A program made the position numbers and the translations under genes. From assembly GCF_900142085.1 (NCBI RefSeq), contig NZ_FQZQ01000004.1, forward strand, positions 1 to 64,000: a stretch of DNA of 64,000 bases, read 5' to 3'. Position 1 is the stretch's first letter. Each line of letters begins with the position of its first letter. This document shows positions 1 to 64,000 of this stretch, in pieces. The notes beneath the pieces are model-generated. The model was given only the letters and a program-made list of their open reading frames with translations, searched no databases and was not told the DNA's origin. This DNA is from Shimia gijangensis (GTDB lineage: Bacteria; Pseudomonadota; Alphaproteobacteria; Rhodobacterales; Rhodobacteraceae).

Positions 1-155
1 TCGCAGCTGATAGCCCTTGTTTTGCTGAAGCTACCAGTTGAAGTGAGGCCTGCAGCGGGAACACAAACAACAAACCCGCATCCCCAGAGCGCCATAGAAT
101 TCCAAGGCTTGGGCAAAATCGCCCGGGCCTATTTCTTTTCTCAGCTCCGCCAACC
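1..155. other. Left edge, no gene seen
   Basis: This stretch lies downstream of the LuxR-type gene. I see no convincing gene, terminator or RNA here; the short reading frames lack a ribosome binding site or recognisable protein. Confidence 0.5.
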
Positions 156-944
156 TTACACCATGTCGTTCAGTACAAGGGCCGCGATCTGCATGGCTGA
201 GGTGACGCCAAGCTTGGCATAAGCGCGGCGGCGCAGAGTGCGGACGGAATTGTCGGAGATACCGAGCGCCAGTGCAGTTCCCGCAACGCTGATGCCTTTG
301 AGAACCATGTCGCAAACCTCGGCTTCGCGTGGGGACAGGCTGCCAAAATGCCCAACGCCCCGTTCCTTTAGGGCAGAGACTCGAGATTCCAGAGAATAAT
401 GAAACGCCTCAGAGCCAATGATCCTGTGGCGCAGGCCAATCAGTTCATGCACTAGCGGTAGAATTCCAGACAGTCGCGCGACCTCGTCCTCGTTCAGCCA
501 TCCGGCGTTTTTGCCGCGAAGGTAAAAGGACAAAAAGCCACCGCCTTCAAAGCGAGAGGATACAGTGATCCGTTCGATTACCCCGTCGCGCACATAGATC
601 GGCGCGCGCGGGTCATCCGGGCTGGGGCGCCAGCGTTCGATGGCCAAACCATCAATCTCAGCCGCCCGAATGCGACGAATAATATCGTCCTGAAGGGCCT
701 TGTTTGACAGGATTGCCTTGGCGTTTCGATTGAACCAATAGCCACTCATGTCACCCGCCCAAATCGACAGAACCGGCGCCGGGCGGGACATGTCGGGCAC
801 ATAAAATGCACCCACATTGGCAATGTCTGCGGTCTGCCGGATATAACGCATGACCGCATCTCCAAACCCGGGTTGTGCAACCGAGGCCGTTAGCGTTGCC
901 ACATCATCGCGAGCCAGGGGGCGTGGAGGAAAGATGTCACTCAT
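156..944 (-). CDS. LuxR-family transcriptional regulator
   Basis: Predicted DNA-binding regulator of 262 residues. The C-terminal part (about residues 200-258) is a LuxR/GerE helix-turn-helix, with LSPREAEVCDMV followed by the recognition helix ISDNSVRTLRRRAYAKLGV. The N-terminal 190 residues resemble the ligand-binding half of LuxR-type proteins only loosely, and the ligand is unknown. I start at the ATG at 944 (MSDIFPPRPL) because the 18 residues before it are not regulator-like. It is divergent from the reductive dehalogenase gene with only about 56 bp between the starts, so the promoters must overlap. This makes it the natural candidate to control that gene, which is an inference from position. 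Confidence 0.85.
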   Translation of the reverse strand: MSDIFPPRPLARDDVATLTASVAQPGFGDAVMRYIRQTADIANVGAFYVPDMSRPAPVLSIWAGDMSGYWFNRNAKAILSNKALQDDIIRRIRAAEIDGLAIERWRPSPDDPRAPIYVRDGVIERITVSSRFEGGGFLSFYLRGKNAGWLNEDEVARLSGILPLVHELIGLRHRIIGSEAFHYSLESRVSALKERGVGHFGSLSPREAEVCDMVLKGISVAGTALALGISDNSVRTLRRRAYAKLGVTSAMQIAALVLNDMV

Positions 945-1000
945 CAGGGTGACAGAATGCAGTGGTAAACTTGGGCTAGTCAAGAAGATCAACACCAAAG

Positions 1001-4000
1001 ATGAACGAGTCCCTGATGTCCCAGATTTTTTCGACCAAGAAACGCCCGGTCCATTTAGGCCCCTATCCTCTGGAACGACTGGTGCGGTGCGCGATGCCTA
1101 GCTTTGAGGGACTGACGCCTTTTCAACCTTTGAGCTTTCACAGACCCGAACAGCCGGAAAGCATCGTCAATGCGATGGGCGAGTTTCAGGCAATGATGGA
1201 CGCGATCCGGGATGGGTTCGTGAACAAAGCGATGGCGGCAATTCCCAGCGATCCGCAAGAGCGCGCAGATCACCTCAAGGCCTTTGGCTATTTCAGCGAT
1301 GCCTCAATGGTGACAACGGGCCCGTTGCCTATTGAGGCGCTTCTTCCGGTAGCAATCCGCAACCCAGATATTGATCGCCTGTCGCATGCGCTGAAGACCC
1401 GTCAGACCAAAACTTTGGCCAGCGGCATCGACGTGATCATGGCGGATCTCAAAGACAGCATGCAGACGGCCCCTTCGACGATTGAAGGACACAAACACGC
1501 GATTGTCTTTTTGTATGAGCATCTGCGTGATCCAAAACCCGAGGAGCCCGGCAGCGATTGGATTCTGGGCGCTCAGGATCACCGTGCTTGCATACGAGCA
1601 ACCGAAACCGCCGTGGTAATGGCCAACTACATCCGACTTCTGGGGTTTGATGCCCGCGCGCACACGGCGACATCGACAGATGTCGATCTGGGCAAGCTGG
1701 CGGTGGCCTCTGGTATGGTCACAGTTGAGGATGGGCATCTGGTAGCACCTTGGCTCGGCCAAAGGTTTGGGCTGGCAGTCATCACAACCGAGATGGACAT
1801 CGCGCATGACGCGCCTTTGGTTCCGATGGCGCAGCAATCCAAGGCCGCGTTGGGCGGGCTTGGCTGGAAGCTGGGCGCCGGTCACGCCAAATCGGCGTTC
1901 AACCGGGATCCCTTTGCCAAACGCCGATATGTGGACGGCGCGCACCCGTTTGAAAACCTGAAACGGGTGGATGAGCCGACCACGTATATTGATGAAGCCA
2001 ATGTGGCCCGGGTGCCGAAGCGCGCTGACATGTTTGCACGCGCACAGTTTGGGGACATGGGCAGGAACAACCAAAACGCCGCCAAGGGCGGGCATTATGC
2101 CCGAAAATCTGCACCCAGTTTTGCCCAACGCCGTGCGCTTGGCGCCTTTGTTTTGTTGCAGGATGGCCCGTCCAATGCCGAAGGTACCCGACCTACGGAC
2201 ACCGAACGCAATGCTGCCAACTTGAAAGCGGCCAGTTACTTTTTGGGTGTCGACGCTGCCGGAACCAGCCGTTGTCCCGACTGGGCATGGTACAGCCATG
2301 ATGCTGCAGGAGAGGTCCTTGACCCGCCGCATGATCAGGCCCTGAGCATGATTATAGATCAGGGTTTTGAGACCATGGAAGGTGCTTCAGGGGATGACTG
2401 GATTGCGGTCAGCCAATCCATGCGCGCCTATTTACGGTTCTCGCTGTTGGGTGGGGTCATTGCCCAACAAATTCGCAATCTCGGCTACAAAGCCAAGGCC
2501 CATACAGTGATGGATGGCGAAGTACTGCAACCGCCTTTGTTGCTGCTCGCCGGATTGGGAGAGGTCAGCCGTATTGGTGAAGTGATCCTGAACCCTTATC
2601 TGGGGCCGCGTCTGAAATCGGGAACTGTGACTACAGACATGCCCATGGCACATGACAAGCCGATTGATTTCGGATTGCAGAACTTTTGCGAGAACTGCAA
2701 CAAATGCGCGCGTGAATGTCCGTCGGGGGCGATCACCGCCGGTCCGAAGCTGATGTTTAATGGCTATGAGATTTGGAAATCGGACAGCCAGAAATGCACA
2801 ACATACCGTATCACGCAGCCGGGTGGCGCGATGTGTGGCAGATGTATGAAAACCTGCCCGTGGAATTTGGAAGGGTTGTTCGTACAAAAGCCGTTTCGCT
2901 GGGCGGCGATGCATATCCCCTCGACCGCGCCGGTTCTGGCCAAGTTGGACGACATGGTCGGCAATGGCCAATTGAACGACGTCAAAAAGTGGTGGTGGGA
3001 TATCGAGCTGGATGAAACCGGTGGGTACCGCGAACCAAAACAACCGGTAAACCGCCGTTCATTGCAACGAAGCCTGGACCTCAAATACGAAGACCAGACT
3101 TTGGCCGTCTATCCAGCACCGCTGGCACCGCACCCGTGGCCTTATCCGTTTCCGATGGACCGCGAGGCAGGCATTCAGGCCTATGAAACGATGATTGGCG
3201 CAGAAGAATACAAAGCCCGGCTAGCGTCAGGCGATAGCAGTGTGGTGCATCAATACACCGTGCCAAGCGTTGACGATGCCCCGGTGATCCGCGTGGAATT
3301 GTCCAAAGTTGAGAAGATGACGGGCGATGTCACCAAGTACGAGTTTTCATCCATGGATGGCAGTGATCTGCCAGAATGGAGTGCGGGTGCGCATTTGGAC
3401 ATCCTCGTCGCGCCGGAATTCCTGCGGCAGTATTCGATGTCGGGCGATCCGGCAGATCGCAGCAAATATCAAATCGGCGTGCTGCGCGAAGATGAGGGGC
3501 GGGGTGGGTCGCTGCTCATGCACCGGATATTCGACGAAGGCCGAAAGGTGTTTGTTTCCAAGCCGATCAACCACTTTGAGCTGGAGGAAGCCGCGACCAA
3601 AACCTTTCTGATGGGGGGCGGAATTGGCATCACGCCGATGATTGCCTTTGGGCATCGCCTTCATGCTTTGGGACATGATTTTGAGTTGCATTATTCGGCG
3701 AGCAAGAAAGACAGCGCCGGGTATCTGGCTGATTTAGCAGTGGTTCCATGGGCTGAGAATCTTCATTTGCATTTCTCGGATCAGGGCTCTCGCGCCGATT
3801 TGGATCAAGTGCTGGGCGGCTATCAGGAAGGCTGGCATGTCTATACCTGTGGGCCGGATCGCTTCATGGAAGGGGTAATGCAGGCAGCGGAACGTCAGGG
3901 TTTTCCAGAAGACGCGCGACATCTGGAATATTTCAGCGTTCCTGAGCAACCGGAATATGAGAACTTTGCTTTCACCGCCAAACTTGCCAAATCGGGTCGT

Positions 4001-4231
4001 GAGTTGCTGGTGCCTGCAGACAAGGATTTGTCTGATGTGCTGATGGAAAACGGTTTTCATGTTGATGTAAAATGTTCGGACGGCATCTGTGGCGTCTGCA
4101 AATGTGGGTTGGTCTCTGGTGATGTCGAGCATCGCGATTTTGTCTTGTCCAACAAGCAACGCGAAACTTCCATCATCACCTGCCAAAGCCGTGCCGCAGA
4201 GCCTGATGGCGTGATCGAGATTGATTTGTAA
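1001..4231 (+). CDS. rdhA: Self-sufficient catabolic reductive dehalogenase, reductase-fused
   Basis: A 1076-residue fusion expected to remove halogens reductively from (aromatic) organohalides in the cytosol. The first ~550 residues carry two related halves of the corrinoid-binding nitroreductase-like fold: YIRLLGFDARAHT (about 215) is echoed by QIRNLGYKAKAHT (about 495). Two 4Fe-4S motifs follow, CENCNKCARECPSG (about 563) and a C-x13-CGRCMKTCP set (about 598-620). The C-terminal third is a phthalate-dioxygenase-reductase-type module: RQYSMSG flavin motif (about 808), GGGIGITPM nucleotide site (about 872), YTCGPDRF, and a plant-type 2Fe-2S motif CSDGICGVC (about 1024). There is no Tat signal and no membrane-anchor rdhB neighbour, as expected for the catabolic BhbA/NpRdhA-type enzymes rather than respiratory ones. 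Substrate is not predictable. An ATG at 1016 is an alternative start. Confidence 0.9.
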   Translation: MNESLMSQIFSTKKRPVHLGPYPLERLVRCAMPSFEGLTPFQPLSFHRPEQPESIVNAMGEFQAMMDAIRDGFVNKAMAAIPSDPQERADHLKAFGYFSDASMVTTGPLPIEALLPVAIRNPDIDRLSHALKTRQTKTLASGIDVIMADLKDSMQTAPSTIEGHKHAIVFLYEHLRDPKPEEPGSDWILGAQDHRACIRATETAVVMANYIRLLGFDARAHTATSTDVDLGKLAVASGMVTVEDGHLVAPWLGQRFGLAVITTEMDIAHDAPLVPMAQQSKAALGGLGWKLGAGHAKSAFNRDPFAKRRYVDGAHPFENLKRVDEPTTYIDEANVARVPKRADMFARAQFGDMGRNNQNAAKGGHYARKSAPSFAQRRALGAFVLLQDGPSNAEGTRPTDTERNAANLKAASYFLGVDAAGTSRCPDWAWYSHDAAGEVLDPPHDQALSMIIDQGFETMEGASGDDWIAVSQSMRAYLRFSLLGGVIAQQIRNLGYKAKAHTVMDGEVLQPPLLLLAGLGEVSRIGEVILNPYLGPRLKSGTVTTDMPMAHDKPIDFGLQNFCENCNKCARECPSGAITAGPKLMFNGYEIWKSDSQKCTTYRITQPGGAMCGRCMKTCPWNLEGLFVQKPFRWAAMHIPSTAPVLAKLDDMVGNGQLNDVKKWWWDIELDETGGYREPKQPVNRRSLQRSLDLKYEDQTLAVYPAPLAPHPWPYPFPMDREAGIQAYETMIGAEEYKARLASGDSSVVHQYTVPSVDDAPVIRVELSKVEKMTGDVTKYEFSSMDGSDLPEWSAGAHLDILVAPEFLRQYSMSGDPADRSKYQIGVLREDEGRGGSLLMHRIFDEGRKVFVSKPINHFELEEAATKTFLMGGGIGITPMIAFGHRLHALGHDFELHYSASKKDSAGYLADLAVVPWAENLHLHFSDQGSRADLDQVLGGYQEGWHVYTCGPDRFMEGVMQAAERQGFPEDARHLEYFSVPEQPEYENFAFTAKLAKSGRELLVPADKDLSDVLMENGFHVDVKCSDGICGVCKCGLVSGDVEHRDFVLSNKQRETSIITCQSRAAEPDGVIEIDL

Positions 4232-4306
4232 CGTCGCTGCGTCATCTGACAAAAGACTGGGCAGCCGGGGTTAATCCTGCTTTCCTGCCCTCAGGGAGGG
4301 GCCCAG

Positions 4307-5167
4307 ATGTCGCACGTACTTTATGAAAAAGATGGTCGAATTGGCCGCATCAAGCTCAATCGTCCTGAGGTGATGAACGCCATTTCACTGGAAATGCCGG
4401 GTCAGATCGCGGCAGCAGTGGCCGAGGCAGACGCCGACCCAGAAGTGCATGTAATTGTGCTGGCAGGGGCTGGTGAGGCCTTTTGTGCAGGCTATGACCT
4501 CAAAGCTTTTGCCCAAGCGGGTGGCACCAACCCGGGCGTGCAGGAGATGCCGTGGGACCCGATCAAAGATTATCAATTCATGTGGGCCAACACGCAGGAT
4601 TTCATGAGCCTGTTTCGGGCAATGAAACCGGTGCTGTGTAAGGTGCATGGATTTGCCGTCGCCGGCGGCTCCGACATTGCCCTCTGTGCGGATCTTACGA
4701 TCATGGCCGAGGACGCGCAGATTGGCTATATGCCTGCGCGCGTTTGGGGGTCGCCGACGACACAGATGTGGGTCTATCGGTTGGGGATGGAAAAAGCCAA
4801 ACGCATGTTGCTAACGGGTGACAAAATCACGGGCTGCGAAGCCGCTGACATGGGGCTGGTGCTCAAAGCCGTGCCCGCAGATCAGCTGGATGACGAAGTG
4901 GAAGCCATTGCGGCTCGCATGGCATCAGTGCCGATCAATCAGCTGGCCATGCAAAAGATGGTCATCAATCAGGCAATTGAAGCGATGGGTCTGAATGAAA
5001 CTCAACGGTTGGCGACGCTTTTTGATGGCATTACCCGCCATTCCCCCGAAGGTATGAATTTCAAGACGCGTTCGGAACAGGTAGGCTGGAAGCAGGCGGT
5101 TCAAGAACGGGATCAAGGGACATTTGATTGGACCCAAAACCAAGATATTCCAAAAACCAACCGCTAG
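4307..5167 (+). CDS. Crotonase/enoyl-CoA hydratase-family protein
   Basis: A 286-residue member of the crotonase superfamily, which act on acyl-CoA thioesters. The family core is clear: VIVLAGAGEAFCAGYDLKAF forms the first half of the oxyanion hole and HGFAVAGGSDIALCADL the second. The two glutamates of classical enoyl-CoA hydratase are not conserved: the first position is Asp in AGGSD, and the second falls in the sequence MPARVWG with no Glu. Hydration of a simple enoyl-CoA is therefore not assured. It lies 75 bp downstream of the dehalogenase on the same strand, so co-transcription is possible; the start ATG at 4307 follows a GGGAGGGG ribosome site. Whether it takes part in organohalide breakdown cannot be told from sequence. 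Confidence 0.82.
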   Translation: MSHVLYEKDGRIGRIKLNRPEVMNAISLEMPGQIAAAVAEADADPEVHVIVLAGAGEAFCAGYDLKAFAQAGGTNPGVQEMPWDPIKDYQFMWANTQDFMSLFRAMKPVLCKVHGFAVAGGSDIALCADLTIMAEDAQIGYMPARVWGSPTTQMWVYRLGMEKAKRMLLTGDKITGCEAADMGLVLKAVPADQLDDEVEAIAARMASVPINQLAMQKMVINQAIEAMGLNETQRLATLFDGITRHSPEGMNFKTRSEQVGWKQAVQERDQGTFDWTQNQDIPKTNR

Positions 5168-5431
5168 ACGAGCACCAGGCACCGGGCTACTTTTACTTTG
5201 AGCAGGAATGAGGGTCTCACTATGCGTACGTGTGATTGCCGCGGAATCGCGGTTCTGGACTCTGAGCTCTGGAAGGCACTGGCCCGCGCAATAACTCTTG
5301 CCCTTCGCGTGCCGGGAACCAAAAAATTGATGAGCAGTTGATCCTGCATGAGCGCACAGGGTGTTCTCTCGAAATCATCGTGTGATCCATGCGTGAGGAT
5401 GATATCCTGATGCGCGAACAGGAGGGATGCC
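5168..5431. other. Intergenic region before ABC exporter genes
   Basis: This 264-bp gap holds a small perfect hairpin (CCGCG-GAAT-CGCGG, 5239-5252) without a T-tract, and a 39-codon frame at 5222 with no recognisable content. It probably contains the promoter of the ABC genes; I see no clear -35/-10 pair. Confidence 0.4.
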
Positions 5432-6361
5432 ATGACGGCAATAGTCGAAATCCGTAATTTGCGGAAAACTTATGCAGGTGGCTTTGAGGCGTTAAAAGGC
5501 GTTTCGCTGAAGATTGAGGAAGGTGAAATTTTGGCCCTGCTTGGGCCGAACGGTGCAGGCAAAACAACTCTGATTTCAACCATTTGCGGCATCACCAACC
5601 CTGGTGGTGGCTCCGTGACAGTCAACGGCCATGATGTGGTGGCAGATTACCGGAACGCGCGCCGTGTGATTGGATTGGTCCCGCAAGAGATCAATCTCGA
5701 ACCCTTTACCAAAGTGATCGACACGGTGAAGTTCTCGCGCGGGCTGTTCGGCAAGCCTCGGGACGATGCCTACATCGAAAAAATCCTGCGCCAGTTGTCG
5801 CTTTGGGACAAAAAAGACTCCCGATCCATGGAGCTGTCGGGGGGCATGAAACGCCGGGTGCTGATCGCCAAGGCACTGGCCCACGAGCCGCGCGTGTTGT
5901 TTCTGGATGAACCAACCGCTGGCGTTGACGTCGAGTTGCGCAAAGACATGTGGGAGATTGTGGCTGAATTGAAAGCCAACGGTGTGACCATCATCCTGAC
6001 CACGCACTACATCGAAGAGGCCGAAGCGATTGCAGACCGGGTGGGCGTAATCAGCAAGGGTGAATTGCTGCTGATCGAAGAAAAAGACGCTCTGATGGCG
6101 CGGTTTGGTCAAAAACATCTTCAGATTGACCTTCAGGATCCAACTTCTGAAATCCCCAAGAGTCTATCAGATTATGATCTGACGTTGTCCGATGACGGAG
6201 GTTGTCTGCAGTATAACTATGACACACGCGGTGAACGCACGGGTATCACCCAACTGTTGAACGACATTGCCGCTGCAGGGCTGGTGTTGCGCGACTTGCG
6301 CACAGAAGAAAGCAGTTTGGAAGAGATTTTTGTGTCTTTGGTCCGGGAGGAAGTCGCATGA
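5432..6361 (+). CDS. ABC transporter ATP-binding protein (YadG-like)
   Basis: Cytoplasmic ATPase subunit of an ABC-2-type exporter, 309 residues. It has Walker [10 protein letters not shown] (about residue 39), the signature LSGGMKRRV (about 134), Walker [14 protein letters not shown] (about 154) and the switch histidine in TTHYIEE. The ~80 residues after the nucleotide-binding domain are typical of the DrrA/CcmA-like drug or polysaccharide exporter ATPases. The start follows a strong AGGAGG site. It overlaps the next gene by four bases (ATGA), which indicates translational coupling to its permease partner. The exported compound is unknown. Confidence 0.9.
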
Positions 6362-7119
6362 ACTGGGCCGCTGTCCAAGCAATTTATGTCACGGAAATGC
6401 ATCGGTTTTTCCGCACTTTGGCACAAAGTTTTGTCTCTCCTGTGATATCAACATCCTTGTATTTCGTGGTGTTTGGAGCCGCCATTGGCAGCCGTATCCA
6501 AGAGGTAGAGGGCGTCAGCTATGGCTCATTCATCGTACCTGGATTGGTAATGCTGTCGGTGATAACCCAGTCGATTTCCAACGCGTCCTTTGGAATATAT
6601 TTCCCTAAATTTATCGGCACGATTTACGAATTGCTTTCGGCGCCGGTGAATTTTTTGGAAATTGTGTTGGGTTTTGTCGGAGCGGCGGCGACCAAGTCGT
6701 TGTTTATCGGGTTGGTGATCCTTGCCACGTCGACCTTGTTTGTCGATATCGAGATACAACATCCTATCGCTATGTTGGCATTTCTGGTGCTGACCTGCCT
6801 GAGTTTTGCATTGTTGGGATTCATTATTGGCATTTGGGCGGGCAACTTTGAACAGTTGCAGTTGGTACCACTGTTGATCATCACACCACTGATTTTCCTT
6901 GGGGGATCGTTTTACTCGATCTCGATGCTGCCAGCGATTTGGCAAAAAATCGCACTATTCAATCCGGTGGTTTATTTAATTTCGGGGTTCAGGTGGTCGT
7001 TCTTTGGCATCGCAGATGTGCCGATTGGCATCAGCCTTTTGGCAATTGCAGGCTTTACCGGACTTTGTCTTGCGGCAATCTGGTGGATCTTCCGCACCGG
7101 TTGGCGGATCAGGAGCTGA
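6358..7119 (+). CDS. ABC-2-type transporter permease (YadH-like)
   Basis: Membrane subunit paired with the upstream ATPase, 253 residues. Six hydrophobic segments are visible, beginning near [21 protein letters not shown] and ending in [19 protein letters not shown]. The stretch [31 protein letters not shown] is characteristic of the ABC-2 permease family signature, here split into readable parts [11 protein letters not shown] and [15 protein letters not shown]. The start overlaps the ATPase stop. Homologues are widely conserved in Proteobacteria next to a YadG-like ATPase; the substrate has not been established for this family. Confidence 0.9.
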
Positions 7120-7228
7120 AGGGAATTGGCAGAAAATTTGTGGCAAACGCAGGGTTTTTCTGCCACGCACCATCTTTCCTGCCACTCGCGCCTTGTGTGT
7201 GTGGATCAGCGCTTTTAAATGCCACTGC

Positions 7229-8026
7229 ATGAAACGCTGGATCCCATTCGTCAAATCGCCGCCCACCGTGGCTGTTCTGCGCCTTTCCGGGGCGATTGGA
7301 ACAGGTAGCCGCGGGGCCTTAAATGATCGTGCATTGGCACCTTTGATCGAAAAGGCATTCAAACGCGGCAAACCGGCGGCTGTCGCACTTGAGATCAACT
7401 CGCCGGGTGGAAGCCCGGTACAGTCTTCGCTGATCGGCGCGCGTATTCGGCGATTGGCGGAAGAAAAAGACATCCCTGTGATCGCTTTTGTGGAAGACGT
7501 CGCAGCCTCGGGCGGCTATTGGCTGGCTGCTGCTGCGGACGAGATTATTGCCGACGAAAGTTCGGTTGTCGGTTCCATCGGCGTGATTTCAGCAAGCTTT
7601 GGCGCACAGGTTTTTCTGACCCGTCACGGGTTAGAGCGGCGTGTTCACACGGCGGGGAAATCCAAATCCATGCTGGACCCGTTTAGCCCCGAAAAACCCG
7701 ATGACGTCAAACGTCTCAAAAGCATGCTGGAACAGATCCACGCCCACTTTATTGGCCATGTCAAAGCGCGCCGTGGGCCCAAGCTTGATAATGCGCCTGA
7801 GATTTTCACCGGCGAAGTCTGGGTTGGTCGCGAAGCACAAAAGCGCGGCTTGATTGATGGTATCGGCCATTTGGTGCCGATCTTGAAAGAGCGTTACGGC
7901 AAGGACGTGCAACTGCGTCGCTATGAGGCGCGCAAACCGTTCTGGCAGAAATTCGGAGCAAGCGTTGCAGAGGATGCCCTTGCGGCAATAGAGGAACGTG
8001 CAGAATTCGCACGTTTTGGCCTGTGA
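7229..8026 (+). CDS. sppA: S49 (SppA-like) signal peptide peptidase family protein
   Basis: A 265-residue serine protease of family S49. The Ser-Lys dyad is visible: Ser in VAASGGYWLA and, 50 residues later, Lys in HTAGKSKSML, the same spacing as in short Bacillus SppA. The motif EINSPGGSPVQS is the conserved oxyanion-hole region. The reading frame is open further upstream to 7004, but that part overlaps the permease gene and is not protein-like; the ATG at 7229 (MKRWIPFVK) gives the usual length for the Rhodobacterales form. There is no clear N-terminal membrane anchor. Expected role is degradation of membrane-embedded signal peptides or membrane protein turnover. Confidence 0.88.
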   Translation: MKRWIPFVKSPPTVAVLRLSGAIGTGSRGALNDRALAPLIEKAFKRGKPAAVALEINSPGGSPVQSSLIGARIRRLAEEKDIPVIAFVEDVAASGGYWLAAAADEIIADESSVVGSIGVISASFGAQVFLTRHGLERRVHTAGKSKSMLDPFSPEKPDDVKRLKSMLEQIHAHFIGHVKARRGPKLDNAPEIFTGEVWVGREAQKRGLIDGIGHLVPILKERYGKDVQLRRYEARKPFWQKFGASVAEDALAAIEERAEFARFGL

Positions 8027-8027
8027 C

Positions 8028-8195
8028 GTGATTTTCAAGATTGTCACCCTTTTCCTGGTTGCCATGGGCGTCTTGGCGATGTTCGGGAAACTGACCTATC
8101 CGGGCAAAAAACGCCTGGATGCGGCAAAGTGCAAGAAATGCGGACGCTTTAAAATCGGGAAAGGGCCATGCCCCTGCCAGAAGGGTAAGGCATAA
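8028..8195 (+). CDS. Cys-tailed membrane microprotein, 55 aa
   Basis: A small protein starting at GTG 8028, one base after the peptidase stop, and ending two bases before the antiporter start, so it is almost certainly co-expressed with both. Residues 3-20 form one membrane helix (IFKIVTLFLVAMGVLAMFG). The tail has CKKCGRF and GPCPC, four cysteines in a CxxC...CxC arrangement that could bind a metal. I do not recognise a named family; its position between two membrane-associated proteins suggests a membrane role. An upstream ATG at 7998 lies inside the peptidase gene and is less likely. Confidence 0.75.
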   Translation: MIFKIVTLFLVAMGVLAMFGKLTYPGKKRLDAAKCKKCGRFKIGKGPCPCQKGKA

Positions 8196-8197
8196 GC

Positions 8198-9148
8198 ATG
8201 GTTTGGTTGTATGCGGGTCTTGGGCTGATCATTTTGCTTCTGGCAGGTGACGCGCTGGTGCGTGGTGCCGTAAACCTCGCATTGCGTCTCGGTATTCCAG
8301 CTCTGATCGTCAGTCTGACCATTGTGGCTTTTGGCACCTCGGCGCCCGAACTGTTGATATCAATCCAAGCAGTCCTAAAGGGTGTGCCTGGTATTGCTAT
8401 TGGTAACGTTGTTGGGTCCAACACGGCCAATATCCTGCTGGTCTTGGGCTTTCCTGCCATTCTGGCTGTACTACACACCTCATCCTGTGAATCGCGTAAA
8501 AGCTTTAAGCAAATGATCGTGGCTTCACTGGTGTTCATCGCTCTGGCGTTTCGCGGCGTGTTCGATATTTACAGCGGCACTATTTTGCTGACGATGCTGG
8601 CCTACATCCTAATTCACGCGGTGAACGACGCCAAAAACCATCGCCGTGCTTGTGGCAATGGTAGCAACGAAGACGAACCCGAAGGCGCCGACCCGGACAT
8701 GCCGTGGTGGAAAATCATGGTGTTCCTTGGGCTTGGTTTGATTGGTCTGCCACTTGGAGCGGACCTTTTGATCGACAGCGCCGAGATTTTGGCGCGCCGG
8801 TTCGGGGTCAGTGAATCTGTGATTGGTCTGACCCTGGTTGCCTTGGGCACGTCCTTGCCCGAGCTGGCCACAACCACGATGGCTGCTTTGCGTCGTCAGG
8901 CTGACGTAGCGCTGGGCAATGTCATTGGGTCCAACATGTTCAACTTGTTGGCCATTATCGGCATTGCGTCCTTTGTCGGGCCGTTGCCGGTGGACCCATC
9001 GTTCTTGTGTTTTGACCTTTGGGTCATGCTGGGGGCGTCGATCCTGTTAGTGCCGTTTGTGTTTTTCAAGCAAGACATCAATCGTGTCTGGGGTATCGCT
9101 CTGACGCTGCTCTACGTTCTTTATATTGTTTGCGTTTTCTTGTTCTAA
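8198..9148 (+). CDS. Calcium/sodium antiporter, CaCA family (YrbG-like)
   Basis: Inner membrane cation exchanger of 316 residues. It shows the duplicated alpha-repeats of the CaCA family: FGTSAPELLISIQA with GNVVGSNTANILLVLG in the first half, and LGTSLPELATTTMA with GNVIGSNMFNLLAIIG in the second. These regions hold the ion-coordinating acidic and polar residues. A hydrophilic loop (about residues 145-168, rich in Asn, Glu and Asp) separates the halves, each with about five helices. It is the last gene of the 7229-9148 run. Confidence 0.93.
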   Translation: MVWLYAGLGLIILLLAGDALVRGAVNLALRLGIPALIVSLTIVAFGTSAPELLISIQAVLKGVPGIAIGNVVGSNTANILLVLGFPAILAVLHTSSCESRKSFKQMIVASLVFIALAFRGVFDIYSGTILLTMLAYILIHAVNDAKNHRRACGNGSNEDEPEGADPDMPWWKIMVFLGLGLIGLPLGADLLIDSAEILARRFGVSESVIGLTLVALGTSLPELATTTMAALRRQADVALGNVIGSNMFNLLAIIGIASFVGPLPVDPSFLCFDLWVMLGASILLVPFVFFKQDINRVWGIALTLLYVLYIVCVFLF

Positions 9149-9497
9149 GGCAAATGCCGAACCCGGCCCAGATCGGTTGGTACTGACAAAAACTGACAGG
9201 AAAATATGAACCTAAGCTGCAAGTTTTGCACCTCTTGCCTTGGGTGTTACAAAAGAGTTACATTTTTCCTAATGTTTTCAGGCATTTGGCGAGACTAAAG
9301 TTTTTTACCCTTTGTTTTCAATGGCTTGGAAAAGCGCCCATTTTTTAGGCAAATCCTCGAAAGGGCCCAAAAACAACAAAAATTTCAGGATGCCGTAAAG
9401 ATATCTTCAGACTTATCCACAGGAATCGTGGACATGTTTTCTCTTGCGTGAGCTTGATGAAGATTGCAGGGCGCGCCAAAGAATCATATCTCAGTGA
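9149..9497. other. AT-richer intergenic region before uvrC
   Basis: This 349-bp gap is visibly richer in A and T than its surroundings, with several T and A tracts between 9220 and 9390. It holds one perfect consensus DnaA box near its end and no gene I can support. The uvrC promoter presumably lies here. Confidence 0.5.
9413..9421 (+). promoter_or_regulatory. Single consensus DnaA box
   Basis: TTATCCACA matches the DnaA box consensus exactly and sits about 75 bp before uvrC. Only one copy is present, so it is more likely a DnaA-responsive regulatory site, or chance, than part of an origin. Confidence 0.35.
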
Positions 9498-11375
9498 GTG
9501 ATGACCCAAGCCCCAGACCCAGCCGAACAAAACCCAACCGGTTATGCCTGTATCCAGAGCTATTTGAAAACGCTCGATGGCTCGCCCGGAGTCTATCGGA
9601 TGTTGGATAATCAGGCCCGGGTCCTGTATGTCGGCAAGGCGCGAAATCTGAAGGCGCGTGTGTCAAGTTATGCGCGCGCCACAGGGCACTCTGGTCGTAT
9701 TGCGCGGATGATTTCAGAAACCTCGTCGATGATGTTTCTCACGACGAAGACCGAGACCGAGGCGCTGCTGTTAGAGCAAAACTTGATCAAGCAGCTGAAG
9801 CCCAAATACAATGTGTTGTTGCGGGATGATAAAAGCTTTCCCAATATTCTGGTCAGCCGCACACATGTTTTTGCGCAAATTAAAAAGCATCGCGGCGCAA
9901 AGAAAGAAAAGGGTAGTTACTATGGCCCATTTGCCAGCGCGGGTTCGGTGAACCGAACGCTCAGCCAGTTGCAAAAAGTGTTTCTGCTGCGCAATTGTTC
10001 TGACGCGCAATTCGAAAGTCGCACGCGCCCGTGTTTGTTGTATCAAATCAAGCGCTGTTCGGGGCCCTGTGTGGGAATGATTTCCGAGGTGGATTACGCC
10101 GAAAGTGTTGGAGATGCAGAAAGATTTCTGTCTGGCCGGTCGACCCAAATCCAAGAGACATTGGCCAAACAGATGCAAGCCGCTTCTGATGCGATGGAGT
10201 TTGAACGCGCAGCATCTTTGCGGGATCGCATCCGTGCGCTGACGCAAGTGCAGACCACCCAAGGCATCAACCCGCGCAGTGTGGCTGAAGCGGATGTAAT
10301 CGCGCTTCATCTGGAAAACGGGCAAGCCTGTGTGCAGGTGTTCTTTATCCGGGCCAATCAGAACTGGGGCAATCGTGACTACTACCCGCGTGTTGGGGCC
10401 GAGATTGAGGCCGACGAGGTTTTGGAAGCCTTTATTGGTCAGTTCTATGATACCAAAGAACCGCCACGACAGTTGATCCTGTCTCATCCGATTGAAAACA
10501 CCGACTTGATGGCTGATGCCTTGGCGCAAAAGCTGGGTCGCAAGGTTGAGATTGTTGTGCCACAGCGTGGCGAAAAGGCCGAGTTGATTGCAGGGGCCGC
10601 GCGCAATGCCCGCGAAAGTTTGGCCCGCAAGATGGCCGAAACCGCGACACAAGCCAGATTGCTGAAAGAATTGGCCGAAGCGTTCGATCTGGACGGGCCA
10701 CCCAAACGAATTGAGGTTTACGACAATAGTCATATTCAGGGCACCAATGCGGTGGGGGCGATGATTGTCGCAGGCCCCGATGGGTTCATGAAAAACAGCT
10801 ATCGAAAGTTCAATATCAAAGGGGATGACCTAACCCCCGGTGATGACTTTGGCATGATGAAGGAAGTGCTGATGCGCCGCTTCAAACGGTTGCTCAAGGA
10901 AGACCCGGATCGCACAGAAGGGCACTGGCCTGATCTGCTGCTGATTGACGGTGGGGCAGGACAGGTGTCGGCCGTGGCTGAGATCATGCGTGATATGGGA
11001 GTCGAGGATATTCCAATGGTGGGAGTCGCCAAAGGTGTAGACCGCGACCATGGCAAGGAAGAGTTTCACAGGCGTGGCGAACGCCCCTTTGCCCTGCGCC
11101 GGAACGATCCGGTGCTGTACTTTGTTCAACGCTTGCGGGACGAAGCCCACAGGTTCGCGATTGGCACCCATAGAGCCAAGCGGGCCAAAGCAATCGGGGC
11201 CACGCCGTTGGATGATGTGCCGGGTGTCGGGGCCACTCGCAAACGGGCTTTGCTGGCGCACTTTGGCAGCGCAAAAGCCGTCAGTCGCGCAAACCTTGCG
11301 GACCTGAAAGCCGCAGATGGTATTTCGGATGCATTGGCTGAAACGATCTATGATTATTTTCACGAAAAAGGATGA
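9498..11375 (+). CDS. uvrC: UvrABC excinuclease subunit C
   Basis: Nucleotide excision repair nuclease that makes both incisions around a lesion bound by UvrB; 625 residues, typical length. The N-terminal GIY-YIG domain is seen at about residues 28-105 (PGVYRMLD...[14 protein letters not shown]). The UvrB-interacting UVR segment is near residue 215 ([20 protein letters not shown]). The RNase H-like endonuclease half contains [13 protein letters not shown] and [13 protein letters not shown] helix-hairpin-helix pair closes the protein ([20 protein letters not shown]). The start is GTG 9498 or the adjacent ATG 9501. Confidence 0.96.
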
Positions 11376-11507
11376 GCAAGATACTCTCGCCTTTTCGGGG
11401 TCTGGCGACCTCTGCCAGTGGCTAGGCGCGGCCTCGCTTGGCTCGGATTGGCACAAATGGCGGCGTTCGTGCTTTCCCCGCCCAACGAGTCAGGTTAGGA
11501 ATAACTC

Positions 11508-12167
11508 ATGAAATGGAACATCCCAAATATCCTGTCTGTAATGCGGCTTGTCGCGGCCCCTATGCTCGCGGTTATGTTCCTGTATTTCACACGACCTTAC
11601 GCTGATTGGTTCGCGCTGTGTCTGTTTATCGTCGCCTCTGTGACGGATTGGTTTGACGGCTATCTGGCGCGTGCCTGGGGCCAGGAAACCAAAATGGGTG
11701 CGATGATCGACCCGATAGCGGACAAAGCCATGGTGGTGATCGCCCTGATGGTGATTGTGGGCTATTCATCCATGTCACCCTGGTTGGTTCTGCCGGCTAC
11801 GGTCATCCTGTTCCGCGAAGTTTTTGTTTCTGGCCTACGAGAGTATCTGGGCGACGTAGCTGGTACGCTTAAGGTCACAAAGCTGGCCAAGTGGAAAACC
11901 GCAACCCAGATGATCGCAATCACTTTTCTTTTCGCCCAGGGCGTATTTGAACACTATCTCGGCATGTCGACATTGGGCATGGATGCAGACATCGTTTCCC
12001 AAATCCTTGGGGGCGAGATCAAAGACAGCCATGGATTGATGTGGAAACTGGACGGCATGGTTTGGTCCGGATGGGCCGGAATGGTGCTTTTGTGGGTTGC
12101 GGCTGCTTTGACGGCCATTACCGGGCTTGATTACTTCCGCAAGGCGGCGCCGCATCTGAAGGATTGA
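11508..12167 (+). CDS. pgsA: CDP-diacylglycerol-glycerol-3-phosphate 3-phosphatidyltransferase
   Basis: Inner membrane enzyme making phosphatidylglycerol phosphate, the committed step to phosphatidylglycerol and cardiolipin; 219 residues. The CDP-alcohol phosphotransferase signature D-G-x2-A-R-x8-G-x3-D-x3-D is present as DGYLARAWGQETKMGAMIDP followed by IADK, with about five membrane helices. It heads a cluster with moaD and moaE, an arrangement common in Rhodobacterales although the functions are unrelated. A 132-bp gap separates it from uvrC. Confidence 0.95.
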   Translation: MKWNIPNILSVMRLVAAPMLAVMFLYFTRPYADWFALCLFIVASVTDWFDGYLARAWGQETKMGAMIDPIADKAMVVIALMVIVGYSSMSPWLVLPATVILFREVFVSGLREYLGDVAGTLKVTKLAKWKTATQMIAITFLFAQGVFEHYLGMSTLGMDADIVSQILGGEIKDSHGLMWKLDGMVWSGWAGMVLLWVAAALTAITGLDYFRKAAPHLKD

Positions 12168-12172
12168 ATGGC

Positions 12173-12424
12173 ATGAAACTCGATATTCTCTATTTCGCTT
12201 GGGTGCGTGAGCGGATTGGGCTGCCAAAGGAAAAGCTTGAAACCAGCGCTGCAACAGTCATGGACCTCGTTGAAGAGTTGCGCACCCGGGAAGAGCGATA
12301 TGCCATGGCGTTTTCAGATTTGACAGCGCTTCGGGTGGCGATTGATCAGGAACTGACCGACTTTGATGCGGCCTTGGACGGCGCGCGTGAAGTGGCGTTT
12401 TTCCCCCCCATGACCGGAGGCTGA
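12173..12424 (+). CDS. moaD: Molybdopterin synthase sulfur carrier subunit
   Basis: Small ubiquitin-like sulfur carrier, 83 residues, that delivers sulfur from its thiocarboxylated C-terminus to precursor Z in molybdopterin synthesis. The protein begins MKLDILYFAWVRERIG and ends in the essential Gly-Gly (FFPPMTGG). An ATG at 12164 that overlaps the pgsA stop is an alternative start; the ATG at 12173 gives the usual family N-terminus. moaE follows after four bases. Confidence 0.94.
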   Translation: MKLDILYFAWVRERIGLPKEKLETSAATVMDLVEELRTREERYAMAFSDLTALRVAIDQELTDFDAALDGAREVAFFPPMTGG

Positions 12425-12428
12425 GGCC

Positions 12429-12872
12429 ATGCGCATTGCTGTGCAATCTGACCCCTTTGATCTGGGAAAAGAATCCGAAGATTTTGCTGCGGGTCACACC
12501 GATATGGGCGCGATTGTCACCTTCGCAGGTGTTGTGCGAGATATTGAGGGCGACACGCTGGATCGCATGGTGATTGAGCATTACCCTGGCATGACCGAAA
12601 AGGCGCTGATAAAGATCGCGTCTGAAGCCCAAGAGCGTTGGAGCCTTGGCGACGTGCTGGTGATTCACCGCTACGGCGATATGCGACCCGGCGACAGGAT
12701 CATGATGGTGGCCACAGCGGCACCACATCGCAAAGATGCGTTTGAAGCCGCCGAGTACCTTATGGACTATCTGAAGTCCCGAGCCCCCTTTTGGAAGCAG
12801 GAATTTACCGCTGACGGAGTGGAATGGGTTTCTGCCAAGAGTGAAGATGAAGACGCGTTGGGGCGCTGGTAA
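12429..12872 (+). CDS. moaE: Molybdopterin synthase catalytic subunit
   Basis: Catalytic half of molybdopterin synthase, 147 residues, forming a heterotetramer with MoaD. The sequence GAIVTFAGVVRD near residue 34 and the catalytic-region lysines in SRAPFWKQE near residue 118 are family hallmarks. It is translationally close to moaD (4 bp). The remaining cofactor genes in this window, moaB and mobA-mobB-moeA, lie 18 and 33 kb away. Confidence 0.95.
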   Translation: MRIAVQSDPFDLGKESEDFAAGHTDMGAIVTFAGVVRDIEGDTLDRMVIEHYPGMTEKALIKIASEAQERWSLGDVLVIHRYGDMRPGDRIMMVATAAPHRKDAFEAAEYLMDYLKSRAPFWKQEFTADGVEWVSAKSEDEDALGRW

Positions 12873-13168
12873 GCTTGGACTGAATGCCTGCTTTGAGCCC
12901 CAAACTGAAAAGTGTTGCAACTCGCACTGACGGCCCAAAAGGGCGGATTGCGAACATTCTTTGCAAGAAGGTAGTGGGGCAACCGTCGGGACAAGAGCTA
13001 GTTTCCGTTGCACTAGTGCCACTGGCCGAATTTCTGCTGCAAATTACCAGAGTTGTGGAAGAACTTATGCCGATCGGTTCAGTCTACAGGAAACAAGAAA
13101 TTGTCTGACTGACGCAATGTCGCGTTCGAGTTGCAGATTGCTGGTTGACGCAAGGCCAGTTCCAAATT

Positions 13169-13450
13169 TTAGAAGTCATCAAATTCCGGGACAATGCCGA
13201 GCCTTACAAGGAAACTTGGCATTCCAACTTCGCCACTGTTTTGGTCCTCGCGAACCATATATGCATCGGCACCCACGCAATCTTCGGACTGAGCTTCTCT
13301 TTCGGCTCTGTTTTGTGCCTCTGACGCCGAGGTGTATTCAAATTGCTTAGCAATTTTCAGACTTGTTTGCCCATCACGCCCGGGCTTGTGTTCCACATAT
13401 GTTTGGCAGATGTAGTGAACTTTTTCTGAGTTATGGTCTGATTTCGTCAT
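13169..13450 (-). CDS. Conserved-looking hypothetical protein, 93 aa
   Basis: I do not recognise this protein. It is hydrophilic, 93 residues, without signal peptide or membrane segment. The start ATG at 13450 is preceded by AAGGA at good spacing, which supports it as a real gene. Composition is rich in Glu, Ser and Gln in the middle (TSASEAQNRAEREAQSED), with a more hydrophobic end (MPSFLVRLGIVPEFDDF). It is the last gene of the minus-strand accessory block, about 75 bp downstream of the racemase-like gene, and may share its transcript. Confidence 0.6.
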   Translation of the reverse strand: MTKSDHNSEKVHYICQTYVEHKPGRDGQTSLKIAKQFEYTSASEAQNRAEREAQSEDCVGADAYMVREDQNSGEVGMPSFLVRLGIVPEFDDF

Positions 13451-13526
13451 AGCTGGATCCTTGGGCAGAGTAGTGGCGCGAGTATTGTCAGAAAGAAAAA
13501 ATGTGCCCCTCCAAGGAAAGGCAGCC

Positions 13527-14642
13527 TTACACGAGCGTCAAAGTTGGGCGGCTGTGCTTCGTGGAAATCGACTTCAACAGTGGCGCGTCTCCAAGCAACC
13601 TTATGGCGATGTTGGGCGCGGCCATTGCCCGCATCAATGCGCCGTAGTTCATGTGGAATTTCACCTCGTTTCCAACGTGCAAGTGAGATTTGGGGTTCGT
13701 TATAATGGTATGGTCGCTTGTCGCGCCGACAAACCTGATACACACAGGCATTGTCAATCCGCTGAGATCCGTATCCTGAACCCCAAGAGCAAGGATAGAA
13801 CGCGCGTTCTGAGAGTTTTGTGCAACGAGGTGTCGAGCGTCAAAACAAGGGCCCCTGTCTGCCACAGAAGCTGGGTTTGTTTTGGTTTCGATAACCTCGG
13901 CGATAAGAATAAAGGCATCCGTGTAAAGGCCGGAAATTTGTTTGCCTGTTACTGGGTCTACGCCCAAAAGAATGGCCTCACCCAACCGCAGTTCATTGAT
14001 GCGTCCAATGTGACTTTGGCCCATCGCCCAAGGCAAATTGGCGGAGTTCCCACCCGAAACAATTTCCAGAGGTGCTTCGCGTCTCCGGTCAATTGACATC
14101 GCAAGCTTAGACAAATTGGCCATTTGTGTTGCATCGGGTACAAGACCGCCAAGACAAGCAAAATTGGCTCCGATCCCTTTGAGTGAAACACCCGGCATCC
14201 CGTCAACTTCTTTCGCAATCACACCAAGATGATCTGGAGAAATCCCTTCACGCATATCGCCCATTTCGACCATCAGAATGACCCCGTGGGTTTTTTGTGC
14301 TCGGACGGCTGCTGCAGAAAGGCCTGCTATGACGGACAATTCGGTATTGCAGCTGGCTTCACAAACCGAGACGACTTGTTCCACCTGGCTTAGCATCGGC
14401 GTGCGGATCAACGTGATCGGTGCCTTGATGCCCGATTTACGCATCTTACCGACATTGCTGATCCGCGCATCTGCAAGGCCCAAAGCCCCCCCACCAATCA
14501 TCGCCTGGGCGATAGCCGCATTTCCGCAAACAGCTTTTGTTACACCCAATACAGCAATACCAAGAGGCTCTAGACGCTTCACAAGGCTTTGCGTGTTGTG
14601 GCGTATCTTGGCCAGATCAACTTCGATGCGGGGTGCATTCAT
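13527..14642 (-). CDS. Ornithine/alanine racemase-family PLP enzyme
   Basis: A 371-residue fold-III PLP enzyme resembling ornithine racemase Orr and YhfX. Matching segments, in order, are the PLP-lysine region GVTKAVCGN (Lys36), LIRTPMLSQVE, a NTEL segment, MVEMGDMREGI, KGIGANFACLGG, IVSGGNSANLP, LRLGEAILLG, ILALGVQDTD, GATSDHTII and MNYGALMRAM. These correspond to the barrel and C-terminal catalytic parts of the family, so an active amino acid racemase or epimerase is likely; ornithine, alanine or another amino acid cannot be distinguished. It overlaps the DUF1611 gene upstream by four bases, showing tight coupling of the pair. Confidence 0.85.
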   Translation of the reverse strand: MNAPRIEVDLAKIRHNTQSLVKRLEPLGIAVLGVTKAVCGNAAIAQAMIGGGALGLADARISNVGKMRKSGIKAPITLIRTPMLSQVEQVVSVCEASCNTELSVIAGLSAAAVRAQKTHGVILMVEMGDMREGISPDHLGVIAKEVDGMPGVSLKGIGANFACLGGLVPDATQMANLSKLAMSIDRRREAPLEIVSGGNSANLPWAMGQSHIGRINELRLGEAILLGVDPVTGKQISGLYTDAFILIAEVIETKTNPASVADRGPCFDARHLVAQNSQNARSILALGVQDTDLSGLTMPVCIRFVGATSDHTIITNPKSHLHVGNEVKFHMNYGALMRAMAAPNIAIRLLGDAPLLKSISTKHSRPTLTLV

Positions 14643-15838
14643 TCAGCAGCCACCTCTGGCTTTTGATGCAGTCCTGGAAATGCAGACAGAACGAACCGGA
14701 CCAAATGCTCAGTTGGACACGCAAGAGCATCGGTAACTGGCAATTCAAGCCTTTGACTGTATGCCGTGATGGCGGTTGTGATCGCTGCCTCTGACATACC
14801 TTCGTGATTGATCGTTAGGCCGATCACCTTGGTATCGGCAAAGGATTCTATTAGGGCAATCTCAGTTGCAGGGTCAGGCATGGGCATATCGGGAAAGTCG
14901 CAACGATGTACGCGCTCAGGAGCGTGTTGAAGGATGACCGCGTCGGGTTGGCTGCCCCGCAGAATGAATGCCGACGTGCAAAAAGCCGGATGGCTAAGGG
15001 CCCCTTGGCCTTCAATCAGGATAACATCCGGTTGTTCACCGTCAGATGCTGCGACGATGGCGCCCTCCAACTCTCCACAACAGAACTGAGGTGGAACCGC
15101 GTCCATTGCCACACCATATTTTGCACCCTGCATAAGCCCCGTCTGACCGGTGCCAACAAGAACGGTTTTGATGTTCAGAGCATTCAAAGCCTGTGCAAGA
15201 ACGGTTGCAGTTGTCCGTTTACCTATGGCGCAGTCGGTGCCAAGAACGGCGATTCGAACCGCTTGGACATCCGCAACACTACCGTCAAAAAGGCGCATGT
15301 CTTTGCTGAGTTTTGGTTTGCGAATGTCGCGGATGGTGACACCGTTAGACTTGGCAAACTTTGCAATTTCAGTGTCATCACTCAGGTATTCATGTAACCC
15401 GCTGACAATGTTCATGCCAAGGGCAATGGCATCCAAAACGACATCCCTGTCTGTCTCGGACAGCTTGCCGGTGGAAGGCGCCATTCCGTAGATCATCGTA
15501 TTGGGAATCGCTGGCTCATGGACAACCGCAGCTTCGAGGGTCGAGAATATGGGCACATTGTTGATGATACCGTCCAGAATCTGACCGCTATCTGACCCGC
15601 CATATTCGCTATCGATCACCGAAACGATGCGGTAGGCCTGCGAGTGTCGGACAAGTCCATTTGCCGTTTTGCCGTCAATCTTTGAAAAATTCCCTTCGCA
15701 ATACACAATCGCAGTGGGTGCTTTAGAGATATGTAGTTTGGGTGTGATGTTCGCAGAAGCGACAAGATTGCAGAAAGGTGTTTGTTTACCCTTGGCATTC
15801 CCCAAAGTGGTGGGCGCTGCTTCAATTTCATGTTCCAT
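14639..15838 (-). CDS. DUF1611 (DgcN-like) protein
   Basis: A 399-residue protein of the DUF1611 family. It has the N-terminal Rossmann-like domain (about 35-185) and a C-terminal P-loop-like domain starting GTDCAIGKRTTA (Gly200), followed by VGTGQTGLMQGAKYG and VILIEGQGALSHPAF. From memory, the related marine enzyme DgcN acetylates D-glutamate and works with the racemase DgcA. This copy is about 60 residues longer than I expect for DgcN, mostly at the N-terminus, and is coupled to a PLP racemase rather than to the usual DgcA, so the substrate may differ. The last bases overlap the racemase start (ATGA type). Confidence is high for the family and low for the reaction. Confidence 0.82.
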   Translation of the reverse strand: MEHEIEAAPTTLGNAKGKQTPFCNLVASANITPKLHISKAPTAIVYCEGNFSKIDGKTANGLVRHSQAYRIVSVIDSEYGGSDSGQILDGIINNVPIFSTLEAAVVHEPAIPNTMIYGMAPSTGKLSETDRDVVLDAIALGMNIVSGLHEYLSDDTEIAKFAKSNGVTIRDIRKPKLSKDMRLFDGSVADVQAVRIAVLGTDCAIGKRTTATVLAQALNALNIKTVLVGTGQTGLMQGAKYGVAMDAVPPQFCCGELEGAIVAASDGEQPDVILIEGQGALSHPAFCTSAFILRGSQPDAVILQHAPERVHRCDFPDMPMPDPATEIALIESFADTKVIGLTINHEGMSEAAITTAITAYSQRLELPVTDALACPTEHLVRFVLSAFPGLHQKPEVAAE

Positions 15839-15915
15839 AATTAATCCTTTGCATTGCTAACGCACCGAGCTTGTCCACCGGGCAAACAAGCAGGCAGGTT
15901 TTTGGAGTCGTGAGG

Positions 15916-15933
15916 GCAAAACCGAAGTTTTGC
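15916..15933 (-). terminator. Hairpin after the cysteine-repeat gene
   Basis: On the minus strand this is GCAAAAC-TTCG-GTTTTGC, a perfect 7-bp stem with a stable UUCG-type loop, five bases after the stop codon of the cysteine-repeat gene. There is no strong T-tract, so it may act as a 3'-end stabiliser rather than an intrinsic terminator. Confidence 0.5.
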
Positions 15934-15937
15934 AGGC

Positions 15938-16684
15938 CTAGTTATTCAGGACGCACTGGCCTTTGGATTTCTGGAAATTCCTGTGACATTCCCATCCATT
16001 GCCCGATCGGTCGAGGTGGGAATTTTCAGGCAAGCCAATGACTTCGCATCCGCCATTTGAGGCTGAAAAGCCACGCTCACACTTCCATCCAGGTCCATAA
16101 CTTGCGGCGTTAAAATATGCGTTCTGTGGAATGACCACCGCCTCGCATTTTCCGTCATTACGAAGGAAACCACGCTCGCAAACCCATCGTTTTCCCGAGC
16201 CAGATGCGTTCAGGTATGCGTTGTCTGGCACAATGATTTTAAGGCACTTACCGTCAATTTTCTGATACTCTCGCAGACAATGCCACCTCTCACCCGATGG
16301 ATCCAAATAACCACCTTCGGGCACCACAACCTTCACGCAGGAAGACTCTCGAGTTCTCCGGAAACCATGAAGGCAGCTCCATCCTTCTCCATAAGATCGG
16401 AACGTTAAGTAGGCGTTTTCTGGCACAACAATGGCCACGCATGTGTTTTCATGGGGTCGAAAAGCAACGTCACATTCCCACCCACTTCCGTAGGACTTGG
16501 CGTGCGCGTTGTCTGGCATGACGCCAGTAGAAGATTGCGCAAGTACTGGGCTGATCACAAGAAACGACAGGCAAACTGTTAATGTCCAAACCGAAACCCA
16601 GGACGTTGTGCCAAAGTGCCTTGGTATTGTAAGGCGTGCTGAAAGTGCAGCACGCCTCAGATGAAGAATGGCCCTAGGACGCAT
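15938..16684 (-). CDS. Secreted protein with six Cys-pair repeats
   Basis: A 248-residue exported protein. A signal peptide with a long basic N-region ends near residue 50 (LSFLVISPVLAQ). The mature part is six tandem units of 30-35 residues of pattern [VI]P-x-N-A-Y-L ... S-x-G-x-G-W-x-C-x3-F/Y ... C-x-x-[VI], each with one Trp and two Cys, giving twelve cysteines likely paired within units. Unit starts include VMPDNAH, VVPENAYL, VVPEGGYL, IVPDNAYL, VIPQNAYF and GLPENSHL. Function is unknown; a cell-surface or periplasmic binding role is plausible. The ATG at 16684 follows GAGGGG and overlaps the upstream gene end, suggesting coupling. Confidence 0.75.
   Translation of the reverse strand: MRPRAILHLRRAALSARLTIPRHFGTTSWVSVWTLTVCLSFLVISPVLAQSSTGVMPDNAHAKSYGSGWECDVAFRPHENTCVAIVVPENAYLTFRSYGEGWSCLHGFRRTRESSCVKVVVPEGGYLDPSGERWHCLREYQKIDGKCLKIIVPDNAYLNASGSGKRWVCERGFLRNDGKCEAVVIPQNAYFNAASYGPGWKCERGFSASNGGCEVIGLPENSHLDRSGNGWECHRNFQKSKGQCVLNN
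16632..16657 (-). other. Perfect 10-bp hairpin inside signal-peptide coding region
   Basis: AGGCGTGCTG and CAGCACGCCT flank a six-base loop. The structure starts 27 bases into the cysteine-repeat coding sequence and about 17 bases past the stop of the upstream gene. It could attenuate expression of the repeat protein relative to its upstream neighbours. Confidence 0.6.
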
Positions 16685-17027
16685 CCAAATCCAGCCCCTC
16701 AATACAGGCAACCGCAAGATCAGAGTTTGGCTTTTCAGTTCCGGGAGGTGTTGCCCAACCAGCTTCCATGACCGCCTTGCGACGGGTATATCCAGTGGCC
16801 TTTCGAATTGTTGCCAGTTTCCCGATCCGATCAGGATCGGAAGCAGCCATATCCAGACACATTGGCACCATAGCTTTGGTCACTTCTTCGTTGGCAAAGG
16901 TTTTTGCCATTTTTGTGGCGGTACCGCCGGTTGTCCATCCGCCCCAAGAAAAGCCTAGGAAAGTCGCGGCAATAGCGCCGACAACGACGCCGTAAACGCC
17001 GGGTTTAGTCCATTCAGGTAAGTTCAT
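16674..17027 (-). CDS. Membrane-anchored hypothetical protein, 117 aa
   Basis: A small protein with one membrane helix (about residues 10-32, GVYGVVVGAIAATFLGFSWGG) and a soluble C-terminal part containing VPMCLDMAASDPDR and RRKAVMEAGWATPPGTEKPN. It resembles a hypothetical family I associate with Rhizobiales and Rhodobacterales, but no function is known. It overlaps the gene upstream by four bases and the gene downstream by eleven, so it is in the middle of a coupled run. Confidence 0.75.
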   Translation of the reverse strand: MNLPEWTKPGVYGVVVGAIAATFLGFSWGGWTTGGTATKMAKTFANEEVTKAMVPMCLDMAASDPDRIGKLATIRKATGYTRRKAVMEAGWATPPGTEKPNSDLAVACIEGLDLDAS

Positions 17028-17329
17028 TTTTGATCCTTTGACGGAGAAAGCGCCGCCTCACTGTTTTTTTGATTGTTTGAATTCAGTTGGTCCTGCATCA
17101 GAGCGGTCTCAAGATCGCGATGATCTACTTTGAGAAGCTCAGGGTCGCCATTCCGCCCAAGAACTAAGAGGTGTGTTGCAATCCTTCGGGATGCCGTAAA
17201 ACTACTCCCCTCCAGTACGTCATCTTCAGCAAACACTTCGTAATTGCCTGCAGGTAGTGCATCTTTGTGCTCGCCAATCACAAACGGGTAAAGAAACGTC
17301 ACAAAGGACGCGGTCGTGCTCGATGACAT
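17024..17329 (-). CDS. Hypothetical protein, 101 aa
   Basis: Unrecognised protein of 101 residues starting MSSSTTASFVTFLYPF. I choose ATG 17329, preceded by GGAAGG seven bases away, over the longer frame from 17359. The sequence GEHKDALPAGNYEVFAEDDV looks like a beta-rich domain; the C-terminal 30 residues are hydrophilic and Gln/Asn/Ser-rich. It is the first gene of the minus-strand run 17329-15938 and overlaps the next by four bases. Confidence 0.6.
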   Translation of the reverse strand: MSSSTTASFVTFLYPFVIGEHKDALPAGNYEVFAEDDVLEGSSFTASRRIATHLLVLGRNGDPELLKVDHRDLETALMQDQLNSNNQKNSEAALSPSKDQK

Positions 17330-17359
17330 CGGCAGCCTTCCAATACGCTTGGCCCCCAA

Positions 17360-17771
17360 AAAGGGCTAAGACACTGAATTTTCATGATGGAGGGAAGCAA
17401 CTTGGCTCGGCAGGCAAAACGCCTGAACAGCTGAAAACGACTATCCCTTGCAAGAGATACATAGAGGATTACTTCCATTTTTACAATCGAAAGTAATTTC
17501 GGCAGTTGCGTTCGGGCTGTATGCTGTTCGTTTTCGCTGAAGTGCTAGTGTTTGAAAATAGATCATTTTTCACACTGTTGAAGGTGTAACGGAAAGTTTT
17601 CACCTACAGAATTACAATGGCTGCGCTATGGCACCGGTAAACGAAATGAATGCCGGTTTTGAACCGGAAGTACCAATCAAATCGATCAAGGTTAATGACC
17701 GTTTTTTCCGTTTAGCGGACCTTTGAAACACCACGAACTCTCAGAAACAGGCCCCATTTACTGACCGCCTG
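17360..17771. other. 412-bp intergenic region, palindromes only
   Basis: The gap is visibly lower in GC than its neighbours. It contains a perfect CCGGTT-TTG-AACCGG inverted repeat at 17653-17667, a candidate operator, and an imperfect TGAAAA/TTTTCA dyad near 17555. The plus-strand frame ending at 17496 has a tail faintly reminiscent of a transposase end but nothing more. No gene is called. Confidence 0.4.
17653..17667. promoter_or_regulatory. Palindrome CCGGTT-TTG-AACCGG, candidate operator
   Basis: Perfect 6-3-6 inverted repeat in the large gap between two minus-strand gene groups. It lies about 325 bp from the start of the 101-residue protein gene and downstream of the coiled-coil protein gene. 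A regulator is not identifiable. Confidence 0.25.
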
Positions 17772-18095
17772 TTAGCCATTAGCACGCTCAATGTGGCTGC
17801 GCATTTCTTCGGCTTCGTGGCGTGCATCGCGCAGACCTTCCATGGCGGCGGACAACTCAGCTTCGGTCTGGGCCAGCTGGTTGGTCAGCTCAGCTTCGCG
17901 CTGTTGCAGATAAGTGATTGCTTGATCGCGGGTCTCTTCTGCTTCGTGCAATTCCTGGCTCATACGCTCGAGCTGGTCGACATCCGCCTGAGACACACGG
18001 GTGAAGCGGTGGATCAGCCAGTTGGCAAACCACCCCATGCAGAACGCCACGAAAAGAATGATCGCAGTGGTGATGATAAACTCAATTCTGGTCAT
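17772..18095 (-). CDS. Membrane-anchored coiled-coil protein, 107 aa
   Basis: A 107-residue protein with an N-terminal membrane helix (residues 5-27, EFIITTAIILFVAFCMGWF) and a long heptad-rich coiled coil (about 38-104, rich in Glu, Gln, Ala and Leu). The start ATG 18095 follows AGGAGA. It overlaps the OmpA-family gene by 14 bp, so the two are probably made together; a periplasmic or cytoplasmic scaffold for the OmpA-like partner is a reasonable guess. I do not recognise a named family. Confidence 0.8.
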   Translation of the reverse strand: MTRIEFIITTAIILFVAFCMGWFANWLIHRFTRVSQADVDQLERMSQELHEAEETRDQAITYLQQREAELTNQLAQTEAELSAAMEGLRDARHEAEEMRSHIERANG

Positions 18096-20079
18096 CGGTG
18101 GTCTCCTGCTGGGTGGTCTCTGCAGCGTCTTGTGTCGTTGTGTCAGAGGCAGCCGCGTCGGTCGTTTCTGCCGTGGCCGTTTCACTCGTGTCGATTGACG
18201 GCTCCGTACTTGGTGCGGGAGCAGATTGCTCGGCTTCTTCCAGCGCCGTGGTTTCTTCCACGATTGGTTCAGGACGCACCAAAACAAACTCAATGCGGCG
18301 GTTGGCCTCGCGACCCTCCTCGGTCTCATTGTCAGCGATGGGTTGGCTTTCACCATACCCTTTGGCCGAATAGCTGCTGGTCAGCATACGCCGTTCATGC
18401 AGTGCATTCAGGACTGACTGAGCACGCGTTTGGCTGAGCGCCTGGTTCATTTCTTCACGGCCCTGACTGTCGGTATGGCCTTGAATCTCAAGTTTTACGT
18501 CGGCGCATTCCGTCAGGACTTCTGCAATTTGATCAATAATGGGCTCTGCACTTTCATCCAGTGTGCCGGACCCCGGTTCAAACGTAATCTTTTGGTCTTT
18601 GAGGACTGCCCGCGCAGCCAATTCGCATTCTTCTGGTGTGGGCAACTGCGCGACCGGGTCAAGTTTTTCCTGATAAGCAACGTCGATGCTGTATTTGTCC
18701 GATTGCGACAGGCGGCTCGAAAGTAGCTGAGAAATCCGTGCGTTTGCTTCCGGGTCGCCGGTTTGCCCGCGCACTGCAAGGCTGTCAGGCGTGATTATCA
18801 GAGCGCCATTGTGCAATTCTGACAAGGCATCTAGTCCCGCCATGACCCGCAAAGTCCAGGTGGCAGGCAGTGCGTCGTCCAAACGGGCGGCCATATGCAC
18901 AGCCTCGCTCCCGAACCGCGCGCGTGCATAGTTTGATGCGGTGTCGCGGCTAAGATCATCTGGCAGCCGCCCACGCAATTGCAAAAGACCTTCGGGACTA
19001 AGCGTCGCTGTGAACTCGGGAATACTGCCTTCTTCGGTTACGACTTCTGGTTCGGGCAAGGTCGAGTGCAGGGCGAAAACGTCTGGTAAAGATGTTTCCA
19101 TTTCACCGATGACCCGGTCGAAAACTGCTTGATCCGTTCCTTCCAGAGCAACCAAGGTGATATCGGCGTCTGAAAAGGTGACTGACCCGCCGCCAAGCCC
19201 GGCGACGCCATTTAACGCAATGACAACGGCATCGGCCCAAGCAGGGGTCGGTACGCCTAACCCGATTGTGCAGCTTACTCCCGTTGCAAGACCGGCAACC
19301 TTGGCAGTCTCGATGATGCGCCTTTGAGCGTCTTCGGTATCCGCCGAGCAGGCGTCAAATCGCGCACCGTTCTCGTCTTTGACGAAGCGCAAAGTGAAGG
19401 GGGTGATCACAGGCCGAGGGGCGGTGATTGCCAGCGTAAGTTCCAGATTGGCCGAGGCTTTGCGGCGCAGTTTGGCCTCGATCTCGTCGCGATGTGCACG
19501 GCTGTCGCTCATGGCGGTGACGGACACGCGACCCGCTTCGATCGAGATTTTAGCGCGTGGCAAAAGCTGTAGCGCGTTCAGTGCAAAGGTCGTGGCCTGT
19601 GTCCAGCCTTCAGGGTGTCTGTAGTCGGCGGTTTCCAGAAAATCCGTGATCTTGGGGTCGCCATCCAGTTTGCGCAACGCCTTGAGCATTGCGGCGCGAT
19701 CCGAGCTTTCCGGGATCAGGCCGATCAATTGAATGCCTGAATCATTGCGAAGGATCTCGACTGAGAAACGAGGTGGCGCGAGATCGGCTGTGGCCTCGAC
19801 CTGCATATTGTCAATCACGCGAGCAGCGTCGACAATGCCGCCAGCGGTTGAGATGGCGCGGAACCGATTGGCCTCGGTAGGGGCCACGCCGGTCAGAAAT
19901 ACCTGCAGGCCTTCAGCGTGGACCTTGGCCCACATCATATCCTTTTCCTCAAGCGCATCTTTGACGCTACGCCGGGATGTTTCCTCGATCAGGTCGGCCG
20001 AAAAGGTGGCCGCAACGAGGCTGATTATGGCGGCAAGGCCAAACGTCGAAATGACAATAAGAAGTGATGACAGGCGCAT
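18082..20079 (-). CDS. OmpA-family protein with BON-like repeats
   Basis: A 665-residue envelope protein. It begins with a hydrophobic anchor or uncleaved signal (LLIVISTFGLAAIISLVAAT). The middle contains several BON-like units in which short hydrophobic strands alternate with helices, for example VFLTGVAPTEANRFRA and LQLRGRLPDDLSRDTASNY. The C-terminal OmpA peptidoglycan-binding domain (about 505-610) has ITFEPGSGTLDE, IQGHTDSQGREEMNQALSQ and ANRRIEFVL. A Thr/Glu/Ala-rich tail follows. Its expected role is envelope integrity, linking the inner membrane to peptidoglycan. It is conserved in Rhodobacterales in this form. Confidence 0.85.
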   Translation of the reverse strand: MRLSSLLIVISTFGLAAIISLVAATFSADLIEETSRRSVKDALEEKDMMWAKVHAEGLQVFLTGVAPTEANRFRAISTAGGIVDAARVIDNMQVEATADLAPPRFSVEILRNDSGIQLIGLIPESSDRAAMLKALRKLDGDPKITDFLETADYRHPEGWTQATTFALNALQLLPRAKISIEAGRVSVTAMSDSRAHRDEIEAKLRRKASANLELTLAITAPRPVITPFTLRFVKDENGARFDACSADTEDAQRRIIETAKVAGLATGVSCTIGLGVPTPAWADAVVIALNGVAGLGGGSVTFSDADITLVALEGTDQAVFDRVIGEMETSLPDVFALHSTLPEPEVVTEEGSIPEFTATLSPEGLLQLRGRLPDDLSRDTASNYARARFGSEAVHMAARLDDALPATWTLRVMAGLDALSELHNGALIITPDSLAVRGQTGDPEANARISQLLSSRLSQSDKYSIDVAYQEKLDPVAQLPTPEECELAARAVLKDQKITFEPGSGTLDESAEPIIDQIAEVLTECADVKLEIQGHTDSQGREEMNQALSQTRAQSVLNALHERRMLTSSYSAKGYGESQPIADNETEEGREANRRIEFVLVRPEPIVEETTALEEAEQSAPAPSTEPSIDTSETATAETTDAAASDTTTQDAAETTQQETTDDQN

Positions 20080-20138
20080 ACGGGTCGATTTACTTTTGTT
20101 GGTGGGGCCTTGTTACGACGCGGCGGCGGCGCTTGCAA

Positions 20139-21116
20139 TCACAGGAACAGCGCTACGGCGAAAAACAGCAAAGGGATCAGGCCCGTATCACGGTTTGACC
20201 GGAACAAATACAGCAGGACCTCTGGGTTTTCTGTGTTGAGGCGTCGCATCTGCCATTGCATGTGCCAACCCATGACCCATGTGCCTCCAAGCGCGACCAG
20301 CAACGACAAGGGGCTTCTGTCGGCGGCGGACAGGTAGACAGCCAAAGCCAGCAAGGTGACCGTCAGGATCAGAAATCCTTGCAGCCATTGCGGGGTCTTT
20401 TCGGCAAACAGTCGGGCTGTGGATTTCACGCCGATCAGGGCGTCATCTTCGGTGTCCTGGTGGGCATAAATCGTGTCATAGAACAAGGTCCACGAAATAC
20501 CCGCAACATAGAGTACTACAGCAGGCCATTGCAGCGTGCCGGTGTGTGCCGTCCAGGCCAGCAACGCGCCCCAGTTAAATGCGAGTCCCAAAAACACCTG
20601 AGGCCACCAGGTAAAGCGCTTTGCAAAGGGGTAGACCGCGACCGGAAGCAGGGAAAGAACCCCAAGGGAAATGGCATTTCTGTTAAAGGTAAACAAGATG
20701 CAGGCAGCTATCAGAGCTTGCACGGCCATCCAGATGCCAGCCTGTTTGGCGCTGACCTGGCCCGAAGGAATAGGGCGTGACTGGGTGCGCTCGACCTTGC
20801 CATCATAATCCCGATCAGTGATGTCATTCCATGTACAGCCAGCCCCGCGCATCAGCCAAGCCCCCATGCCACAAGCCACGGCGATCCACAGATCAAACAA
20901 AGATGCCTGACCATCGGACAGCATTGCCAGCAAAAGTCCCATCCAACAAGGTAGCAGCAGCAACCATGTGCCAATGGGACGGTCTGCACGGGACAATCGC
21001 AGATAGGGACGGGTTTTTTGGGGGGCAATATGATCCACCCAGTTTCCGGTCACTGCGTCGGAAACCTGACCACCCGTTTCGGGAGAGGGCTCTGGTGTTG
21101 AGGGCGTGTCGACCAT
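20139..21116 (-). CDS. ubiA: 4-hydroxybenzoate polyprenyltransferase
   Basis: Integral membrane prenyltransferase of ubiquinone synthesis, 325 residues from ATG 21116 (MVDTPSTPEPS). Both Asp-rich motifs for magnesium-diphosphate are present: NDITDRDYDGKVERT (about residue 110) and YAHQDTEDDALIG (about 230). Eight or nine helices are apparent. Its prenyl substrate is probably made by the polyprenyl synthase at 54 kb. It is divergent from rsmE with a 12-bp gap, so the promoters overlap the coding starts. Confidence 0.93.
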   Translation of the reverse strand: MVDTPSTPEPSPETGGQVSDAVTGNWVDHIAPQKTRPYLRLSRADRPIGTWLLLLPCWMGLLLAMLSDGQASLFDLWIAVACGMGAWLMRGAGCTWNDITDRDYDGKVERTQSRPIPSGQVSAKQAGIWMAVQALIAACILFTFNRNAISLGVLSLLPVAVYPFAKRFTWWPQVFLGLAFNWGALLAWTAHTGTLQWPAVVLYVAGISWTLFYDTIYAHQDTEDDALIGVKSTARLFAEKTPQWLQGFLILTVTLLALAVYLSAADRSPLSLLVALGGTWVMGWHMQWQMRRLNTENPEVLLYLFRSNRDTGLIPLLFFAVALFL

Positions 21117-21128
21117 ATGTAGGATTCC

Positions 21129-21854
21129 ATGAAACAGGCAAAAGTCAGATTGTATGTAGAACATGCCTTGGGGACAGGGCAATCGGTTCCTCTGGAAAGA
21201 GGTCAGGCGCATTATCTGTTTGGGGTGATGCGCATGGCGGTGGGTGATCCGGTTTTGCTGTTCAATGGACAAGATGGCGAGTGGCGCTGTATCGTCGCTC
21301 AGGCGGGAAAACGGGGTGGTGTGTTGGTCTGTGAAGAGCAAACCAAGCCTCTGCAAATGCCGCCGGATTTATGGCTGTTGTTTGCGCCGATCAAAAAAGC
21401 CCGCACAGATTTCATCGTGGAAAAAGCTGCTGAAATGGGGGCCGCGCGTATTCTGCCAGTCCAGACAGATTTCACCAATTCCGAACGTATTCGACAGGAC
21501 CGCTTGCAAGCGCATGCGGTTGAGGCCGCTGAGCAATGCGGCGGGACCTTCGTGCCCGAGGTCGCCGATCTGCAAAAACTTGATCGCCTTTTGGCGGATT
21601 GGCCCCAAGACCGTCAGTTGATGTTTTGTGACGAGGCCGAGGTGGGCAGCGCCAAGCGATTGGGTGACGCGACAGGCGACAAATGGGCGATCCTGATTGG
21701 CCCCGAAGGTGGGTTTTCGGAGGTCGAACGCAAAAGACTTACAGCTCATCCCAACGCACACATCGTTGCGCTTGGCCCGCGCATCCTGCGCGCAGATACG
21801 GCGGCTGTGGCAGCCATGACACTTTGGCAGCAAGCCCTGGGAGATTGGGTTTGA
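21129..21854 (+). CDS. rsmE: 16S rRNA (uracil-1498-N3)-methyltransferase
   Basis: SPOUT-class methyltransferase of 241 residues modifying U1498 of 16S rRNA. The family knot region is clear: AILIGPEGGFSEVERKRL near residue 185 and LGPRILRADTAAVAAM near 215. The N-terminal PUA-like part includes HYLFGVMRMAVGD and LFNGQDGEW. The start is an ATG 12 bp from the divergent ubiA start. The stop overlaps a TTG start of the next gene. Confidence 0.95.
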   Translation: MKQAKVRLYVEHALGTGQSVPLERGQAHYLFGVMRMAVGDPVLLFNGQDGEWRCIVAQAGKRGGVLVCEEQTKPLQMPPDLWLLFAPIKKARTDFIVEKAAEMGAARILPVQTDFTNSERIRQDRLQAHAVEAAEQCGGTFVPEVADLQKLDRLLADWPQDRQLMFCDEAEVGSAKRLGDATGDKWAILIGPEGGFSEVERKRLTAHPNAHIVALGPRILRADTAAVAAMTLWQQALGDWV

Positions 21855-22726
21855 TCCGCAAGGCCCGACCGGAAGACACCGATGCGATTTGGGAATTTCT
21901 CGCCCCCCGCCGCGCTACGTCAATGTTTCTGTCTGGCAACCTGACCGACCATGGAATCAATACAGAAGGGCAGCCCAAGTCCAATACTGTTTGGGTCGGC
22001 ATCAAGAAAGGCCGTGTTAAGGCTGTCTTTGGGTTGACCGAATACGGATACCTCGTTTTTGAAGCAGGTGCCTTTCAGGCAAACTGGACCCACACACTTC
22101 GAGAGCAGATGGCGGGGCGAAAAATTCGGGGCATGAACGGAACATGGGACCAATTCACCGCGGTACGAGACGCATTAGGGCTGGGCGGGACAAGTGGGCC
22201 GTTTGATGTGCGCCAGCCACACTATCACCTCCGGCTTGAAGATTTGACAGTGCCCGCAGGGGATAGTGAATTGCGCGACATACGCTCCATTGATTTGCCG
22301 CTTTTGCGAGATTGGCGGTTTGCGGCAAATGTTGAAGTGATGTCTGTACCTGAAACCGGCGAGTCGCGGGCAATGGCCGTCAGATATGCGGACGAGTTGC
22401 TGGAAACAGATCGGGGCCGGTTGTTGTGGGCCGGGGATACCCCAGTGGCAATGACGGCTTTCAACGCTGAAACTGAATCTTGCGTACAGGTTGGATCGGT
22501 CTACACCCCGCCCGACCAGCGCCGCAAAGGTTATGCGCGCCGAGCTGTGGCACTTCATTTGCACCAAGTGCGTCCCAAAGGGGTTGAGGAAGCCATCCTG
22601 TTCGCCGCCAGCCAAAATGCGGCGCGTGCCTATGAGGCAATCGGGTTTTGTCAGATCGGTGACTACGGTGTCGTCGATTTTAGCGAGCCACAGATCGTTG
22701 CAACACATGCAGAGGTGCTGACATGA
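21851..22726 (+). CDS. GNAT-family N-acetyltransferase
   Basis: A 291-residue acetyltransferase-like protein starting at TTG 21851, which overlaps the rsmE stop by four bases. The C-terminal part has the acetyl-CoA-binding signature VGSVYTPPDQRRKGYARRAV and EEAILFAASQNAARAYEAIGF. The N-terminal half (MIRKARPEDTDAIWEFL) looks like a second, degenerate GNAT unit. The substrate is unknown. The next gene overlaps by four bases. Confidence 0.85.
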   Translation: MIRKARPEDTDAIWEFLAPRRATSMFLSGNLTDHGINTEGQPKSNTVWVGIKKGRVKAVFGLTEYGYLVFEAGAFQANWTHTLREQMAGRKIRGMNGTWDQFTAVRDALGLGGTSGPFDVRQPHYHLRLEDLTVPAGDSELRDIRSIDLPLLRDWRFAANVEVMSVPETGESRAMAVRYADELLETDRGRLLWAGDTPVAMTAFNAETESCVQVGSVYTPPDQRRKGYARRAVALHLHQVRPKGVEEAILFAASQNAARAYEAIGFCQIGDYGVVDFSEPQIVATHAEVLT

Positions 22727-23232
22727 GTTTCATCCGCCCCGAAGCCCGCGCAGCAATGTTACGCTGGCGTGAGACGATGTTGGGCTTGCTGGTTGTGCTG
22801 CTGGGCCTTTATTGGGCCACCGGGTTTGGCATTTTGAAATGGGTCGGGGTGGCTCTGTTGGTTGCCGGAACAGGCTTTGTGCTGGCGGGTGTGCAACGGG
22901 CACGGTTTCGTGGCGCGCAGGGTGGTCCCGGGGTGGTTCAGGTGGATGAACGGCAAATCACCTATTTCGGCCCCCTGGACGGTGGTGCGGTGGCGATCGA
23001 CGATCTGAGCGGCGTGTCGCTGGATGCGCGCAGTGATCCGCCCATGTGGGTGCTGCGCCAGCCGGGCCATCCTGAATTGCATATTCCGGTCAATGCGAAG
23101 GGCACAGACGCCTTATTCGATGCTTTTGCGGCCCTTCCCGGCATCCGCACCGAACACATGCTGACCCAACTTAAGCAAAAACCGGATCACCCTGTCGTGA
23201 TCTGGACAAAACACGCCGCGCGGTTGCATTGA
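22723..23232 (+). CDS. Two-helix membrane protein, 169 aa
   Basis: Unrecognised membrane protein with two adjacent helices (residues 18-60, with LLVVLLGLYWATGFGIL and VGVALLVAGTGFVLAG) and a cytoplasmic beta-rich domain (about 65-150, VQVDERQITYFGP...VAIDDLSGVSL). The pattern resembles a bacterial PH-like domain. It is chained by overlap to the GNAT gene. Confidence 0.75.
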   Translation: MSFIRPEARAAMLRWRETMLGLLVVLLGLYWATGFGILKWVGVALLVAGTGFVLAGVQRARFRGAQGGPGVVQVDERQITYFGPLDGGAVAIDDLSGVSLDARSDPPMWVLRQPGHPELHIPVNAKGTDALFDAFAALPGIRTEHMLTQLKQKPDHPVVIWTKHAARLH

Positions 23233-23298
23233 CACCGCTGGCGTTTTTCATCACCACTGATCTAACACGCGTATCCAACAGGGCCGGAGACCTCCCCC

Positions 23299-24669
23299 AT
23301 GTCCATTCCTCAGTCCGGCGGCGGACCCATCGAACATCACTCACAACTGGCGGAGTATCTGGAAGAGGGCTGTAAGCCCCGCCAAGACTGGCGCATTGGC
23401 ACTGAGCATGAGAAATTCGGCTTTTGCAAAGACACGCTGAACCCGCTGCCTTATGAAGGCACGCGGTCGATTGAGGCGGTGCTCAAAGGCCTGCGAGACG
23501 GTCATGACTGGAGCCCCGTTGAAGAGGGTGGCAAGCTGATCGGGCTGGAAAAAGACGGCGCCAATGTTTCGTTGGAACCGGGCGGGCAGCTGGAGTTGTC
23601 TGGCGCTCCGCTTGAGACAATCCACCAGACTTGTGACGAGGTGAACCATCATCTCGCGGACGTGAAAGACATCGCTGACAAAATCGGTGTGGGTTTTATT
23701 GGATTGGGCGCAGCCCCTATCTGGTCGCATGATGACATGCCGCTGATGCCCAAAGGTCGCTACAAGCTGATGGACGCTTATATGCAGCGCGTCGGCACCA
23801 TGGGACGCGATATGATGCGTCGCACCTGCACTGTGCAGGTGAATCTTGATTTCGCCTCCGAGGCGGACATGGTGAAAAAATTGCGTGTGGCTTTGGCGTT
23901 GCAACCTGTGGCGACAGCCCTATTCGCCAATTCGCCGTTCTTTGATGGTAAACCCAATGGCCACAAATCCTGGCGTAGCCGGGTGTGGCGCGATTTGGAT
24001 CCGGCCCGTACTGGCATGTTGCCCTTTGTGTTCGAAGAGGGCTTTGGGTTTGAAGCTTGGGTGCAATATGCGCTCGATGTGCCGATGTATTTTGTCTACC
24101 GCGATGGCAGATACATTGATGCGCTGGGCATGTCGTTCCGCGATTTCCTGAAAGGTGACCTGCCGGCATTGCCCGGAGAGACGCCAACGCTCAGCGATTG
24201 GGCTGATCACCTGACAACGGCCTTCCCCGAAGCGCGGATCAAGAAATACATGGAGATGCGCGGCGCTGATGGCGGCCCGTGGCGTCGCCTTTGTGCACTG
24301 CCCGCGTTCTGGGTCGGGTTGATGTATGATCAGTCGTCATTGGATGCTGCTTGGGATTTGGTCAAAGGCTGGAGCGCGGAAACCCGCGAGGCGTTGCGGG
24401 TGTCGGCCAGCAAGGACGGGCTTCAGGCGCAGGCAGGCGACGTCAAGATGCATGATCTCGCCCGTGAAGTTCTGAACATTTCAGAAGCAGGCCTGATTGC
24501 ACGGGCCAAACCCGGTGCTGGTGGTCTGGTGCCAGACGAGACCCATTTCCTAAATGCTTTAAAAGAAAGCATCGACAGCGGCAAAGTGCCAGCGGACGAA
24601 TTGTTGGATCACTACCACGGGGATTGGAACGGTGATCTCACCCGGATTTACGGCGAATTCAGCTACTAA
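23299..24669 (+). CDS. gshA: Glutamate-cysteine ligase, plant/alphaproteobacterial type
   Basis: ATP-dependent first enzyme of glutathione synthesis, 456 residues. Family features include GTEHEKFGF (residues 34-42), VSLEPGGQLELSGAPL (about 94), a TCTVQVNLDF segment (about 176) and KKYMEMRGADGGPW (about 314). This matches the proteobacterial/plant class of GshA rather than the E. coli form. It is monocistronic by spacing, followed by a bidirectional hairpin. Confidence 0.93.
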   Translation: MSIPQSGGGPIEHHSQLAEYLEEGCKPRQDWRIGTEHEKFGFCKDTLNPLPYEGTRSIEAVLKGLRDGHDWSPVEEGGKLIGLEKDGANVSLEPGGQLELSGAPLETIHQTCDEVNHHLADVKDIADKIGVGFIGLGAAPIWSHDDMPLMPKGRYKLMDAYMQRVGTMGRDMMRRTCTVQVNLDFASEADMVKKLRVALALQPVATALFANSPFFDGKPNGHKSWRSRVWRDLDPARTGMLPFVFEEGFGFEAWVQYALDVPMYFVYRDGRYIDALGMSFRDFLKGDLPALPGETPTLSDWADHLTTAFPEARIKKYMEMRGADGGPWRRLCALPAFWVGLMYDQSSLDAAWDLVKGWSAETREALRVSASKDGLQAQAGDVKMHDLAREVLNISEAGLIARAKPGAGGLVPDETHFLNALKESIDSGKVPADELLDHYHGDWNGDLTRIYGEFSY

Positions 24670-24674
24670 GAAAA

Positions 24675-24693
24675 CGGGGCCATGCAGGCCCCG
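24675..24693. terminator. Bidirectional hairpin between gshA and DUF805 gene
   Basis: CGGGGCC-ATGCA-GGCCCCG is a perfect 7-bp stem. On the minus strand it is followed by TTTTC, a good intrinsic terminator for the DUF805 gene; on the plus strand the tail is only moderately T-rich. It lies between convergent genes. Confidence 0.7.
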
Positions 24694-24722
24694 GTATTCT
24701 ATTTGATGGATGATGATCCCAG

Positions 24723-25265
24723 TTACTGGGTTTGCAGAACCCTTGCGCGATAATAGTCGCGAACTTCTTGTTTGCGGGCAACTTGCATTTCCTCTGACGG
24801 TTCATCGTGCAGACGATCCAGACAGGCATAACCCTGCATTGGATCATGCCTCGCTTTGGACGTGCCGGTTCTCCTAACTCTGCCATTGCGCTGCGCGGGC
24901 CCATAGTAGTTGTCATCCCGCTCGGAGGGCAGAACCATCAACACCAAAAACCACAAGCCGCCCACAAAGGGCACAAACACGATGAAATACCAAAATCCAG
25001 ACCGGCCGGTGTCATGCAGCCTTCGTATCGCCACGCTTAAGTTCGGAATCATGGTCAGTAAACCAAAGACGAAAGAAGAATACCCTAATGGATTCAGTGC
25101 GACAGTTTCCGCATTGGTGATCTTGATTACGTCCGCAAAGATGCATCCTGTCATGATCAGGAATTGAAACAAAGACCACCACCAGAATTCGGCGCGTGTG
25201 GCTCTGCCTGTGAAATTGAGTGACTTGAACACAGCCGATTCAACGGCTGCAATTGGTCCCAACAT
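24723..25265 (-). CDS. DUF805 membrane protein
   Basis: A 180-residue inner membrane protein. The hallmark of DUF805 is visible: NFTGRATRAEFWWWSLFQ at the N-terminus and IRRLHDTGRSGFWYFIVFVP later, with four membrane segments. I start at ATG 25265 because GGAG precedes it at seven bases; the frame extends 18 codons further upstream. The C-terminal ~50 residues are hydrophilic. No function is established for the family. Confidence 0.85.
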   Translation of the reverse strand: MLGPIAAVESAVFKSLNFTGRATRAEFWWWSLFQFLIMTGCIFADVIKITNAETVALNPLGYSSFVFGLLTMIPNLSVAIRRLHDTGRSGFWYFIVFVPFVGGLWFLVLMVLPSERDDNYYGPAQRNGRVRRTGTSKARHDPMQGYACLDRLHDEPSEEMQVARKQEVRDYYRARVLQTQ

Positions 25266-25399
25266 GGCGGATCTCCGGTACAAATAATCTACAAGAGGTG
25301 TCCCACCAGAAATCGGCACAAAAATGGCATCAGACGTACGATTGCGAGGCGCCGACCTGTTTCCCCCTTAAATTGTACGGTATTTTGGGTTAAGAGCCG

Positions 25400-26008
25400 T
25401 TATTTTTTACCGATTTTCGGTTCGGTACCTGCCTTGATACGGGAAATATTTTCGCGGTGACGCCAAAAAATCAGAAGCGTTGTTATGACGCCGAGAAGAA
25501 AGATTTCACCTCTTCCCAGAACCAACATCCAAAGGGTTGAACTGGCCGCAGCCATCAGGGCCGACATCGATGAAATGCGCGACACGATTGCCGTGACCAG
25601 CCACGTCAGACAACAGGCGATACCAACAGGCCATGCCAGCGCCAGCATCAACCCCAAAAAGGTCGCAACACCTTTGCCGCCCTTAAAGCGCAGCCAAATC
25701 GGATAGCAGTGGCCGACAAAAGCCATAAGGCCGGCAATCTGAGCGGCACTATCGCCAGCGATACAGCGCGTGATCAGCACGGCGGCGGCCCCTTTGCCCC
25801 CATCCAGCAACAAAGTTGCGGCGGCGGCGGGTTTGCTGCCCGTGCGCAACACATTTGTGGTGCCGATATTGCCCGACCCGATTTCGCGCAGATTTCCCAA
25901 CCCAAATAACCGGGTTACGATCATCCCAAATGGGATCGAGCCCAAAAGGTAGCCAAATGCACCCCAGATCAGGAGTGCAGACAAGGCTGGGGTCATATCG
26001 GCCATCAT
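25400..26008 (-). CDS. plsY: Glycerol-3-phosphate acyltransferase PlsY
   Basis: Membrane acyltransferase using acyl-phosphate to make lysophosphatidic acid; 202 residues with five or so helices. The three family motifs are seen: GSIPFGMIVTRLFGLGNLREIGSGNIGTTN in parts SIPFGMI and GSGNIGTTN, then HCYPIWLRFKGGKGVAT, and a later SSMSALMAA region. It is the last gene of the pyrB operon and overlaps the dihydroorotase-like gene stop by four bases. Confidence 0.94.
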   Translation of the reverse strand: MMADMTPALSALLIWGAFGYLLGSIPFGMIVTRLFGLGNLREIGSGNIGTTNVLRTGSKPAAAATLLLDGGKGAAAVLITRCIAGDSAAQIAGLMAFVGHCYPIWLRFKGGKGVATFLGLMLALAWPVGIACCLTWLVTAIVSRISSMSALMAAASSTLWMLVLGRGEIFLLGVITTLLIFWRHRENISRIKAGTEPKIGKK

Positions 26009-27282
26009 TGTCTCCGGTAAACGGCCGCGCCGGCCACGTAAGTTGCCAGCACCTTACCCTGCATCTGGCGTCCGTCAAACGGTGTGTTCTTGGACTTTGA
26101 ATTGAGCTTGAACCGATCCAGAATAAACGGCGCATCTGCATCGAACAGCACCAGATCGGCAGGTGAACCGACCTCAAGCCGCCCGCCGGGCAGGCCCAGG
26201 CGGTTGGCCGGGTTCAGCGCCATGGCCCGCCACAACTCGGGCAAGCTCAGATAGTCGTTGTGATAGAGTTGCATTGCAGCAGGCAGCAGGGTTTCCAGAG
26301 CGACGGCCCCACTTGCTGCCTCTTCAAAGGGCAGACGTTTGCTTTCTTCGTCCTGCGGCGTGTGCATCGATGAAATAATGTCGATCAACCCGGACTTGAC
26401 CGCATGAATGATGGCGATCCGGTCATCTTCGGATCGCAGTGGCGGCTTGATTTTAAAGAAGGTTCGATAGTCGGCCACGTCCAACTCATTCAGTGTCAAA
26501 TGGTGGATCGATGTGCCCGCGGTGACGTCAAATCCATTGGCCTTGGCGCGCTCCAGAGAGGGCAGCGCGCGGGCGCAGGTGATCTGGTCGGCGTGATATT
26601 TCACGCCCGTCATTTCGACCAAGGCGATGTCACGGTCCAATCCCATACGTTCGGCCATAGGGCTGACGGCGGGCAGGCCGCGCAGGGATGCGAATTTGCC
26701 ACTTGTGACCGCCGCGTCCTTGGACATTCCAGGTTCTTGCGGATGCGAGATTACCAAAGCTCCAAGTGAGCGCGCATAGGTCATCGCGCGCGACAGCACT
26801 TTGGTGTTGGTTACAACGTGATCGCAATCGGTAAAGGCCACGGCTCCGGCATCCAACAGGAACCCGAATTCGGTCATTTCGCGCCCTTCACGCCCCTTGG
26901 TCAGGGCAGCCATGGAGACCACATTTACTGGCGCTGCCTGATTGGCGCGCCGAGTGGCAAATTCAAGCGTTTCCGGGCTGTCGACAGCAGGAATGGTATC
27001 TGGTCGGGTCACCATGGTCGTGACGCCCCCTGCAGCAGCGGCCAGACCTGCGGTTTTAAAGCTTTCTTTGTGGCGTTCACCCGGCTCGCATACTTTGACA
27101 CCAATATCGACGATACCCGGCGCCAAATACTTTCCGCCGCAATCAACCACTTCAGCATCCTCGGGCAGGTCGACTTCCGCGCCCACGGCTTTGATTTTAC
27201 CGTCCTGAACCAAAAGACTGCCAAGTGTGTCGGTTAAAGTCTTGGGATCAATCAAACGTGCGTTGGTGAAGAGTGTGGTCAT
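26005..27282 (-). CDS. pyrC: Dihydroorotase-like protein, active-site residues missing
   Basis: A 425-residue amidohydrolase of the dihydroorotase family. The metal-binding D-x-H-x-H of active enzymes is replaced: residues 59-63 read DIGVK in the context APGIVDIGVKVCEPGERH, where active forms have DMHVH. The essential Asp near the end of the barrel (normally ATDHAPH) is replaced too: ISSMHTPQDEESK. Two other His positions survive (ISHPQEP and SIHHLTLNE). This pattern matches the inactive PyrC' that Pseudomonas uses as a structural partner of PyrB. Here it is in the same operon as pyrB, though five genes away. An active pyrC must be elsewhere if this reading is right. Confidence 0.88.
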   Translation of the reverse strand: MTTLFTNARLIDPKTLTDTLGSLLVQDGKIKAVGAEVDLPEDAEVVDCGGKYLAPGIVDIGVKVCEPGERHKESFKTAGLAAAAGGVTTMVTRPDTIPAVDSPETLEFATRRANQAAPVNVVSMAALTKGREGREMTEFGFLLDAGAVAFTDCDHVVTNTKVLSRAMTYARSLGALVISHPQEPGMSKDAAVTSGKFASLRGLPAVSPMAERMGLDRDIALVEMTGVKYHADQITCARALPSLERAKANGFDVTAGTSIHHLTLNELDVADYRTFFKIKPPLRSEDDRIAIIHAVKSGLIDIISSMHTPQDEESKRLPFEEAASGAVALETLLPAAMQLYHNDYLSLPELWRAMALNPANRLGLPGGRLEVGSPADLVLFDADAPFILDRFKLNSKSKNTPFDGRQMQGKVLATYVAGAAVYRRQ

Positions 27283-27830
27283 CGGTCCATTTCTCCGTCT
27301 TCCCGGTCTGCCTGCCGGTGTCTTTTCTGCACGTCCCGCATCATGCGATAAACGTCTTTGCCACCTTCAATTCGCTCAAAGCCAACCTTTACCTGGCGCG
27401 TCCCATTTTTTGTGCGTCGGGTTCTCGTGGCGAAAAACAGGCTGTCCGGCGGGCCTTCAGTCAGGCTCAGCATCGTATCCTCTGTGATCGGAAAAGAGTC
27501 CAGAGTTTTGCCGCGCACAGGTAGCGAACTGGCGATAAATGCACGCTGATCCGTGAGCGTGTACCACGTGTTGCGCCGCCTGTACGCGCTCCAGACCATC
27601 GGGCCACCCGTCAGGCCAAGGCCAACGGTGAAATGGATCAGGCCGAACATCCAAAAGAACCCGCCTGCCTGTGATGCCATGATCATCCAGAACAAGGCAA
27701 ATCCGGCAAAGGCGAGCCCAAACAGGCTGGTGGCAACATTGGCAATGCTGACCGTCACTGCGCCATCAGGCCGCCCCTGCCAAAGGATAGTCTCACCGTC
27801 GTCCAGTATGCCTTTCCAACCGTCAGTCAT
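27279..27830 (-). CDS. Membrane protein with PH-like domain, 183 aa
   Basis: A 183-residue protein with two membrane helices (about residues 26-75) followed by a bacterial PH-like domain (RNTWYTLTDQRAFIAS...VGFERIEGG). The C-terminal tail is strongly charged. It overlaps both neighbours by four bases and lies just before the dihydroorotase-like gene. It resembles the 146-residue protein encoded immediately upstream, in having two helices and a TLTDQR/DLTNERI motif; they may be ancient duplicates. No function is known. Confidence 0.8.
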   Translation of the reverse strand: MTDGWKGILDDGETILWQGRPDGAVTVSIANVATSLFGLAFAGFALFWMIMASQAGGFFWMFGLIHFTVGLGLTGGPMVWSAYRRRNTWYTLTDQRAFIASSLPVRGKTLDSFPITEDTMLSLTEGPPDSLFFATRTRRTKNGTRQVKVGFERIEGGKDVYRMMRDVQKRHRQADREDGEMDR

Positions 27831-28267
27831 AGTCGGCCTCCAACTTGCACGGCCTTGATCTGGCGGATCGTCTCAGTTGGGTCACCCTGATACTTGACCA
27901 GATACTTGTCGCCTGCATTTGTGACCACCTGTACGACACTGCCCATCTTGTTGAGCGCTTTGATCTCACCCAAACGGATCACCCGGTCCATCGGCCCCAA
28001 AATACGTTCATTGGTTAAATCCCAGCGCACGGACAATTCTTCGCTCATCATGTAAAAGCCCCGAACAGCCACGGCAAAAAGCCCGCCGATCGCGCCTGTC
28101 CAGACATGTGGGTTGCCCAGAGCCCACAAGATCACCATGCCGCCCGCCATCGCAAAAACCGCCATCCACGTGTTGGTGCGCGTATAGGTCGCCCGATCTG
28201 CGCGAAACGAGGTCAGCACCTCTTCGCCATCGTTCAGCGGGGTGTTGGGGGTCATGCGGGTGGTCAT
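27827..28267 (-). CDS. Membrane protein with PH-like domain, 146 aa
   Basis: A 146-residue protein with two membrane segments (MAVFAMAGGMVILWAL and IGGLFAVAVRGFYMM) and a C-terminal PH-like segment (VRWDLTNERILGPMDRVIRLGEI, read as WDLTNERILG and VIRLGEIKALNKMG). I start at ATG 28267, which overlaps the upstream stop by four bases; the frame is open 22 codons further. It is similar in layout to the next gene downstream. Confidence 0.8.
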   Translation of the reverse strand: MTTRMTPNTPLNDGEEVLTSFRADRATYTRTNTWMAVFAMAGGMVILWALGNPHVWTGAIGGLFAVAVRGFYMMSEELSVRWDLTNERILGPMDRVIRLGEIKALNKMGSVVQVVTNAGDKYLVKYQGDPTETIRQIKAVQVGGRL

Positions 28268-28824
28268 CGGGTTACTCCATAGATCACGGCAGCAAGGAAA
28301 AGCGCGACAATTGGCAAGGCAAGCAGAGCCCAAATCAATGTCAGATGTGGGCTCGGGTGGGCTGGCGCGGCTGGTGCAAGGATGCCTTTGGCCGCTTCAG
28401 ACGGCAGAGGTGCAAAAACAACAGGGGCTTTGTCTTCGCGGTAGGTTCCAATCCAGCGCAGTGGAGCCCGCGGTGTCAGGGTTTGGGCAATGCCGTCAAA
28501 TGCCGAAGAAAAGACGATCAGAACATGCCCCGTAATCGCAGAGAGCCGTGCCGCATCTTGTGCGACGTCTACCTCAGAAACTCCAAGGCCTTCGGTCATG
28601 TAGCCCGTCAGGCCAAGGTCTTCGAGGCTGGCGATATCACAAAATTCGATAAAGTCTTCGTCCAAGTACGTGGGATCCAGTGCATCCCACAAAGGCCAGC
28701 TGGATTGTTCGCCATCTTTGTCGAATGACCGGGTGCGGAACAAGGTAATCTCTTCAGGGGGAAGGTCCACTGAAAACAGGCGAATAAGGCCGTTTTCGGT
28801 GGGTGTGACTTCCATGCGTGTCAT
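28264..28824 (-). CDS. Tail-anchored hypothetical protein, 186 aa
   Basis: A mostly soluble, acidic protein with one C-terminal helix (LIWALLALPIVALFLAAVIYG), so tail-anchored in the membrane. The soluble part is unrecognised; it contains LFRTRSFDKDGEQSSWPLWD and APLRWIGTYREDKAPVVFA. ATG 28824 overlaps the stop of the 33-residue microprotein by four bases. Position in the pyrB operon is its only functional clue. Confidence 0.75.
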   Translation of the reverse strand: MTRMEVTPTENGLIRLFSVDLPPEEITLFRTRSFDKDGEQSSWPLWDALDPTYLDEDFIEFCDIASLEDLGLTGYMTEGLGVSEVDVAQDAARLSAITGHVLIVFSSAFDGIAQTLTPRAPLRWIGTYREDKAPVVFAPLPSEAAKGILAPAAPAHPSPHLTLIWALLALPIVALFLAAVIYGVTR

Positions 28825-28922
28825 CCGCCAACCCATATCACCAGACCCACCATGGCAAACATGACGATCAACGCCACCGTTGCCACACGGCCCGACATTT
28901 TGGGATCTTTAGGGTCTTCCAT
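28821..28922 (-). CDS. 33-residue membrane microprotein
   Basis: Reading frame MEDPKDPKMSGRVATVALIV... of 33 codons: a short charged start and one membrane helix rich in Val, Ile, Leu and Gly, ending WVGG. It begins three bases after pyrB ends (28926) and its TGA overlaps the ATG of the next gene. The perfect fit between flanking genes, with the same four-base overlaps used throughout the operon, argues that it is translated. Its family is unknown to me. Confidence 0.75.
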   Translation of the reverse strand: MEDPKDPKMSGRVATVALIVMFAMVGLVIWVGG

Positions 28923-28925
28923 CCG

Positions 28926-29882
28926 TTACACCTCTACCGGCTGGTTTCTGCGTTCCGCCCGCAAATTGCGCGCCAAAAGGTCCATCGCCGCCATGCGCAC
29001 GGCAACACCCATCTCAACTTGTTCCTGAATGACCGAGCGATTGATGTCGTCGGCAATCTCTCCGTCAATTTCAACGCCTCGGTTCATTGGGCCGGGGTGC
29101 ATAACGATGGCATCGTCTTTCGCGTGGCTCAGCTTTTCTGCGTCAAGACCGTAGCGGTGGTAGTATTCGCGTTCGGACGGAATGAACCCGCCATCCATAC
29201 GTTCTTTTTGTAGGCGCAGCATCATCACGACATCAACGTCTTGCAGCCCTTCCCGCATATCCTCAAAAACCTCGACACCAAATTCGCCAATTTGCGAGGG
29301 CATCAGAGTTGGTGGGCCAATCAGACGAATACGGTTTTCCATCTTACCCAGCAGGATCAGATTTGATCGCGCCACGCGGCTGTGCGCGATGTCGCCGCAA
29401 ATGGCGATGTTCAAGCGATGCAGTCGTCCTTTGGCGCGTCGAATGGTCAGGGCGTCCAGCAAAGCCTGGGTGGGATGTTCATGCCGCCCGTCGCCCGCAT
29501 TCAACACTGCACAATTCACTTTCTGCGCCAGCAAATCCACGGCTCCAGAATGGGGATGGCGCACCACCAGCAAATCGGGGTGCATGGCGTTCAGGGTCAT
29601 GGCCGTATCAATTAGGGTTTCACCCTTTTTGATCGAACTGGCCTGCATCGCCATATTCATCACATCCGCGCCCAGCCTTTTGCCCGCCAATTCAAAACTG
29701 GCTTGTGTGCGGGTCGAATTTTCAAAGAACATGTTGATCTGTGTAAGACCGGTCAGGGCATCAGAATGCTTCACATCGCGCCGGTTCAGATCGACATATT
29801 GATCTGCCAGATCAAGGATCGCGGTGATCTCATCAGGACGAAGATGCTCAATCCCCAGAAGATGCTTCTGACTGAACCCCAT
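28926..29882 (-). CDS. pyrB: Aspartate carbamoyltransferase catalytic subunit
   Basis: Pyrimidine synthesis enzyme joining carbamoyl phosphate and aspartate; 318 residues. Carbamoyl-phosphate loop [15 protein letters not shown] (about residue 51), [11 protein letters not shown] (about 136) and MHPGPMNRG (about 262) are family hallmarks. No pyrI regulatory gene is adjacent. It is first in a seven-gene minus-strand operon ending in plsY, with a degenerate dihydroorotase as sixth gene, reminiscent of the Pseudomonas PyrB-PyrC' complex. Confidence 0.95.
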
Positions 29883-29967
29883 GATCTGCTCCTACCCTGA
29901 TTGTGCCTTGCTTATAGAAAGGGCAAACCGCCTCGGCAAGCGGATCTCTCGCAGCTTCACTTTTTCG

Positions 29968-30029
29968 AAAATACTCCGGGGTGAGCGTTGTTTTTGCAAC
30001 GCAAAGATAACGTGAGGGGCAGCGCCCCT
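29968..30029 (+). repeat. Dispersed intergenic repeat, copy A
   Basis: Layout: TACTCCGGGGTGAG, a 12-bp imperfect hairpin (CGTTGTTTTTGC / GCAAAGATAACG, two G-U wobbles), then the palindrome AGGGGCAGCGCCCCT. It lies between the divergent starts of pyrB and the uracil-DNA glycosylase gene, unlike the other three copies, which lie between convergent genes. Confidence 0.85.
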
Positions 30030-30067
30030 CTCTTTCCCCTCCTTGTGCAACTGGGTAAGGTGACGCC

Positions 30068-30850
30068 ATGGAATCGGCTCTCGACTATTATACGGCACGG
30101 GCCCTGCTGGAATGGCAGGTCGAACTTGGCGCAACCGAGGCCATTTTGGATGCACCGGTTAATCGTTATGACACGCCTGCGAAAATCTCAAAACCCGCAC
30201 CTGCCGCCGCCGCTCAATCTGTGTCGGTCACTCAACCAGACATAGACCCGGTGCAAATCGCCCGCGAAGCAGCAAATTGCGCGACCGACTTGGATGGATT
30301 GCAGGCCGCGCTGGCAGGTTTTGAACATTGCGATCTGAAACGCGGCGCCCGCAATCTAGTGTTTGCCGACGGCAATCCGGCTGCGCGCGTGATGATTATC
30401 GGCGAAGCACCGGGGCGCGACGAGGATCGCGAAGGCCGACCATTTGTCGGTCGCGCAGGTCATCTGTTGAATCGGATGCTGGCTGCCATTGATATGGGCC
30501 GCGTTCACAATCTGTCGGCGCAATCGGTCTATATCACCAACGTTCTACCGTGGCGCCCACCGCAAAACCGCGCCCCCCAGACCGAAGAAATCGCCATGAT
30601 GCTGCCGTTTCTGCGCCGTCACGTTGAAATTGTGGCACCTGATATCATTGTCCTGATGGGAAATATCTCCTGTTCAGCAGTTCTGGGCAAACGTGGCATC
30701 ACCCGCCTGCGCGGCAACTGGACCGAAGCGCTGGGCAAGCCAGTTTTGCCAATGTTCCATCCCGCTTATCTTCTGCGCCAACCCACGGCCAAGCGCGAAG
30801 CCTGGGCCGATCTGTTGAGCCTTCAGGCCAAATTACGAGACCTTGTATGA
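30068..30850 (+). CDS. Uracil-DNA glycosylase, family 4/5
   Basis: A 260-residue glycosylase removing uracil from DNA. The family motif GEAPGRDEDREGRPFVGRAG (about residue 113) and the late catalytic/minor-groove motif FHPAYLLRQP (about 235) are clear. ITNVLPWRPPQNR and LMGNISCSAVLG lie between. The N-terminal 70 residues are a variable Ala/Pro-rich extension seen in alphaproteobacterial members. It overlaps the following small gene by four bases. Confidence 0.9.
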   Translation: MESALDYYTARALLEWQVELGATEAILDAPVNRYDTPAKISKPAPAAAAQSVSVTQPDIDPVQIAREAANCATDLDGLQAALAGFEHCDLKRGARNLVFADGNPAARVMIIGEAPGRDEDREGRPFVGRAGHLLNRMLAAIDMGRVHNLSAQSVYITNVLPWRPPQNRAPQTEEIAMMLPFLRRHVEIVAPDIIVLMGNISCSAVLGKRGITRLRGNWTEALGKPVLPMFHPAYLLRQPTAKREAWADLLSLQAKLRDLV

Positions 30851-31134
30851 TACGTTGGCTTGCCGCAGCTTTTCTGACGCTCGGCTCAGCCGCGCAATCT
30901 GACCCGCTTGGAGCCAATGACTATGCCAGCAACGCTTTTCCGCCTGCTGAGCCTGTAGATTTGAAAAATCGGTTCGCATCACTTGTTGCCCAAAGCCGCG
31001 ACCAGATTACACAGTGTTATCCCGGTGGGGCCATGGTCGAGTATGCCGAGGCATTTCTGGGGTCTGAGGCTGAGGCGTTGTTTGCAGCAGCGCTCGCAAA
31101 GCCCCGCCTGCCAGTGACACAACCCTGCCTCTGA
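30847..31134 (+). CDS. Exported small hypothetical protein, 95 aa
   Basis: A 95-residue protein with a short signal peptide (MIRWLAAAFLTLGSAAQS) and a mature part with two cysteines (TQCYPGG and the final PCL). I do not recognise a family. It is coupled by a four-base overlap to the glycosylase gene and is nine bases before moaB. Confidence 0.7.
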   Translation: MIRWLAAAFLTLGSAAQSDPLGANDYASNAFPPAEPVDLKNRFASLVAQSRDQITQCYPGGAMVEYAEAFLGSEAEALFAAALAKPRLPVTQPCL

Positions 31135-31143
31135 GGACCAAAC

Positions 31144-31686
31144 ATGCCCCGCTTCGACGACACCAAAGACTTTCTTCCTGTTCGTATCGCCGTACTAACG
31201 GTCTCAGATACGCGAGGCTTGGATCAGGATAAGTCCGGCGATACGCTGGTGGGACGCATCGAAGCGGCCGGCCATATTCTGGCAGATCGCAAGATCATCC
31301 GGGACGAGCGCGACCAGATTGCCGATCAGCTACGTACATGGTGCGCCAACAAAGACATCGATGTCATTATTTCAACAGGCGGCACCGGTCTGACCGGGCG
31401 CGATGTCAGCGTCGAAGCGCACCGGGATGTCTACGAAAAGGAGATCGAAGCCTTTGGGACGGTCTTTACCATGGTGTCGATGAACAAGATCGGTACTTCT
31501 GCGGTTCAGAGTCGGGCGACTGGGGGTGTGGCCAATGGCACTTATCTGTTTGCGTTGCCCGGATCGACCGGCGCCTGCAAAGATGCTTGGGACGACATTC
31601 TGCAGTATCAGCTGGACTACCGCCACCTGCCTTGCAATTTCGTGGAAATCTTTCCGCGCCTTGATGAACATATGCGACGGAAATGA
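31144..31686 (+). CDS. moaB: Molybdenum cofactor biosynthesis protein B
   Basis: A 180-residue member of the MogA/MoaB family that adenylylates molybdopterin before molybdate insertion. VLTVSDTRGLDQDKSGD (about residue 17), ISTGGTGLTGRDVS (about 77) and FALPGSTGACKDAWD (about 136) are the expected nucleotide and MPT-binding motifs. It follows two unrelated small genes and ends before a 93-bp gap. Confidence 0.94.
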   Translation: MPRFDDTKDFLPVRIAVLTVSDTRGLDQDKSGDTLVGRIEAAGHILADRKIIRDERDQIADQLRTWCANKDIDVIISTGGTGLTGRDVSVEAHRDVYEKEIEAFGTVFTMVSMNKIGTSAVQSRATGGVANGTYLFALPGSTGACKDAWDDILQYQLDYRHLPCNFVEIFPRLDEHMRRK

Positions 31687-31779
31687 CGTATTCGTGCATA
31701 AAAGCTTCAGGCCCTTGGCAAACAAGGAAATTACCCCAATTATAAAGGGTGGACCCACGTCAGCGGAGACCGAAGCCTT

Positions 31780-33243
31780 ATGCGATTCCTGAGACAAAGC
31801 CTGACTGGCCTGTTCCTGCTTGGGCTGACGATTGCTTTGATGCTGGTCGCAGGTCAGATGATCTATGGGGCTGTATCCGAAAGAATGGCACGCGACAGCG
31901 CGGCACCTGAAGGGCGCGAACGCGTGTTTGCGGTGGGCGTGCAGATCGTCGAACCTCAAAGCATCGCACCGGAACTGGTTGCCTTTGGCGAAGTGCGCAG
32001 CCGCCGCAGCCTTGAGGTGCGGGCCAAGTCGTCGGGGTCTATCATCACGCTGTCTTCTGACTTTGTGGATGGTGGCGAAGTTGCTCTTGGTGAGACTCTT
32101 TTGCAGATTGATCCGACCACTGCCGAATTTTCCTTGAGCCGCGCCAAGAATGATTTGCTGGATGCCGAAGCCGAACAACGCGATGCGGACCGCAATCTTG
32201 AATTGGCCAAGGCCGAACTTGAGGCCACCGAAGCACAGACAGCGCTGCGCCTTAAGGCGCTGGCCCGCCAGAGCGACCTTTTAGAGCGCGAAGTGGGCAC
32301 CACGGCTGCGGTTGAGGCGGCTGAACTGGCCGTTGCCGCCGCCAATCAGACCGTTGTGACGCGCCGCCAATTTGTGGCGCAATCCGAAGCACGTGTGGAT
32401 CAGGCCGTAACGCGGCTGGATCGGGCGCGCATCGCCCTGGCCGAAGCCGAACGCGCATTGGCGGAAACTAAGATCCACGCCGGTTTCACTGGAACCCTCT
32501 CTGAAGTGACCGTGGTCAAGGGGCGCCTGGTTGCGATAAATGAGAAACTGGCGACATTGATTGATGCCAATGCCTTGGAAGTCGCGTTTCGTGTGTCCAC
32601 GCCGCAATACGTGCGTCTGTTGGACGAAAACGGGCGGTTGCCCGCCGCCGAAGTCACCGTGCTTCTGGACGTGATGGGACAGGACTTAAGCGCAACAGGT
32701 GTTGTCAGTCGTGAAAGCGCGGTTGTCGGCGAAGGCGAAACGGGTCGCCGTATTTATGCACGCCTTGATGCGCCGCGTGGTCTAAAACCCGGAGATTTCG
32801 TGACTGTTCGCCTACGCGAAGCCGAGATCATGAATGTGGTGAAATTGCCTTCAGCAGCCTTGGATTCCCAGAACCGTGTGATGGTCGTGGGGGGAAACGA
32901 TCGGCTTGAAGCGGTGCAGGTAACCTTGCTGCGTCGACAGGGGGATCACATTATCCTTGAAGCCACTGGGCTTGCCGGCAAGCAGGTTGTAACGCGTCTC
33001 ACACCTTTGCTGGGGCCGGGCATTCGCGTCAAACCGCTCGTGTCTGGTTCGGTCGAAGCCATAGCGCCAACGGCTCCTGCAATGGTGGCTCTTGATGACG
33101 ACGCACGCGCCCGGTTCATTGCGGCTATCGAATCCAACACGACGATGCCTGCCGAGCGTAAGGCACGGGTTCTGGACCTTCTGGCTCAACCCGAAGTCCC
33201 GGCCGGGCTGATTGAACGGCTTAAGTCGCGTTCGGGGGGCTAG
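31780..33243 (+). CDS. RND efflux periplasmic adaptor (HlyD/MFP family)
   Basis: A 487-residue membrane fusion protein, N-terminal helix GLFLLGLTIALMLVAGQM, lipoyl-like segment SRRSLEVRAKSSGSI, a long alpha-hairpin rich in Ala, Glu and Leu (about 110-220), and a beta-barrel ending in LKPGDFVTVRLRE. It bridges the RND pump encoded 6 bp downstream to an outer membrane channel not found here. The C-terminal ~90 residues form an extra domain beyond typical adaptors. Substrate unknown. Confidence 0.93.
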   Translation: MRFLRQSLTGLFLLGLTIALMLVAGQMIYGAVSERMARDSAAPEGRERVFAVGVQIVEPQSIAPELVAFGEVRSRRSLEVRAKSSGSIITLSSDFVDGGEVALGETLLQIDPTTAEFSLSRAKNDLLDAEAEQRDADRNLELAKAELEATEAQTALRLKALARQSDLLEREVGTTAAVEAAELAVAAANQTVVTRRQFVAQSEARVDQAVTRLDRARIALAEAERALAETKIHAGFTGTLSEVTVVKGRLVAINEKLATLIDANALEVAFRVSTPQYVRLLDENGRLPAAEVTVLLDVMGQDLSATGVVSRESAVVGEGETGRRIYARLDAPRGLKPGDFVTVRLREAEIMNVVKLPSAALDSQNRVMVVGGNDRLEAVQVTLLRRQGDHIILEATGLAGKQVVTRLTPLLGPGIRVKPLVSGSVEAIAPTAPAMVALDDDARARFIAAIESNTTMPAERKARVLDLLAQPEVPAGLIERLKSRSGG

Positions 33244-33249
33244 GGAGCA

Positions 33250-36200
33250 TTGCGCACCATTTCAGCTCCTGCCAATGGCGTTCTGTCGTATTTCACGCGA
33301 CATGGTACGGCAGCCAACCTGTTGTTGGTGGTGCTGATCGTTGCGGGGTTGCTGGCCGCGCCGCGCATGCGGGCACAGTTTTTCCCCGACGTGGTGATCG
33401 ACAATGTCAGCGTTTCGGTGACATGGGAGGGTGCCGGAGCTTCTGATGTTGATGCCGCCATTGTGCAGGTTTTGGAACCTGCCCTGTTGTCTGTGGAAGG
33501 TGTTGAAAGTACCGCTTCGCGATCCTTGGAAGGCAGCGCTCGCATTACTCTGGATTTTGAACCCGGTTGGGATATGGCGCGCGCGGCGGATGACGTTCAA
33601 ACAGCGGTCGATGCGACAACCACGCTTCCGGATGACGCTGATGATCCCAAAGTGAAGCGCGGAGCTTGGCGTGATCGGGTGACTGATGTCGTTATAACTG
33701 GCCCGGTCGATCCTACCCAATTGGGCCGCTACACCGATGAATTTCTGACCCGACTGTTTGCAGCCGGTGTCACCCGTACGACCATTCGCGGCGTTGCGGC
33801 CCCTCAGACAATAATCGAAGTGTCGACTGTCGATCTGATGACCCATGATGTCAGTATCGAAGAGATCGCCATTGCAATTGCACAAGAGGTGAACACCGAT
33901 CCCGCAGGGGACGTTGAAGGGGCCAATGCACGCGTGCGAACCGGTGTTGAGAAACGTGCACCGGATCAAATTGCGGCAATTTTGTTGCGATCAAATCCGG
34001 ATGGATCAAAGCTGACGATTGGCGATGTCGCCACCCTGAGGGTCGAAGGCGTGACCCGCAATCGGTCATATTTCGTGGGCGAAGACCCGGCGATGTCGAT
34101 CAGGGTGGATCGGAGCAGTCAAGGTGATGCCATTGCCATTCAGGAACGTGTGGAAAACGTGGCAGCCGAGATGCAGACCACCCTGCCAAAGGGCGTGACC
34201 GTGCAGCTCACCCGCACCCGTGCCGAGGCTATTACCAGCCGTCTGGACTTGCTTTTGGACAATGGTCTGATGGGATTGGGGCTCGTGGTGGCGCTGTTGT
34301 TCCTGTTCCTCAACGCGCGCACCGCCATTTGGGTCGCTGCAGGCATTCCTGTGGCGATGCTGGCGACGATTGCGCTGATGTATGCCTTTGGGCTGACCAT
34401 CAACATGATCTCGTTGTTTGCCTTGATTATCACTCTGGGTATCGTTGTGGATGATGCGATTGTGGTGGGCGAACACGCTGATCACCGCGCCCGAAATCTG
34501 GGGGAACCGCCGATGATCGCGGCTGAAAACGCTGCTCGTCGCATGGCGATGCCGGTGTTCTCAGCGACTTTGACCACAGTGATTGCCTTCTTTGGATTGA
34601 CGGCGATTAGTGGTCGATTTGGCGAAATGATCGCCGATATACCCTTTACCGTGATTGTGGTGCTGTTGGCCTCGTTGGTGGAATGCTTTCTGATCCTGCC
34701 ACATCACATGGCCCATGCATTGGCGCATTCGGCCAAAGATCACTGGTATGACGCGCCCAGCCGCGTCGTGAACCGGGCGTTTCGCTGGTACCGATCTCGT
34801 ATTTTTCGTCCGGTCATGGGGCTGGTCGTGTGGGCACGCTATCCTGTGTTGGCTTTGGCCACGGTTGTTTTGGCCAGCCAGTTGGCCCTGTTTGTCAGCG
34901 GTGATGTCAAATGGCGGTTTTTCAACTCGCCTGAACGCGGGTCTGTCACCGGCAACTTCTTTATGCTGCCGTCGGCCACACGTGAAGACACGCTGGCGCA
35001 AATGCGCGAATTACAGCGCGCCACCGAGGCGCTGGGCAAAGAATATGAAGAACGTTACGGCCGCAATCCGTTGGATTATGTGTTGGCCGAAGTGGGCGGA
35101 AACTCCGGCTACGGGCTGGCCGGTGCAGAAACGCTGGACGATGATCTGAAAGGCGGCATTGGCATTGAGTTGATTGATGCAGACCTGCGCCCCTATTCCA
35201 GCTTTGCTTTTGTCGGAGAGCTGCAGGAGCGTGTTGGCAAACACCCCTTGTCTGACACGGTCAGCTTTCGTGGATGGCGGTCCGGCCCAGCGGGTGACGC
35301 TCTGGATGTTCAGTTTTTCGGGGCAGAGGCTGCCACGCTGAAACAGGCATCCGAGTCATTGAAAACGGCGGTCACTCAATATCCCGAAGTGTCGGCGGTT
35401 GAGGACAATCTGGCCTATGACAAAGAAGAATTGATCCTTGAGTTGACACCGCAGGGCCGCGCCTTGGGCTTTAATATCGATGGCTTGGGCCGGGTGTTGC
35501 GCCATCGGCTGAATGGGCTTGAGGCAGCCACCTACCCGGAAGGACCGCGCAGTGCTGCAATCAGGGTTGAATTACCTAAGGATGAGCTGACTGCGAATTT
35601 CCTTGAAGGCAGCCTGATGCGCACACCCGCCGGAAAATACGTACCACTGGCGGATTTGGTGACCGTTGAACGGCGCACTGGGTTTTCTACCGTGCGTCGC
35701 GAAAACGGCATTCGGGTGGTCAGTGTGACCGGGGATATCTCGGAAGATGACCCCGCGCGTGCCGAAGAAATTTCGAACCTCTTGCGTACAGAAATCCTGC
35801 CTGAAATCGCCAGCCAGCAACAGGTTGAATGGCGACTTGCGGGATTGGCAGAACAGGAAGACGAGTTTCTGAGTGACGCCTGGCTGGGATTGCTCATGTG
35901 CCTGACAGGTATCTATATTGTGTTAGCATGGGTCTTTGCCAGCTGGGTGCGCCCTATGGTGGTGATGGCGATTATTCCCTTTGGGCTGGTTGGCACGATC
36001 TATGGCCATCACTTTCACAATGTACCTTTGTCGATGTTCACGGTTGTGGGTCTCTTGGGATTGACCGGGATTATCATCAACGATTCTATTGTGCTGGTAT
36101 CCACGGTCGATGAATACGCGAAAACCCGTGGTTTGGTGCCGTCAATCATCGACGGGGCTGCGGACCGATTGCGCCCCATGATGCTGACATCAGCCACAAC

Positions 36201-36651
36201 CGTTCTGGGGTTGGCACCCCTGTTGTTCGAACGCTCACAACAGGCGCAATTCTTGAAACCCACCGTGATCACATTGGTTTATGGTCTGGCCTTTGGGTTG
36301 TTTCTGGTGCTGCTGGTGGTGCCAGCGCTGATCGCCGTTCAGTCAGATGTGGCGCGCCAGATTCAGGCCCTACGTCGCAGCGTGCGTAGCATTAAGTTGC
36401 GCCTTTTGATGGGAGTGTCTGCTGTGCTTTTGATGGCATGGCTGGCAGCAACCGTCGGGTATTCTGTCGTCACCGGAGGCGTTTATCCAGGGCTTGCTTC
36501 GGTCTTGCCGATGCTGGCCGGGACGCCAAACATTGCCATGGTTGTGGCAGTTTTCTTTTTTGGTGCATGGGCGTTAACGACAGGTATCTTTGGACTCGCA
36601 GCATTGCGCATGGCCTTGTGGCGGCGCCGACACGCCTCTGTGGGCACCTGA
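33250..36651 (+). CDS. RND-family efflux permease
   Basis: Inner membrane proton-driven pump of 1133 residues. It has the RND layout: N-terminal helix (AANLLLVVLIVAGLLAAP), a large periplasmic domain, six helices including LGIVVDDAIVVGEHADHRAR with the proton-relay acidic pair, a second periplasmic domain, and a second helix bundle with GIIINDSIVLVSTVDEY. The start is TTG 33250 with AGGGAG close upstream. Extra C-terminal helices (about 1045-1120) are longer than in AcrB. Co-transcribed with the adaptor. Confidence 0.94.
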   Translation: MRTISAPANGVLSYFTRHGTAANLLLVVLIVAGLLAAPRMRAQFFPDVVIDNVSVSVTWEGAGASDVDAAIVQVLEPALLSVEGVESTASRSLEGSARITLDFEPGWDMARAADDVQTAVDATTTLPDDADDPKVKRGAWRDRVTDVVITGPVDPTQLGRYTDEFLTRLFAAGVTRTTIRGVAAPQTIIEVSTVDLMTHDVSIEEIAIAIAQEVNTDPAGDVEGANARVRTGVEKRAPDQIAAILLRSNPDGSKLTIGDVATLRVEGVTRNRSYFVGEDPAMSIRVDRSSQGDAIAIQERVENVAAEMQTTLPKGVTVQLTRTRAEAITSRLDLLLDNGLMGLGLVVALLFLFLNARTAIWVAAGIPVAMLATIALMYAFGLTINMISLFALIITLGIVVDDAIVVGEHADHRARNLGEPPMIAAENAARRMAMPVFSATLTTVIAFFGLTAISGRFGEMIADIPFTVIVVLLASLVECFLILPHHMAHALAHSAKDHWYDAPSRVVNRAFRWYRSRIFRPVMGLVVWARYPVLALATVVLASQLALFVSGDVKWRFFNSPERGSVTGNFFMLPSATREDTLAQMRELQRATEALGKEYEERYGRNPLDYVLAEVGGNSGYGLAGAETLDDDLKGGIGIELIDADLRPYSSFAFVGELQERVGKHPLSDTVSFRGWRSGPAGDALDVQFFGAEAATLKQASESLKTAVTQYPEVSAVEDNLAYDKEELILELTPQGRALGFNIDGLGRVLRHRLNGLEAATYPEGPRSAAIRVELPKDELTANFLEGSLMRTPAGKYVPLADLVTVERRTGFSTVRRENGIRVVSVTGDISEDDPARAEEISNLLRTEILPEIASQQQVEWRLAGLAEQEDEFLSDAWLGLLMCLTGIYIVLAWVFASWVRPMVVMAIIPFGLVGTIYGHHFHNVPLSMFTVVGLLGLTGIIINDSIVLVSTVDEYAKTRGLVPSIIDGAADRLRPMMLTSATTVLGLAPLLFERSQQAQFLKPTVITLVYGLAFGLFLVLLVVPALIAVQSDVARQIQALRRSVRSIKLRLLMGVSAVLLMAWLAATVGYSVVTGGVYPGLASVLPMLAGTPNIAMVVAVFFFGAWALTTGIFGLAALRMALWRRRHASVGT

Positions 36652-37458
36652 TCAGCCTGCTGAACACCCTTGGATGTCAACCGCGTGGCGCTTGCCCAAA
36701 ACCGTGAACCTGAGCGTCGACCGGTTCACCATGAAGCTGTCTCCATTCACATGCATCAATTCGCTTTTGGCCACTAGAACCCCGCCTTCGCGGTGAGTTT
36801 TCGCCTCGGAAACCCAGACAAGCGGATTGTCGGTCTCGATCACAGCAATCTCGTCCCCACCTGTACTGGGCAGATGCAATCGTGCGGTCACCATCAGGCC
36901 ATCGGCCGACGTCGATATCCGGCAGGATGCCTTTTTGACACCGGCCTCGGATTTGGTCAGAGGACGAGAGGCAATGGCGGCGGCAATAATCGGGTCACGT
37001 TTTCCGGTGTCCTTAGGAAATTTGGCGGACACTTTCAGACGTTGAGGCACGCAAATGTCGCGACACACACCGATATCCATTACCGCCTTAAAGCGGACCT
37101 GCTTGCCATCCTTCTTTGGCGTGATGTGAACGGGCAAAATCAACTCTTCTTTATAGCCGATCGAGCGCATGCCATTTTGCGAAAACACCTCGGGGGTTGG
37201 CCAAGTGACGCCCACAGATTGCACGTTGCTTGATCCGGTCCAGTCAAAGCTTGGCGGGATGCCCGCATCTCCGGGAGCGCGCCAATAAGTTTTCCAGCCA
37301 GGATTAAGGGTGATCCGGATGGCAGCGATCCTGCTGCCGTCTTTTTCCTGCCAACCAGGTAGCACTTCAGCTTGCACGACACGGTCGAAAGATTGTGCAA
37401 TCACGGGCAGGGCAAGGCCGGTCAGGCATAAGGCGGTCAGGATCAGGCGTTTAATCAT
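36652..37458 (-). CDS. Exported DsbD N-terminal-domain-like protein
   Basis: A 268-residue periplasmic protein with signal peptide MIKRLILTALCLTGLALPVIA. The domain resembles the DsbD alpha (thiol-disulfide) domain: PGWKTYWRAPGDAGIPPSF and the redox pair VCRDICVPQ. The membrane and thioredoxin-like parts of DsbD are absent, so it is a stand-alone electron acceptor or carrier; partners must be encoded elsewhere. It is directly convergent with the RND pump (stops adjacent). Confidence 0.87.
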   Translation of the reverse strand: MIKRLILTALCLTGLALPVIAQSFDRVVQAEVLPGWQEKDGSRIAAIRITLNPGWKTYWRAPGDAGIPPSFDWTGSSNVQSVGVTWPTPEVFSQNGMRSIGYKEELILPVHITPKKDGKQVRFKAVMDIGVCRDICVPQRLKVSAKFPKDTGKRDPIIAAAIASRPLTKSEAGVKKASCRISTSADGLMVTARLHLPSTGGDEIAVIETDNPLVWVSEAKTHREGGVLVAKSELMHVNGDSFMVNRSTLRFTVLGKRHAVDIQGCSAG

Positions 37459-37613
37459 GTTTCCTATGTGGGCGATTGGTCGTTCAATGCCAATTCACTT
37501 TCGGGCGAGAAAAAGTGCGCAGTTTGTAACATCTGCCGCGCCATAGCGCCGCGAGGGGCTTGCACGATGCGCGTTGCACCCGCATCTTGGGGGAAGCAGA
37601 AGGAGCGGTTTGC

Positions 37614-38192
37614 TTGAGTAAAGAACCCGACCAAGACCTGAACCTGACCGGCAAAATCCTCATTGCCATGCCCGGAATGGGAGATCCTCGGTTCGCCCAC
37701 TCGGTGGTGTTGATGTGTGCCTATTCTACAGACGGTGCAATGGGACTGATTGTGAACAAATCCGTCGAAGGCATGAGCCTTGATGCCTTGTTGGACCAGC
37801 TATCGATTGAACATGAAGGGCAGGCAGGAACCGCAGGGCTGTATTTTGGAGGGCCGGTTGAGACCGGGCGGGGATTCGTGTTGCACACCCCGGACTATCA
37901 CTCGAACCTTTCGACCATGGACATTGATGGGCGGTTCGCGATGACGGCCACGCAGGACATCCTTGAGGATATTGCTTCTGGTGGCGGGCCGTCCTCGGCG
38001 CTTGTGGCGTTGGGGTATAGCGGGTGGGGGCCGGGTCAGCTTGAAGCCGAGATTGCTGCCAATGGGTGGTTGATTGCTGAGCCTAGTCAAGCATTGGTGT
38101 TTGAGGAAGATGACGCAAAAATCTGGTCAGAAGCGATGAAGTCTCTGGGAATCGATCCGATTACCTTGTCTGCCACTGCAGGTCGCGCATAA
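37614..38192 (+). CDS. YqgE/AlgH-family protein (DUF179)
   Basis: A 192-residue member of the YqgE family: LTGKILIAMPGMGDPRFAHSVV at the start (read as ILIAMPGMGDPRF), LIVNKSVEGMSLDALLDQL and YFGGPVETGRGFVLH. I choose TTG 37614 because AAGGAG precedes it by eight bases and the family begins there; the frame is open 18 codons further. The function is uncertain in the literature; once linked to alginate regulation. Confidence 0.88.
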   Translation: MSKEPDQDLNLTGKILIAMPGMGDPRFAHSVVLMCAYSTDGAMGLIVNKSVEGMSLDALLDQLSIEHEGQAGTAGLYFGGPVETGRGFVLHTPDYHSNLSTMDIDGRFAMTATQDILEDIASGGGPSSALVALGYSGWGPGQLEAEIAANGWLIAEPSQALVFEEDDAKIWSEAMKSLGIDPITLSATAGRA

Positions 38193-38253
38193 GGGGCGCT
38201 GCCCCTCACGCCGTCTTTGCGTGGCAAAGACAGCGTTCACCCCGGGATATTTT
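38192..38253 (-). repeat. Dispersed intergenic repeat, copy B
   Basis: On the minus strand: ATATCCCGGGGTGAA, a 12-bp hairpin (CGCTGTCTTTGC / GCAAAGACGGCG, one G-U wobble), then AGGGGCAGCGCCCCT. It starts at the last base of the YqgE gene and lies between convergent genes. Both hairpin arms differ from copy A in a paired manner. Confidence 0.85.
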
Positions 38254-38267
38254 AAACCAGATGATGA

Positions 38268-39254
38268 TCAGGGGCGTGGTGCAGCTGCGCGGCGCAAACG
38301 ATCATTGATGGCGCGCCCAAGCCCGTGGTTTGGGATCGGAGAGACAGCAATGGTTTGAGCCGCCAGTGCGTCCATCGCGTGCAAATGACCAAAGAGATTG
38401 GCTGCAGCCTCAGTCAGATCTCCTGCGGGCGAGAGATTTACGGTGGCCTCTACCGGACCAAACCCAAGCAGCATCTCGCCCTCACGCAGGTCGGTCGCAT
38501 TGAGACGCACAGGGGCGCCGGGGGCATAGTGAGATGTCATTTGACCGGGTGCGGTCAGCGGGTCGCTGGATTGATACACATCAATCGGGCCACCAAGAGC
38601 GGCTTCGATCGCTTCCAGAGGCAGGCCTCCGGGACGCAGAAGTGTTGGACCCTCGGAAAGGCCGACAATGGTGGATTCCAAACCAACGTCGCAGTCGCCT
38701 CCGTCCAGAATGGCGGCAATCCGTCCGGATAGTCCTGCCTCGACATGAGTTGCGCATGTGGGGCTGATTTTGCCTGAAGGATTGGCAGAAGGTGCCGCGA
38801 CCGGACTGCCAAAAGTATCCAACAAGTGACGCGCAACGGCGTGTTCCGGAATGCGTATGGCCAGGGTTGGCAGGTCAGCGGTGACCAAAGGGGATAGGCC
38901 AGACCCGGGGCGGATCGGCAGAACCAATGTCAAAGGACCGGGCCAAAAGGCGCTGGCCAGCCGATCGGCTTCGTCGGTCCAGACAGCATAGGTTTTTGCG
39001 ACAGCCACTGATGGAACATGTACGATCAGCGGATTGAAACGCGGACGTCCTTTGGCCTCAAAAACGCGGGCGACGGCCATGTCGTTGCGCGCGTCTGCTC
39101 CAAGCCCATAGACAGTCTCTGTCGGGAAGGCGACAAGCTGGCCTTTGGCCAAGGTTGCAGCTGCCCGCGCATAGCCGTCCATGTCTGGTTTGAGGATTTG
39201 TGTCTCCACGTCGCGATCTCCTGTGACGCTGCGTTTCTCTGGGACAGCGCCCAT
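38268..39254 (-). CDS. L-threonylcarbamoyladenylate synthase (Sua5 type)
   Basis: A 328-residue enzyme making the threonylcarbamoyl-AMP used in tRNA t6A modification. The YrdC core (about 25-215) has LVAFPTETVYGLGADA and KGRPRFNPLIVHV; the C-terminal ~100 residues form the Sua5 domain (TAPGQMTSHYAPGAPV linker). The true start may be a GTG a few codons inside (VETQILKPD). Single gene, convergent with YqgE. Confidence 0.93.
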   Translation of the reverse strand: MGAVPEKRSVTGDRDVETQILKPDMDGYARAAATLAKGQLVAFPTETVYGLGADARNDMAVARVFEAKGRPRFNPLIVHVPSVAVAKTYAVWTDEADRLASAFWPGPLTLVLPIRPGSGLSPLVTADLPTLAIRIPEHAVARHLLDTFGSPVAAPSANPSGKISPTCATHVEAGLSGRIAAILDGGDCDVGLESTIVGLSEGPTLLRPGGLPLEAIEAALGGPIDVYQSSDPLTAPGQMTSHYAPGAPVRLNATDLREGEMLLGFGPVEATVNLSPAGDLTEAAANLFGHLHAMDALAAQTIAVSPIPNHGLGRAINDRLRRAAAPRP

Positions 39255-39331
39255 CGGCCCCTTACCTTAGGGCGCAAAGCTGCATACAAGCGCCAGCGCA
39301 CAATGCCAAGTCGCAACATTAGGAGACCGCC

Positions 39332-41050
39332 ATGTCATTTCGAGCCCCTGTATCCGACTATCAGTTCCTGTTTGAACATGTCGTTGGGCTGGCGGATGTC
39401 ACTGCGACCGATCGCTTTGCCGAGGCTGACAAAGACGTTATAGATGCCATCCTGACCGAAGCGGGCCGCATGTGCGAAGAGGTCATGTACCCGGTTCAGC
39501 GCAATGGCGATCTGGATGGGGCTGTGTTGGAAAACGGTGTTGTACGCACCTCCAAAGGATTTGCCGAAGCCTATGGTCAGGTCGCTGAGGGGGGCTGGAT
39601 TTCGACCAGTGCGGACCCTGAGTATGGCGGTATGGGCCTACCGCACACGATCACCACAGCCGTCAATGAAATGATGAGCGCGGCCTGCCTGTCTCTGCAG
39701 TTGAATCCGCTGATGACCCAAGGCCAGATTGAGGCACTGGAGCACCACGCCAGTGATGAAATCAAGGCTGTCTATTTGCCCAAACTGATAACAGGTGAAT
39801 GGTCAGGGACGATGAACCTGACAGAACCACAAGCAGGATCGGACGTCGGCGCGTTAAGTTCCAAAGCCGAACCAAATGGCGACGGGTCTTTTGCCGTAAC
39901 AGGGCAAAAGATTTTCATCAGCTGGGGTGATAACGATTTTACCGACAATGTCTGCCATCTGGTTCTGGCGCGTTTGCCAGACGGTGTTCCCGGCACTAAA
40001 GGGATCAGCCTGTTTATCGTGCCGCGTAACATCCCGGATGAAAACGGCGAACCGGGTGTGGCCAACAGCCTCAAGGTGGTGAGCCTAGAGCATAAACTGG
40101 GCCTTCACGGATCACCCACAGCGGTGATGCAGTTTGACGGCGCCACTGGCTGGCTGATCGGCGAGCCGCACGATGGGATGCGCGCCATGTTCACAATGAT
40201 GAACAACGCCCGTTTGGGTGTTGGATGTCAGGGCATCGGGGCGGCTGAAGGCGCATACCAACATGCGTTGGGCTATGCGCTGGAACGCAAGCAAGGGCGC
40301 ACGCCCGTTGAGGATGGTTCAGGTACCATTGTTGACCATGCCGATGTCCGCCGGATGCTGGCTACGATGAAAGTCGAAATTTTTGCCGCTCGCGCAATTG
40401 CTATGTCCTGCGCCGTGGCGATTGACATGGGCACTGCCACCGGTGACGGCGAATGGAAAGCCCGCGCGGCATTCCTCACACCGATTGCCAAGGCGTTTGG
40501 AACGGATACCGGCATCGCCGTATCCGAGATGGGGGTGCAGGTCCATGGCGGCATGGGCTTCATCGAAGAAACCGGCGCCGCGCAATATGCACGCGATGTA
40601 CGGGTTACAGCGATTTACGAAGGCACCAACGGCATTCAATCGATGGACCTCGTGGCGCGCAAGTTGATGGATGGAGGCGAAGCCGCCTATCGCCTGCTGG
40701 ATGAAATCGAGGCACATGCCGAAGACGCTCGTACCAAAATGCCTGAGCTGGCCGAACCCGTCTGGGAAGCCACCGAAACCTTGCGCGAGACGACCGAATG
40801 GTTGGTGACTCAAGGTGATCTGAATGACCGGTTCGCTGGGTCTGTTCCCTTCCTCAAAGGCTTTGCCCGTGTGTTGGGCGCGCATTTCCATCTAAAAGCG
40901 GCCATGGGCGAAGGTGAAAACGGTGCCCGCAGCAAGCTTGCACGTTTCTACATCACCCGTATGTTGCCTGAACATGTGGGTCTGTTGGCCCATGCGGTGC
41001 GTGGCGCCGACGACCTTTATGCAATCAGTGTGGATGACCTCAGCGCATGA
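39332..41050 (+). CDS. Acyl-CoA dehydrogenase, DmdC-like
   Basis: A 572-residue flavoprotein of the long acyl-CoA dehydrogenase form with a C-terminal extension. FAD/substrate motifs include MNLTEPQAGSDVGAL (about 165), GQKIFISWGDND, and VHGGMGFIEETGAAQYARDV (about 405) with IYEGTNGIQSMDLVAR (about 427), containing the catalytic Glu in YEGTNGIQ. The N-terminal segment MSFRAPVSDYQFLFEHV is typical of DmdC-type dehydrogenases, one of which oxidises 3-methylmercaptopropionyl-CoA in DMSP demethylation. The roseobacter group has several paralogues, so the exact substrate is open. It overlaps the MBL gene by four bases. Confidence 0.88.
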   Translation: MSFRAPVSDYQFLFEHVVGLADVTATDRFAEADKDVIDAILTEAGRMCEEVMYPVQRNGDLDGAVLENGVVRTSKGFAEAYGQVAEGGWISTSADPEYGGMGLPHTITTAVNEMMSAACLSLQLNPLMTQGQIEALEHHASDEIKAVYLPKLITGEWSGTMNLTEPQAGSDVGALSSKAEPNGDGSFAVTGQKIFISWGDNDFTDNVCHLVLARLPDGVPGTKGISLFIVPRNIPDENGEPGVANSLKVVSLEHKLGLHGSPTAVMQFDGATGWLIGEPHDGMRAMFTMMNNARLGVGCQGIGAAEGAYQHALGYALERKQGRTPVEDGSGTIVDHADVRRMLATMKVEIFAARAIAMSCAVAIDMGTATGDGEWKARAAFLTPIAKAFGTDTGIAVSEMGVQVHGGMGFIEETGAAQYARDVRVTAIYEGTNGIQSMDLVARKLMDGGEAAYRLLDEIEAHAEDARTKMPELAEPVWEATETLRETTEWLVTQGDLNDRFAGSVPFLKGFARVLGAHFHLKAAMGEGENGARSKLARFYITRMLPEHVGLLAHAVRGADDLYAISVDDLSA

Positions 41051-42093
41051 GAGATGATTTGACGGGGATTCGTTACCCATGGGAAGAAGCCCCGGCAGAG
41101 GGTGAAGCGATTGAAGTGGCCAAAGGCGTGTTGTGGATACGCCTTCCGCTGCCGATGGCTTTGGATCACGTGAACATCTATGCGCTGGACGAAGGCGACG
41201 GGTGGACCGTGATCGATACCGGGTTTTCGTCCAAGCGCTGCAAGGATATCTGGCGCGGATTAATGGAAACTGGGCCATTGGCCGGCAAACCTGTCACACG
41301 TTTGATTTGCACACACCACCACCCGGACCACATCGGACTGGCTGGCTGGTTTCAGTCAGAATATGGCGCCGAACTGTGGATGACCCGCACCGCGTGGTTG
41401 ATGGGACGCATGTTGCAGTTGGATGAACAAGCCGTGCCGACGCAAGAAACGCTGAAGTTTTACCGGTCCTGCGGTATGGATGAAGAGGTTTTTCGCCAAC
41501 GTGTTAGCGAACGCCCGTTCAACTTTTCGGATGTCGTTGATCCTATGCCTGTTGGCTATAAGCGCATCAAAGAAGGTGATATCGTCGAAATCGGTGGTCG
41601 CAGCTGGGATGTGCGGATCGGCAACGGTCATGCCCCTGAACACGCGACGTTCTGGAGCCGGGATGACAATCTTGTGCTTTCGGGCGATCAGATTCTGCCT
41701 TCAATCAGTTCGAACATTGGCGTCTATGCCACGGAACCAGATGCCGATCCGGTAGGAGAGTGGCTCGAATCCTGCGAACGCCTGGCCAAGTTTGGCCGCC
41801 CGGATCACCTTGTCCTAGGCGGCCATAAGTTACCGTTTACGGGACTACAGCTTCGTATGAAGCAATTGGCTGATAACCATTACGGCGCATTGGACCGGTT
41901 GTTGGAACATCTGGATACGCCCAAAACCGGCGGCGAATGTTTCCTTCCGATCTTTAAGCGCCATATCGGCGGATCGGCCTATGGGCTTGCACTTGTCGAA
42001 GCGATTGCCCATCTCAATCATCTGTATCATGTTGGAAAAGTGACCCGCACCGCCCGAGAGGGCGGGGCGTGGTTGTGGCAACGTAAGGGGTAG
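41047..42093 (+). CDS. Metallo-beta-lactamase-fold hydrolase
   Basis: A 348-residue hydrolase with the metal motif CTHHHPDHIGLAG (HxHxDH type, about residue 80), further ligands in GHAPEHATF and LSGDQILP, and a late GGHKLPF. The C-terminal ~110 residues are an extra helical region seen in thioesterase-like or acyl-hydrolase members. Coupled to the acyl-CoA dehydrogenase, it could act as a thioesterase or lactonase on an acyl product; this is an inference from context. Confidence 0.87.
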   Translation: MRDDLTGIRYPWEEAPAEGEAIEVAKGVLWIRLPLPMALDHVNIYALDEGDGWTVIDTGFSSKRCKDIWRGLMETGPLAGKPVTRLICTHHHPDHIGLAGWFQSEYGAELWMTRTAWLMGRMLQLDEQAVPTQETLKFYRSCGMDEEVFRQRVSERPFNFSDVVDPMPVGYKRIKEGDIVEIGGRSWDVRIGNGHAPEHATFWSRDDNLVLSGDQILPSISSNIGVYATEPDADPVGEWLESCERLAKFGRPDHLVLGGHKLPFTGLQLRMKQLADNHYGALDRLLEHLDTPKTGGECFLPIFKRHIGGSAYGLALVEAIAHLNHLYHVGKVTRTAREGGAWLWQRKG

Positions 42094-42096
42094 ACC

Positions 42097-42561
42097 ATGA
42101 TGGGTGATGAGATTGAGACCAGCGCAGAAGCTGCTGAAGCTGCCGCGATGCCGCGTCGACACGAAGTGCATGCGGACCCTGAAGTTGAGCCGTGCAAAGA
42201 CATTCCAGAGTCGGTTTCTCAGACACCTGTAGCCCAGAAAAGCCCAGCGGAATGGGCCTACGAGCGGTTAATCCTTTATATCCAGAACTTTGAAGAACAG
42301 CTCGACAACGAGCACGAAGTTGCCATGGGCTTTGCCGGCGGTGAGACAGGTGTGCTTCGGATCGAAGGCATGGGCTTTTTCGACCCGGATATGATCACTT
42401 TTTATGGCTCGGATTCGATGGGGGTGAAGACCCAGTTGATTCAACATGTCAGCCAGCTTTCGGTGATGCTTCGGGCACTACCCAAAGAGGTTGAAAGAGA
42501 GGCCCCTTCACGGATTGGGTTCCGTTTGGCGGCCGATCTGGCCAAAAACAACGAAAAGTGA
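42097..42561 (+). CDS. Hypothetical protein, probably DUF6173 family
   Basis: A 154-residue soluble protein. After a variable, acidic N-terminal 45 residues comes SPAEWAYERLILYIQNFEEQ and GETGVLRIEGMGFFDPDMITF, then a C-terminal QLSVMLRALPKEVEREAPSRIGF, read in parts. I associate these with the DUF6173 family of Rhodobacterales, without known function. It starts four bases after the MBL gene. Confidence 0.75.
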   Translation: MMGDEIETSAEAAEAAAMPRRHEVHADPEVEPCKDIPESVSQTPVAQKSPAEWAYERLILYIQNFEEQLDNEHEVAMGFAGGETGVLRIEGMGFFDPDMITFYGSDSMGVKTQLIQHVSQLSVMLRALPKEVEREAPSRIGFRLAADLAKNNEK

Positions 42562-42646
42562 CGCGTTTTCTATGCGATTGACGTGGTGACAGGCCCGCAC
42601 GAATCCAGTATTCAACGATGAACGAATACTATTGGAAGGCGCGACA

Positions 42647-42781
42647 ATGTCTGATCACAAACACGGCTCTATGAACACAGACGTTCAGGAAAAAACTTTT
42701 TCAGGTTTTATCAAGGCATCCACCTGGGTGGCAGGGCTGTCAATTGCAGTTTTGATTTTCATGGCTTTGGTAAACAGCTAA
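42647..42781 (+). CDS. aa3-type cytochrome c oxidase subunit IV
   Basis: A 44-residue protein, MSDHKHGSMNTDVQEKTF..., with a hydrophilic His-rich start and one membrane helix (WVAGLSIAVLIFMALV). It fits the small bacterial subunit IV family of aa3 cytochrome c oxidase, which binds alongside subunits I and III. The start at ATG 42647 follows GGAAGG at a good distance. The other oxidase genes are not in the window, which is usual for this subunit. Confidence 0.88.
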   Translation: MSDHKHGSMNTDVQEKTFSGFIKASTWVAGLSIAVLIFMALVNS

Positions 42782-42814
42782 AGCCCCGGTAACTCTGTTA
42801 CGGGCAGTAAGTCC

Positions 42815-43462
42815 ATGACTAGATTTTTGCGTCTTTGCACTGGCCTTTTGATCGCGATGTCTTTGGCAGCCTGTGCTGTCAACAAGGACAATGCGTCCGA
42901 CGAAGAAATCCGCGCTGTGGCCTATAGCGACGGCGGCCAACCCAGGTTGACTCTTTATACGATGGTCAGCAATGACACCGGGTCCGGCGCGCATACATCA
43001 CTTTTGATCAATGGATCGCAACGCGTTGCCTGGGATCCTGCCGGTAGTTTCCGCGCAGAAGGCATCGTCGCGCGCGGCGACGTCGTCTACGGCATGTCAC
43101 CCAAAATGGTCGATTACTATACGCGCTATCATGCGCGTGAGACCTATCATGTCATCATTCAGGAGTTGGATGTCAGCCCCGAGATCGCCGAACAAGCGTT
43201 GCGTACCGTTGCAAGCTACGGTGCTGTCCCCCAATCGCAGTGTGCCCTCAGCACTTCGGCGATTATGCGGTCTTTGCCAGGTTTTGAAGCACTTCCCAGC
43301 ACCTATTATCCTAACAAGCTCGAAGAGGCGTTTGCCCAATATGGCCCGACCCGCAAAGAGCTTTGGGAATACGACGCGGATGACAAATCCAAAGTTTTGC
43401 AGGAATACAATTCCGAACTGGTTGCTCAGCAACGCGCTGCTCGCGAAAGTGCCAGCGAATAA
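42815..43462 (+). CDS. Lipoprotein, possible permuted papain-like fold
   Basis: A 215-residue lipoprotein with a signal and lipobox (LLIAMSLAACAVNK, acylated Cys20). The mature part has TGSGAHTSLLINGSQRVAWDPAGS and a later conserved-looking CALSTSAIMRSLPGF with a Cys, a pattern I associate with permuted NlpC/P60-like hydrolases (His early, Cys late). Activity is a guess. It follows the oxidase subunit gene by 33 bp. Confidence 0.75.
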   Translation: MTRFLRLCTGLLIAMSLAACAVNKDNASDEEIRAVAYSDGGQPRLTLYTMVSNDTGSGAHTSLLINGSQRVAWDPAGSFRAEGIVARGDVVYGMSPKMVDYYTRYHARETYHVIIQELDVSPEIAEQALRTVASYGAVPQSQCALSTSAIMRSLPGFEALPSTYYPNKLEEAFAQYGPTRKELWEYDADDKSKVLQEYNSELVAQQRAARESASE

Positions 43463-43506
43463 CCGTGTCAGGGATTAACCGAACACATTAATCGCACCGT
43501 GAAGCG

Positions 43507-43801
43507 TCATAGCTCCACCGCTGTTGGCGACAGCACATTCTTTGTGAAGTATCCCAGCGTCAATGTCACCGATGCCGCACTTAATCGGGTTGGGTCAGGC
43601 TACCCATCCGTTGCGTCAGGCCACATGGCCAACGGAGCAACAAGCCCCGGTAGGATTGCCACGGCTGTCATAACGCAAGTGGCGCAACACCCAAGGCGGC
43701 ATTGCGCGGTCTCCGACAAGTCCGGTAAGTAAAAACCGCATGCCAAATCTGCCCAGCCCCATCAAAATGATGACAATCCACAATTGGATTCGGTCTATCA
43801 T
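43507..43801 (-). pseudogene. azlD: azlD pseudogene
   Basis: Small subunit of an AzlCD branched-chain amino acid exporter, decayed. The first 42 codons read MIDRIQLWIVIILMGLGRFG...VLRHLRY, a normal AzlD start. A one-base insertion shifts the frame after RHLRY; in the corrected frame RYTAVAILPGLVAPLAMWPD and VTLTLGYFTKNVLSP follow, but with an in-frame stop after ATDG. The ATG overlaps the stop of the azlC remnant (ATGA), as in intact operons. Confidence 0.88.
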
Positions 43802-44509
43802 TGGGCTGCCCTCTGCGAGGACCAGACGTCGGTTCGCGGGCCGGCCATCATGCCCCCAAATCCGGCGTCCATCAGGCCGAGATTATACGGTACTCAGGCG
43901 AGACTGAGCGCCAGAGCCACAGAAACCAAAGCCGCCATGACATGCGCGCCTGCGCGCAGCATTGGGCCGATCATGGCTCAAAAGGTTATTGGCACGGCGA
44001 AATCCAGCGCCAGTTCTGGCGGAATTGATTTACCCACCAAGGCGCCGATAGGTGTGAACAGATACCAGTTCGGGCAAATGGGCGTCACGGTTCCCATGAA
44101 ATAGACCCCTTTTTCGGGCCTGGTCATTCTGGGTTTGTTTTCAAACTCCAACACACTTAGCGCATGGGACTGATCCTCAGTGAAATAGGCCAGAATGGCG
44201 CGATGCCACATCGGGCTGCACCCAAATTAAGGGGCAATGACGCTGAATACATCGCCATTCGCAGTTTCACAGCCAAGCAGAAGCCAACACAACGACTGAG
44301 GGGGCATTTTCATTCATCAGTTGTAGAGCGGTGAACTGGACCGCGCCCGCGATAACAACATTCGAAAAGGTCATTGTCTCGAACACCGACAGAACTGCTT
44401 CGATGGCCATTGCCCCGAACTAGGTCGAAAAGGGGATAATCACGACAATAATCGGTGCGCTGTCGCGAAATCATTTCCAATATGCCGATTTGATGCTGGA
44501 GGAAGCCAT
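43798..44509 (-). pseudogene. azlC: azlC pseudogene
   Basis: Large subunit of the AzlCD exporter, decayed. From ATG 44509 the frame gives recognisable AzlC segments: DSAPIIVVIIPFST, FGAMAIEAVLSVFETMTFSN, VIAGAVQFTALQLM, then a frameshift (VKLRMAMYSASL in a second frame), then AILAYFTEDQSHALSVLEF and LALDFAVPITF, and VPYNLGLMDAGFGGMMAG. At least four in-frame stops (for example after YWK, PFST, PITF, LSLA) and one or two frameshifts are present, so no full product can be made. Confidence 0.9.
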
Positions 44510-44562
44510 CGCTTGATCCTAGATTGGGTTTGTTCAACCGCCCTTGTGCCATCGGCTTGGAG

Positions 44563-45456
44563 ATGCAATTGGCCCCTACATCACAAACCACTGACTATCT
44601 GATCGCGCCTCAACCCAGCAACAAGGGATTGACCCGTGTGGTGCAAGGCACGGATCATACAGGCGCAGCTGCCGAAACCTCGGTGGTCGAGGAGCGCCCG
44701 CTGACGATTTTTCTCAATAGCCGCGAGATTGTAACCGCCATGACCATTGGCGATTACCCCGAATATCTTGCGCTTGGGTTTCTACGCAATCAGGGAATGC
44801 TGAGCGACGCCGATGTGGTCACGGGCATCGATTTTGACGAAGAGTTAGAAACCGTGGTTGTGCGCACGGCAAAAGAGACCGACCACGAAGACAAGCTGAA
44901 AAAGAAAACCCGCACATCTGGTTGTGCGGTGGGTACCGTGTTTGGGGATATGATGGAAGGCTTGGAAGGACTGACATTACCACCCACCCAGGCGCGCACC
45001 TCAGACCTTTATGCACTTGCGCACAAGATCAACCGCACGCCCTCGCTGTATCTCGAGGCCGGCGCAATTCACGGGTCGGTACTATGTCAGGGAGATCGGC
45101 CGCTGGTCTATATGGAGGATGTTGGCCGTCACAATGCGGTCGACAAAATCGCCGGTTGGATGTTTGACACAAAAACAGAAGCGGCAGACAAGGTGCTGTA
45201 CACCACGGGACGTCTGACCTCGGAAATGGTGATCAAGACGGCCCTTATGGGCATTCCTGTTTTGGCGTCGCGGTCTGGCTTTACGGCCTGGGGTGTTGAG
45301 ATTGCTCAAAAAGTTGGCCTTACTCTGATTGGCCGTATGCGCGGGCAAAGGTTCATCTGCCTGTCCGGCGAAGACCGTTTGATCCGTGATGTGGACCCAG
45401 CCACTGTGCCGGATGACGCCAAAAAAAGCCGGCGCAAATCAGCTGGAGACGACTAG
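44563..45456 (+). CDS. fdhD: Formate dehydrogenase accessory sulfurtransferase
   Basis: A 297-residue FdhD protein, which transfers sulfur from a desulfurase to the molybdenum/tungsten cofactor of formate dehydrogenase. The catalytic Cys lies in RTSGCAVGTVFGDM (about residue 125); VYMEDVGRHNAVDKIAGW and RLTSEMVIKTALMGIPVLASR follow, in parts. The ATG at 44563 is my choice; an in-frame TTG at 44524 is possible. It heads a run with mobA, mobB and moeA; no formate dehydrogenase structural gene is in the window. Confidence 0.93.
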   Translation: MQLAPTSQTTDYLIAPQPSNKGLTRVVQGTDHTGAAAETSVVEERPLTIFLNSREIVTAMTIGDYPEYLALGFLRNQGMLSDADVVTGIDFDEELETVVVRTAKETDHEDKLKKKTRTSGCAVGTVFGDMMEGLEGLTLPPTQARTSDLYALAHKINRTPSLYLEAGAIHGSVLCQGDRPLVYMEDVGRHNAVDKIAGWMFDTKTEAADKVLYTTGRLTSEMVIKTALMGIPVLASRSGFTAWGVEIAQKVGLTLIGRMRGQRFICLSGEDRLIRDVDPATVPDDAKKSRRKSAGDD

Positions 45457-45504
45457 CTTCATGTTTCACCATTTCAAAAATACTCTCGTTGGAGGCAAGC
45501 TCGC

Positions 45505-46122
45505 ATGAAACAACCTCTCGGAGTGATTCTGGCTGGCGGGTTGTCATCCCGTATGGGGGGTGGTGACAAAGGGCTTCTGGATTTGAACGGGAAGTCTATC
45601 CTGTCTCACGTGATTGAAAGACTTGAACCGCAGACGGCTGGTGTCGCGATCAATGCCAATGGCGACCCGACGCGGTTTTCCAATACGGGGCTGTCCGTGA
45701 TCCCCGATAGCATCTCCGATTTTCCCGGCCCACTGGCTGGGGTCCTTGCTGGGCTCGACTGGGCCGCGGCGCAAGGGGCGGAAACCATTGTGACCGCCGC
45801 CGCGGATACACCGTTTTTCCCATGCGACCTGGTACCGCAATTGATGCTGGCGACCGAAGGCATGCAAAATCCTCTGGCTCTCTCGGCTTCGCGTGATCCT
45901 CAGTCCGATAAACTCTGGCGTCAGCCAACCTTTGGTCTTTGGCCCGTGGCTTTGCGCGACGATCTGCGGACGGCTCTTCAGGACGGTTTGCGCAAAGTTA
46001 TCCTGTGGACAGATCGCCACAACGCGGGCCTCGTGGAATTCCCGGTGGGTCGGGTGGACCCGTTCTTTAACGTCAATACGCCGGACGAGCTTGCACAGGC
46101 ACGTTTCTTGGCAGAAGGGTAG
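45505..46122 (+). CDS. mobA: Molybdenum cofactor guanylyltransferase
   Basis: A 205-residue nucleotidyltransferase attaching GMP to Mo-molybdopterin to form MGD, the form used by formate and DMSO-type reductases. The GTP-binding start ILAGGLSSRMGGGDKGLL (about residue 9) and AADTPFFPCDLVP (about 98) are family motifs. It is followed by mobB after three bases. Confidence 0.94.
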   Translation: MKQPLGVILAGGLSSRMGGGDKGLLDLNGKSILSHVIERLEPQTAGVAINANGDPTRFSNTGLSVIPDSISDFPGPLAGVLAGLDWAAAQGAETIVTAAADTPFFPCDLVPQLMLATEGMQNPLALSASRDPQSDKLWRQPTFGLWPVALRDDLRTALQDGLRKVILWTDRHNAGLVEFPVGRVDPFFNVNTPDELAQARFLAEG

Positions 46123-46125
46123 CGG

Positions 46126-46617
46126 ATGCGGGTTTTTGGAATTACCGGCTGGAAAAACACTGGTAAAACCGGCCTGACCGAACGGTTGGTGGCTGAGTTT
46201 ACGTCTCGCGGCTTCACGGTTTCCACGCTGAAGCATGCACACCATAGCGTCGACGTGGATCAGGCAGGCACCGATAGTTTCCGCCACCGCAGCGCAGGTG
46301 CCCATCAGGTGCTTTTGGCGTCTGAAAACCGCTGGGCTTTGATGACCGAACACCGTGCTGCCGCCGAACCTTCGATGGAAGATCTCGTGGCGCAATTGAC
46401 TCCGGTCGATATTGTTCTCGTCGAGGGCTTCAAACGGGCTCGCCACCCCAAGATCGAAGCGCACCGGGTGGCGGCCAAGCAGCCTCTGATCGCGCCAGGC
46501 GATGCCACTGTACGGGCCATAGCCACGGATACGCCGCTCGACATCGATCGCCCGCAATTCGATCTGAATGACACTTCATCCATTGCCGATTTTATTCTGA
46601 GCGAGACCACGTCGTGA
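46126..46617 (+). CDS. mobB: Molybdopterin-guanine dinucleotide biosynthesis protein B
   Basis: A 163-residue GTP-binding protein that assists MobA. The Walker A region is GWKNTGKTGLTERLV (residues 7-21); LKHAHHSVDVDQAGTDS and VEGFKRARHPKIE are further family features. It overlaps moeA by four bases. Confidence 0.93.
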   Translation: MRVFGITGWKNTGKTGLTERLVAEFTSRGFTVSTLKHAHHSVDVDQAGTDSFRHRSAGAHQVLLASENRWALMTEHRAAAEPSMEDLVAQLTPVDIVLVEGFKRARHPKIEAHRVAAKQPLIAPGDATVRAIATDTPLDIDRPQFDLNDTSSIADFILSETTS

Positions 46618-47873
46618 CCCTTACACCCCCACCTTTGAAAGATGATTGTTTCGCGCTGCCCGCTGGCACTCAGTGGACCGCTGTAGATGACGCACTGACC
46701 TCCCTGAGCGACCGGTTGCATCCAGTCACGGGAATTGAAGTCTTACCTCTGGAAGCCGCACTGAACCGTGTGCTCGCCGAGGACATCATCGCCCAACGCT
46801 CGAACCCTCCACTGCCCAATTCGGCGGTCGACGGGTACGGCATGCGACACGTCGATATTATTGATGGCCCTCAGGCGATGCCTCTGGTCGCGGGGCGCTC
46901 TGCCGCCGGTCAGCCATTTGAGGGCGCTTTACCTCCGGGTCACGCAATTCGCATTCTGACGGGTGCGACGCTCCCCAAAAAGGTCGATACAGTCATCCTG
47001 CAAGAAGACATCACCACCGATGGTCAGCAAATCGCCTTTCATGGCCCTCTGAAAAAAGGTGCAAATGCCCGAAATGCGGGTGAAGACGTTGCCGCAGGCG
47101 CTCAGATATTGCCATCCGGCCGTATCCTGACCCCGGCAGACCTGGCATTGCTGGCGGCAACAGGCGTCGCACAAGTACCGGTTCGAAAACTCTTGCGTGT
47201 TGCGATTGTCTCAACCGGAGACGAATTGGCAGAGCCCGGCGACCCCGCCCGCCCGGATCAGATTTACGATGCCAACCGACCAATGTTACGGGCCATGTGC
47301 CAACGCTTTGGATTTCATCCTGTGGATTTGGGACGCGCACCAGATGATCGCGAAGCGTTGCGCGGATTTCTGGATGCGGCGGCTGAACAATCGGACGTGA
47401 TCCTGACATCCGGCGGCGCGTCTGCCGGTGACGAAGATCATCTTGCTGCGCTTATGAATGAAACCGGGGCAATGTTTTTGTGGCGCATGGCCATCAAACC
47501 CGGCCGCCCGCTTGCCCTGGGCCTGTGGCATGGCACTCCGATATTCGGACTGCCGGGCAACCCGGTGGCTGCAATGGTGTGCACATTGATTTTTGCGCGT
47601 CCGGCCATGGGCTTGCTTGCGGGGCAAAACTGGCATGACCCTCAGCGCCTGTCTGTGCCCGCAGCCTTTGCTAAATCCAAAAAGCCTGGGCGCCGCGAAT
47701 ATCTGCGTGCCCGACTGCGCAACGGCAAAGCCGAGGTGTTTTCCTCTGAAGGATCAGGGCGGATCAGCGGGCTGTCCTGGGCTGAAGGTCTGGTGGAACT
47801 GCCGGATGGCGCACTGGAAATTTCAGAAGGTACTCTGGTAACCTTCATCCCTTACAGCGCGTTTGGTCTCTGA
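46614..47873 (+). CDS. moeA: Molybdopterin molybdenumtransferase
   Basis: A 419-residue enzyme inserting molybdate into adenylylated molybdopterin. PLPNSAVDGYGMR (about residue 64), RILTGATLPKKVDTVILQED (about 120), VSTGDELAEPGD (about 199), TSGGASAGDEDHL (about 264) and GLPGNPVAAMV (about 310) are MoeA motifs. It is last in the fdhD-mobA-mobB-moeA run; an intergenic repeat copy follows it. Confidence 0.95.
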   Translation: MTLTPPPLKDDCFALPAGTQWTAVDDALTSLSDRLHPVTGIEVLPLEAALNRVLAEDIIAQRSNPPLPNSAVDGYGMRHVDIIDGPQAMPLVAGRSAAGQPFEGALPPGHAIRILTGATLPKKVDTVILQEDITTDGQQIAFHGPLKKGANARNAGEDVAAGAQILPSGRILTPADLALLAATGVAQVPVRKLLRVAIVSTGDELAEPGDPARPDQIYDANRPMLRAMCQRFGFHPVDLGRAPDDREALRGFLDAAAEQSDVILTSGGASAGDEDHLAALMNETGAMFLWRMAIKPGRPLALGLWHGTPIFGLPGNPVAAMVCTLIFARPAMGLLAGQNWHDPQRLSVPAAFAKSKKPGRREYLRARLRNGKAEVFSSEGSGRISGLSWAEGLVELPDGALEISEGTLVTFIPYSAFGL

Positions 47874-47889
47874 TCATCTTTTGGCACTA

Positions 47890-47949
47890 AGCATCCCGGG
47901 GTGAGCTTCGCCTTTGTATTGCAAAGGTGATGTGAGGGGCAGCGCCCCT
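47890..47949 (+). repeat. Dispersed intergenic repeat, copy C
   Basis: CATCCCGGGGTGAG, a hairpin of about nine pairs (TCGCCTTTG / CAAAGGTGA) and AGGGGCAGCGCCCCT. It lies between the convergent moeA and the membrane protein gene, close to the moeA stop. Confidence 0.85.
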
Positions 47950-47956
47950 AAACCCG

Positions 47957-48979
47957 TCAGTCAAAAATTCCAGCCACCCGACCCAAGAGCATAAATGCCC
48001 GTGCGGTGCGCGTGTCTGATAAGGCGGCAATATCGCTGTCCGAAGCCGTTTCTTCAAATTCGACGAAAGTTTTATCAAACCGGCGTAAAAAATGATGCGT
48101 CGCGTCGCGGAAGATCGTGTCCTGTTTCATACGTCCTGCCGTAAGCGCCAGCGAAGACCGATCGCGGATGCCACCAAGCTGGGCGATCACCCGACCACGT
48201 TCTCCTGCTGCAAAACGGCGCCATATCTCGGGGCGAGCCAGATCAGGGCGCAGATCATCCATATAGATACCGTCTTGACTGAGCAGGGTCAGCACGTCTT
48301 GGGCTGCCTGAATAAGCTGGGATGCGCGCCGATCCTTGAGCGCTTTGCGCAGGGCTGAGAACCCGGCCTTGTCTTCTGCGTTCTCGGGAAAGTTCAGCGC
48401 ACTTATGAACACATTGCGATCAATCGGAGGGGACAGATCCTCGGCCGGTGTGCCGAGTGCCAGCAATCCCTGATCCTCGGTATCTACCTGTGTGACTTCT
48501 GGTTCGGGGGTTTTGCGAATGCCCTGATCGCGCTCACGAGACGAGGTGAATGTTGCTAGTGCGGATTCGGTTTTGCGTTGTGCGGCTGCAATCTCGTCGA
48601 GCTTGCGAGAAACCGTCGGTTCACTAGAGGCTGACTGGATAGAGCCTTGCGCCTGTGCCACATAGGTGCGGCGCATGGCGTCAATTGCCGACTGAAGGCG
48701 TGTGCTTTCCTCGCGCATGATCCGACTTGAGCGTGCGGCAGTTGCGGCCACCCAAATCATTGCGACCGGCATGAAAATGGCCAGCATCGTCATCACAAAC
48801 CTGAGGGAATCGATTTCGCCGGTTTCGCTGCCGCCAAGCACCACAAAGAAGATCGCCGTACCACCCAACCACAAAAGCGATACCGCAACGGCAATTACCT
48901 CGATGCCGGTGACACTGGCGATCGAAGGTTTTTCGTAAATCCCCAACGGAGTGGGTTTGCTGCCGGACTCGTCACTCAT
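47957..48979 (-). CDS. Membrane protein with long coiled-coil region, 340 aa
   Basis: Unrecognised protein starting at ATG 48979 (AGGAG upstream). Two membrane helices are near the N-terminus (VIAVAVSLLWLGGTAIFFVV and FVMTMLAIFMPVAMIWVAAT), then a coiled-coil segment (about 88-150) and a helical C-terminal domain with DRNVFISALNFPENAEDK and ARAFMLLGRVAGIFD. The layout is that of a conserved Rhodobacterales hypothetical protein. It lies alone between moeA and greA. Confidence 0.75.
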   Translation of the reverse strand: MSDESGSKPTPLGIYEKPSIASVTGIEVIAVAVSLLWLGGTAIFFVVLGGSETGEIDSLRFVMTMLAIFMPVAMIWVAATAARSSRIMREESTRLQSAIDAMRRTYVAQAQGSIQSASSEPTVSRKLDEIAAAQRKTESALATFTSSRERDQGIRKTPEPEVTQVDTEDQGLLALGTPAEDLSPPIDRNVFISALNFPENAEDKAGFSALRKALKDRRASQLIQAAQDVLTLLSQDGIYMDDLRPDLARPEIWRRFAAGERGRVIAQLGGIRDRSSLALTAGRMKQDTIFRDATHHFLRRFDKTFVEFEETASDSDIAALSDTRTARAFMLLGRVAGIFD

Positions 48980-49003
48980 AATCACTCCTGGATCTGTCTT
49001 GCG

Positions 49004-49474
49004 CTAAATGTAAGCGACGGACATCACCTCGTAACTCTTTTCGCCACCAGGTGTACGCACTTCTACGCTATCACCTTCTTCTTTGCCAATCAGCGCCCGT
49101 GCAATGGGCGATTTGATGTTCAAAAGACCTTTTTCGACGTTGGCTTCGTGTTCGCCAACGATCTGCCAGGTTTTTTCTTCATCTGTATCTTCATCTATCA
49201 ATGTCACGGTCGCGCCAAATTTGATCGATCCCGACAGCGTTTTGGGATCAATGACATCCGCAAGCGAAATGACGCCCTCGAGTTCTTTCACGCGGCCCTC
49301 AATGAACGAATGCTTTTCCCGGGCTGAGTGGTATTCGGCGTTTTCGGACAAGTCGCCATGTTCGCGGGCTTCGGCGATCGCTTGGATGATAATTGGCCGC
49401 TCGACTGTTTTCAGATTCTTGAGTTCCGCTTCCAGTGCGACAAACCCGCCGCGCGTCATTGGTATTTTTTCCAT
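49004..49474 (-). CDS. greA: Transcription elongation factor GreA
   Basis: A 156-residue factor that stimulates transcript cleavage by stalled RNA polymerase. N-terminal coiled coil ([31 protein letters not shown], read in parts) with the acidic tip residues in [14 protein letters not shown], and a C-terminal FKBP-like domain ([33 protein letters not shown]). Length is normal. Confidence 0.96.
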
Positions 49475-49730
49475 GGGTCGATCCCGATCTTCGCGTAGGG
49501 CACAGTTCGTGCGCCACCACCGTGTTACCTGTTCTTAACCCGAGACTGCCCCGAGCAGTCTTTCAAAATCAAGGGACTGGCGGCAATGCAAGGGCAAATA
49601 CGCGAATTCCTATCATTAGTTGGCGTTTTGCAGCATTTTGCCGTCGGGTTCTGATTGACGTTTTGTTGCAAGACGCGCTAGCAACTGCGAAAGAATATTT
49701 CCGCCAGCCACCGGAAGAAGGGAAGCCAAA
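49475..49730. other. Intergenic region between greA and ETF-QO genes
   Basis: A 256-bp gap between divergent genes. It contains a perfect GACTGC-CCCGA-GCAGTC hairpin (49544-49560) followed by TTT on the plus strand. Promoters for both genes must lie here, but I see no clear elements. Confidence 0.45.
49544..49560. other. Hairpin in greA/ETF-QO divergent region
   Basis: Perfect 6-bp stem GACTGC/GCAGTC with a five-base loop. It could be an operator palindrome or part of the greA 5' leader, being about 70 bp upstream of the greA start. Confidence 0.4.
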
Positions 49731-51380
49731 ATGGCCGATATCGAACGCGAAGCAATGGAATACGATGTTGTCATCGTTGGTGCAGGACCTGCAGGTCTGT
49801 CTGCAGCGATCCGTCTCAAGCAACTGGACGCCGATCTGGACGTCGTTGTGCTTGAAAAAGGCTCGGAAGTAGGCGCACATATCCTGTCTGGTGCGGTGCT
49901 GGACCCCTGCGGTCTGGACAAGCTGATGCCCGACTGGAAAGACAAGGGCGCACCGCTCAACGTGCAAGTCAAGAAAGACAATTTCTACATGCTGGGTGAA
50001 GCGGGCGAGATTCGCATTCCCAACTGGCCAATGCCCCCTTTGATGGACAACCATCACAATTACATCGTGTCGATGGGCAACGTCTGCCGCTGGATGGCTG
50101 AACAGGCCGAAGAACTCGGCGTCGAGATTTTCCCGGGCATGGCTTGCTCTGAACTGGTTTACCGCGAAGACGGATCGGTCAAGGGCGTGGTTGCCGGTGT
50201 ATTTGGTCTTGAAGCTGACGGATCAATCGGTGAAGGCACAGAACCGGGCATGGAATTGCACGGTAAATATGTGTTCATCTCGGAAGGCGTGCGTGGGTCG
50301 CTCGCCAAAGAAATCATCGGCAAATACGATCTTCAGGCAGGCAAAGAACCACAGAAATTCGGCCTTGGCATGAAAGAAATCTGGGAGATTGACCCGGCCA
50401 AGCACAAAGAGGGCACCGTGACCCACACAATGGGCTGGCCTTTGGGTGGCAATGCTGGCGGTGGATCGTTCATCTATCACATGGAGAACAACCAGATCTT
50501 CATCGGTTTTGTGGTGCACCTGAACTACAAGAACCCGCATCTGTTCCCTTACATGGAATTTCAGCGTCTGAAGCATCACCCAATGGTTGCTGAGCTTCTG
50601 GAAGGCGGCAAGCGCGTGGCTTATGGTGCGCGGGCGATCTCCGAAGGTGGGTTCCAGTCGATGCCGAAAATGACCTTCCCCGGCGGCGCCTTGTTGGGGT
50701 GTTCGGTCGGTATGGTCAACGTGCCGCGCATCAAGGGCAACCACAATGCGATGCTTTCTGGCATGGCTGCTGCCGAAGCGGCTGTGGCGGCGATCAAAGA
50801 TGGTCGTTCGGGTGATGAGCTGCCAGATTATGAGACCGAAGTACGCACGGGTGCGATTGGCAAAGATCTGAAGAAAGTTCGCAACGTTAAACCGATCTGG
50901 TCCAAGTGGGGCCTGACGGCATCATTGATGCTGGGCGGTCTGGACATGTGGACCAACACATTGGGCTTTTCTTTCTTTGGCACCTTGGGCCACGGCAAGA
51001 ATGATGCGGACGCAACGCAGCCCGCCGACAAGCACAAAGTCATCGATTATCCGAAGCCCGATGGCAAATTGTCCTTTGATCGCCTGACCAACGTCTCGTT
51101 TGCAATGACCAACCACGAAGAAAGCCAACCTTGTCATCTGCAATTGGCTGACCCCGATGTACCGGTCAACGTGAATCTTGCGAAATACGCCGAACCGGCA
51201 CAGCGGTACTGTCCGGCTGGCGTGTACGAGATTGTCGAAGAAGAGGGCAAAGACCCGCGCTTTGTCATCAACTTCCAGAACTGCGTACACTGCAAAACCT
51301 GCGACATCAAAGACCCAAGCCAGAACATCACCTGGGTCACACCCCAAGGGGGCGACGGTCCAAACTATCCGAATATGTAA
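49731..51380 (+). CDS. Electron transfer flavoprotein-ubiquinone oxidoreductase
   Basis: A 549-residue membrane-associated flavoprotein passing electrons from ETF (acyl-CoA dehydrogenases) to ubiquinone. FAD-binding VVIVGAGPAGLSAAIRL near residue 11, the membrane-contact region, and a C-terminal 4Fe-4S cluster with CPAGVYEIV and NFQNCVHCKTCDIKDP (about 500-535). It would serve the acyl-CoA dehydrogenase at 39 kb. A strong terminator follows. Confidence 0.96.
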   Translation: MADIEREAMEYDVVIVGAGPAGLSAAIRLKQLDADLDVVVLEKGSEVGAHILSGAVLDPCGLDKLMPDWKDKGAPLNVQVKKDNFYMLGEAGEIRIPNWPMPPLMDNHHNYIVSMGNVCRWMAEQAEELGVEIFPGMACSELVYREDGSVKGVVAGVFGLEADGSIGEGTEPGMELHGKYVFISEGVRGSLAKEIIGKYDLQAGKEPQKFGLGMKEIWEIDPAKHKEGTVTHTMGWPLGGNAGGGSFIYHMENNQIFIGFVVHLNYKNPHLFPYMEFQRLKHHPMVAELLEGGKRVAYGARAISEGGFQSMPKMTFPGGALLGCSVGMVNVPRIKGNHNAMLSGMAAAEAAVAAIKDGRSGDELPDYETEVRTGAIGKDLKKVRNVKPIWSKWGLTASLMLGGLDMWTNTLGFSFFGTLGHGKNDADATQPADKHKVIDYPKPDGKLSFDRLTNVSFAMTNHEESQPCHLQLADPDVPVNVNLAKYAEPAQRYCPAGVYEIVEEEGKDPRFVINFQNCVHCKTCDIKDPSQNITWVTPQGGDGPNYPNM

Positions 51381-51401
51381 TCTGGACCGCAGATTGTCTC
51401 C

Positions 51402-51428
51402 AAAGGCCACCTTCGGGTGGCCTTTTTC
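51402..51428 (+). terminator. Intrinsic terminator of ETF-QO gene
   Basis: AAAGGCCACC-TTCG-GGTGGCCTTT, a perfect 10-bp stem with UUCG loop followed by TT, 22 bases after the stop codon. It is the clearest intrinsic terminator in the window. Confidence 0.93.
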
Positions 51429-51538
51429 AATTGTTTTGCGCAGAGACCCGCAACCAATGCGCAATCCCGTGATCTGCCATTGCCGTTTCTCCCCTTGCGC
51501 ACTACTTTCCTTGGGACTGCTTATTCAGGGAGCCTCGT

Positions 51539-53248
51539 GTGGCCACGTCCTTAATCCGAAAATTGTCTCTTTCATTGCTTTTGGCGACAACGGCCCTTCC
51601 GGTTCAGGCCGAAGGATTGTCCGGGGCCTATCTTGCTGCTCGACAAGCGACAATAAACAGCGACTATAATGCGGCGGCGCGGTATTATACGCGCGCATTG
51701 GCCGGTGACCCGTCCAACCCGGTCATTCTGGAAAGCGCCGTGTTGTCCTATCTGTCCTTGGGGCAATTGGACACAGCTCTGCCGGTGGCCCGAAAAATTG
51801 TGAATGACGGCCTGAAAAGTCAGTTGGCAAATATGGTCGTGTCCGCCGGTCAGATCAAGCAGGGCGACTATGTTGATCTGCTGAAAGCCCTTGAAGAAGG
51901 CGAAGTAATTGGGCCTCTTGTGGACGGTTTGATGACTGCCTGGGCTCATATAGGCAATGGCAACATGTCCCTCGCACTTGAAGCCTTCGACAAGGTTGCT
52001 GAGGAACCCGGGCTCGGTGGTTTTGCAGCCTACCACAAGGCGCTCGCTCTGGCCTCGGTTGGGGACTACGAGAGCGCTGAGGCAATCTATTCTGGTGACA
52101 ACAACGGTGCCATCCAAAGTACGCGGCGCGGCGTTATGGCTTTGGTGGAAATACTCAGCCAACTGGATCGCAATGCAGATGCTCTTGCCCTTTTGGACAG
52201 CGTCTTTGATGGCCATCTTGATCCTGACCTTGCCAGCCTGAAAGCGCGTCTCGAATCCGGAGAGTCTCTGCCTTACACCCATATTCACAGCGCATCCGAC
52301 GGCATGGCCGAAGTGTTTTACTCTTTGGGTAGTGCGTTGGAAGCCGAAGCCAGCCCGGACTACACGCTGCTGTACACACGCATTGCACAGTATTTGCGAC
52401 CAGACCATTTCGAAGCCTTGTTGCTGACCGCTGGCCTTCTGGAACAGCTTGAGCGCTATGAACTGGCGACAGAGGCTTACAAATCCGTGCCTGCGGATCA
52501 TCCCTCTTACTATGCCGCCGAATTAGGGCGCGCAGAAGCGTTGCGTCGCGATGATAATCCAGAGGCCGCAATTGAGGTTCTGGAGCAACTGGCTCGCAGT
52601 CATGGCGATCTGGCGATCGTGCATTCCTCTTTGGGTGATCTGTTGCGACAACAGCGCAATTTTGAAGCTGCGGTTGAAGCCTATGATCGCGCTTTGGAAA
52701 TCTCAAACGCCAGTGATCGCAGCCTTTGGTTCCATTATTACGCGCGCGGCATTTGCCACGAACGTCTGGATCACTGGGAGCAATCCGAAGCTGATTTTCG
52801 CAAAGCGCTGGAATTGAACCCGGAACAACCGCAGGTTCTGAACTACCTCGGCTATTCGCTGGTCGAAAAACAGACCAAGCTGGATGAGGCACTTGAGATG
52901 ATTGAACGCGCTGTCGCTGCGCGACCGGAGTCGGGTTATATTGTCGACTCTCTGGGTTGGGTTTTGTATCGACTAGGCCGCTATGACGAGGCAGTGGATC
53001 ACATGGAACGCGCCGCCGAGTTGATGCCCGTCGATCCCGTGGTGAACGACCATCTTGGCGATGTTTATTGGGCTGTGGGCCGCATTCTCGAGGCTGAGTT
53101 TCAATGGCGCCGGGCGCTGTCATTTGTGGATGAAGAAACCGAAGAAGAAGCCAAGCCAGATCGTATCCGCCGCAAGTTAGAGATCGGATTGGATCAGGTT
53201 CTCGAAGAAGAAGGCGCAGACCCCTTGAAGGTGGCCAATGACGGTTGA
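51539..53248 (+). CDS. Exported tetratricopeptide-repeat protein
   Basis: A 569-residue protein with signal peptide (SLLLATTALPVQAEG) and at least seven TPR units, including ARYYTRALAGDPSNPVI near the start and YDRALEISNASDRSLW, AEFQWRRALSFVDEE late. The start is GTG 51539. The repeats suggest protein-protein interaction in the periplasm or outer membrane; family members are common just before ispE in alphaproteobacteria. It overlaps ispE by 11 bp. Confidence 0.9.
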   Translation: MATSLIRKLSLSLLLATTALPVQAEGLSGAYLAARQATINSDYNAAARYYTRALAGDPSNPVILESAVLSYLSLGQLDTALPVARKIVNDGLKSQLANMVVSAGQIKQGDYVDLLKALEEGEVIGPLVDGLMTAWAHIGNGNMSLALEAFDKVAEEPGLGGFAAYHKALALASVGDYESAEAIYSGDNNGAIQSTRRGVMALVEILSQLDRNADALALLDSVFDGHLDPDLASLKARLESGESLPYTHIHSASDGMAEVFYSLGSALEAEASPDYTLLYTRIAQYLRPDHFEALLLTAGLLEQLERYELATEAYKSVPADHPSYYAAELGRAEALRRDDNPEAAIEVLEQLARSHGDLAIVHSSLGDLLRQQRNFEAAVEAYDRALEISNASDRSLWFHYYARGICHERLDHWEQSEADFRKALELNPEQPQVLNYLGYSLVEKQTKLDEALEMIERAVAARPESGYIVDSLGWVLYRLGRYDEAVDHMERAAELMPVDPVVNDHLGDVYWAVGRILEAEFQWRRALSFVDEETEEEAKPDRIRRKLEIGLDQVLEEEGADPLKVANDG

Positions 53249-54083
53249 GGCCTTTGCCCCTGCCAAAATCAATCTGACACTGCATGTCACCGACCAAAGA
53301 TCTGATGGATACCATCTGTTGGACTCGCTGGTGACTTTTGTGGATGTTGGAGACGCTGTCACTGTCGAAAAGGCAGAAAAGTCGACACTGACAGTCACCG
53401 GGCCTATGGCCGCAGGCGTGCCAACCGACTCTCGCAATCTTGTGCTGCGTGCGGCGGAAATGCTTGGAGTTCCCGCGAAGATTACTTTGAACAAGCATTT
53501 GCCAGCGGCGGCAGGTATCGGTGGCGGCTCTTCTGACGCTGCGGCGGCGCTGCGGGCACTGACGACCTTGTACAATCTGGCGCTGCCGTCTGTGTCTGAC
53601 CTATTGTCACTGGGGGCAGATGTACCGGTTTGCGTGCCAGCAACTCTGGCCCGCATGACAGGTATCGGTGAACAAGTCGCACCGGTGGTCAATGAACCTG
53701 TCTGGCCGATGATCCTGATTAATCCACGAGTTTCTGTGCCTACCGGACCTGTGTTTCAGGCATTGCCCAGCAAAAACAACCCGCCGATGCCCGAGGATTT
53801 CCCGGATTGGAAAGACTGGGACACTGCGGCGGCCTGGTTGACGACGCAGCGAAATGATCTCGAAGCGCCCGCCATTGGCGCCCAACCCTCCATTGGGCAG
53901 GTTTTGACTGAACTGCACGACAGCAAAGGTTGCGCTTTGGCGCGAATGTCAGGGTCAGGCGCGACCTGTTTTGGTATTTACTTCGACGATGATATTCGCG
54001 ATCGCGCCTTGAAAAAACTGCGCGGCGACTTTCCAAATTGGTGGATCATGCCAACCAGACCGCTTGGACACCCAATGGCGTAA
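53238..54083 (+). CDS. ispE: 4-diphosphocytidyl-2-C-methyl-D-erythritol kinase
   Basis: GHMP kinase of the MEP isoprenoid pathway, 281 residues. AFAPAKINLTLHV (residue 5), the ATP loop PAAAGIGGGSSDAAAALRAL (about 91) and MSGSGATCFGIY (about 238) are diagnostic. Its product leads to the prenyl diphosphates used by the polyprenyl synthase encoded next door, convergently. It overlaps the TPR gene. Confidence 0.95.
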   Translation: MTVEAFAPAKINLTLHVTDQRSDGYHLLDSLVTFVDVGDAVTVEKAEKSTLTVTGPMAAGVPTDSRNLVLRAAEMLGVPAKITLNKHLPAAAGIGGGSSDAAAALRALTTLYNLALPSVSDLLSLGADVPVCVPATLARMTGIGEQVAPVVNEPVWPMILINPRVSVPTGPVFQALPSKNNPPMPEDFPDWKDWDTAAAWLTTQRNDLEAPAIGAQPSIGQVLTELHDSKGCALARMSGSGATCFGIYFDDDIRDRALKKLRGDFPNWWIMPTRPLGHPMA

Positions 54084-54104
54084 CCTCAAAATCTTTTGGC
54101 AAAC

Positions 54105-54150
54105 AATATCCCGGGGTGAATTGGCCGCAGGCCAAGAGGGGCTGGCCCCT
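54105..54150 (+). repeat. Dispersed intergenic repeat, copy D
   Basis: AATATCCCGGGGTGAA, a short hairpin (TTGGCC-GCA-GGCCAA), then AGGGGC-TG-GCCCCT. The first hairpin is shortened compared with the other copies but still perfectly paired. It lies between convergent ispE and the polyprenyl synthase gene. Confidence 0.8.
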
Positions 54151-54157
54151 GACCCCT

Positions 54158-55159
54158 TTAACTCACGCGGGCAACCACATAATCTGCGATATCACTTAGC
54201 AAGCTGCGGATTTTGTGTTCAGGCAAAGTCGCGATTGCGGCCTTGGCCTTTTCGGTCCATTTCAACGCATCCTGTCGGGTGGCTTCCAGAGTGTCATGCT
54301 TGTTTAATAAGGATAGTGCGTGGTCCAGATCGCCTTCGTCTTGCTTGCCCTTTTCGATGGTTTTTACCCAAAAAGCGCGCTCGGTGTCGTCAGCCTTGGC
54401 GACAGCTTTGATCACCGGCAAGGTGAGCTTGCGCTCCCGGAAATCATCGCCGACATTCTTGCCGGTGGCTTTGGTGTCACCTTGATAGTCGAGCAAATCA
54501 TCAACAATCTGAAACGCGATCCCAAGCGCATCACCATAGTCATAAAGCGCTTGTACATGAGCGGGATCAGCATCTGCGATGACGCCGCCAACTTCGGTGG
54601 CTGCCGAGAACAGAGCGGCCGTTTTTCCGCGAACAACCTGTAGATAAACACTCTCATCGGTTCGCAAATCTTGCGCTGCGGTCAGTTGTAGAACCTCGCC
54701 TTCGGCAATCGTGGCCGAGGCATTGGACAGAATGCGCAAAACGTCGATTGATCCGGTTTCGGTCATCAATTGGAATGACCGCGAAAACAAATAGTCGCCA
54801 ACCAGAACCGATGATTTATTGTCCCACAATAGGTTTGCGGTGGGCCGACCGCGCCGTTGGGTGCTTTCGTCAACCACGTCGTCATGCAACAGCGTTGCTG
54901 TGTGGATGAATTCCACGGTCGCCGCGAGATGCACATGATAAGGCCCGTCATAGCCACAAAGCTTGGCCGCTGCGAGCGTCAGCATCGGACGCAGCCGTTT
55001 GCCACCCGCGCCGACCAGATGGGCGGTCACTTCAGGAATACGCGGTGCGTGTTCGCTTGCCATGCGATCTTGAATCAGGTCGTTCACGGCTGCCATATCG
55101 TCAGCCAGAACAGCGCTCAGCGCCTCATGCGGTTTGGTTGCAGCGTGGTCCAGACCCAT
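54158..55159 (-). CDS. Long-chain polyprenyl diphosphate synthase
   Basis: A 333-residue trans-prenyltransferase making the ubiquinone side chain (decaprenyl or octaprenyl). First Asp-rich motif LLHDDVVDESTQRRG (about residue 92), GKRLRPML, and second motif FQIVDDLLDYQGD (about 220) are present. Residues before the first Asp motif (EFIHTATL) are small, consistent with a long-chain product. The ATG at 55159 is chosen; the frame starts with a GTG one codon upstream. UbiA at 20 kb would use the product. Confidence 0.92.
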   Translation of the reverse strand: MGLDHAATKPHEALSAVLADDMAAVNDLIQDRMASEHAPRIPEVTAHLVGAGGKRLRPMLTLAAAKLCGYDGPYHVHLAATVEFIHTATLLHDDVVDESTQRRGRPTANLLWDNKSSVLVGDYLFSRSFQLMTETGSIDVLRILSNASATIAEGEVLQLTAAQDLRTDESVYLQVVRGKTAALFSAATEVGGVIADADPAHVQALYDYGDALGIAFQIVDDLLDYQGDTKATGKNVGDDFRERKLTLPVIKAVAKADDTERAFWVKTIEKGKQDEGDLDHALSLLNKHDTLEATRQDALKWTEKAKAAIATLPEHKIRSLLSDIADYVVARVS

Positions 55160-55214
55160 CACACTCCCGTCACAGGTCTCGACAATATGCCCGACCTACC
55201 TTTACATCCACAGT

Positions 55215-55430
55215 ATGAAAGAGCTTCTGCGCAGCAACGACCCGACGATCATCGCCTTTGCCTCAGCCCTTCTTCAGGGAGAGGGTATAGACTGCTTTGA
55301 AATGGACGTAAATATGAGCATTCTCGAAGGTTCCATAGGAATTTTTCCGCGCCGGATGATGGTGCGCGAAGCTGACCACGAACGAGCACGCAAAGTGATG
55401 CGCGACAATGAGATTCCGTTGGAAAACTGA
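55215..55430 (+). CDS. DUF2007 small protein
   Basis: A 71-residue protein, MKELLRSNDPTIIAFASALLQ..., typical of the DUF2007 family thought to be signal-transducing. It includes GIDCFEMDVNMSILEGSIGI and RRMMVREADHERARKVM. It starts at ATG 55215, divergent from the polyprenyl synthase gene, and is five bases before the methyltransferase gene. Confidence 0.85.
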   Translation: MKELLRSNDPTIIAFASALLQGEGIDCFEMDVNMSILEGSIGIFPRRMMVREADHERARKVMRDNEIPLEN

Positions 55431-55435
55431 ACCGA

Positions 55436-56203
55436 ATGATCCGCCACACGCGCAATGCTTTTCTGGATGGCCGTTTGACCATCTGCCAACCCGCCAAGGG
55501 CTATCGGGCAGGCGTTGATCCGGTGCTTCTGGCCGCGTCTATACCGGCCACAAAGGGTCAATCGGTGCTGGAGTTGGGCTGTGGTGTGGGGACAGCCTCG
55601 TTGTGTCTTGGGCACCGTGTCCGGGGATTGGCGTTGTCCGGGGTCGAGCTGCAGGAGGACTATGCACAGTTCGCTCGCTGCAATGCGGCTGAAAACGGTC
55701 AGTCTCTGGCGGTGTTTTGCGCCGATTTGACCAATCTTCCGTCAGAGCTGCGGCAAAAGCGATTCGACCATGTGATTGCAAATCCCCCCTATTTTGACCG
55801 TCAGGCGTCGACTGTGGCGCAGGATAGGGGACGAGAAGTGGCCTTGGGAGAAGATACCCCATTGGACGCCTGGATTGAGACGGCGTCAAAACGACTTGCC
55901 CCCAAAGGTTTTGCGACTTTTATCCATCGCGCCGAAAGGTTGCCTGATTTGTTGTCCGCGATGATGTTGCGACTTGGGTCCATCGAAGTGCTTCCGCTAC
56001 AGCCCCGGGTTGGGCGGGACGCCAATTTGGTGCTTGTTCGTGCACGCAAGGGGGGGCGCGCCGCGTTTCGCCTGCACGCCCCGGTTTTGTTACATGAAGG
56101 GCGCGCGCACGACGGTGACCGGGAAAGTTATACGCCCCGGGTGCGCAGAGTGCTCCGCGATGGAGATGCGCTGCCTTTTCTGGAACACCCTGAAAAAACT
56201 TGA
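55436..56203 (+). CDS. tRNA1(Val) m6A methyltransferase-like (YfiC family)
   Basis: A 255-residue SAM-dependent methyltransferase with VLELGCGVGTASLCLG (about residue 43) and the amino-methylating motif IANPPYFDR (about 110). The N-terminal LTICQPAKGYRAGVDPVLLAA is typical of the YfiC/TrmN6 family, which methylates A37 of tRNA-Val in E. coli. Target here is assumed by similarity. Confidence 0.87.
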   Translation: MIRHTRNAFLDGRLTICQPAKGYRAGVDPVLLAASIPATKGQSVLELGCGVGTASLCLGHRVRGLALSGVELQEDYAQFARCNAAENGQSLAVFCADLTNLPSELRQKRFDHVIANPPYFDRQASTVAQDRGREVALGEDTPLDAWIETASKRLAPKGFATFIHRAERLPDLLSAMMLRLGSIEVLPLQPRVGRDANLVLVRARKGGRAAFRLHAPVLLHEGRAHDGDRESYTPRVRRVLRDGDALPFLEHPEKT

Positions 56204-56372
56204 TCTTTTAAAGGGTTGAGTAGCGGACTTTGGCGCATCAAGAGCGGGTTAACGACCCGCCCCATTGGAAATCCGCAAAACAGCCACCATTTTGTTGCAT
56301 ATGTGGCGTGACAGATCGAAGAAATTGTGCTGCACTACCAAAGGTAACAACCATTTTGAGAGGAGGACTGCC

Positions 56373-56537
56373 ATGAGCGTGAGCTCGCATCTGGAAGAAC
56401 TGAAACGGAAACACGATAACCTCTCGTCGCAAGTAGAAGCCGAGCAAAGAGCCCCGGGTTCCAGCGACTTTGATATTGCTGAAATGAAGAAGCAAAAACT
56501 GAAAATCAAAGAAGAGATCGAGCGTCTGTCAGTCTGA
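56373..56537 (+). CDS. YdcH/DUF465-family small coiled-coil protein
   Basis: A 54-residue protein, MSVSSHLEELKRKHDNLSSQ..., entirely helical and heptad-like, ending in LKIKEEIERLSV. The YdcH family is widely conserved and of unknown function. The start at ATG 56373 has a consensus AGGAGG ribosome site. It is convergent with the DMT gene, whose stop is adjacent. Confidence 0.88.
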   Translation: MSVSSHLEELKRKHDNLSSQVEAEQRAPGSSDFDIAEMKKQKLKIKEEIERLSV

Positions 56538-57401
56538 CTAGCTCCGCAAGCTGGCGCGCGCGGCAATCACCGCACCACCAGTAATCAATAAGGTCGCCGC
56601 GCCCAGCATCCAGCTGGGCTCGGCCACACCCGCGCCTACCAAAACCAGAGTGGACAGCAGTGGGGCTGCATAGGATGCGGTGCCCAATAGTTGAATATCA
56701 CCTCGTTTCACCCCAATATCCCAGACATAAAACGCCAGCCCAACAGGGCCAAGGCCCAGTCCAATGGCGGACGCCCACCCTAATGCGCCCTGCGGCCAGA
56801 CAGTGGTTTCGACCGCGATATGCATGAGGGCTGACAAGATCGCCGTGGCCACGCAAAAGATTGCCACGGTCTCGGTTGGTGCGTCGCCCAATTTGCGCGA
56901 CATCACAGAATAGCCCGCCCACGTCAGAGCACAGGCCAGTGCCAATAGATAACCGGGCAGGGCGCTCGCATCAAAGCCGCTGCCACCACCCTGAATGATC
57001 AACGCGGCCCCCAGAAAACCGCAAACGGCCCCAATCAGGTGGCCTGCCCGTAAATTTTCGCCGGGCAACAGGCCAGACAGCAAAACAATCAGTAGGGGCC
57101 ACAGATAGGCAATCAGACCAGCCTCAGCGGCCGGAGCGAGCCGTAGGGCACTAAAATACAGCGCGTGATAGCCGAAAAGGCCAATTGTGCCAAAGGTATA
57201 GACTTTCCAGCTAACCTGACGCAGTCGTGCAAACCCACCCGTTCGTGCAATCCAGATCAGCCCAATCGTGCCGCCAATCGTAAAGCAAATTGCGTTTAGC
57301 AAAAGTGGGGGTGCCGGGGCCGTGCCGACAGTGAACAATGCCAGAAGTGCCCAAAGCAAAACGGCGATGAAGCCGATCAGGGTAGCGCGATTGCGGGTCA
57401 T
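56538..57401 (-). CDS. DMT/EamA-family exporter
   Basis: A 287-residue membrane protein with ten helices in two EamA halves (for example YHALYFSALRLAPAAEAGLI in the first and LGPVGLAFYVWDIGVKRGD in the second). Members export amino acids or other metabolites. It overlaps the LysR-type regulator gene upstream by four bases, which suggests regulation by, and coupling with, that protein. Confidence 0.9.
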   Translation of the reverse strand: MTRNRATLIGFIAVLLWALLALFTVGTAPAPPLLLNAICFTIGGTIGLIWIARTGGFARLRQVSWKVYTFGTIGLFGYHALYFSALRLAPAAEAGLIAYLWPLLIVLLSGLLPGENLRAGHLIGAVCGFLGAALIIQGGGSGFDASALPGYLLALACALTWAGYSVMSRKLGDAPTETVAIFCVATAILSALMHIAVETTVWPQGALGWASAIGLGLGPVGLAFYVWDIGVKRGDIQLLGTASYAAPLLSTLVLVGAGVAEPSWMLGAATLLITGGAVIAARASLRS

Positions 57402-58345
57402 GCAGGGACGTCCTCAATATGTGTCAGGGTGAGCGATTCGGTGACGTTTGACATCTTGGCGATTTCGTCCAAAATCCACTGGTGAAAAGCGGCGATATGA
57501 GGCCTGTTCTCGGCCCCTTCTCGGCACACGAACCGGAAGCGCGCCTGGAGCTCGATGGCGCGTCTAAACGGTGTAACGAGACGGCCTTCGTGAATGTCTT
57601 TTACAGCAAGGGCGCGGCGACCGAGGGTCACGCCAGCGCCTGCAAGAGCGGCGTCCACGGCGTGATCGGCGCCGGTGAAGCGTGGTCCGTGGGTTGCGTC
57701 GATGTTAAGACCCATCATCCGAAACCACGCGGCCCAATCCGTCTGCGGTGACAAGAAAGCAATCGAGTCATCATGCACAAGGGTGGCGTGTTTCAGCGAT
57801 TGAGGAGTTGGGAAACGTTCGGCCATTTCAGGGGTCATGACGGGCGTGACCCACTCGGTTTCCAATGGGAAAGAAACTAACCCGGGCTCTTTTTTGTCCA
57901 TCCCAAAGCGAATGGCAACGTCGACTTCGTCACGACCAAAATCCAACGCGCGCAAGGTCGCCGTGAAGCGCAGATCGATCTCGGGGTGCGCACGGGCAAA
58001 CTCAAAGAACCGTGGGGCCAGCCATTTCGCAGTAAATGCGGGCCCGGCCGTCACCATCAATGTGGTTTCGTTGCCAATTCTCTGTGCGGCCCGCCATGCG
58101 GCGTTAAGGGATTGAAATCCTTCTTTTATTCCCGGCTGTAAAGTGCGACCTGCTTCCGTTAACTCTACCGCCCGATTGAGACGCAGAAAAACGGGGGTGC
58201 CCAGATGCTCTTCCAAGGATTTGATCTGAAAGGACAAGGCGGCAGGGGTCACGTGCAATTCATCCGCCGCCATGGCAAACGACATGTGACGCGCGGCAGC
58301 CTCAAAGGCGCGCAGGGCGGTCAGTGGAGGAAGGCGATCCTGCAT
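57398..58345 (-). CDS. LysR-type regulator (GcvA-like)
   Basis: A 315-residue regulator. The N-terminal winged helix has LPPLTALRAFEAAARHMSF and AADELHVTPAALSFQIKSLE, nearly identical to the GcvA subgroup. The C-terminal effector domain is less conserved. I prefer ATG 58345 (MQDRLPPLTAL) over ATG 58375 because GcvA-like proteins start there and a perfect LysR-type dyad occupies the stretch between the two; with the longer start the dyad would be coding. The dyad suggests autoregulation. Confidence 0.9.
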   Translation of the reverse strand: MQDRLPPLTALRAFEAAARHMSFAMAADELHVTPAALSFQIKSLEEHLGTPVFLRLNRAVELTEAGRTLQPGIKEGFQSLNAAWRAAQRIGNETTLMVTAGPAFTAKWLAPRFFEFARAHPEIDLRFTATLRALDFGRDEVDVAIRFGMDKKEPGLVSFPLETEWVTPVMTPEMAERFPTPQSLKHATLVHDDSIAFLSPQTDWAAWFRMMGLNIDATHGPRFTGADHAVDAALAGAGVTLGRRALAVKDIHEGRLVTPFRRAIELQARFRFVCREGAENRPHIAAFHQWILDEIAKMSNVTESLTLTHIEDVPA

Positions 58346-58370
58346 TTCAGTTAAGTACACCTTAACTGAA
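58346..58370. promoter_or_regulatory. LysR-box dyad TTCAGTTAAG-n5-CTTAACTGAA
   Basis: A perfect 10-bp inverted repeat with a five-base spacer (TACAC). Its core TTAAG-n5-CTTAA satisfies the T-N11-A LysR-box rule. It lies directly in front of the regulator ATG at 58345 and 84 bp from the divergent small gene, so it could serve both promoters. Confidence 0.7.
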
Positions 58371-58453
58371 GACATGAAAAGTCTCGTTTGTGAGATGTGT
58401 CCAGGACCGCCATATTGCGGGCAGTTCAGACACGCTTTTTAGGAGGCCACGAC

Positions 58454-58612
58454 ATGATCGAGATCGCACACACCACACAGATGCAACAGGCCTTCAAAGC
58501 CGCTCATGCTGAGCGTGGGCAGGCCTTGCTGAAAATCCTGTCCTGGGCCTTTCGTTCCCGCAATTTTCCGCTGCGCCAATCGGCACTTACGGAACCTTCC
58601 CGCTGCGCCTGA
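58454..58612 (+). CDS. Small basic protein, 52 aa, divergent from regulator
   Basis: Protein MIEIAHTTQMQQAFKAAHAE... of 52 residues with a consensus AGGAGG seven bases before ATG 58454, strongly supporting translation. It has a helical, positively charged middle (GQALLKILSWAFRSRNF) and ends LTEPSRCA. I do not recognise a family with certainty; it recalls DUF1127-like peptides. The stop lies within a direct repeat that extends past the gene. Confidence 0.7.
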   Translation: MIEIAHTTQMQQAFKAAHAERGQALLKILSWAFRSRNFPLRQSALTEPSRCA

Positions 58613-58630
58613 GGTGATTGGCACTTACGG
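58568..58630 (+). repeat. Imperfect direct repeat at the end of the small gene
   Basis: Two units share CCGCTGCGCC at one end and GGCACTTACGG at the other (58568-58592 and 58600-58630). Their middles differ (4 versus 10 bases). The TGA stop of the small gene is in the middle of the second unit, so the repeat changes the C-terminus of the protein. Confidence 0.6.
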
Positions 58631-58673
58631 GATGACATGGGGTCGCTTTCTTAGGGAGTGGCCCTTTTGTCTG

Positions 58674-58685
58674 TTTTGTACAAAA
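58674..58685. promoter_or_regulatory. Palindrome TTTTGTACAAAA, site 1
   Basis: Perfect 12-bp palindrome, probably an operator half of a pair with site 2; the centres are 31 bp apart, about three helical turns. Confidence 0.55.
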
Positions 58686-58703
58686 TATTTTGAGCGAATA
58701 ACC

Positions 58704-58717
58704 GTTTTGTACAAAAC
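58704..58717. promoter_or_regulatory. Palindrome GTTTTGTACAAAAC, site 2
   Basis: Perfect 14-bp palindrome containing the same TTTTGTACAAAA core as site 1. Both lie in the convergent gap after phaB and the 52-residue protein gene, where no promoter was expected. Confidence 0.55.
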
Positions 58718-58738
58718 TTTGGACCACGGGAATGGCAC

Positions 58739-58766
58739 AAAAAAAGGCCGCCCTAAGGCGGCCTTT
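58739..58766 (-). terminator. Intrinsic terminator of phaB
   Basis: AAAGGCCGCC-CTAA-GGCGGCCTTT, a perfect 10-bp stem. On the minus strand it ends in a run of T (complement of the A tract at 58739-58745), a good terminator 22 bases after the phaB stop. Confidence 0.9.
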
Positions 58767-58787
58767 GAAATACTTTACCGGGGCAGA

Positions 58788-59510
58788 TCAGACGAAGAAC
58801 TGCGCACCGTTGGCCGAGATGGTCGAGCCATTGATGAAGCCTGAATCGTCGGCAGCGAGGAAGGCCACGCAGCGGGCGATTTCTTCGGGTTCACCCAAAC
58901 GACCAGCCGGAATGCCAGCCACGATCGAATCGCGGACTTTTTCAGGAATCGCCATGACCATTTCGGTGGCAATATAGCCGGGGCAGATGGCGTTGGCGGT
59001 GATACCAGCGCGTGCGCCTTCCTGGGCCAGCGATTTCACGATGCCAAGATCACCCGCTTTGGTGGCGGCATAGTTCACTTGTGCGAACTGACCTTTTTGA
59101 CCGTTGATCGAAGAGATCACGATGACGCGACCAAATTTGCGCTCGCGCATGCCGGGCCAAACAGGGTGCACAGTGTTGAACACGCCGGTCAGGTTGGTGT
59201 CGATCACTTCTTTCCACTGCTCAGGTGTCATGCGGTGGAATGGCGCGTCGCGTGTGATGCCAGCATTGGCGACCACGATGTCGATCGGGCCCAGATCGGC
59301 TTCGACCTGAGCGATGCCAGCGGCGCTGCTTTCATAGTCGGCAACATTCCACTTGTAGGTTTTGATGCCAGTGGCATCCGTGAACTTGGCGGCAGCTTCG
59401 TCGTTGCCAGCATAAGTCGCTGCAACAGTGTAGCCTTCTTCTTTCAGTTTCTTTGAAATGGCTTCGCCAATACCGCGCGATCCGCCGGTGACTAGGGCAA
59501 CTCTTGCCAT
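58788..59510 (-). CDS. phaB: Acetoacetyl-CoA reductase
   Basis: A 240-residue short-chain dehydrogenase reducing acetoacetyl-CoA to (R)-3-hydroxybutyryl-CoA with NADPH in PHB synthesis. Nucleotide site VALVTGGSRGIGEAIS at the start, NAGITRD (about 87), active site Ser in ISSINGQKGQFAQVNYAATK with Tyr and Lys (about 140-157). ATG 59510 with AGGAG upstream is chosen over the longer frame. It lies downstream of phaA on the same strand. Confidence 0.94.
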   Translation of the reverse strand: MARVALVTGGSRGIGEAISKKLKEEGYTVAATYAGNDEAAAKFTDATGIKTYKWNVADYESSAAGIAQVEADLGPIDIVVANAGITRDAPFHRMTPEQWKEVIDTNLTGVFNTVHPVWPGMRERKFGRVIVISSINGQKGQFAQVNYAATKAGDLGIVKSLAQEGARAGITANAICPGYIATEMVMAIPEKVRDSIVAGIPAGRLGEPEEIARCVAFLAADDSGFINGSTISANGAQFFV

Positions 59511-59580
59511 GATGTATCTCCTGTTCTGATGAATTCCGTTGGTAATTCTGTTACGCAAGAAACCCCTGACGTGCAACATT

Positions 59581-59594
59581 ATTGCGCGTGCAAT
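59581..59594. promoter_or_regulatory. Inverted repeat ATTGC-GCGT-GCAAT upstream of phaB
   Basis: Perfect 5-bp dyad about 75 bp before the phaB start, overlapping a second GCAA/TTGC dyad at 59573-59585. The TTGC-containing sites recall PhaR-type operators in PHB genes, but I cannot assign a regulator. Confidence 0.35.
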
Positions 59595-59651
59595 TTGCCG
59601 CAGTGCAGCTATTTCTTGCCGAAAGTGATAAAAAATGAGGCACTGATAATG

Positions 59652-59677
59652 AAAAAGGCGCCGCGGGGGCGCCCTTT
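59652..59677 (-). terminator. Hairpin terminator after phaA
   Basis: On the minus strand: GGCGCC-CCCGC-GGCGCC followed by TTTTTC, 24 bases after the phaA stop. It would separate phaA and phaB transcripts, with phaB then needing its own promoter. Confidence 0.8.
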
Positions 59678-59701
59678 ACTGGTTCTATCGAGAGGGTAGA
59701 A

Positions 59702-60880
59702 TCAGGGGCGCTCAAGGCACATAGCCACACCCATACCGCCGCCGATGCACAGAGTTGCGAGACCCTTTTTGGCGTCGCGGCGTTTCATTTCAAACAACAG
59801 CGTGTTCAAGATACGCGCGCCGGATGCACCGATTGGGTGACCGATGGCAATCGCGCCGCCGTTGACGTTCACGATGGCCGGATCCCAGCCCATGTCTTTG
59901 TTCACGGCACAGGCCTGAGCGGCGAAAGCTTCGTTGGCTTCGACGAGGTCGAGGTCGCCAACAGCCCAGCCAGCTTTGTCCAAGGCTTTGCGCGATGCAT
60001 AGATCGGGCCGACGCCCATGATCGATGGATCAAGACCAGCAGTGGCGTAAGATGCGATGCGTGCCAAAGGCTCGATGCCGCGTTTTTCAGCTTCATCGGC
60101 ACTCATCAACAAAGCACCAGCGGCGCCGTCGTTCAGGCCCGAAGCGTTGGCCGCTGTGACCGAACCGCCATCGCGCACGAATGCCGGACGCAGTTTTTGC
60201 ATGGCTTCCATAGTGGCGCCGTGGCGGATGTATTCGTCCGAGTCCACGATGATGTCGCCCTTGCGGGTTTTCACTGTGAAAGGCGTGATTTCGTCGGCGA
60301 ATTTACCAGCCTTCTGGGCGGCTTCAGCCTTGTTTTGCGAGGCAACGGCGAATCCGTCTTGCTGATCGCGGCTGATGTCCCACTGATTGGCGACGTTTTC
60401 AGCCGTTTGACCCATGTGGTAGTTGTTAAAGGCATCCCAAAGGCCGTCACGGATCATCGAGTCGATGTATTTCATGTCACCCATCTTGGTGCCTGCACGC
60501 AGATGCGCCACGTGAGGCGAAAGCGTCATGCTTTCCTGACCACCAGCGGCCACAATTGCCGAGTCACCCAGTTGGATGTGCTGGGCCGCCAAAGCGACAG
60601 CGCGCAGACCGGAGCCACAAACCTGATTGATGCCCCAGGCGGACGCTTCTTTGGCAAAGCCAGCGTTGATGTGGGCCTGACGGGCCGGGTTTTGGCCTTG
60701 TCCGCCGGTCAGAACCTGACCAAGAATTGTTTCCGAGACGTCTGCAGCGTCGACGCCAGCGCGCGCGACAAGGGCTTGCAGCATGGTTGCGCCCAGATCA
60801 TGTGCGGGCGTATTGGCGAACGATCCGCCAAAGCTGCCGACAGCGGTCCGTGCTGCCGAGGCGATAACTACGTTGGTCAT
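59702..60880 (-). CDS. phaA: Acetyl-CoA C-acetyltransferase (beta-ketothiolase)
   Basis: A 392-residue thiolase condensing two acetyl-CoA, first step of PHB synthesis. Nucleophile Cys in [16 protein letters not shown] (about residue 89), [20 protein letters not shown] (His, about 349) and [10 protein letters not shown] (Cys, about 379) are the catalytic elements. I start at ATG 60880 ([14 protein letters not shown]), the normal thiolase N-terminus. No PHB synthase is in the window. Confidence 0.95.
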
Positions 60881-61028
60881 GTGTGTGTCCTCTACCAAAT
60901 GACTGGGCGAAGGTGTCCCGTATCAGGCGCAAAGAGCAAGCGCCCGCGCGTTCCTTCGGTGGGCTCAATAGCAGTTTCGCCGCAATGCGGCAACGGACAG
61001 TATGCCTCAGGGAAATTTTGTTGCGTCG

Positions 61029-61922
61029 TTACGCGACGGCTTTGTTCTTTTTAGAAGCCTTCCACGATGGCGAAACGGTGGGGGCGCCAAACAAGAACCC
61101 TTGCAGGCAATCAAACCCCAATTGCGTCAGAACCTTTGCTTCTTCGGGGGATTCGACACGGCTTGCGACCGTATACATATCAAAACTACGGGCGATCGCG
61201 GCGATGCCGGCAGCAATCACCTGATTTTCTGAGTCATTGTGAATGTTGCGAGTGAACTGCCCGTCAAGTTTGAGGATATCAAAGAAGAAATCCTTAAAAT
61301 ACCGAAACGAAGTAAACCCGGAGCCAAAGTCATCCAGAGCAAAAGAAATGCCCTTTGCCTGAAGCTCGTCCATAAAGTCGATAACCAATTCCGGGACATG
61401 AATCGCTGAGGTTTCGGAAATCTCAAGAATAAGCCGCTCGGCGACATGTGGGCGTTTGTTCAATCCACGTTTGAGGGTTTGCGCCCATCGACTGTAGCCA
61501 ATCGAACGCGCCGACATGTTGACCGAAAGACGCAAAGACGGTTCCGCGGCAAGGTTGGCCAGGCCCAGTTCAAGGGCGAGACAATCCAATTGGCGCCCTG
61601 TTTCGGTGTCTTCTACTGCGCCCATGAAATCCTTGGCAGGAATCACCCGCCCGGTTTCATCAAGCACCCGGATCAGACCCTCGTAAAAGGCTGGAGTTTT
61701 CATGTCTGCCGCACTGACTACGGGCTGAAAGGCCAGCATCACCTGTTTATGTTGGATCGCCTCTTGGACCATCGCCAAAGCCCCCTGGTCGCGATTGGTC
61801 ACGGCAAAGTCCAATGGTGTTTCATGTCCGGGCGGGACGTTGGCCTTTTTGCGTTTTTGCTGGCGACCCATAGCAAGCTCCTGTGCAAGCTGTTGTTGCA
61901 GTTCGCGCCAGATTGTCGCCAA
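61029..61922 (-). CDS. EAL-domain protein, probably impaired diesterase
   Basis: A 297-residue protein that is nearly all EAL domain, with no GGDEF or sensor. Expected c-di-GMP phosphodiesterase motifs are present: EGL signature (YEGLIRV), SVNMSARS, LEISE, ALDDFGSGFTS, ILKLD and CLQGFLFG. The glutamate of the A-E-G-V-E motif that acts as general base in characterised enzymes is Ser here (TVASRVES). It may bind rather than hydrolyse c-di-GMP. The first 60 residues, with a basic stretch (GRQQKRKKANVPPG), are variable. Confidence 0.86.
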   Translation of the reverse strand: MATIWRELQQQLAQELAMGRQQKRKKANVPPGHETPLDFAVTNRDQGALAMVQEAIQHKQVMLAFQPVVSAADMKTPAFYEGLIRVLDETGRVIPAKDFMGAVEDTETGRQLDCLALELGLANLAAEPSLRLSVNMSARSIGYSRWAQTLKRGLNKRPHVAERLILEISETSAIHVPELVIDFMDELQAKGISFALDDFGSGFTSFRYFKDFFFDILKLDGQFTRNIHNDSENQVIAAGIAAIARSFDMYTVASRVESPEEAKVLTQLGFDCLQGFLFGAPTVSPSWKASKKNKAVA

Positions 61923-61982
61923 ATCTATAAACAGCGCCTTAAAGCCGCTATTTGAGTCGAATTAACGAGATAGGGGGTTTCG

Positions 61983-62567
61983 ATGAGTGAGCGTTGCGGC
62001 TGGGTCGGGTTGGAAGACATCTATGTAGAGTATCACGACACCGAGTGGGGCGTGCCGGAATATGACAGTCGAACGTTGTGGGAAAAGCTTATCCTTGATG
62101 GGTTTCAGGCGGGGCTGAGCTGGATCACGATCCTCAAGAAGCGTGACAATTTTCGCGCGGCTTTTCAGGGGTTTGACCCGAATATCATCGCGACCTGGGG
62201 TGAAGAAGACGTGCTGCGATTGTTGCAGGATAAGGGCATCATTCGCCACCGTGGCAAGATCGAGGCAACCATCGGCAACGCCCGTGCCTGGCAAGAGATA
62301 GAAGCCCGAGAAGGCTTTGATCGGTTCCTGTGGAAATACGTGGATTATGTGCCGTTGCAGAACACATGGCAGACGCAGGCAGAGGTGCCCGCCTATACGG
62401 AATTATCCACTCAAATTTCCAAAGATTTGAAGAAAGCTGGGTTTCGGTTTTGCGGCCCCACAATTGTCTATGCCTTCATGCAGGCGATGGGCATGGTGAA
62501 CGATCATCTGATGGAGTGCCCGTGTCACGCGCCTGTCAACGCGCTGCCAAGGCACGACTTTAACTAA
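61983..62567 (+). CDS. tag: DNA-3-methyladenine glycosylase I
   Basis: A 194-residue base-excision enzyme removing 3-methyladenine. MSERCGWVG with a zinc-ligand Cys, YHDTEWGVPEYDSRTLWEKL, FQAGLSWITILKKRDNFRAAF and the closing CPCHAPV are family hallmarks, read in segments. It is divergent from the EAL gene with 60 bp between, and directly convergent with the next gene. Confidence 0.94.
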   Translation: MSERCGWVGLEDIYVEYHDTEWGVPEYDSRTLWEKLILDGFQAGLSWITILKKRDNFRAAFQGFDPNIIATWGEEDVLRLLQDKGIIRHRGKIEATIGNARAWQEIEAREGFDRFLWKYVDYVPLQNTWQTQAEVPAYTELSTQISKDLKKAGFRFCGPTIVYAFMQAMGMVNDHLMECPCHAPVNALPRHDFN

Positions 62568-62571
62568 AGGA

Positions 62572-63501
62572 TCAGGAAAACCCCGGCGTACCTTTGTCTT
62601 CGGGATGCTGTTTCAGGTGCGCGGCCTTCATCTTTTCTGCATTCACGCGTTTGCCATCATGTGACCAACCGGGCGGTGCGACCGCGTAGAGCAGGCGTTC
62701 ACGCAGAGTCAGGCCGGGGCGGGCCATGTCTTTGAAGATGGCGAGCCATTCGTGAAAGGCGACGCGCAGGGGATTAAAAGTCCCCAAATTGTGCACCAGC
62801 CCATAATCCACGCGCTCGCGGTCCAGCTCAGGCACAAAGGTGCCGAACATCTTGTCCCAGATGATAAACACACCCGCATAGTTGCAGTCGAGGTACCGCG
62901 GATTGCGGCCGTGGTGAACACGGTGATGGCTGGGGGTGTTCATGATGGCCTCGAACCAGCGGGGCATTTTGCCGATGGCCTCGGTGTGAATCCAGAACTG
63001 ATAGATCAGGTTGAGCCCGCCACAAAACAGCACGATAGCCGGGTGAAACCCGAGCAGGATAAGGGGCGCGCGTACGATCATCATGAATGTGAACGTGCCG
63101 GTCCAAGTCTGCCGCAGGGCCGTGGTGAGATTGTAGTGCTGGCTGGAATGGTGGTTTACATGCGCGGCCCACACCCAACGGATGCGGTGCCCGAACCGAT
63201 GCACCCAATAGTAACGCAGATCATCCAGCACAAAACAAAGGGCAATGATCCACCAGGACGACCCCAGGTCCAGCGGCGTCGCTTTCCACAGGACCATGAA
63301 AAAACCCCATGCGATAAAGCCAAGAAGAATGCCGCTGACCACGCTGCCTGCGCCCATGACCAAGGATGTCACCGCATCTTTGGTCTCATACCGCCCGCCA
63401 CGGCCTTTGATGCTGATCCACAATAGCTCGATCAGGATGGCGGCGATGAAAAACGGCACCGCGAGATTGGTGACATCGGGGTAACTGAGTTGATCGGTCA
63501 T
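62572..63501 (-). CDS. Sterol desaturase/fatty acid hydroxylase family protein
   Basis: A 309-residue membrane di-iron enzyme. The histidine clusters HRFGH (about 120), HVNHHSSQHYN (about 133) and HHRVHHGRNP (about 197) are present, with four or more helices. Members hydroxylate or desaturate lipids such as sterols or carotenoids; the substrate here is not clear. It overlaps the upstream gene by four bases. Confidence 0.9.
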   Translation of the reverse strand: MTDQLSYPDVTNLAVPFFIAAILIELLWISIKGRGGRYETKDAVTSLVMGAGSVVSGILLGFIAWGFFMVLWKATPLDLGSSWWIIALCFVLDDLRYYWVHRFGHRIRWVWAAHVNHHSSQHYNLTTALRQTWTGTFTFMMIVRAPLILLGFHPAIVLFCGGLNLIYQFWIHTEAIGKMPRWFEAIMNTPSHHRVHHGRNPRYLDCNYAGVFIIWDKMFGTFVPELDRERVDYGLVHNLGTFNPLRVAFHEWLAIFKDMARPGLTLRERLLYAVAPPGWSHDGKRVNAEKMKAAHLKQHPEDKGTPGFS

Positions 63502-63887
63502 GCGTCGTTTACCAGTGTTTTCCAGGTGCTGAGATTGGGTTCTCTCAAAACTACATCCACATGTGGCGCGGCAAAATCCGGCATGTCAAAAGACAGCCCT
63601 TTGGAGGTTTCGCGCACGGCGGCCCGCTTTATGCCCCGCGCAACAGTGTCATCGCCAAAGCACCAGACGAGGCCCGTGTTGTTGTGGGTCGTGACCAAAG
63701 CCGCTTTTCGGTCATTGCTGAGGAGCGCGGAAACCGGCACCGAGTTTGGAAAAGCACGTTTCCACGCCGCCAGTGCGTCGGTCTCGTTGGTGAGGGTCCT
63801 GGGCGCTGTCCGGCCCATGAGGTGCAGCAAAACCGCAATCCCGATGATGCCGATCACCACCATTGGCCCCAGAATATGCAACGGCAT
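63498..63887 (-). CDS. Membrane-anchored hypothetical protein, 129 aa
   Basis: A 129-residue protein starting MPLHILGPMVVIGIIGIAVL with one N-terminal helix and a soluble domain that contains ALLSNDRKAALVTTHNN and GLVWCFGDDTVARG. I prefer ATG 63887; the frame is open ten codons further. It is coupled by a four-base overlap to the hydroxylase gene and may be an accessory partner. Family unknown to me. Confidence 0.7.
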   Translation of the reverse strand: MPLHILGPMVVIGIIGIAVLLHLMGRTAPRTLTNETDALAAWKRAFPNSVPVSALLSNDRKAALVTTHNNTGLVWCFGDDTVARGIKRAAVRETSKGLSFDMPDFAAPHVDVVLREPNLSTWKTLVNDA

Positions 63888-63917
63888 GGTCTCTCTCCCT
63901 TGGGGCGATAAGGCCAA

Positions 63918-64000
63918 AGGGTGCGCGTCGTGTCAAAGGTGGCGTGGGGTCAAGATAGGCCGCAGGTTAGGCGGGGCGGCTTGAGAACGTCGGCTCTGCG
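63918..64000. other. Right edge, no gene seen
   Basis: The last 83 bases after the start of the 129-residue protein gene contain no frame or structure I can support; the promoter of the operon likely lies here or beyond. Confidence 0.5.

Follow-up and report, generated by a model that had tools for sequence, protein, structure and literature searches.

A distinct and mobile variant of the DUF1611-racemase gene pairing in Shimia gijangensis

Background

DgcN is the characterised relative among DUF1611 proteins, an N-acylating enzyme that caps D-glutamate and acts on an alpha-amine, and to our knowledge this is the single function that has been characterised for the family. Its pathway of D-glutamate catabolism, in which it is paired with the racemase DgcA, was presumably described in Pseudoalteromonas sp. 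CF6-2. DgcA proteins carry MR_MLE domains (Pfam) and so belong to the enolase superfamily and are not PLP enzymes. N-acetylation of the substrate poses no difficulty to an enolase-superfamily racemase; the aldimine of a PLP racemase can form only with an alpha-amine that is free. A DUF1611 gene paired with the gene for a PLP racemase is not described in those parts of the open-licence literature that were available, PMC6695200, PMC6143709, PMC12363236 and PMC10845958 included. Such a pair is present in the window, the stretch of 64,000 nucleotides of Shimia gijangensis DNA analysed here. Set against other pairings of DUF1611 and racemase genes it is a genuine variant, both distinct and mobile, and is of interest because the partner enzyme and the fixed positions of the DUF1611 protein differ together.

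The two genes and the firmness of their pairing

The DUF1611 gene (14639..15838, minus strand) encodes a protein of 399 aa with a Rossmann-like N domain and a P-loop domain (GTDCAIGKRTTA), and is followed on the same strand by the gene for an Orr-like PLP racemase (13527..14642) of 371 aa, which carries Lys36 and ends in a short C-terminal tail with the residues LTLV. The genes overlap by 4 nt (14639..14642, minus strand), from which we infer that they are translationally coupled. A preliminary description of the locus gave coordinates and a four-base overlap that match both minus-strand ORFs exactly, and its naming of a DUF1611/P-loop protein and a PLP racemase with Lys36 also stands, but its statement that all Orr-like motifs are present does not, as the DAFG stretch has gone and the Orr score is below the cut-off. 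In Pfam the DUF1611 protein exceeds the gathering scores of both DUF1611_C (PF07755, 226.2 bits) and DUF1611_N (PF17396, 91.8 bits), while the racemase, at 89.6 bits, is over the cut-off for Ala_racemase_N and, having the PLP lysine, belongs with the fold-type III PLP racemases. Just 3' of the racemase stop lies a terminator-like hairpin (13504..13523, minus strand), a consensus match only, and 11 such consensus matches occur in 13000-18100 against 6.3 expected. Rfam gave nothing at gathering level in 12000-18500 and PADLOC no match for the six proteins searched. An EcfG-type (general-stress) promoter upstream of the operon was considered and found unsupported (1/79 loci against 29/2430 background stretches).

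A scan of GTDB contigs yielded 236 relatives of the DUF1611 protein, and the best 80 of these, nearly all from Rhodobacterales, made up the set of loci, whose neighbours were surveyed over at most 8 kb, many contigs ending sooner. Racemase homology follows the DUF1611 gene in all of these best 80 of 236, the match being cut at or near the contig end in L031 and L077 and split in two in L066, and 77 of 79 pairs share a spacing of -4 nt between the genes, with -28 and +126 in the remaining two. Among 248 family genomes from 247 genera both genes occur in the identical 26, and are adjacent by coordinates in all 26, with thresholds (DUF1611 >550 bits, racemase >340 bits) that were chosen after the search at a visible gap; in one of the 26 (G324) the racemase is in two pieces. 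Both pair genes are decayed in genome G418, and only remnants are present in G434. The distance matrices of the two proteins are correlated (r = 0.915; 84 rows, which include one Phaeobacter locus twice, as L087 and L097) to a degree that was reached in none of 2000 permutations, and comparison with a congener copy (L003) gave dN/dS values of 0.09 for the DUF1611 gene and 0.14 for the racemase gene. The pairing is thus real and beyond chance, and the overlap and shared history of the genes suggest that the two proteins act together.

Two diverged copies of the pair lie convergently on one contig (L026, 8001-10258 and 12122-14328) with about 2 kb between them. A MAG contig labelled Blastopirellula (L005) carries the pair with a DUF1611 identity of 76%, which reflects either transfer or mis-binning. 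A Roseibium plasmid (L132) holds a decayed operon: the neighbouring genes p5 and p3 are kept, DUF1611 is undetected and the racemase matches residues 219-345 only.

Relationship of the DUF1611 protein to DgcN

On the DgcN model (NF041892) the DUF1611 protein scored 174.2 bits, below the curated equivalog cut-off of 480. The source genome has a separate dgcN-dgcA pair on contig C51, where a second DUF1611 gene is followed by the gene for a 320-aa protein, and these pass both cut-offs (DgcN 556 against 480, DgcA 494 against 400), as does the CF6-2 pair (DgcN 493 against 480, DgcA 412 against 400); the DUF1611 proteins of both pairs served as positive controls for the DgcN model. Among the DgcN-type hits of a phylum search, 24 came with a locus (L102-L125); DgcA matches adjoin 23 of these, all but L122, and the PLP racemase adjoins none. 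The reverse was found at 11 further window-type loci, 10 of them distinct (L083, L084, L087, L097-L101 and L129-L131), where a PLP racemase was present in all and a DgcA match in none. A DgcA query on the best 80 of 236 contig loci gave one weak, non-adjacent match (24%, L080). In an unrooted tree of 58 rows the DUF1611 protein is separated from DgcN by a 100/100 branch and groups beside a haloarchaeal type. Score, tree position and type of partner together rule out that the pair is DgcN-DgcA, and the earlier suggestion of a variant pairing distinct from that pathway holds good, with a DUF1611 protein outside the DgcN clade and a PLP racemase as its partner. Among the observations that the preliminary description had listed as counting against its reading, a separate dgcN-dgcA pair in the same genome was indeed found; placement within the DgcN clade was not, and the racemase neighbour, far from being absent in relatives, is there in 80/80 of the best 80 of 236 and in 26/26 genomes.

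The same description had seen a puzzle in a racemase acting on an N-acetyl substrate. This comparison fails, since DgcA is of the enolase superfamily, and the chemical conflict largely dissolves because the racemase had been treated as the equivalent of DgcA. The need of a PLP racemase for a free alpha-amine nevertheless favours an order in which the racemase acts first, or else a modification of the side chain.

DUF1611 genes thus adjoin racemases of two unrelated kinds, enolase-type and PLP. The enolase-partnered DUF1611 rows do not form a single clade (AU p 9e-9). When the seven rows with no neighbouring racemase are set aside, the tree requires no more than one change between enolase and PLP partners. 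Its deep placements have to be read cautiously on account of long branches (phage L088, Streptomyces L149 and L086). When 91 PLP-partnered and 27 enolase-partnered DUF1611 proteins were compared, a shared core was evident (K57, H149, D171, R173, GTDC200-203, GK206-207, TGQ230-232, E258, EGQ276-278 and R309), together with positions that differ between the groups: Q251 and T288 in 91/91 PLP-partnered proteins against D and V, respectively, in 27/27 of the others, and H345 in 91/91 against T in 25/27. These group-fixed differences at 251 and 288 fit a changed substrate for the DUF1611 protein. Position 294 is R in 91/91 and H in 27/27, but R294 was rejected as a signature of the PLP-partnered group, Ava_3511 having R too.

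A fold model of the DUF1611 protein (AlphaFold, 21-row alignment) was of moderate quality (pLDDT 64) and matched 2obn, 2g0t and 7xrj first, with much weaker matches to cyclic diphosphoglycerate synthetase, CoA ligases and dethiobiotin synthetase, and a weak one to HypB. That of the racemase (30-row alignment) was likewise moderate (pLDDT 66) and matched alanine racemases (best E 1.5e-13, TM about 0.4). Because both models are moderate, the fold matches are only supportive.

The racemase

The racemase scored 284.6 on the NCBIfam Orr model (NF040742), below the cut-off of 480, compared with 367 for a member from Vibrio europaeus and 550 for the Orr of Acetoanaerobium noterae. Lys36 is invariant (84/84 alphaproteobacterial-type, 5/5 gamma-type and 4/4 Orr-type rows), and R131, SDH309-311 and Tyr333 are kept alongside it. 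The window clade no longer has the stretch KPSxPxGxxGxDAFG of Orr, and at two further positions, in a comparison whose Orr side consists of four sequences only, the racemases have E126 (89/89) against D (4/4 Orr-type) and W205 (87/89) against L (4/4). Score and lost motif rule out that the enzyme is Orr itself.

The C-terminus of the racemase is made up of a variable linker and a short hydrophobic tail, which ends L.[LI][VAI] in 60/84, and the N-terminus of the DUF1611 protein has a partly conserved start followed by a variable linker. It is possible that these two ends are docking segments. The conserved tail and the tight linkage would also be expected if the DUF1611 protein were not a metabolic enzyme at all but a P-loop protein that assists or regulates the racemase, as its chaperone or gate, and it is the case that HypB, a metallochaperone, is among the weak fold matches. 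This explanation seems very unlikely, as the core residues shared with DgcN are kept and DUF1611 genes occur alone in several mobile contexts.

Such racemase-less relatives nested in the window group are found on plasmids of V. coralliilyticus (L085) and V. nigripulchritudo (L086), and in seven prophage-like contigs (L134-L140). In these cases the DUF1611 protein either manages without the partner or has it encoded at a distance, and they speak against an obligate two-enzyme system. The V. nigripulchritudo gene (7902-9071 of L086) encodes a protein with a degenerate P-loop (GDDTTISRLSTT) and is perhaps non-catalytic. The seven prophage-like contigs are 96-99% identical where aligned and carry a window-type DUF1611 gene (51% identical); a search of them for a racemase, run without a positive control, found none, and in two (L134 and L136) cold-shock-protein-like and NhaA-antiporter-like genes, judged by eye, lie beside the DUF1611 gene. 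No racemase was confirmed in viral contigs. DUF1611 matches were present in 34 phage records, all named as Erwinia or Dickeya phages, and in the Dickeya jumbo phage AD1 (L088, 7174-9873) the gene is flanked by one for a putative methyltransferase and one that resembles asparagine synthase.

Mobility and genomic context

The pair lies within a mobile unit of about 4.8 kb (12888..17670), which is 93.9% identical over 4,784 columns to a copy that sits at another place in the genome of a congener (L003, L175), and blastn against L003 gave no match outside the unit in flanks of 12-17 kb. The ends of the unit carry a 38-column imperfect direct repeat. Its right copy (12862..12899, minus strand) runs over the stop codon of an ORF (12429-12872) that was named moaE by eye, and its left copy lies at 17630..17665 on the same strand. 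By eye, 28 of 36 aligned bases are equal, a figure reached in none of 500 mononucleotide shuffles of segments that had been picked after an 8-mer was noticed, and the repeats look as if they were attachment or exchange sites. The idea that interspersed repeats account for the ends was dismissed, the right-end motif occurring once in the window. No transposase or integrase was recognised among the unit's ORFs and no tRNA was found as an insertion site in 8000-22000; of the best 80 of 236 loci, 19 have an integrase-like gene in the neighbourhood of the pair. Four congener moaE regions were read. In L172, L174 and L176 moaE is followed, after a gap of about 0.9, 2.5 and 0.25 kb respectively, by a homologue of the window sequence that lies beyond the unit, from about 17,780, while L173 shows the moaE side only. 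The unit is therefore absent at the moaE site in three congeners, though other sequence may occupy the gap. Plasmid copies of the pair are known from Phaeobacter, Ruegeria, Aliiroseovarius and four Vibrio records. On a contig labelled Hoeflea (L009, 8001-11736) the pair likewise adjoins a homologue of moaE, the two being convergent as they are in the window, with no matches to p5-p3-p2. The pair is passed horizontally among marine bacteria and is best seen as a self-contained two-enzyme module.

Four further genes accompany the pair on the minus strand, none with a Pfam family over the cut-off. Upstream lie p2 (15938..16717), with Cys-containing repeats and a signal-peptide-like start, p3 (16674..17027, 117 aa), with a membrane-segment-like N-terminus (both judged by eye), and p5 (17024..17359, 111 aa); p4 (13169..13450, 93 aa) is downstream of the racemase. 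In 81 loci (the window and the best 80 of 236) p2 was found upstream in 74, p3 in 73 and p5 in 50, and p4 downstream in 59. It might be argued that the selected function resides in p5-p3-p2 and that the pair is merely the cargo of a mobile accessory unit. The unit is indeed mobile, and p2 and p3 are present in 43 and 52 of the 248 family genomes, including 22 and 25 of the 26 with the pair (a hand count) but also 21 and 27 of the 222 without it. Against this, p5, p3 and p2 have no match upstream in 7 of the 81 loci (window and best 80 of 236), one of which, L029, has about 0.6 kb upstream, nor at five gamma-type pair loci, and with dN/dS at 0.09 and 0.14 in the pair genes the cargo explanation is highly improbable.

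The p5-p3-p2 set (15938-17359) also occurs without the pair (L152-L160), and several of those loci have, judged by eye, Crp/Fnr-like genes and a protein similar to the transglutaminase-family proteins of L087, so that the set may be read as a separate accessory island. Near the operon, 18 of the best 80 of 236 loci (L024-L080) have a gene for a BLUF blue-light sensor, and 16 of these 18 also have a 2OG-Fe(II) oxygenase gene. The presence of GroEL, HflK/HflC, Hsp20 and NhaA near the pair on plasmids hinted at a stress island, a reading that was dropped as not general: within the best 80 of 236 loci GroEL is near the pair in 3, and HflK, HflC, Hsp20 and NhaA in none.

Proposed function

The pair probably handles a D-amino acid in a manner so far undescribed. 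The scheme put forward here, which is quite possible though short of an even chance, is that the mobile two-enzyme module makes a D-amino acid and traps it. To judge from its family and PLP lysine, the racemase would convert a free amino acid between its L and D forms, and the relationship to Orr prompts the guess that this is a basic one. The DUF1611 protein would then act on the D form, with N-acylation after the manner of DgcN as the likeliest modification and some other P-loop-dependent capping as the alternative, and this would pull the reversible racemisation one way towards the capped D-amino acid. Besides the DUF1611 genes without a racemase, two observations count against this scheme: the conserved P-loop exceeds the obvious need of an acetyl-CoA enzyme, and the moderate DUF1611 fold model also resembles ATP-dependent synthetases.

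It is also conceivable, if rather unlikely, that the DUF1611 protein first or independently modifies the side chain of a diamino acid, for instance at the delta or epsilon amine, so that the alpha-amine stays free, and that the racemase then epimerises the product. PLP chemistry and the gene order, DUF1611 before racemase, would both be satisfied, and Q251, T288, E126 and W205 are compatible with a substrate that is neither D-Glu nor plain ornithine, but an action on the side chain departs from that of DgcN.

Both proteins have relatives that function in the catabolism of D-amino acids, and the pair might accordingly be an alternative to DgcN-DgcA in the catabolic salvage of environmental D-amino acids. 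One genome (G366) has a lone Orr-like gene (36%) whose neighbours are, by eye, ABC-transporter-like and agmatinase-like. Salvage is nonetheless unlikely: a reversible PLP racemase would give the L form without a DUF1611 protein, a transporter-like neighbour cluster (ABC-type ATPase, by eye) was seen in no more than 7 of the 81 loci (window and best 80 of 236), with no other such cluster, and a DgcN-type match is already present in 25/25 genus genomes, against 2/25 for the window type, DgcA having been checked in the source genome only. The scarcity of transporter-like clusters, unlike the situation in CF6-2, gives the capping scheme a weak lean towards biosynthesis. In its boldest form, which is possible but doubtful, the cassette would start from an ordinary L-amino acid and turn it into a capped D-amino acid, with a DUF1611 enzyme of new specificity trapping the D form, so that it would be the biosynthetic mirror image of DgcN-DgcA. 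An unrelated PLP racemase would have taken the place of the enolase-type one, and the product might be a new metabolite derived from a D-amino acid.

There is a temptation to assign the function of DgcN to all DUF1611 proteins, but the branch described here is clearly separate and mobile and has an unrelated racemase as its partner. The substrate, if found, would show one family of capping enzymes rewired for another D-amino acid and would caution against taking each marine DUF1611 gene for one of D-glutamate catabolism. The bounded unit, with congeners that are without it, offers a clean deletion design.

Comparison with known systems

By sequence, the nearest solved structures to the DUF1611 protein are TM0796 (2g0t, 178 bits) and Ava_3511 (2obn, 136 bits), with DgcN (7xrj) at 128 bits, yet in the alignments TM0796 and Ava_3511 have D, not Q, at the position of Q251. 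The haloarchaeal DUF1611 proteins are the sister group of the window type in the tree, but the partner of two of them (L147 and L148) is annotated as a dipeptide epimerase (that of L147 proved enolase-type in a Pfam scan), and a third (L089) has no such annotated neighbour. Orr of A. noterae resembles the racemase in being a PLP racemase with Lys36, R131, SDH and Tyr333, and the two are 33% identical; the window enzyme differs in falling below the Orr cut-off, in lacking DAFG and in having E126 and W205 for D and L, and its partner is DUF1611, whereas the A. noterae gene adjoins one that is, by eye, like that for the large subunit of D-ornithine aminomutase. DgcN-DgcA likewise has the gene for a DUF1611 enzyme with that for a racemase close by, and the DUF1611 core residues are common to both systems. 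The window protein, however, is 26-31% identical to three aligned DgcN-type proteins, the CF6-2 dgc locus has dgcR and an NhaC-family antiporter gene, and DgcA belongs to the enolase superfamily where the partner in the window is a PLP enzyme. The scheme proposed for the pair is thus similar to that of DgcN-DgcA, but the two steps would take place in the reverse order and with a non-homologous racemase.
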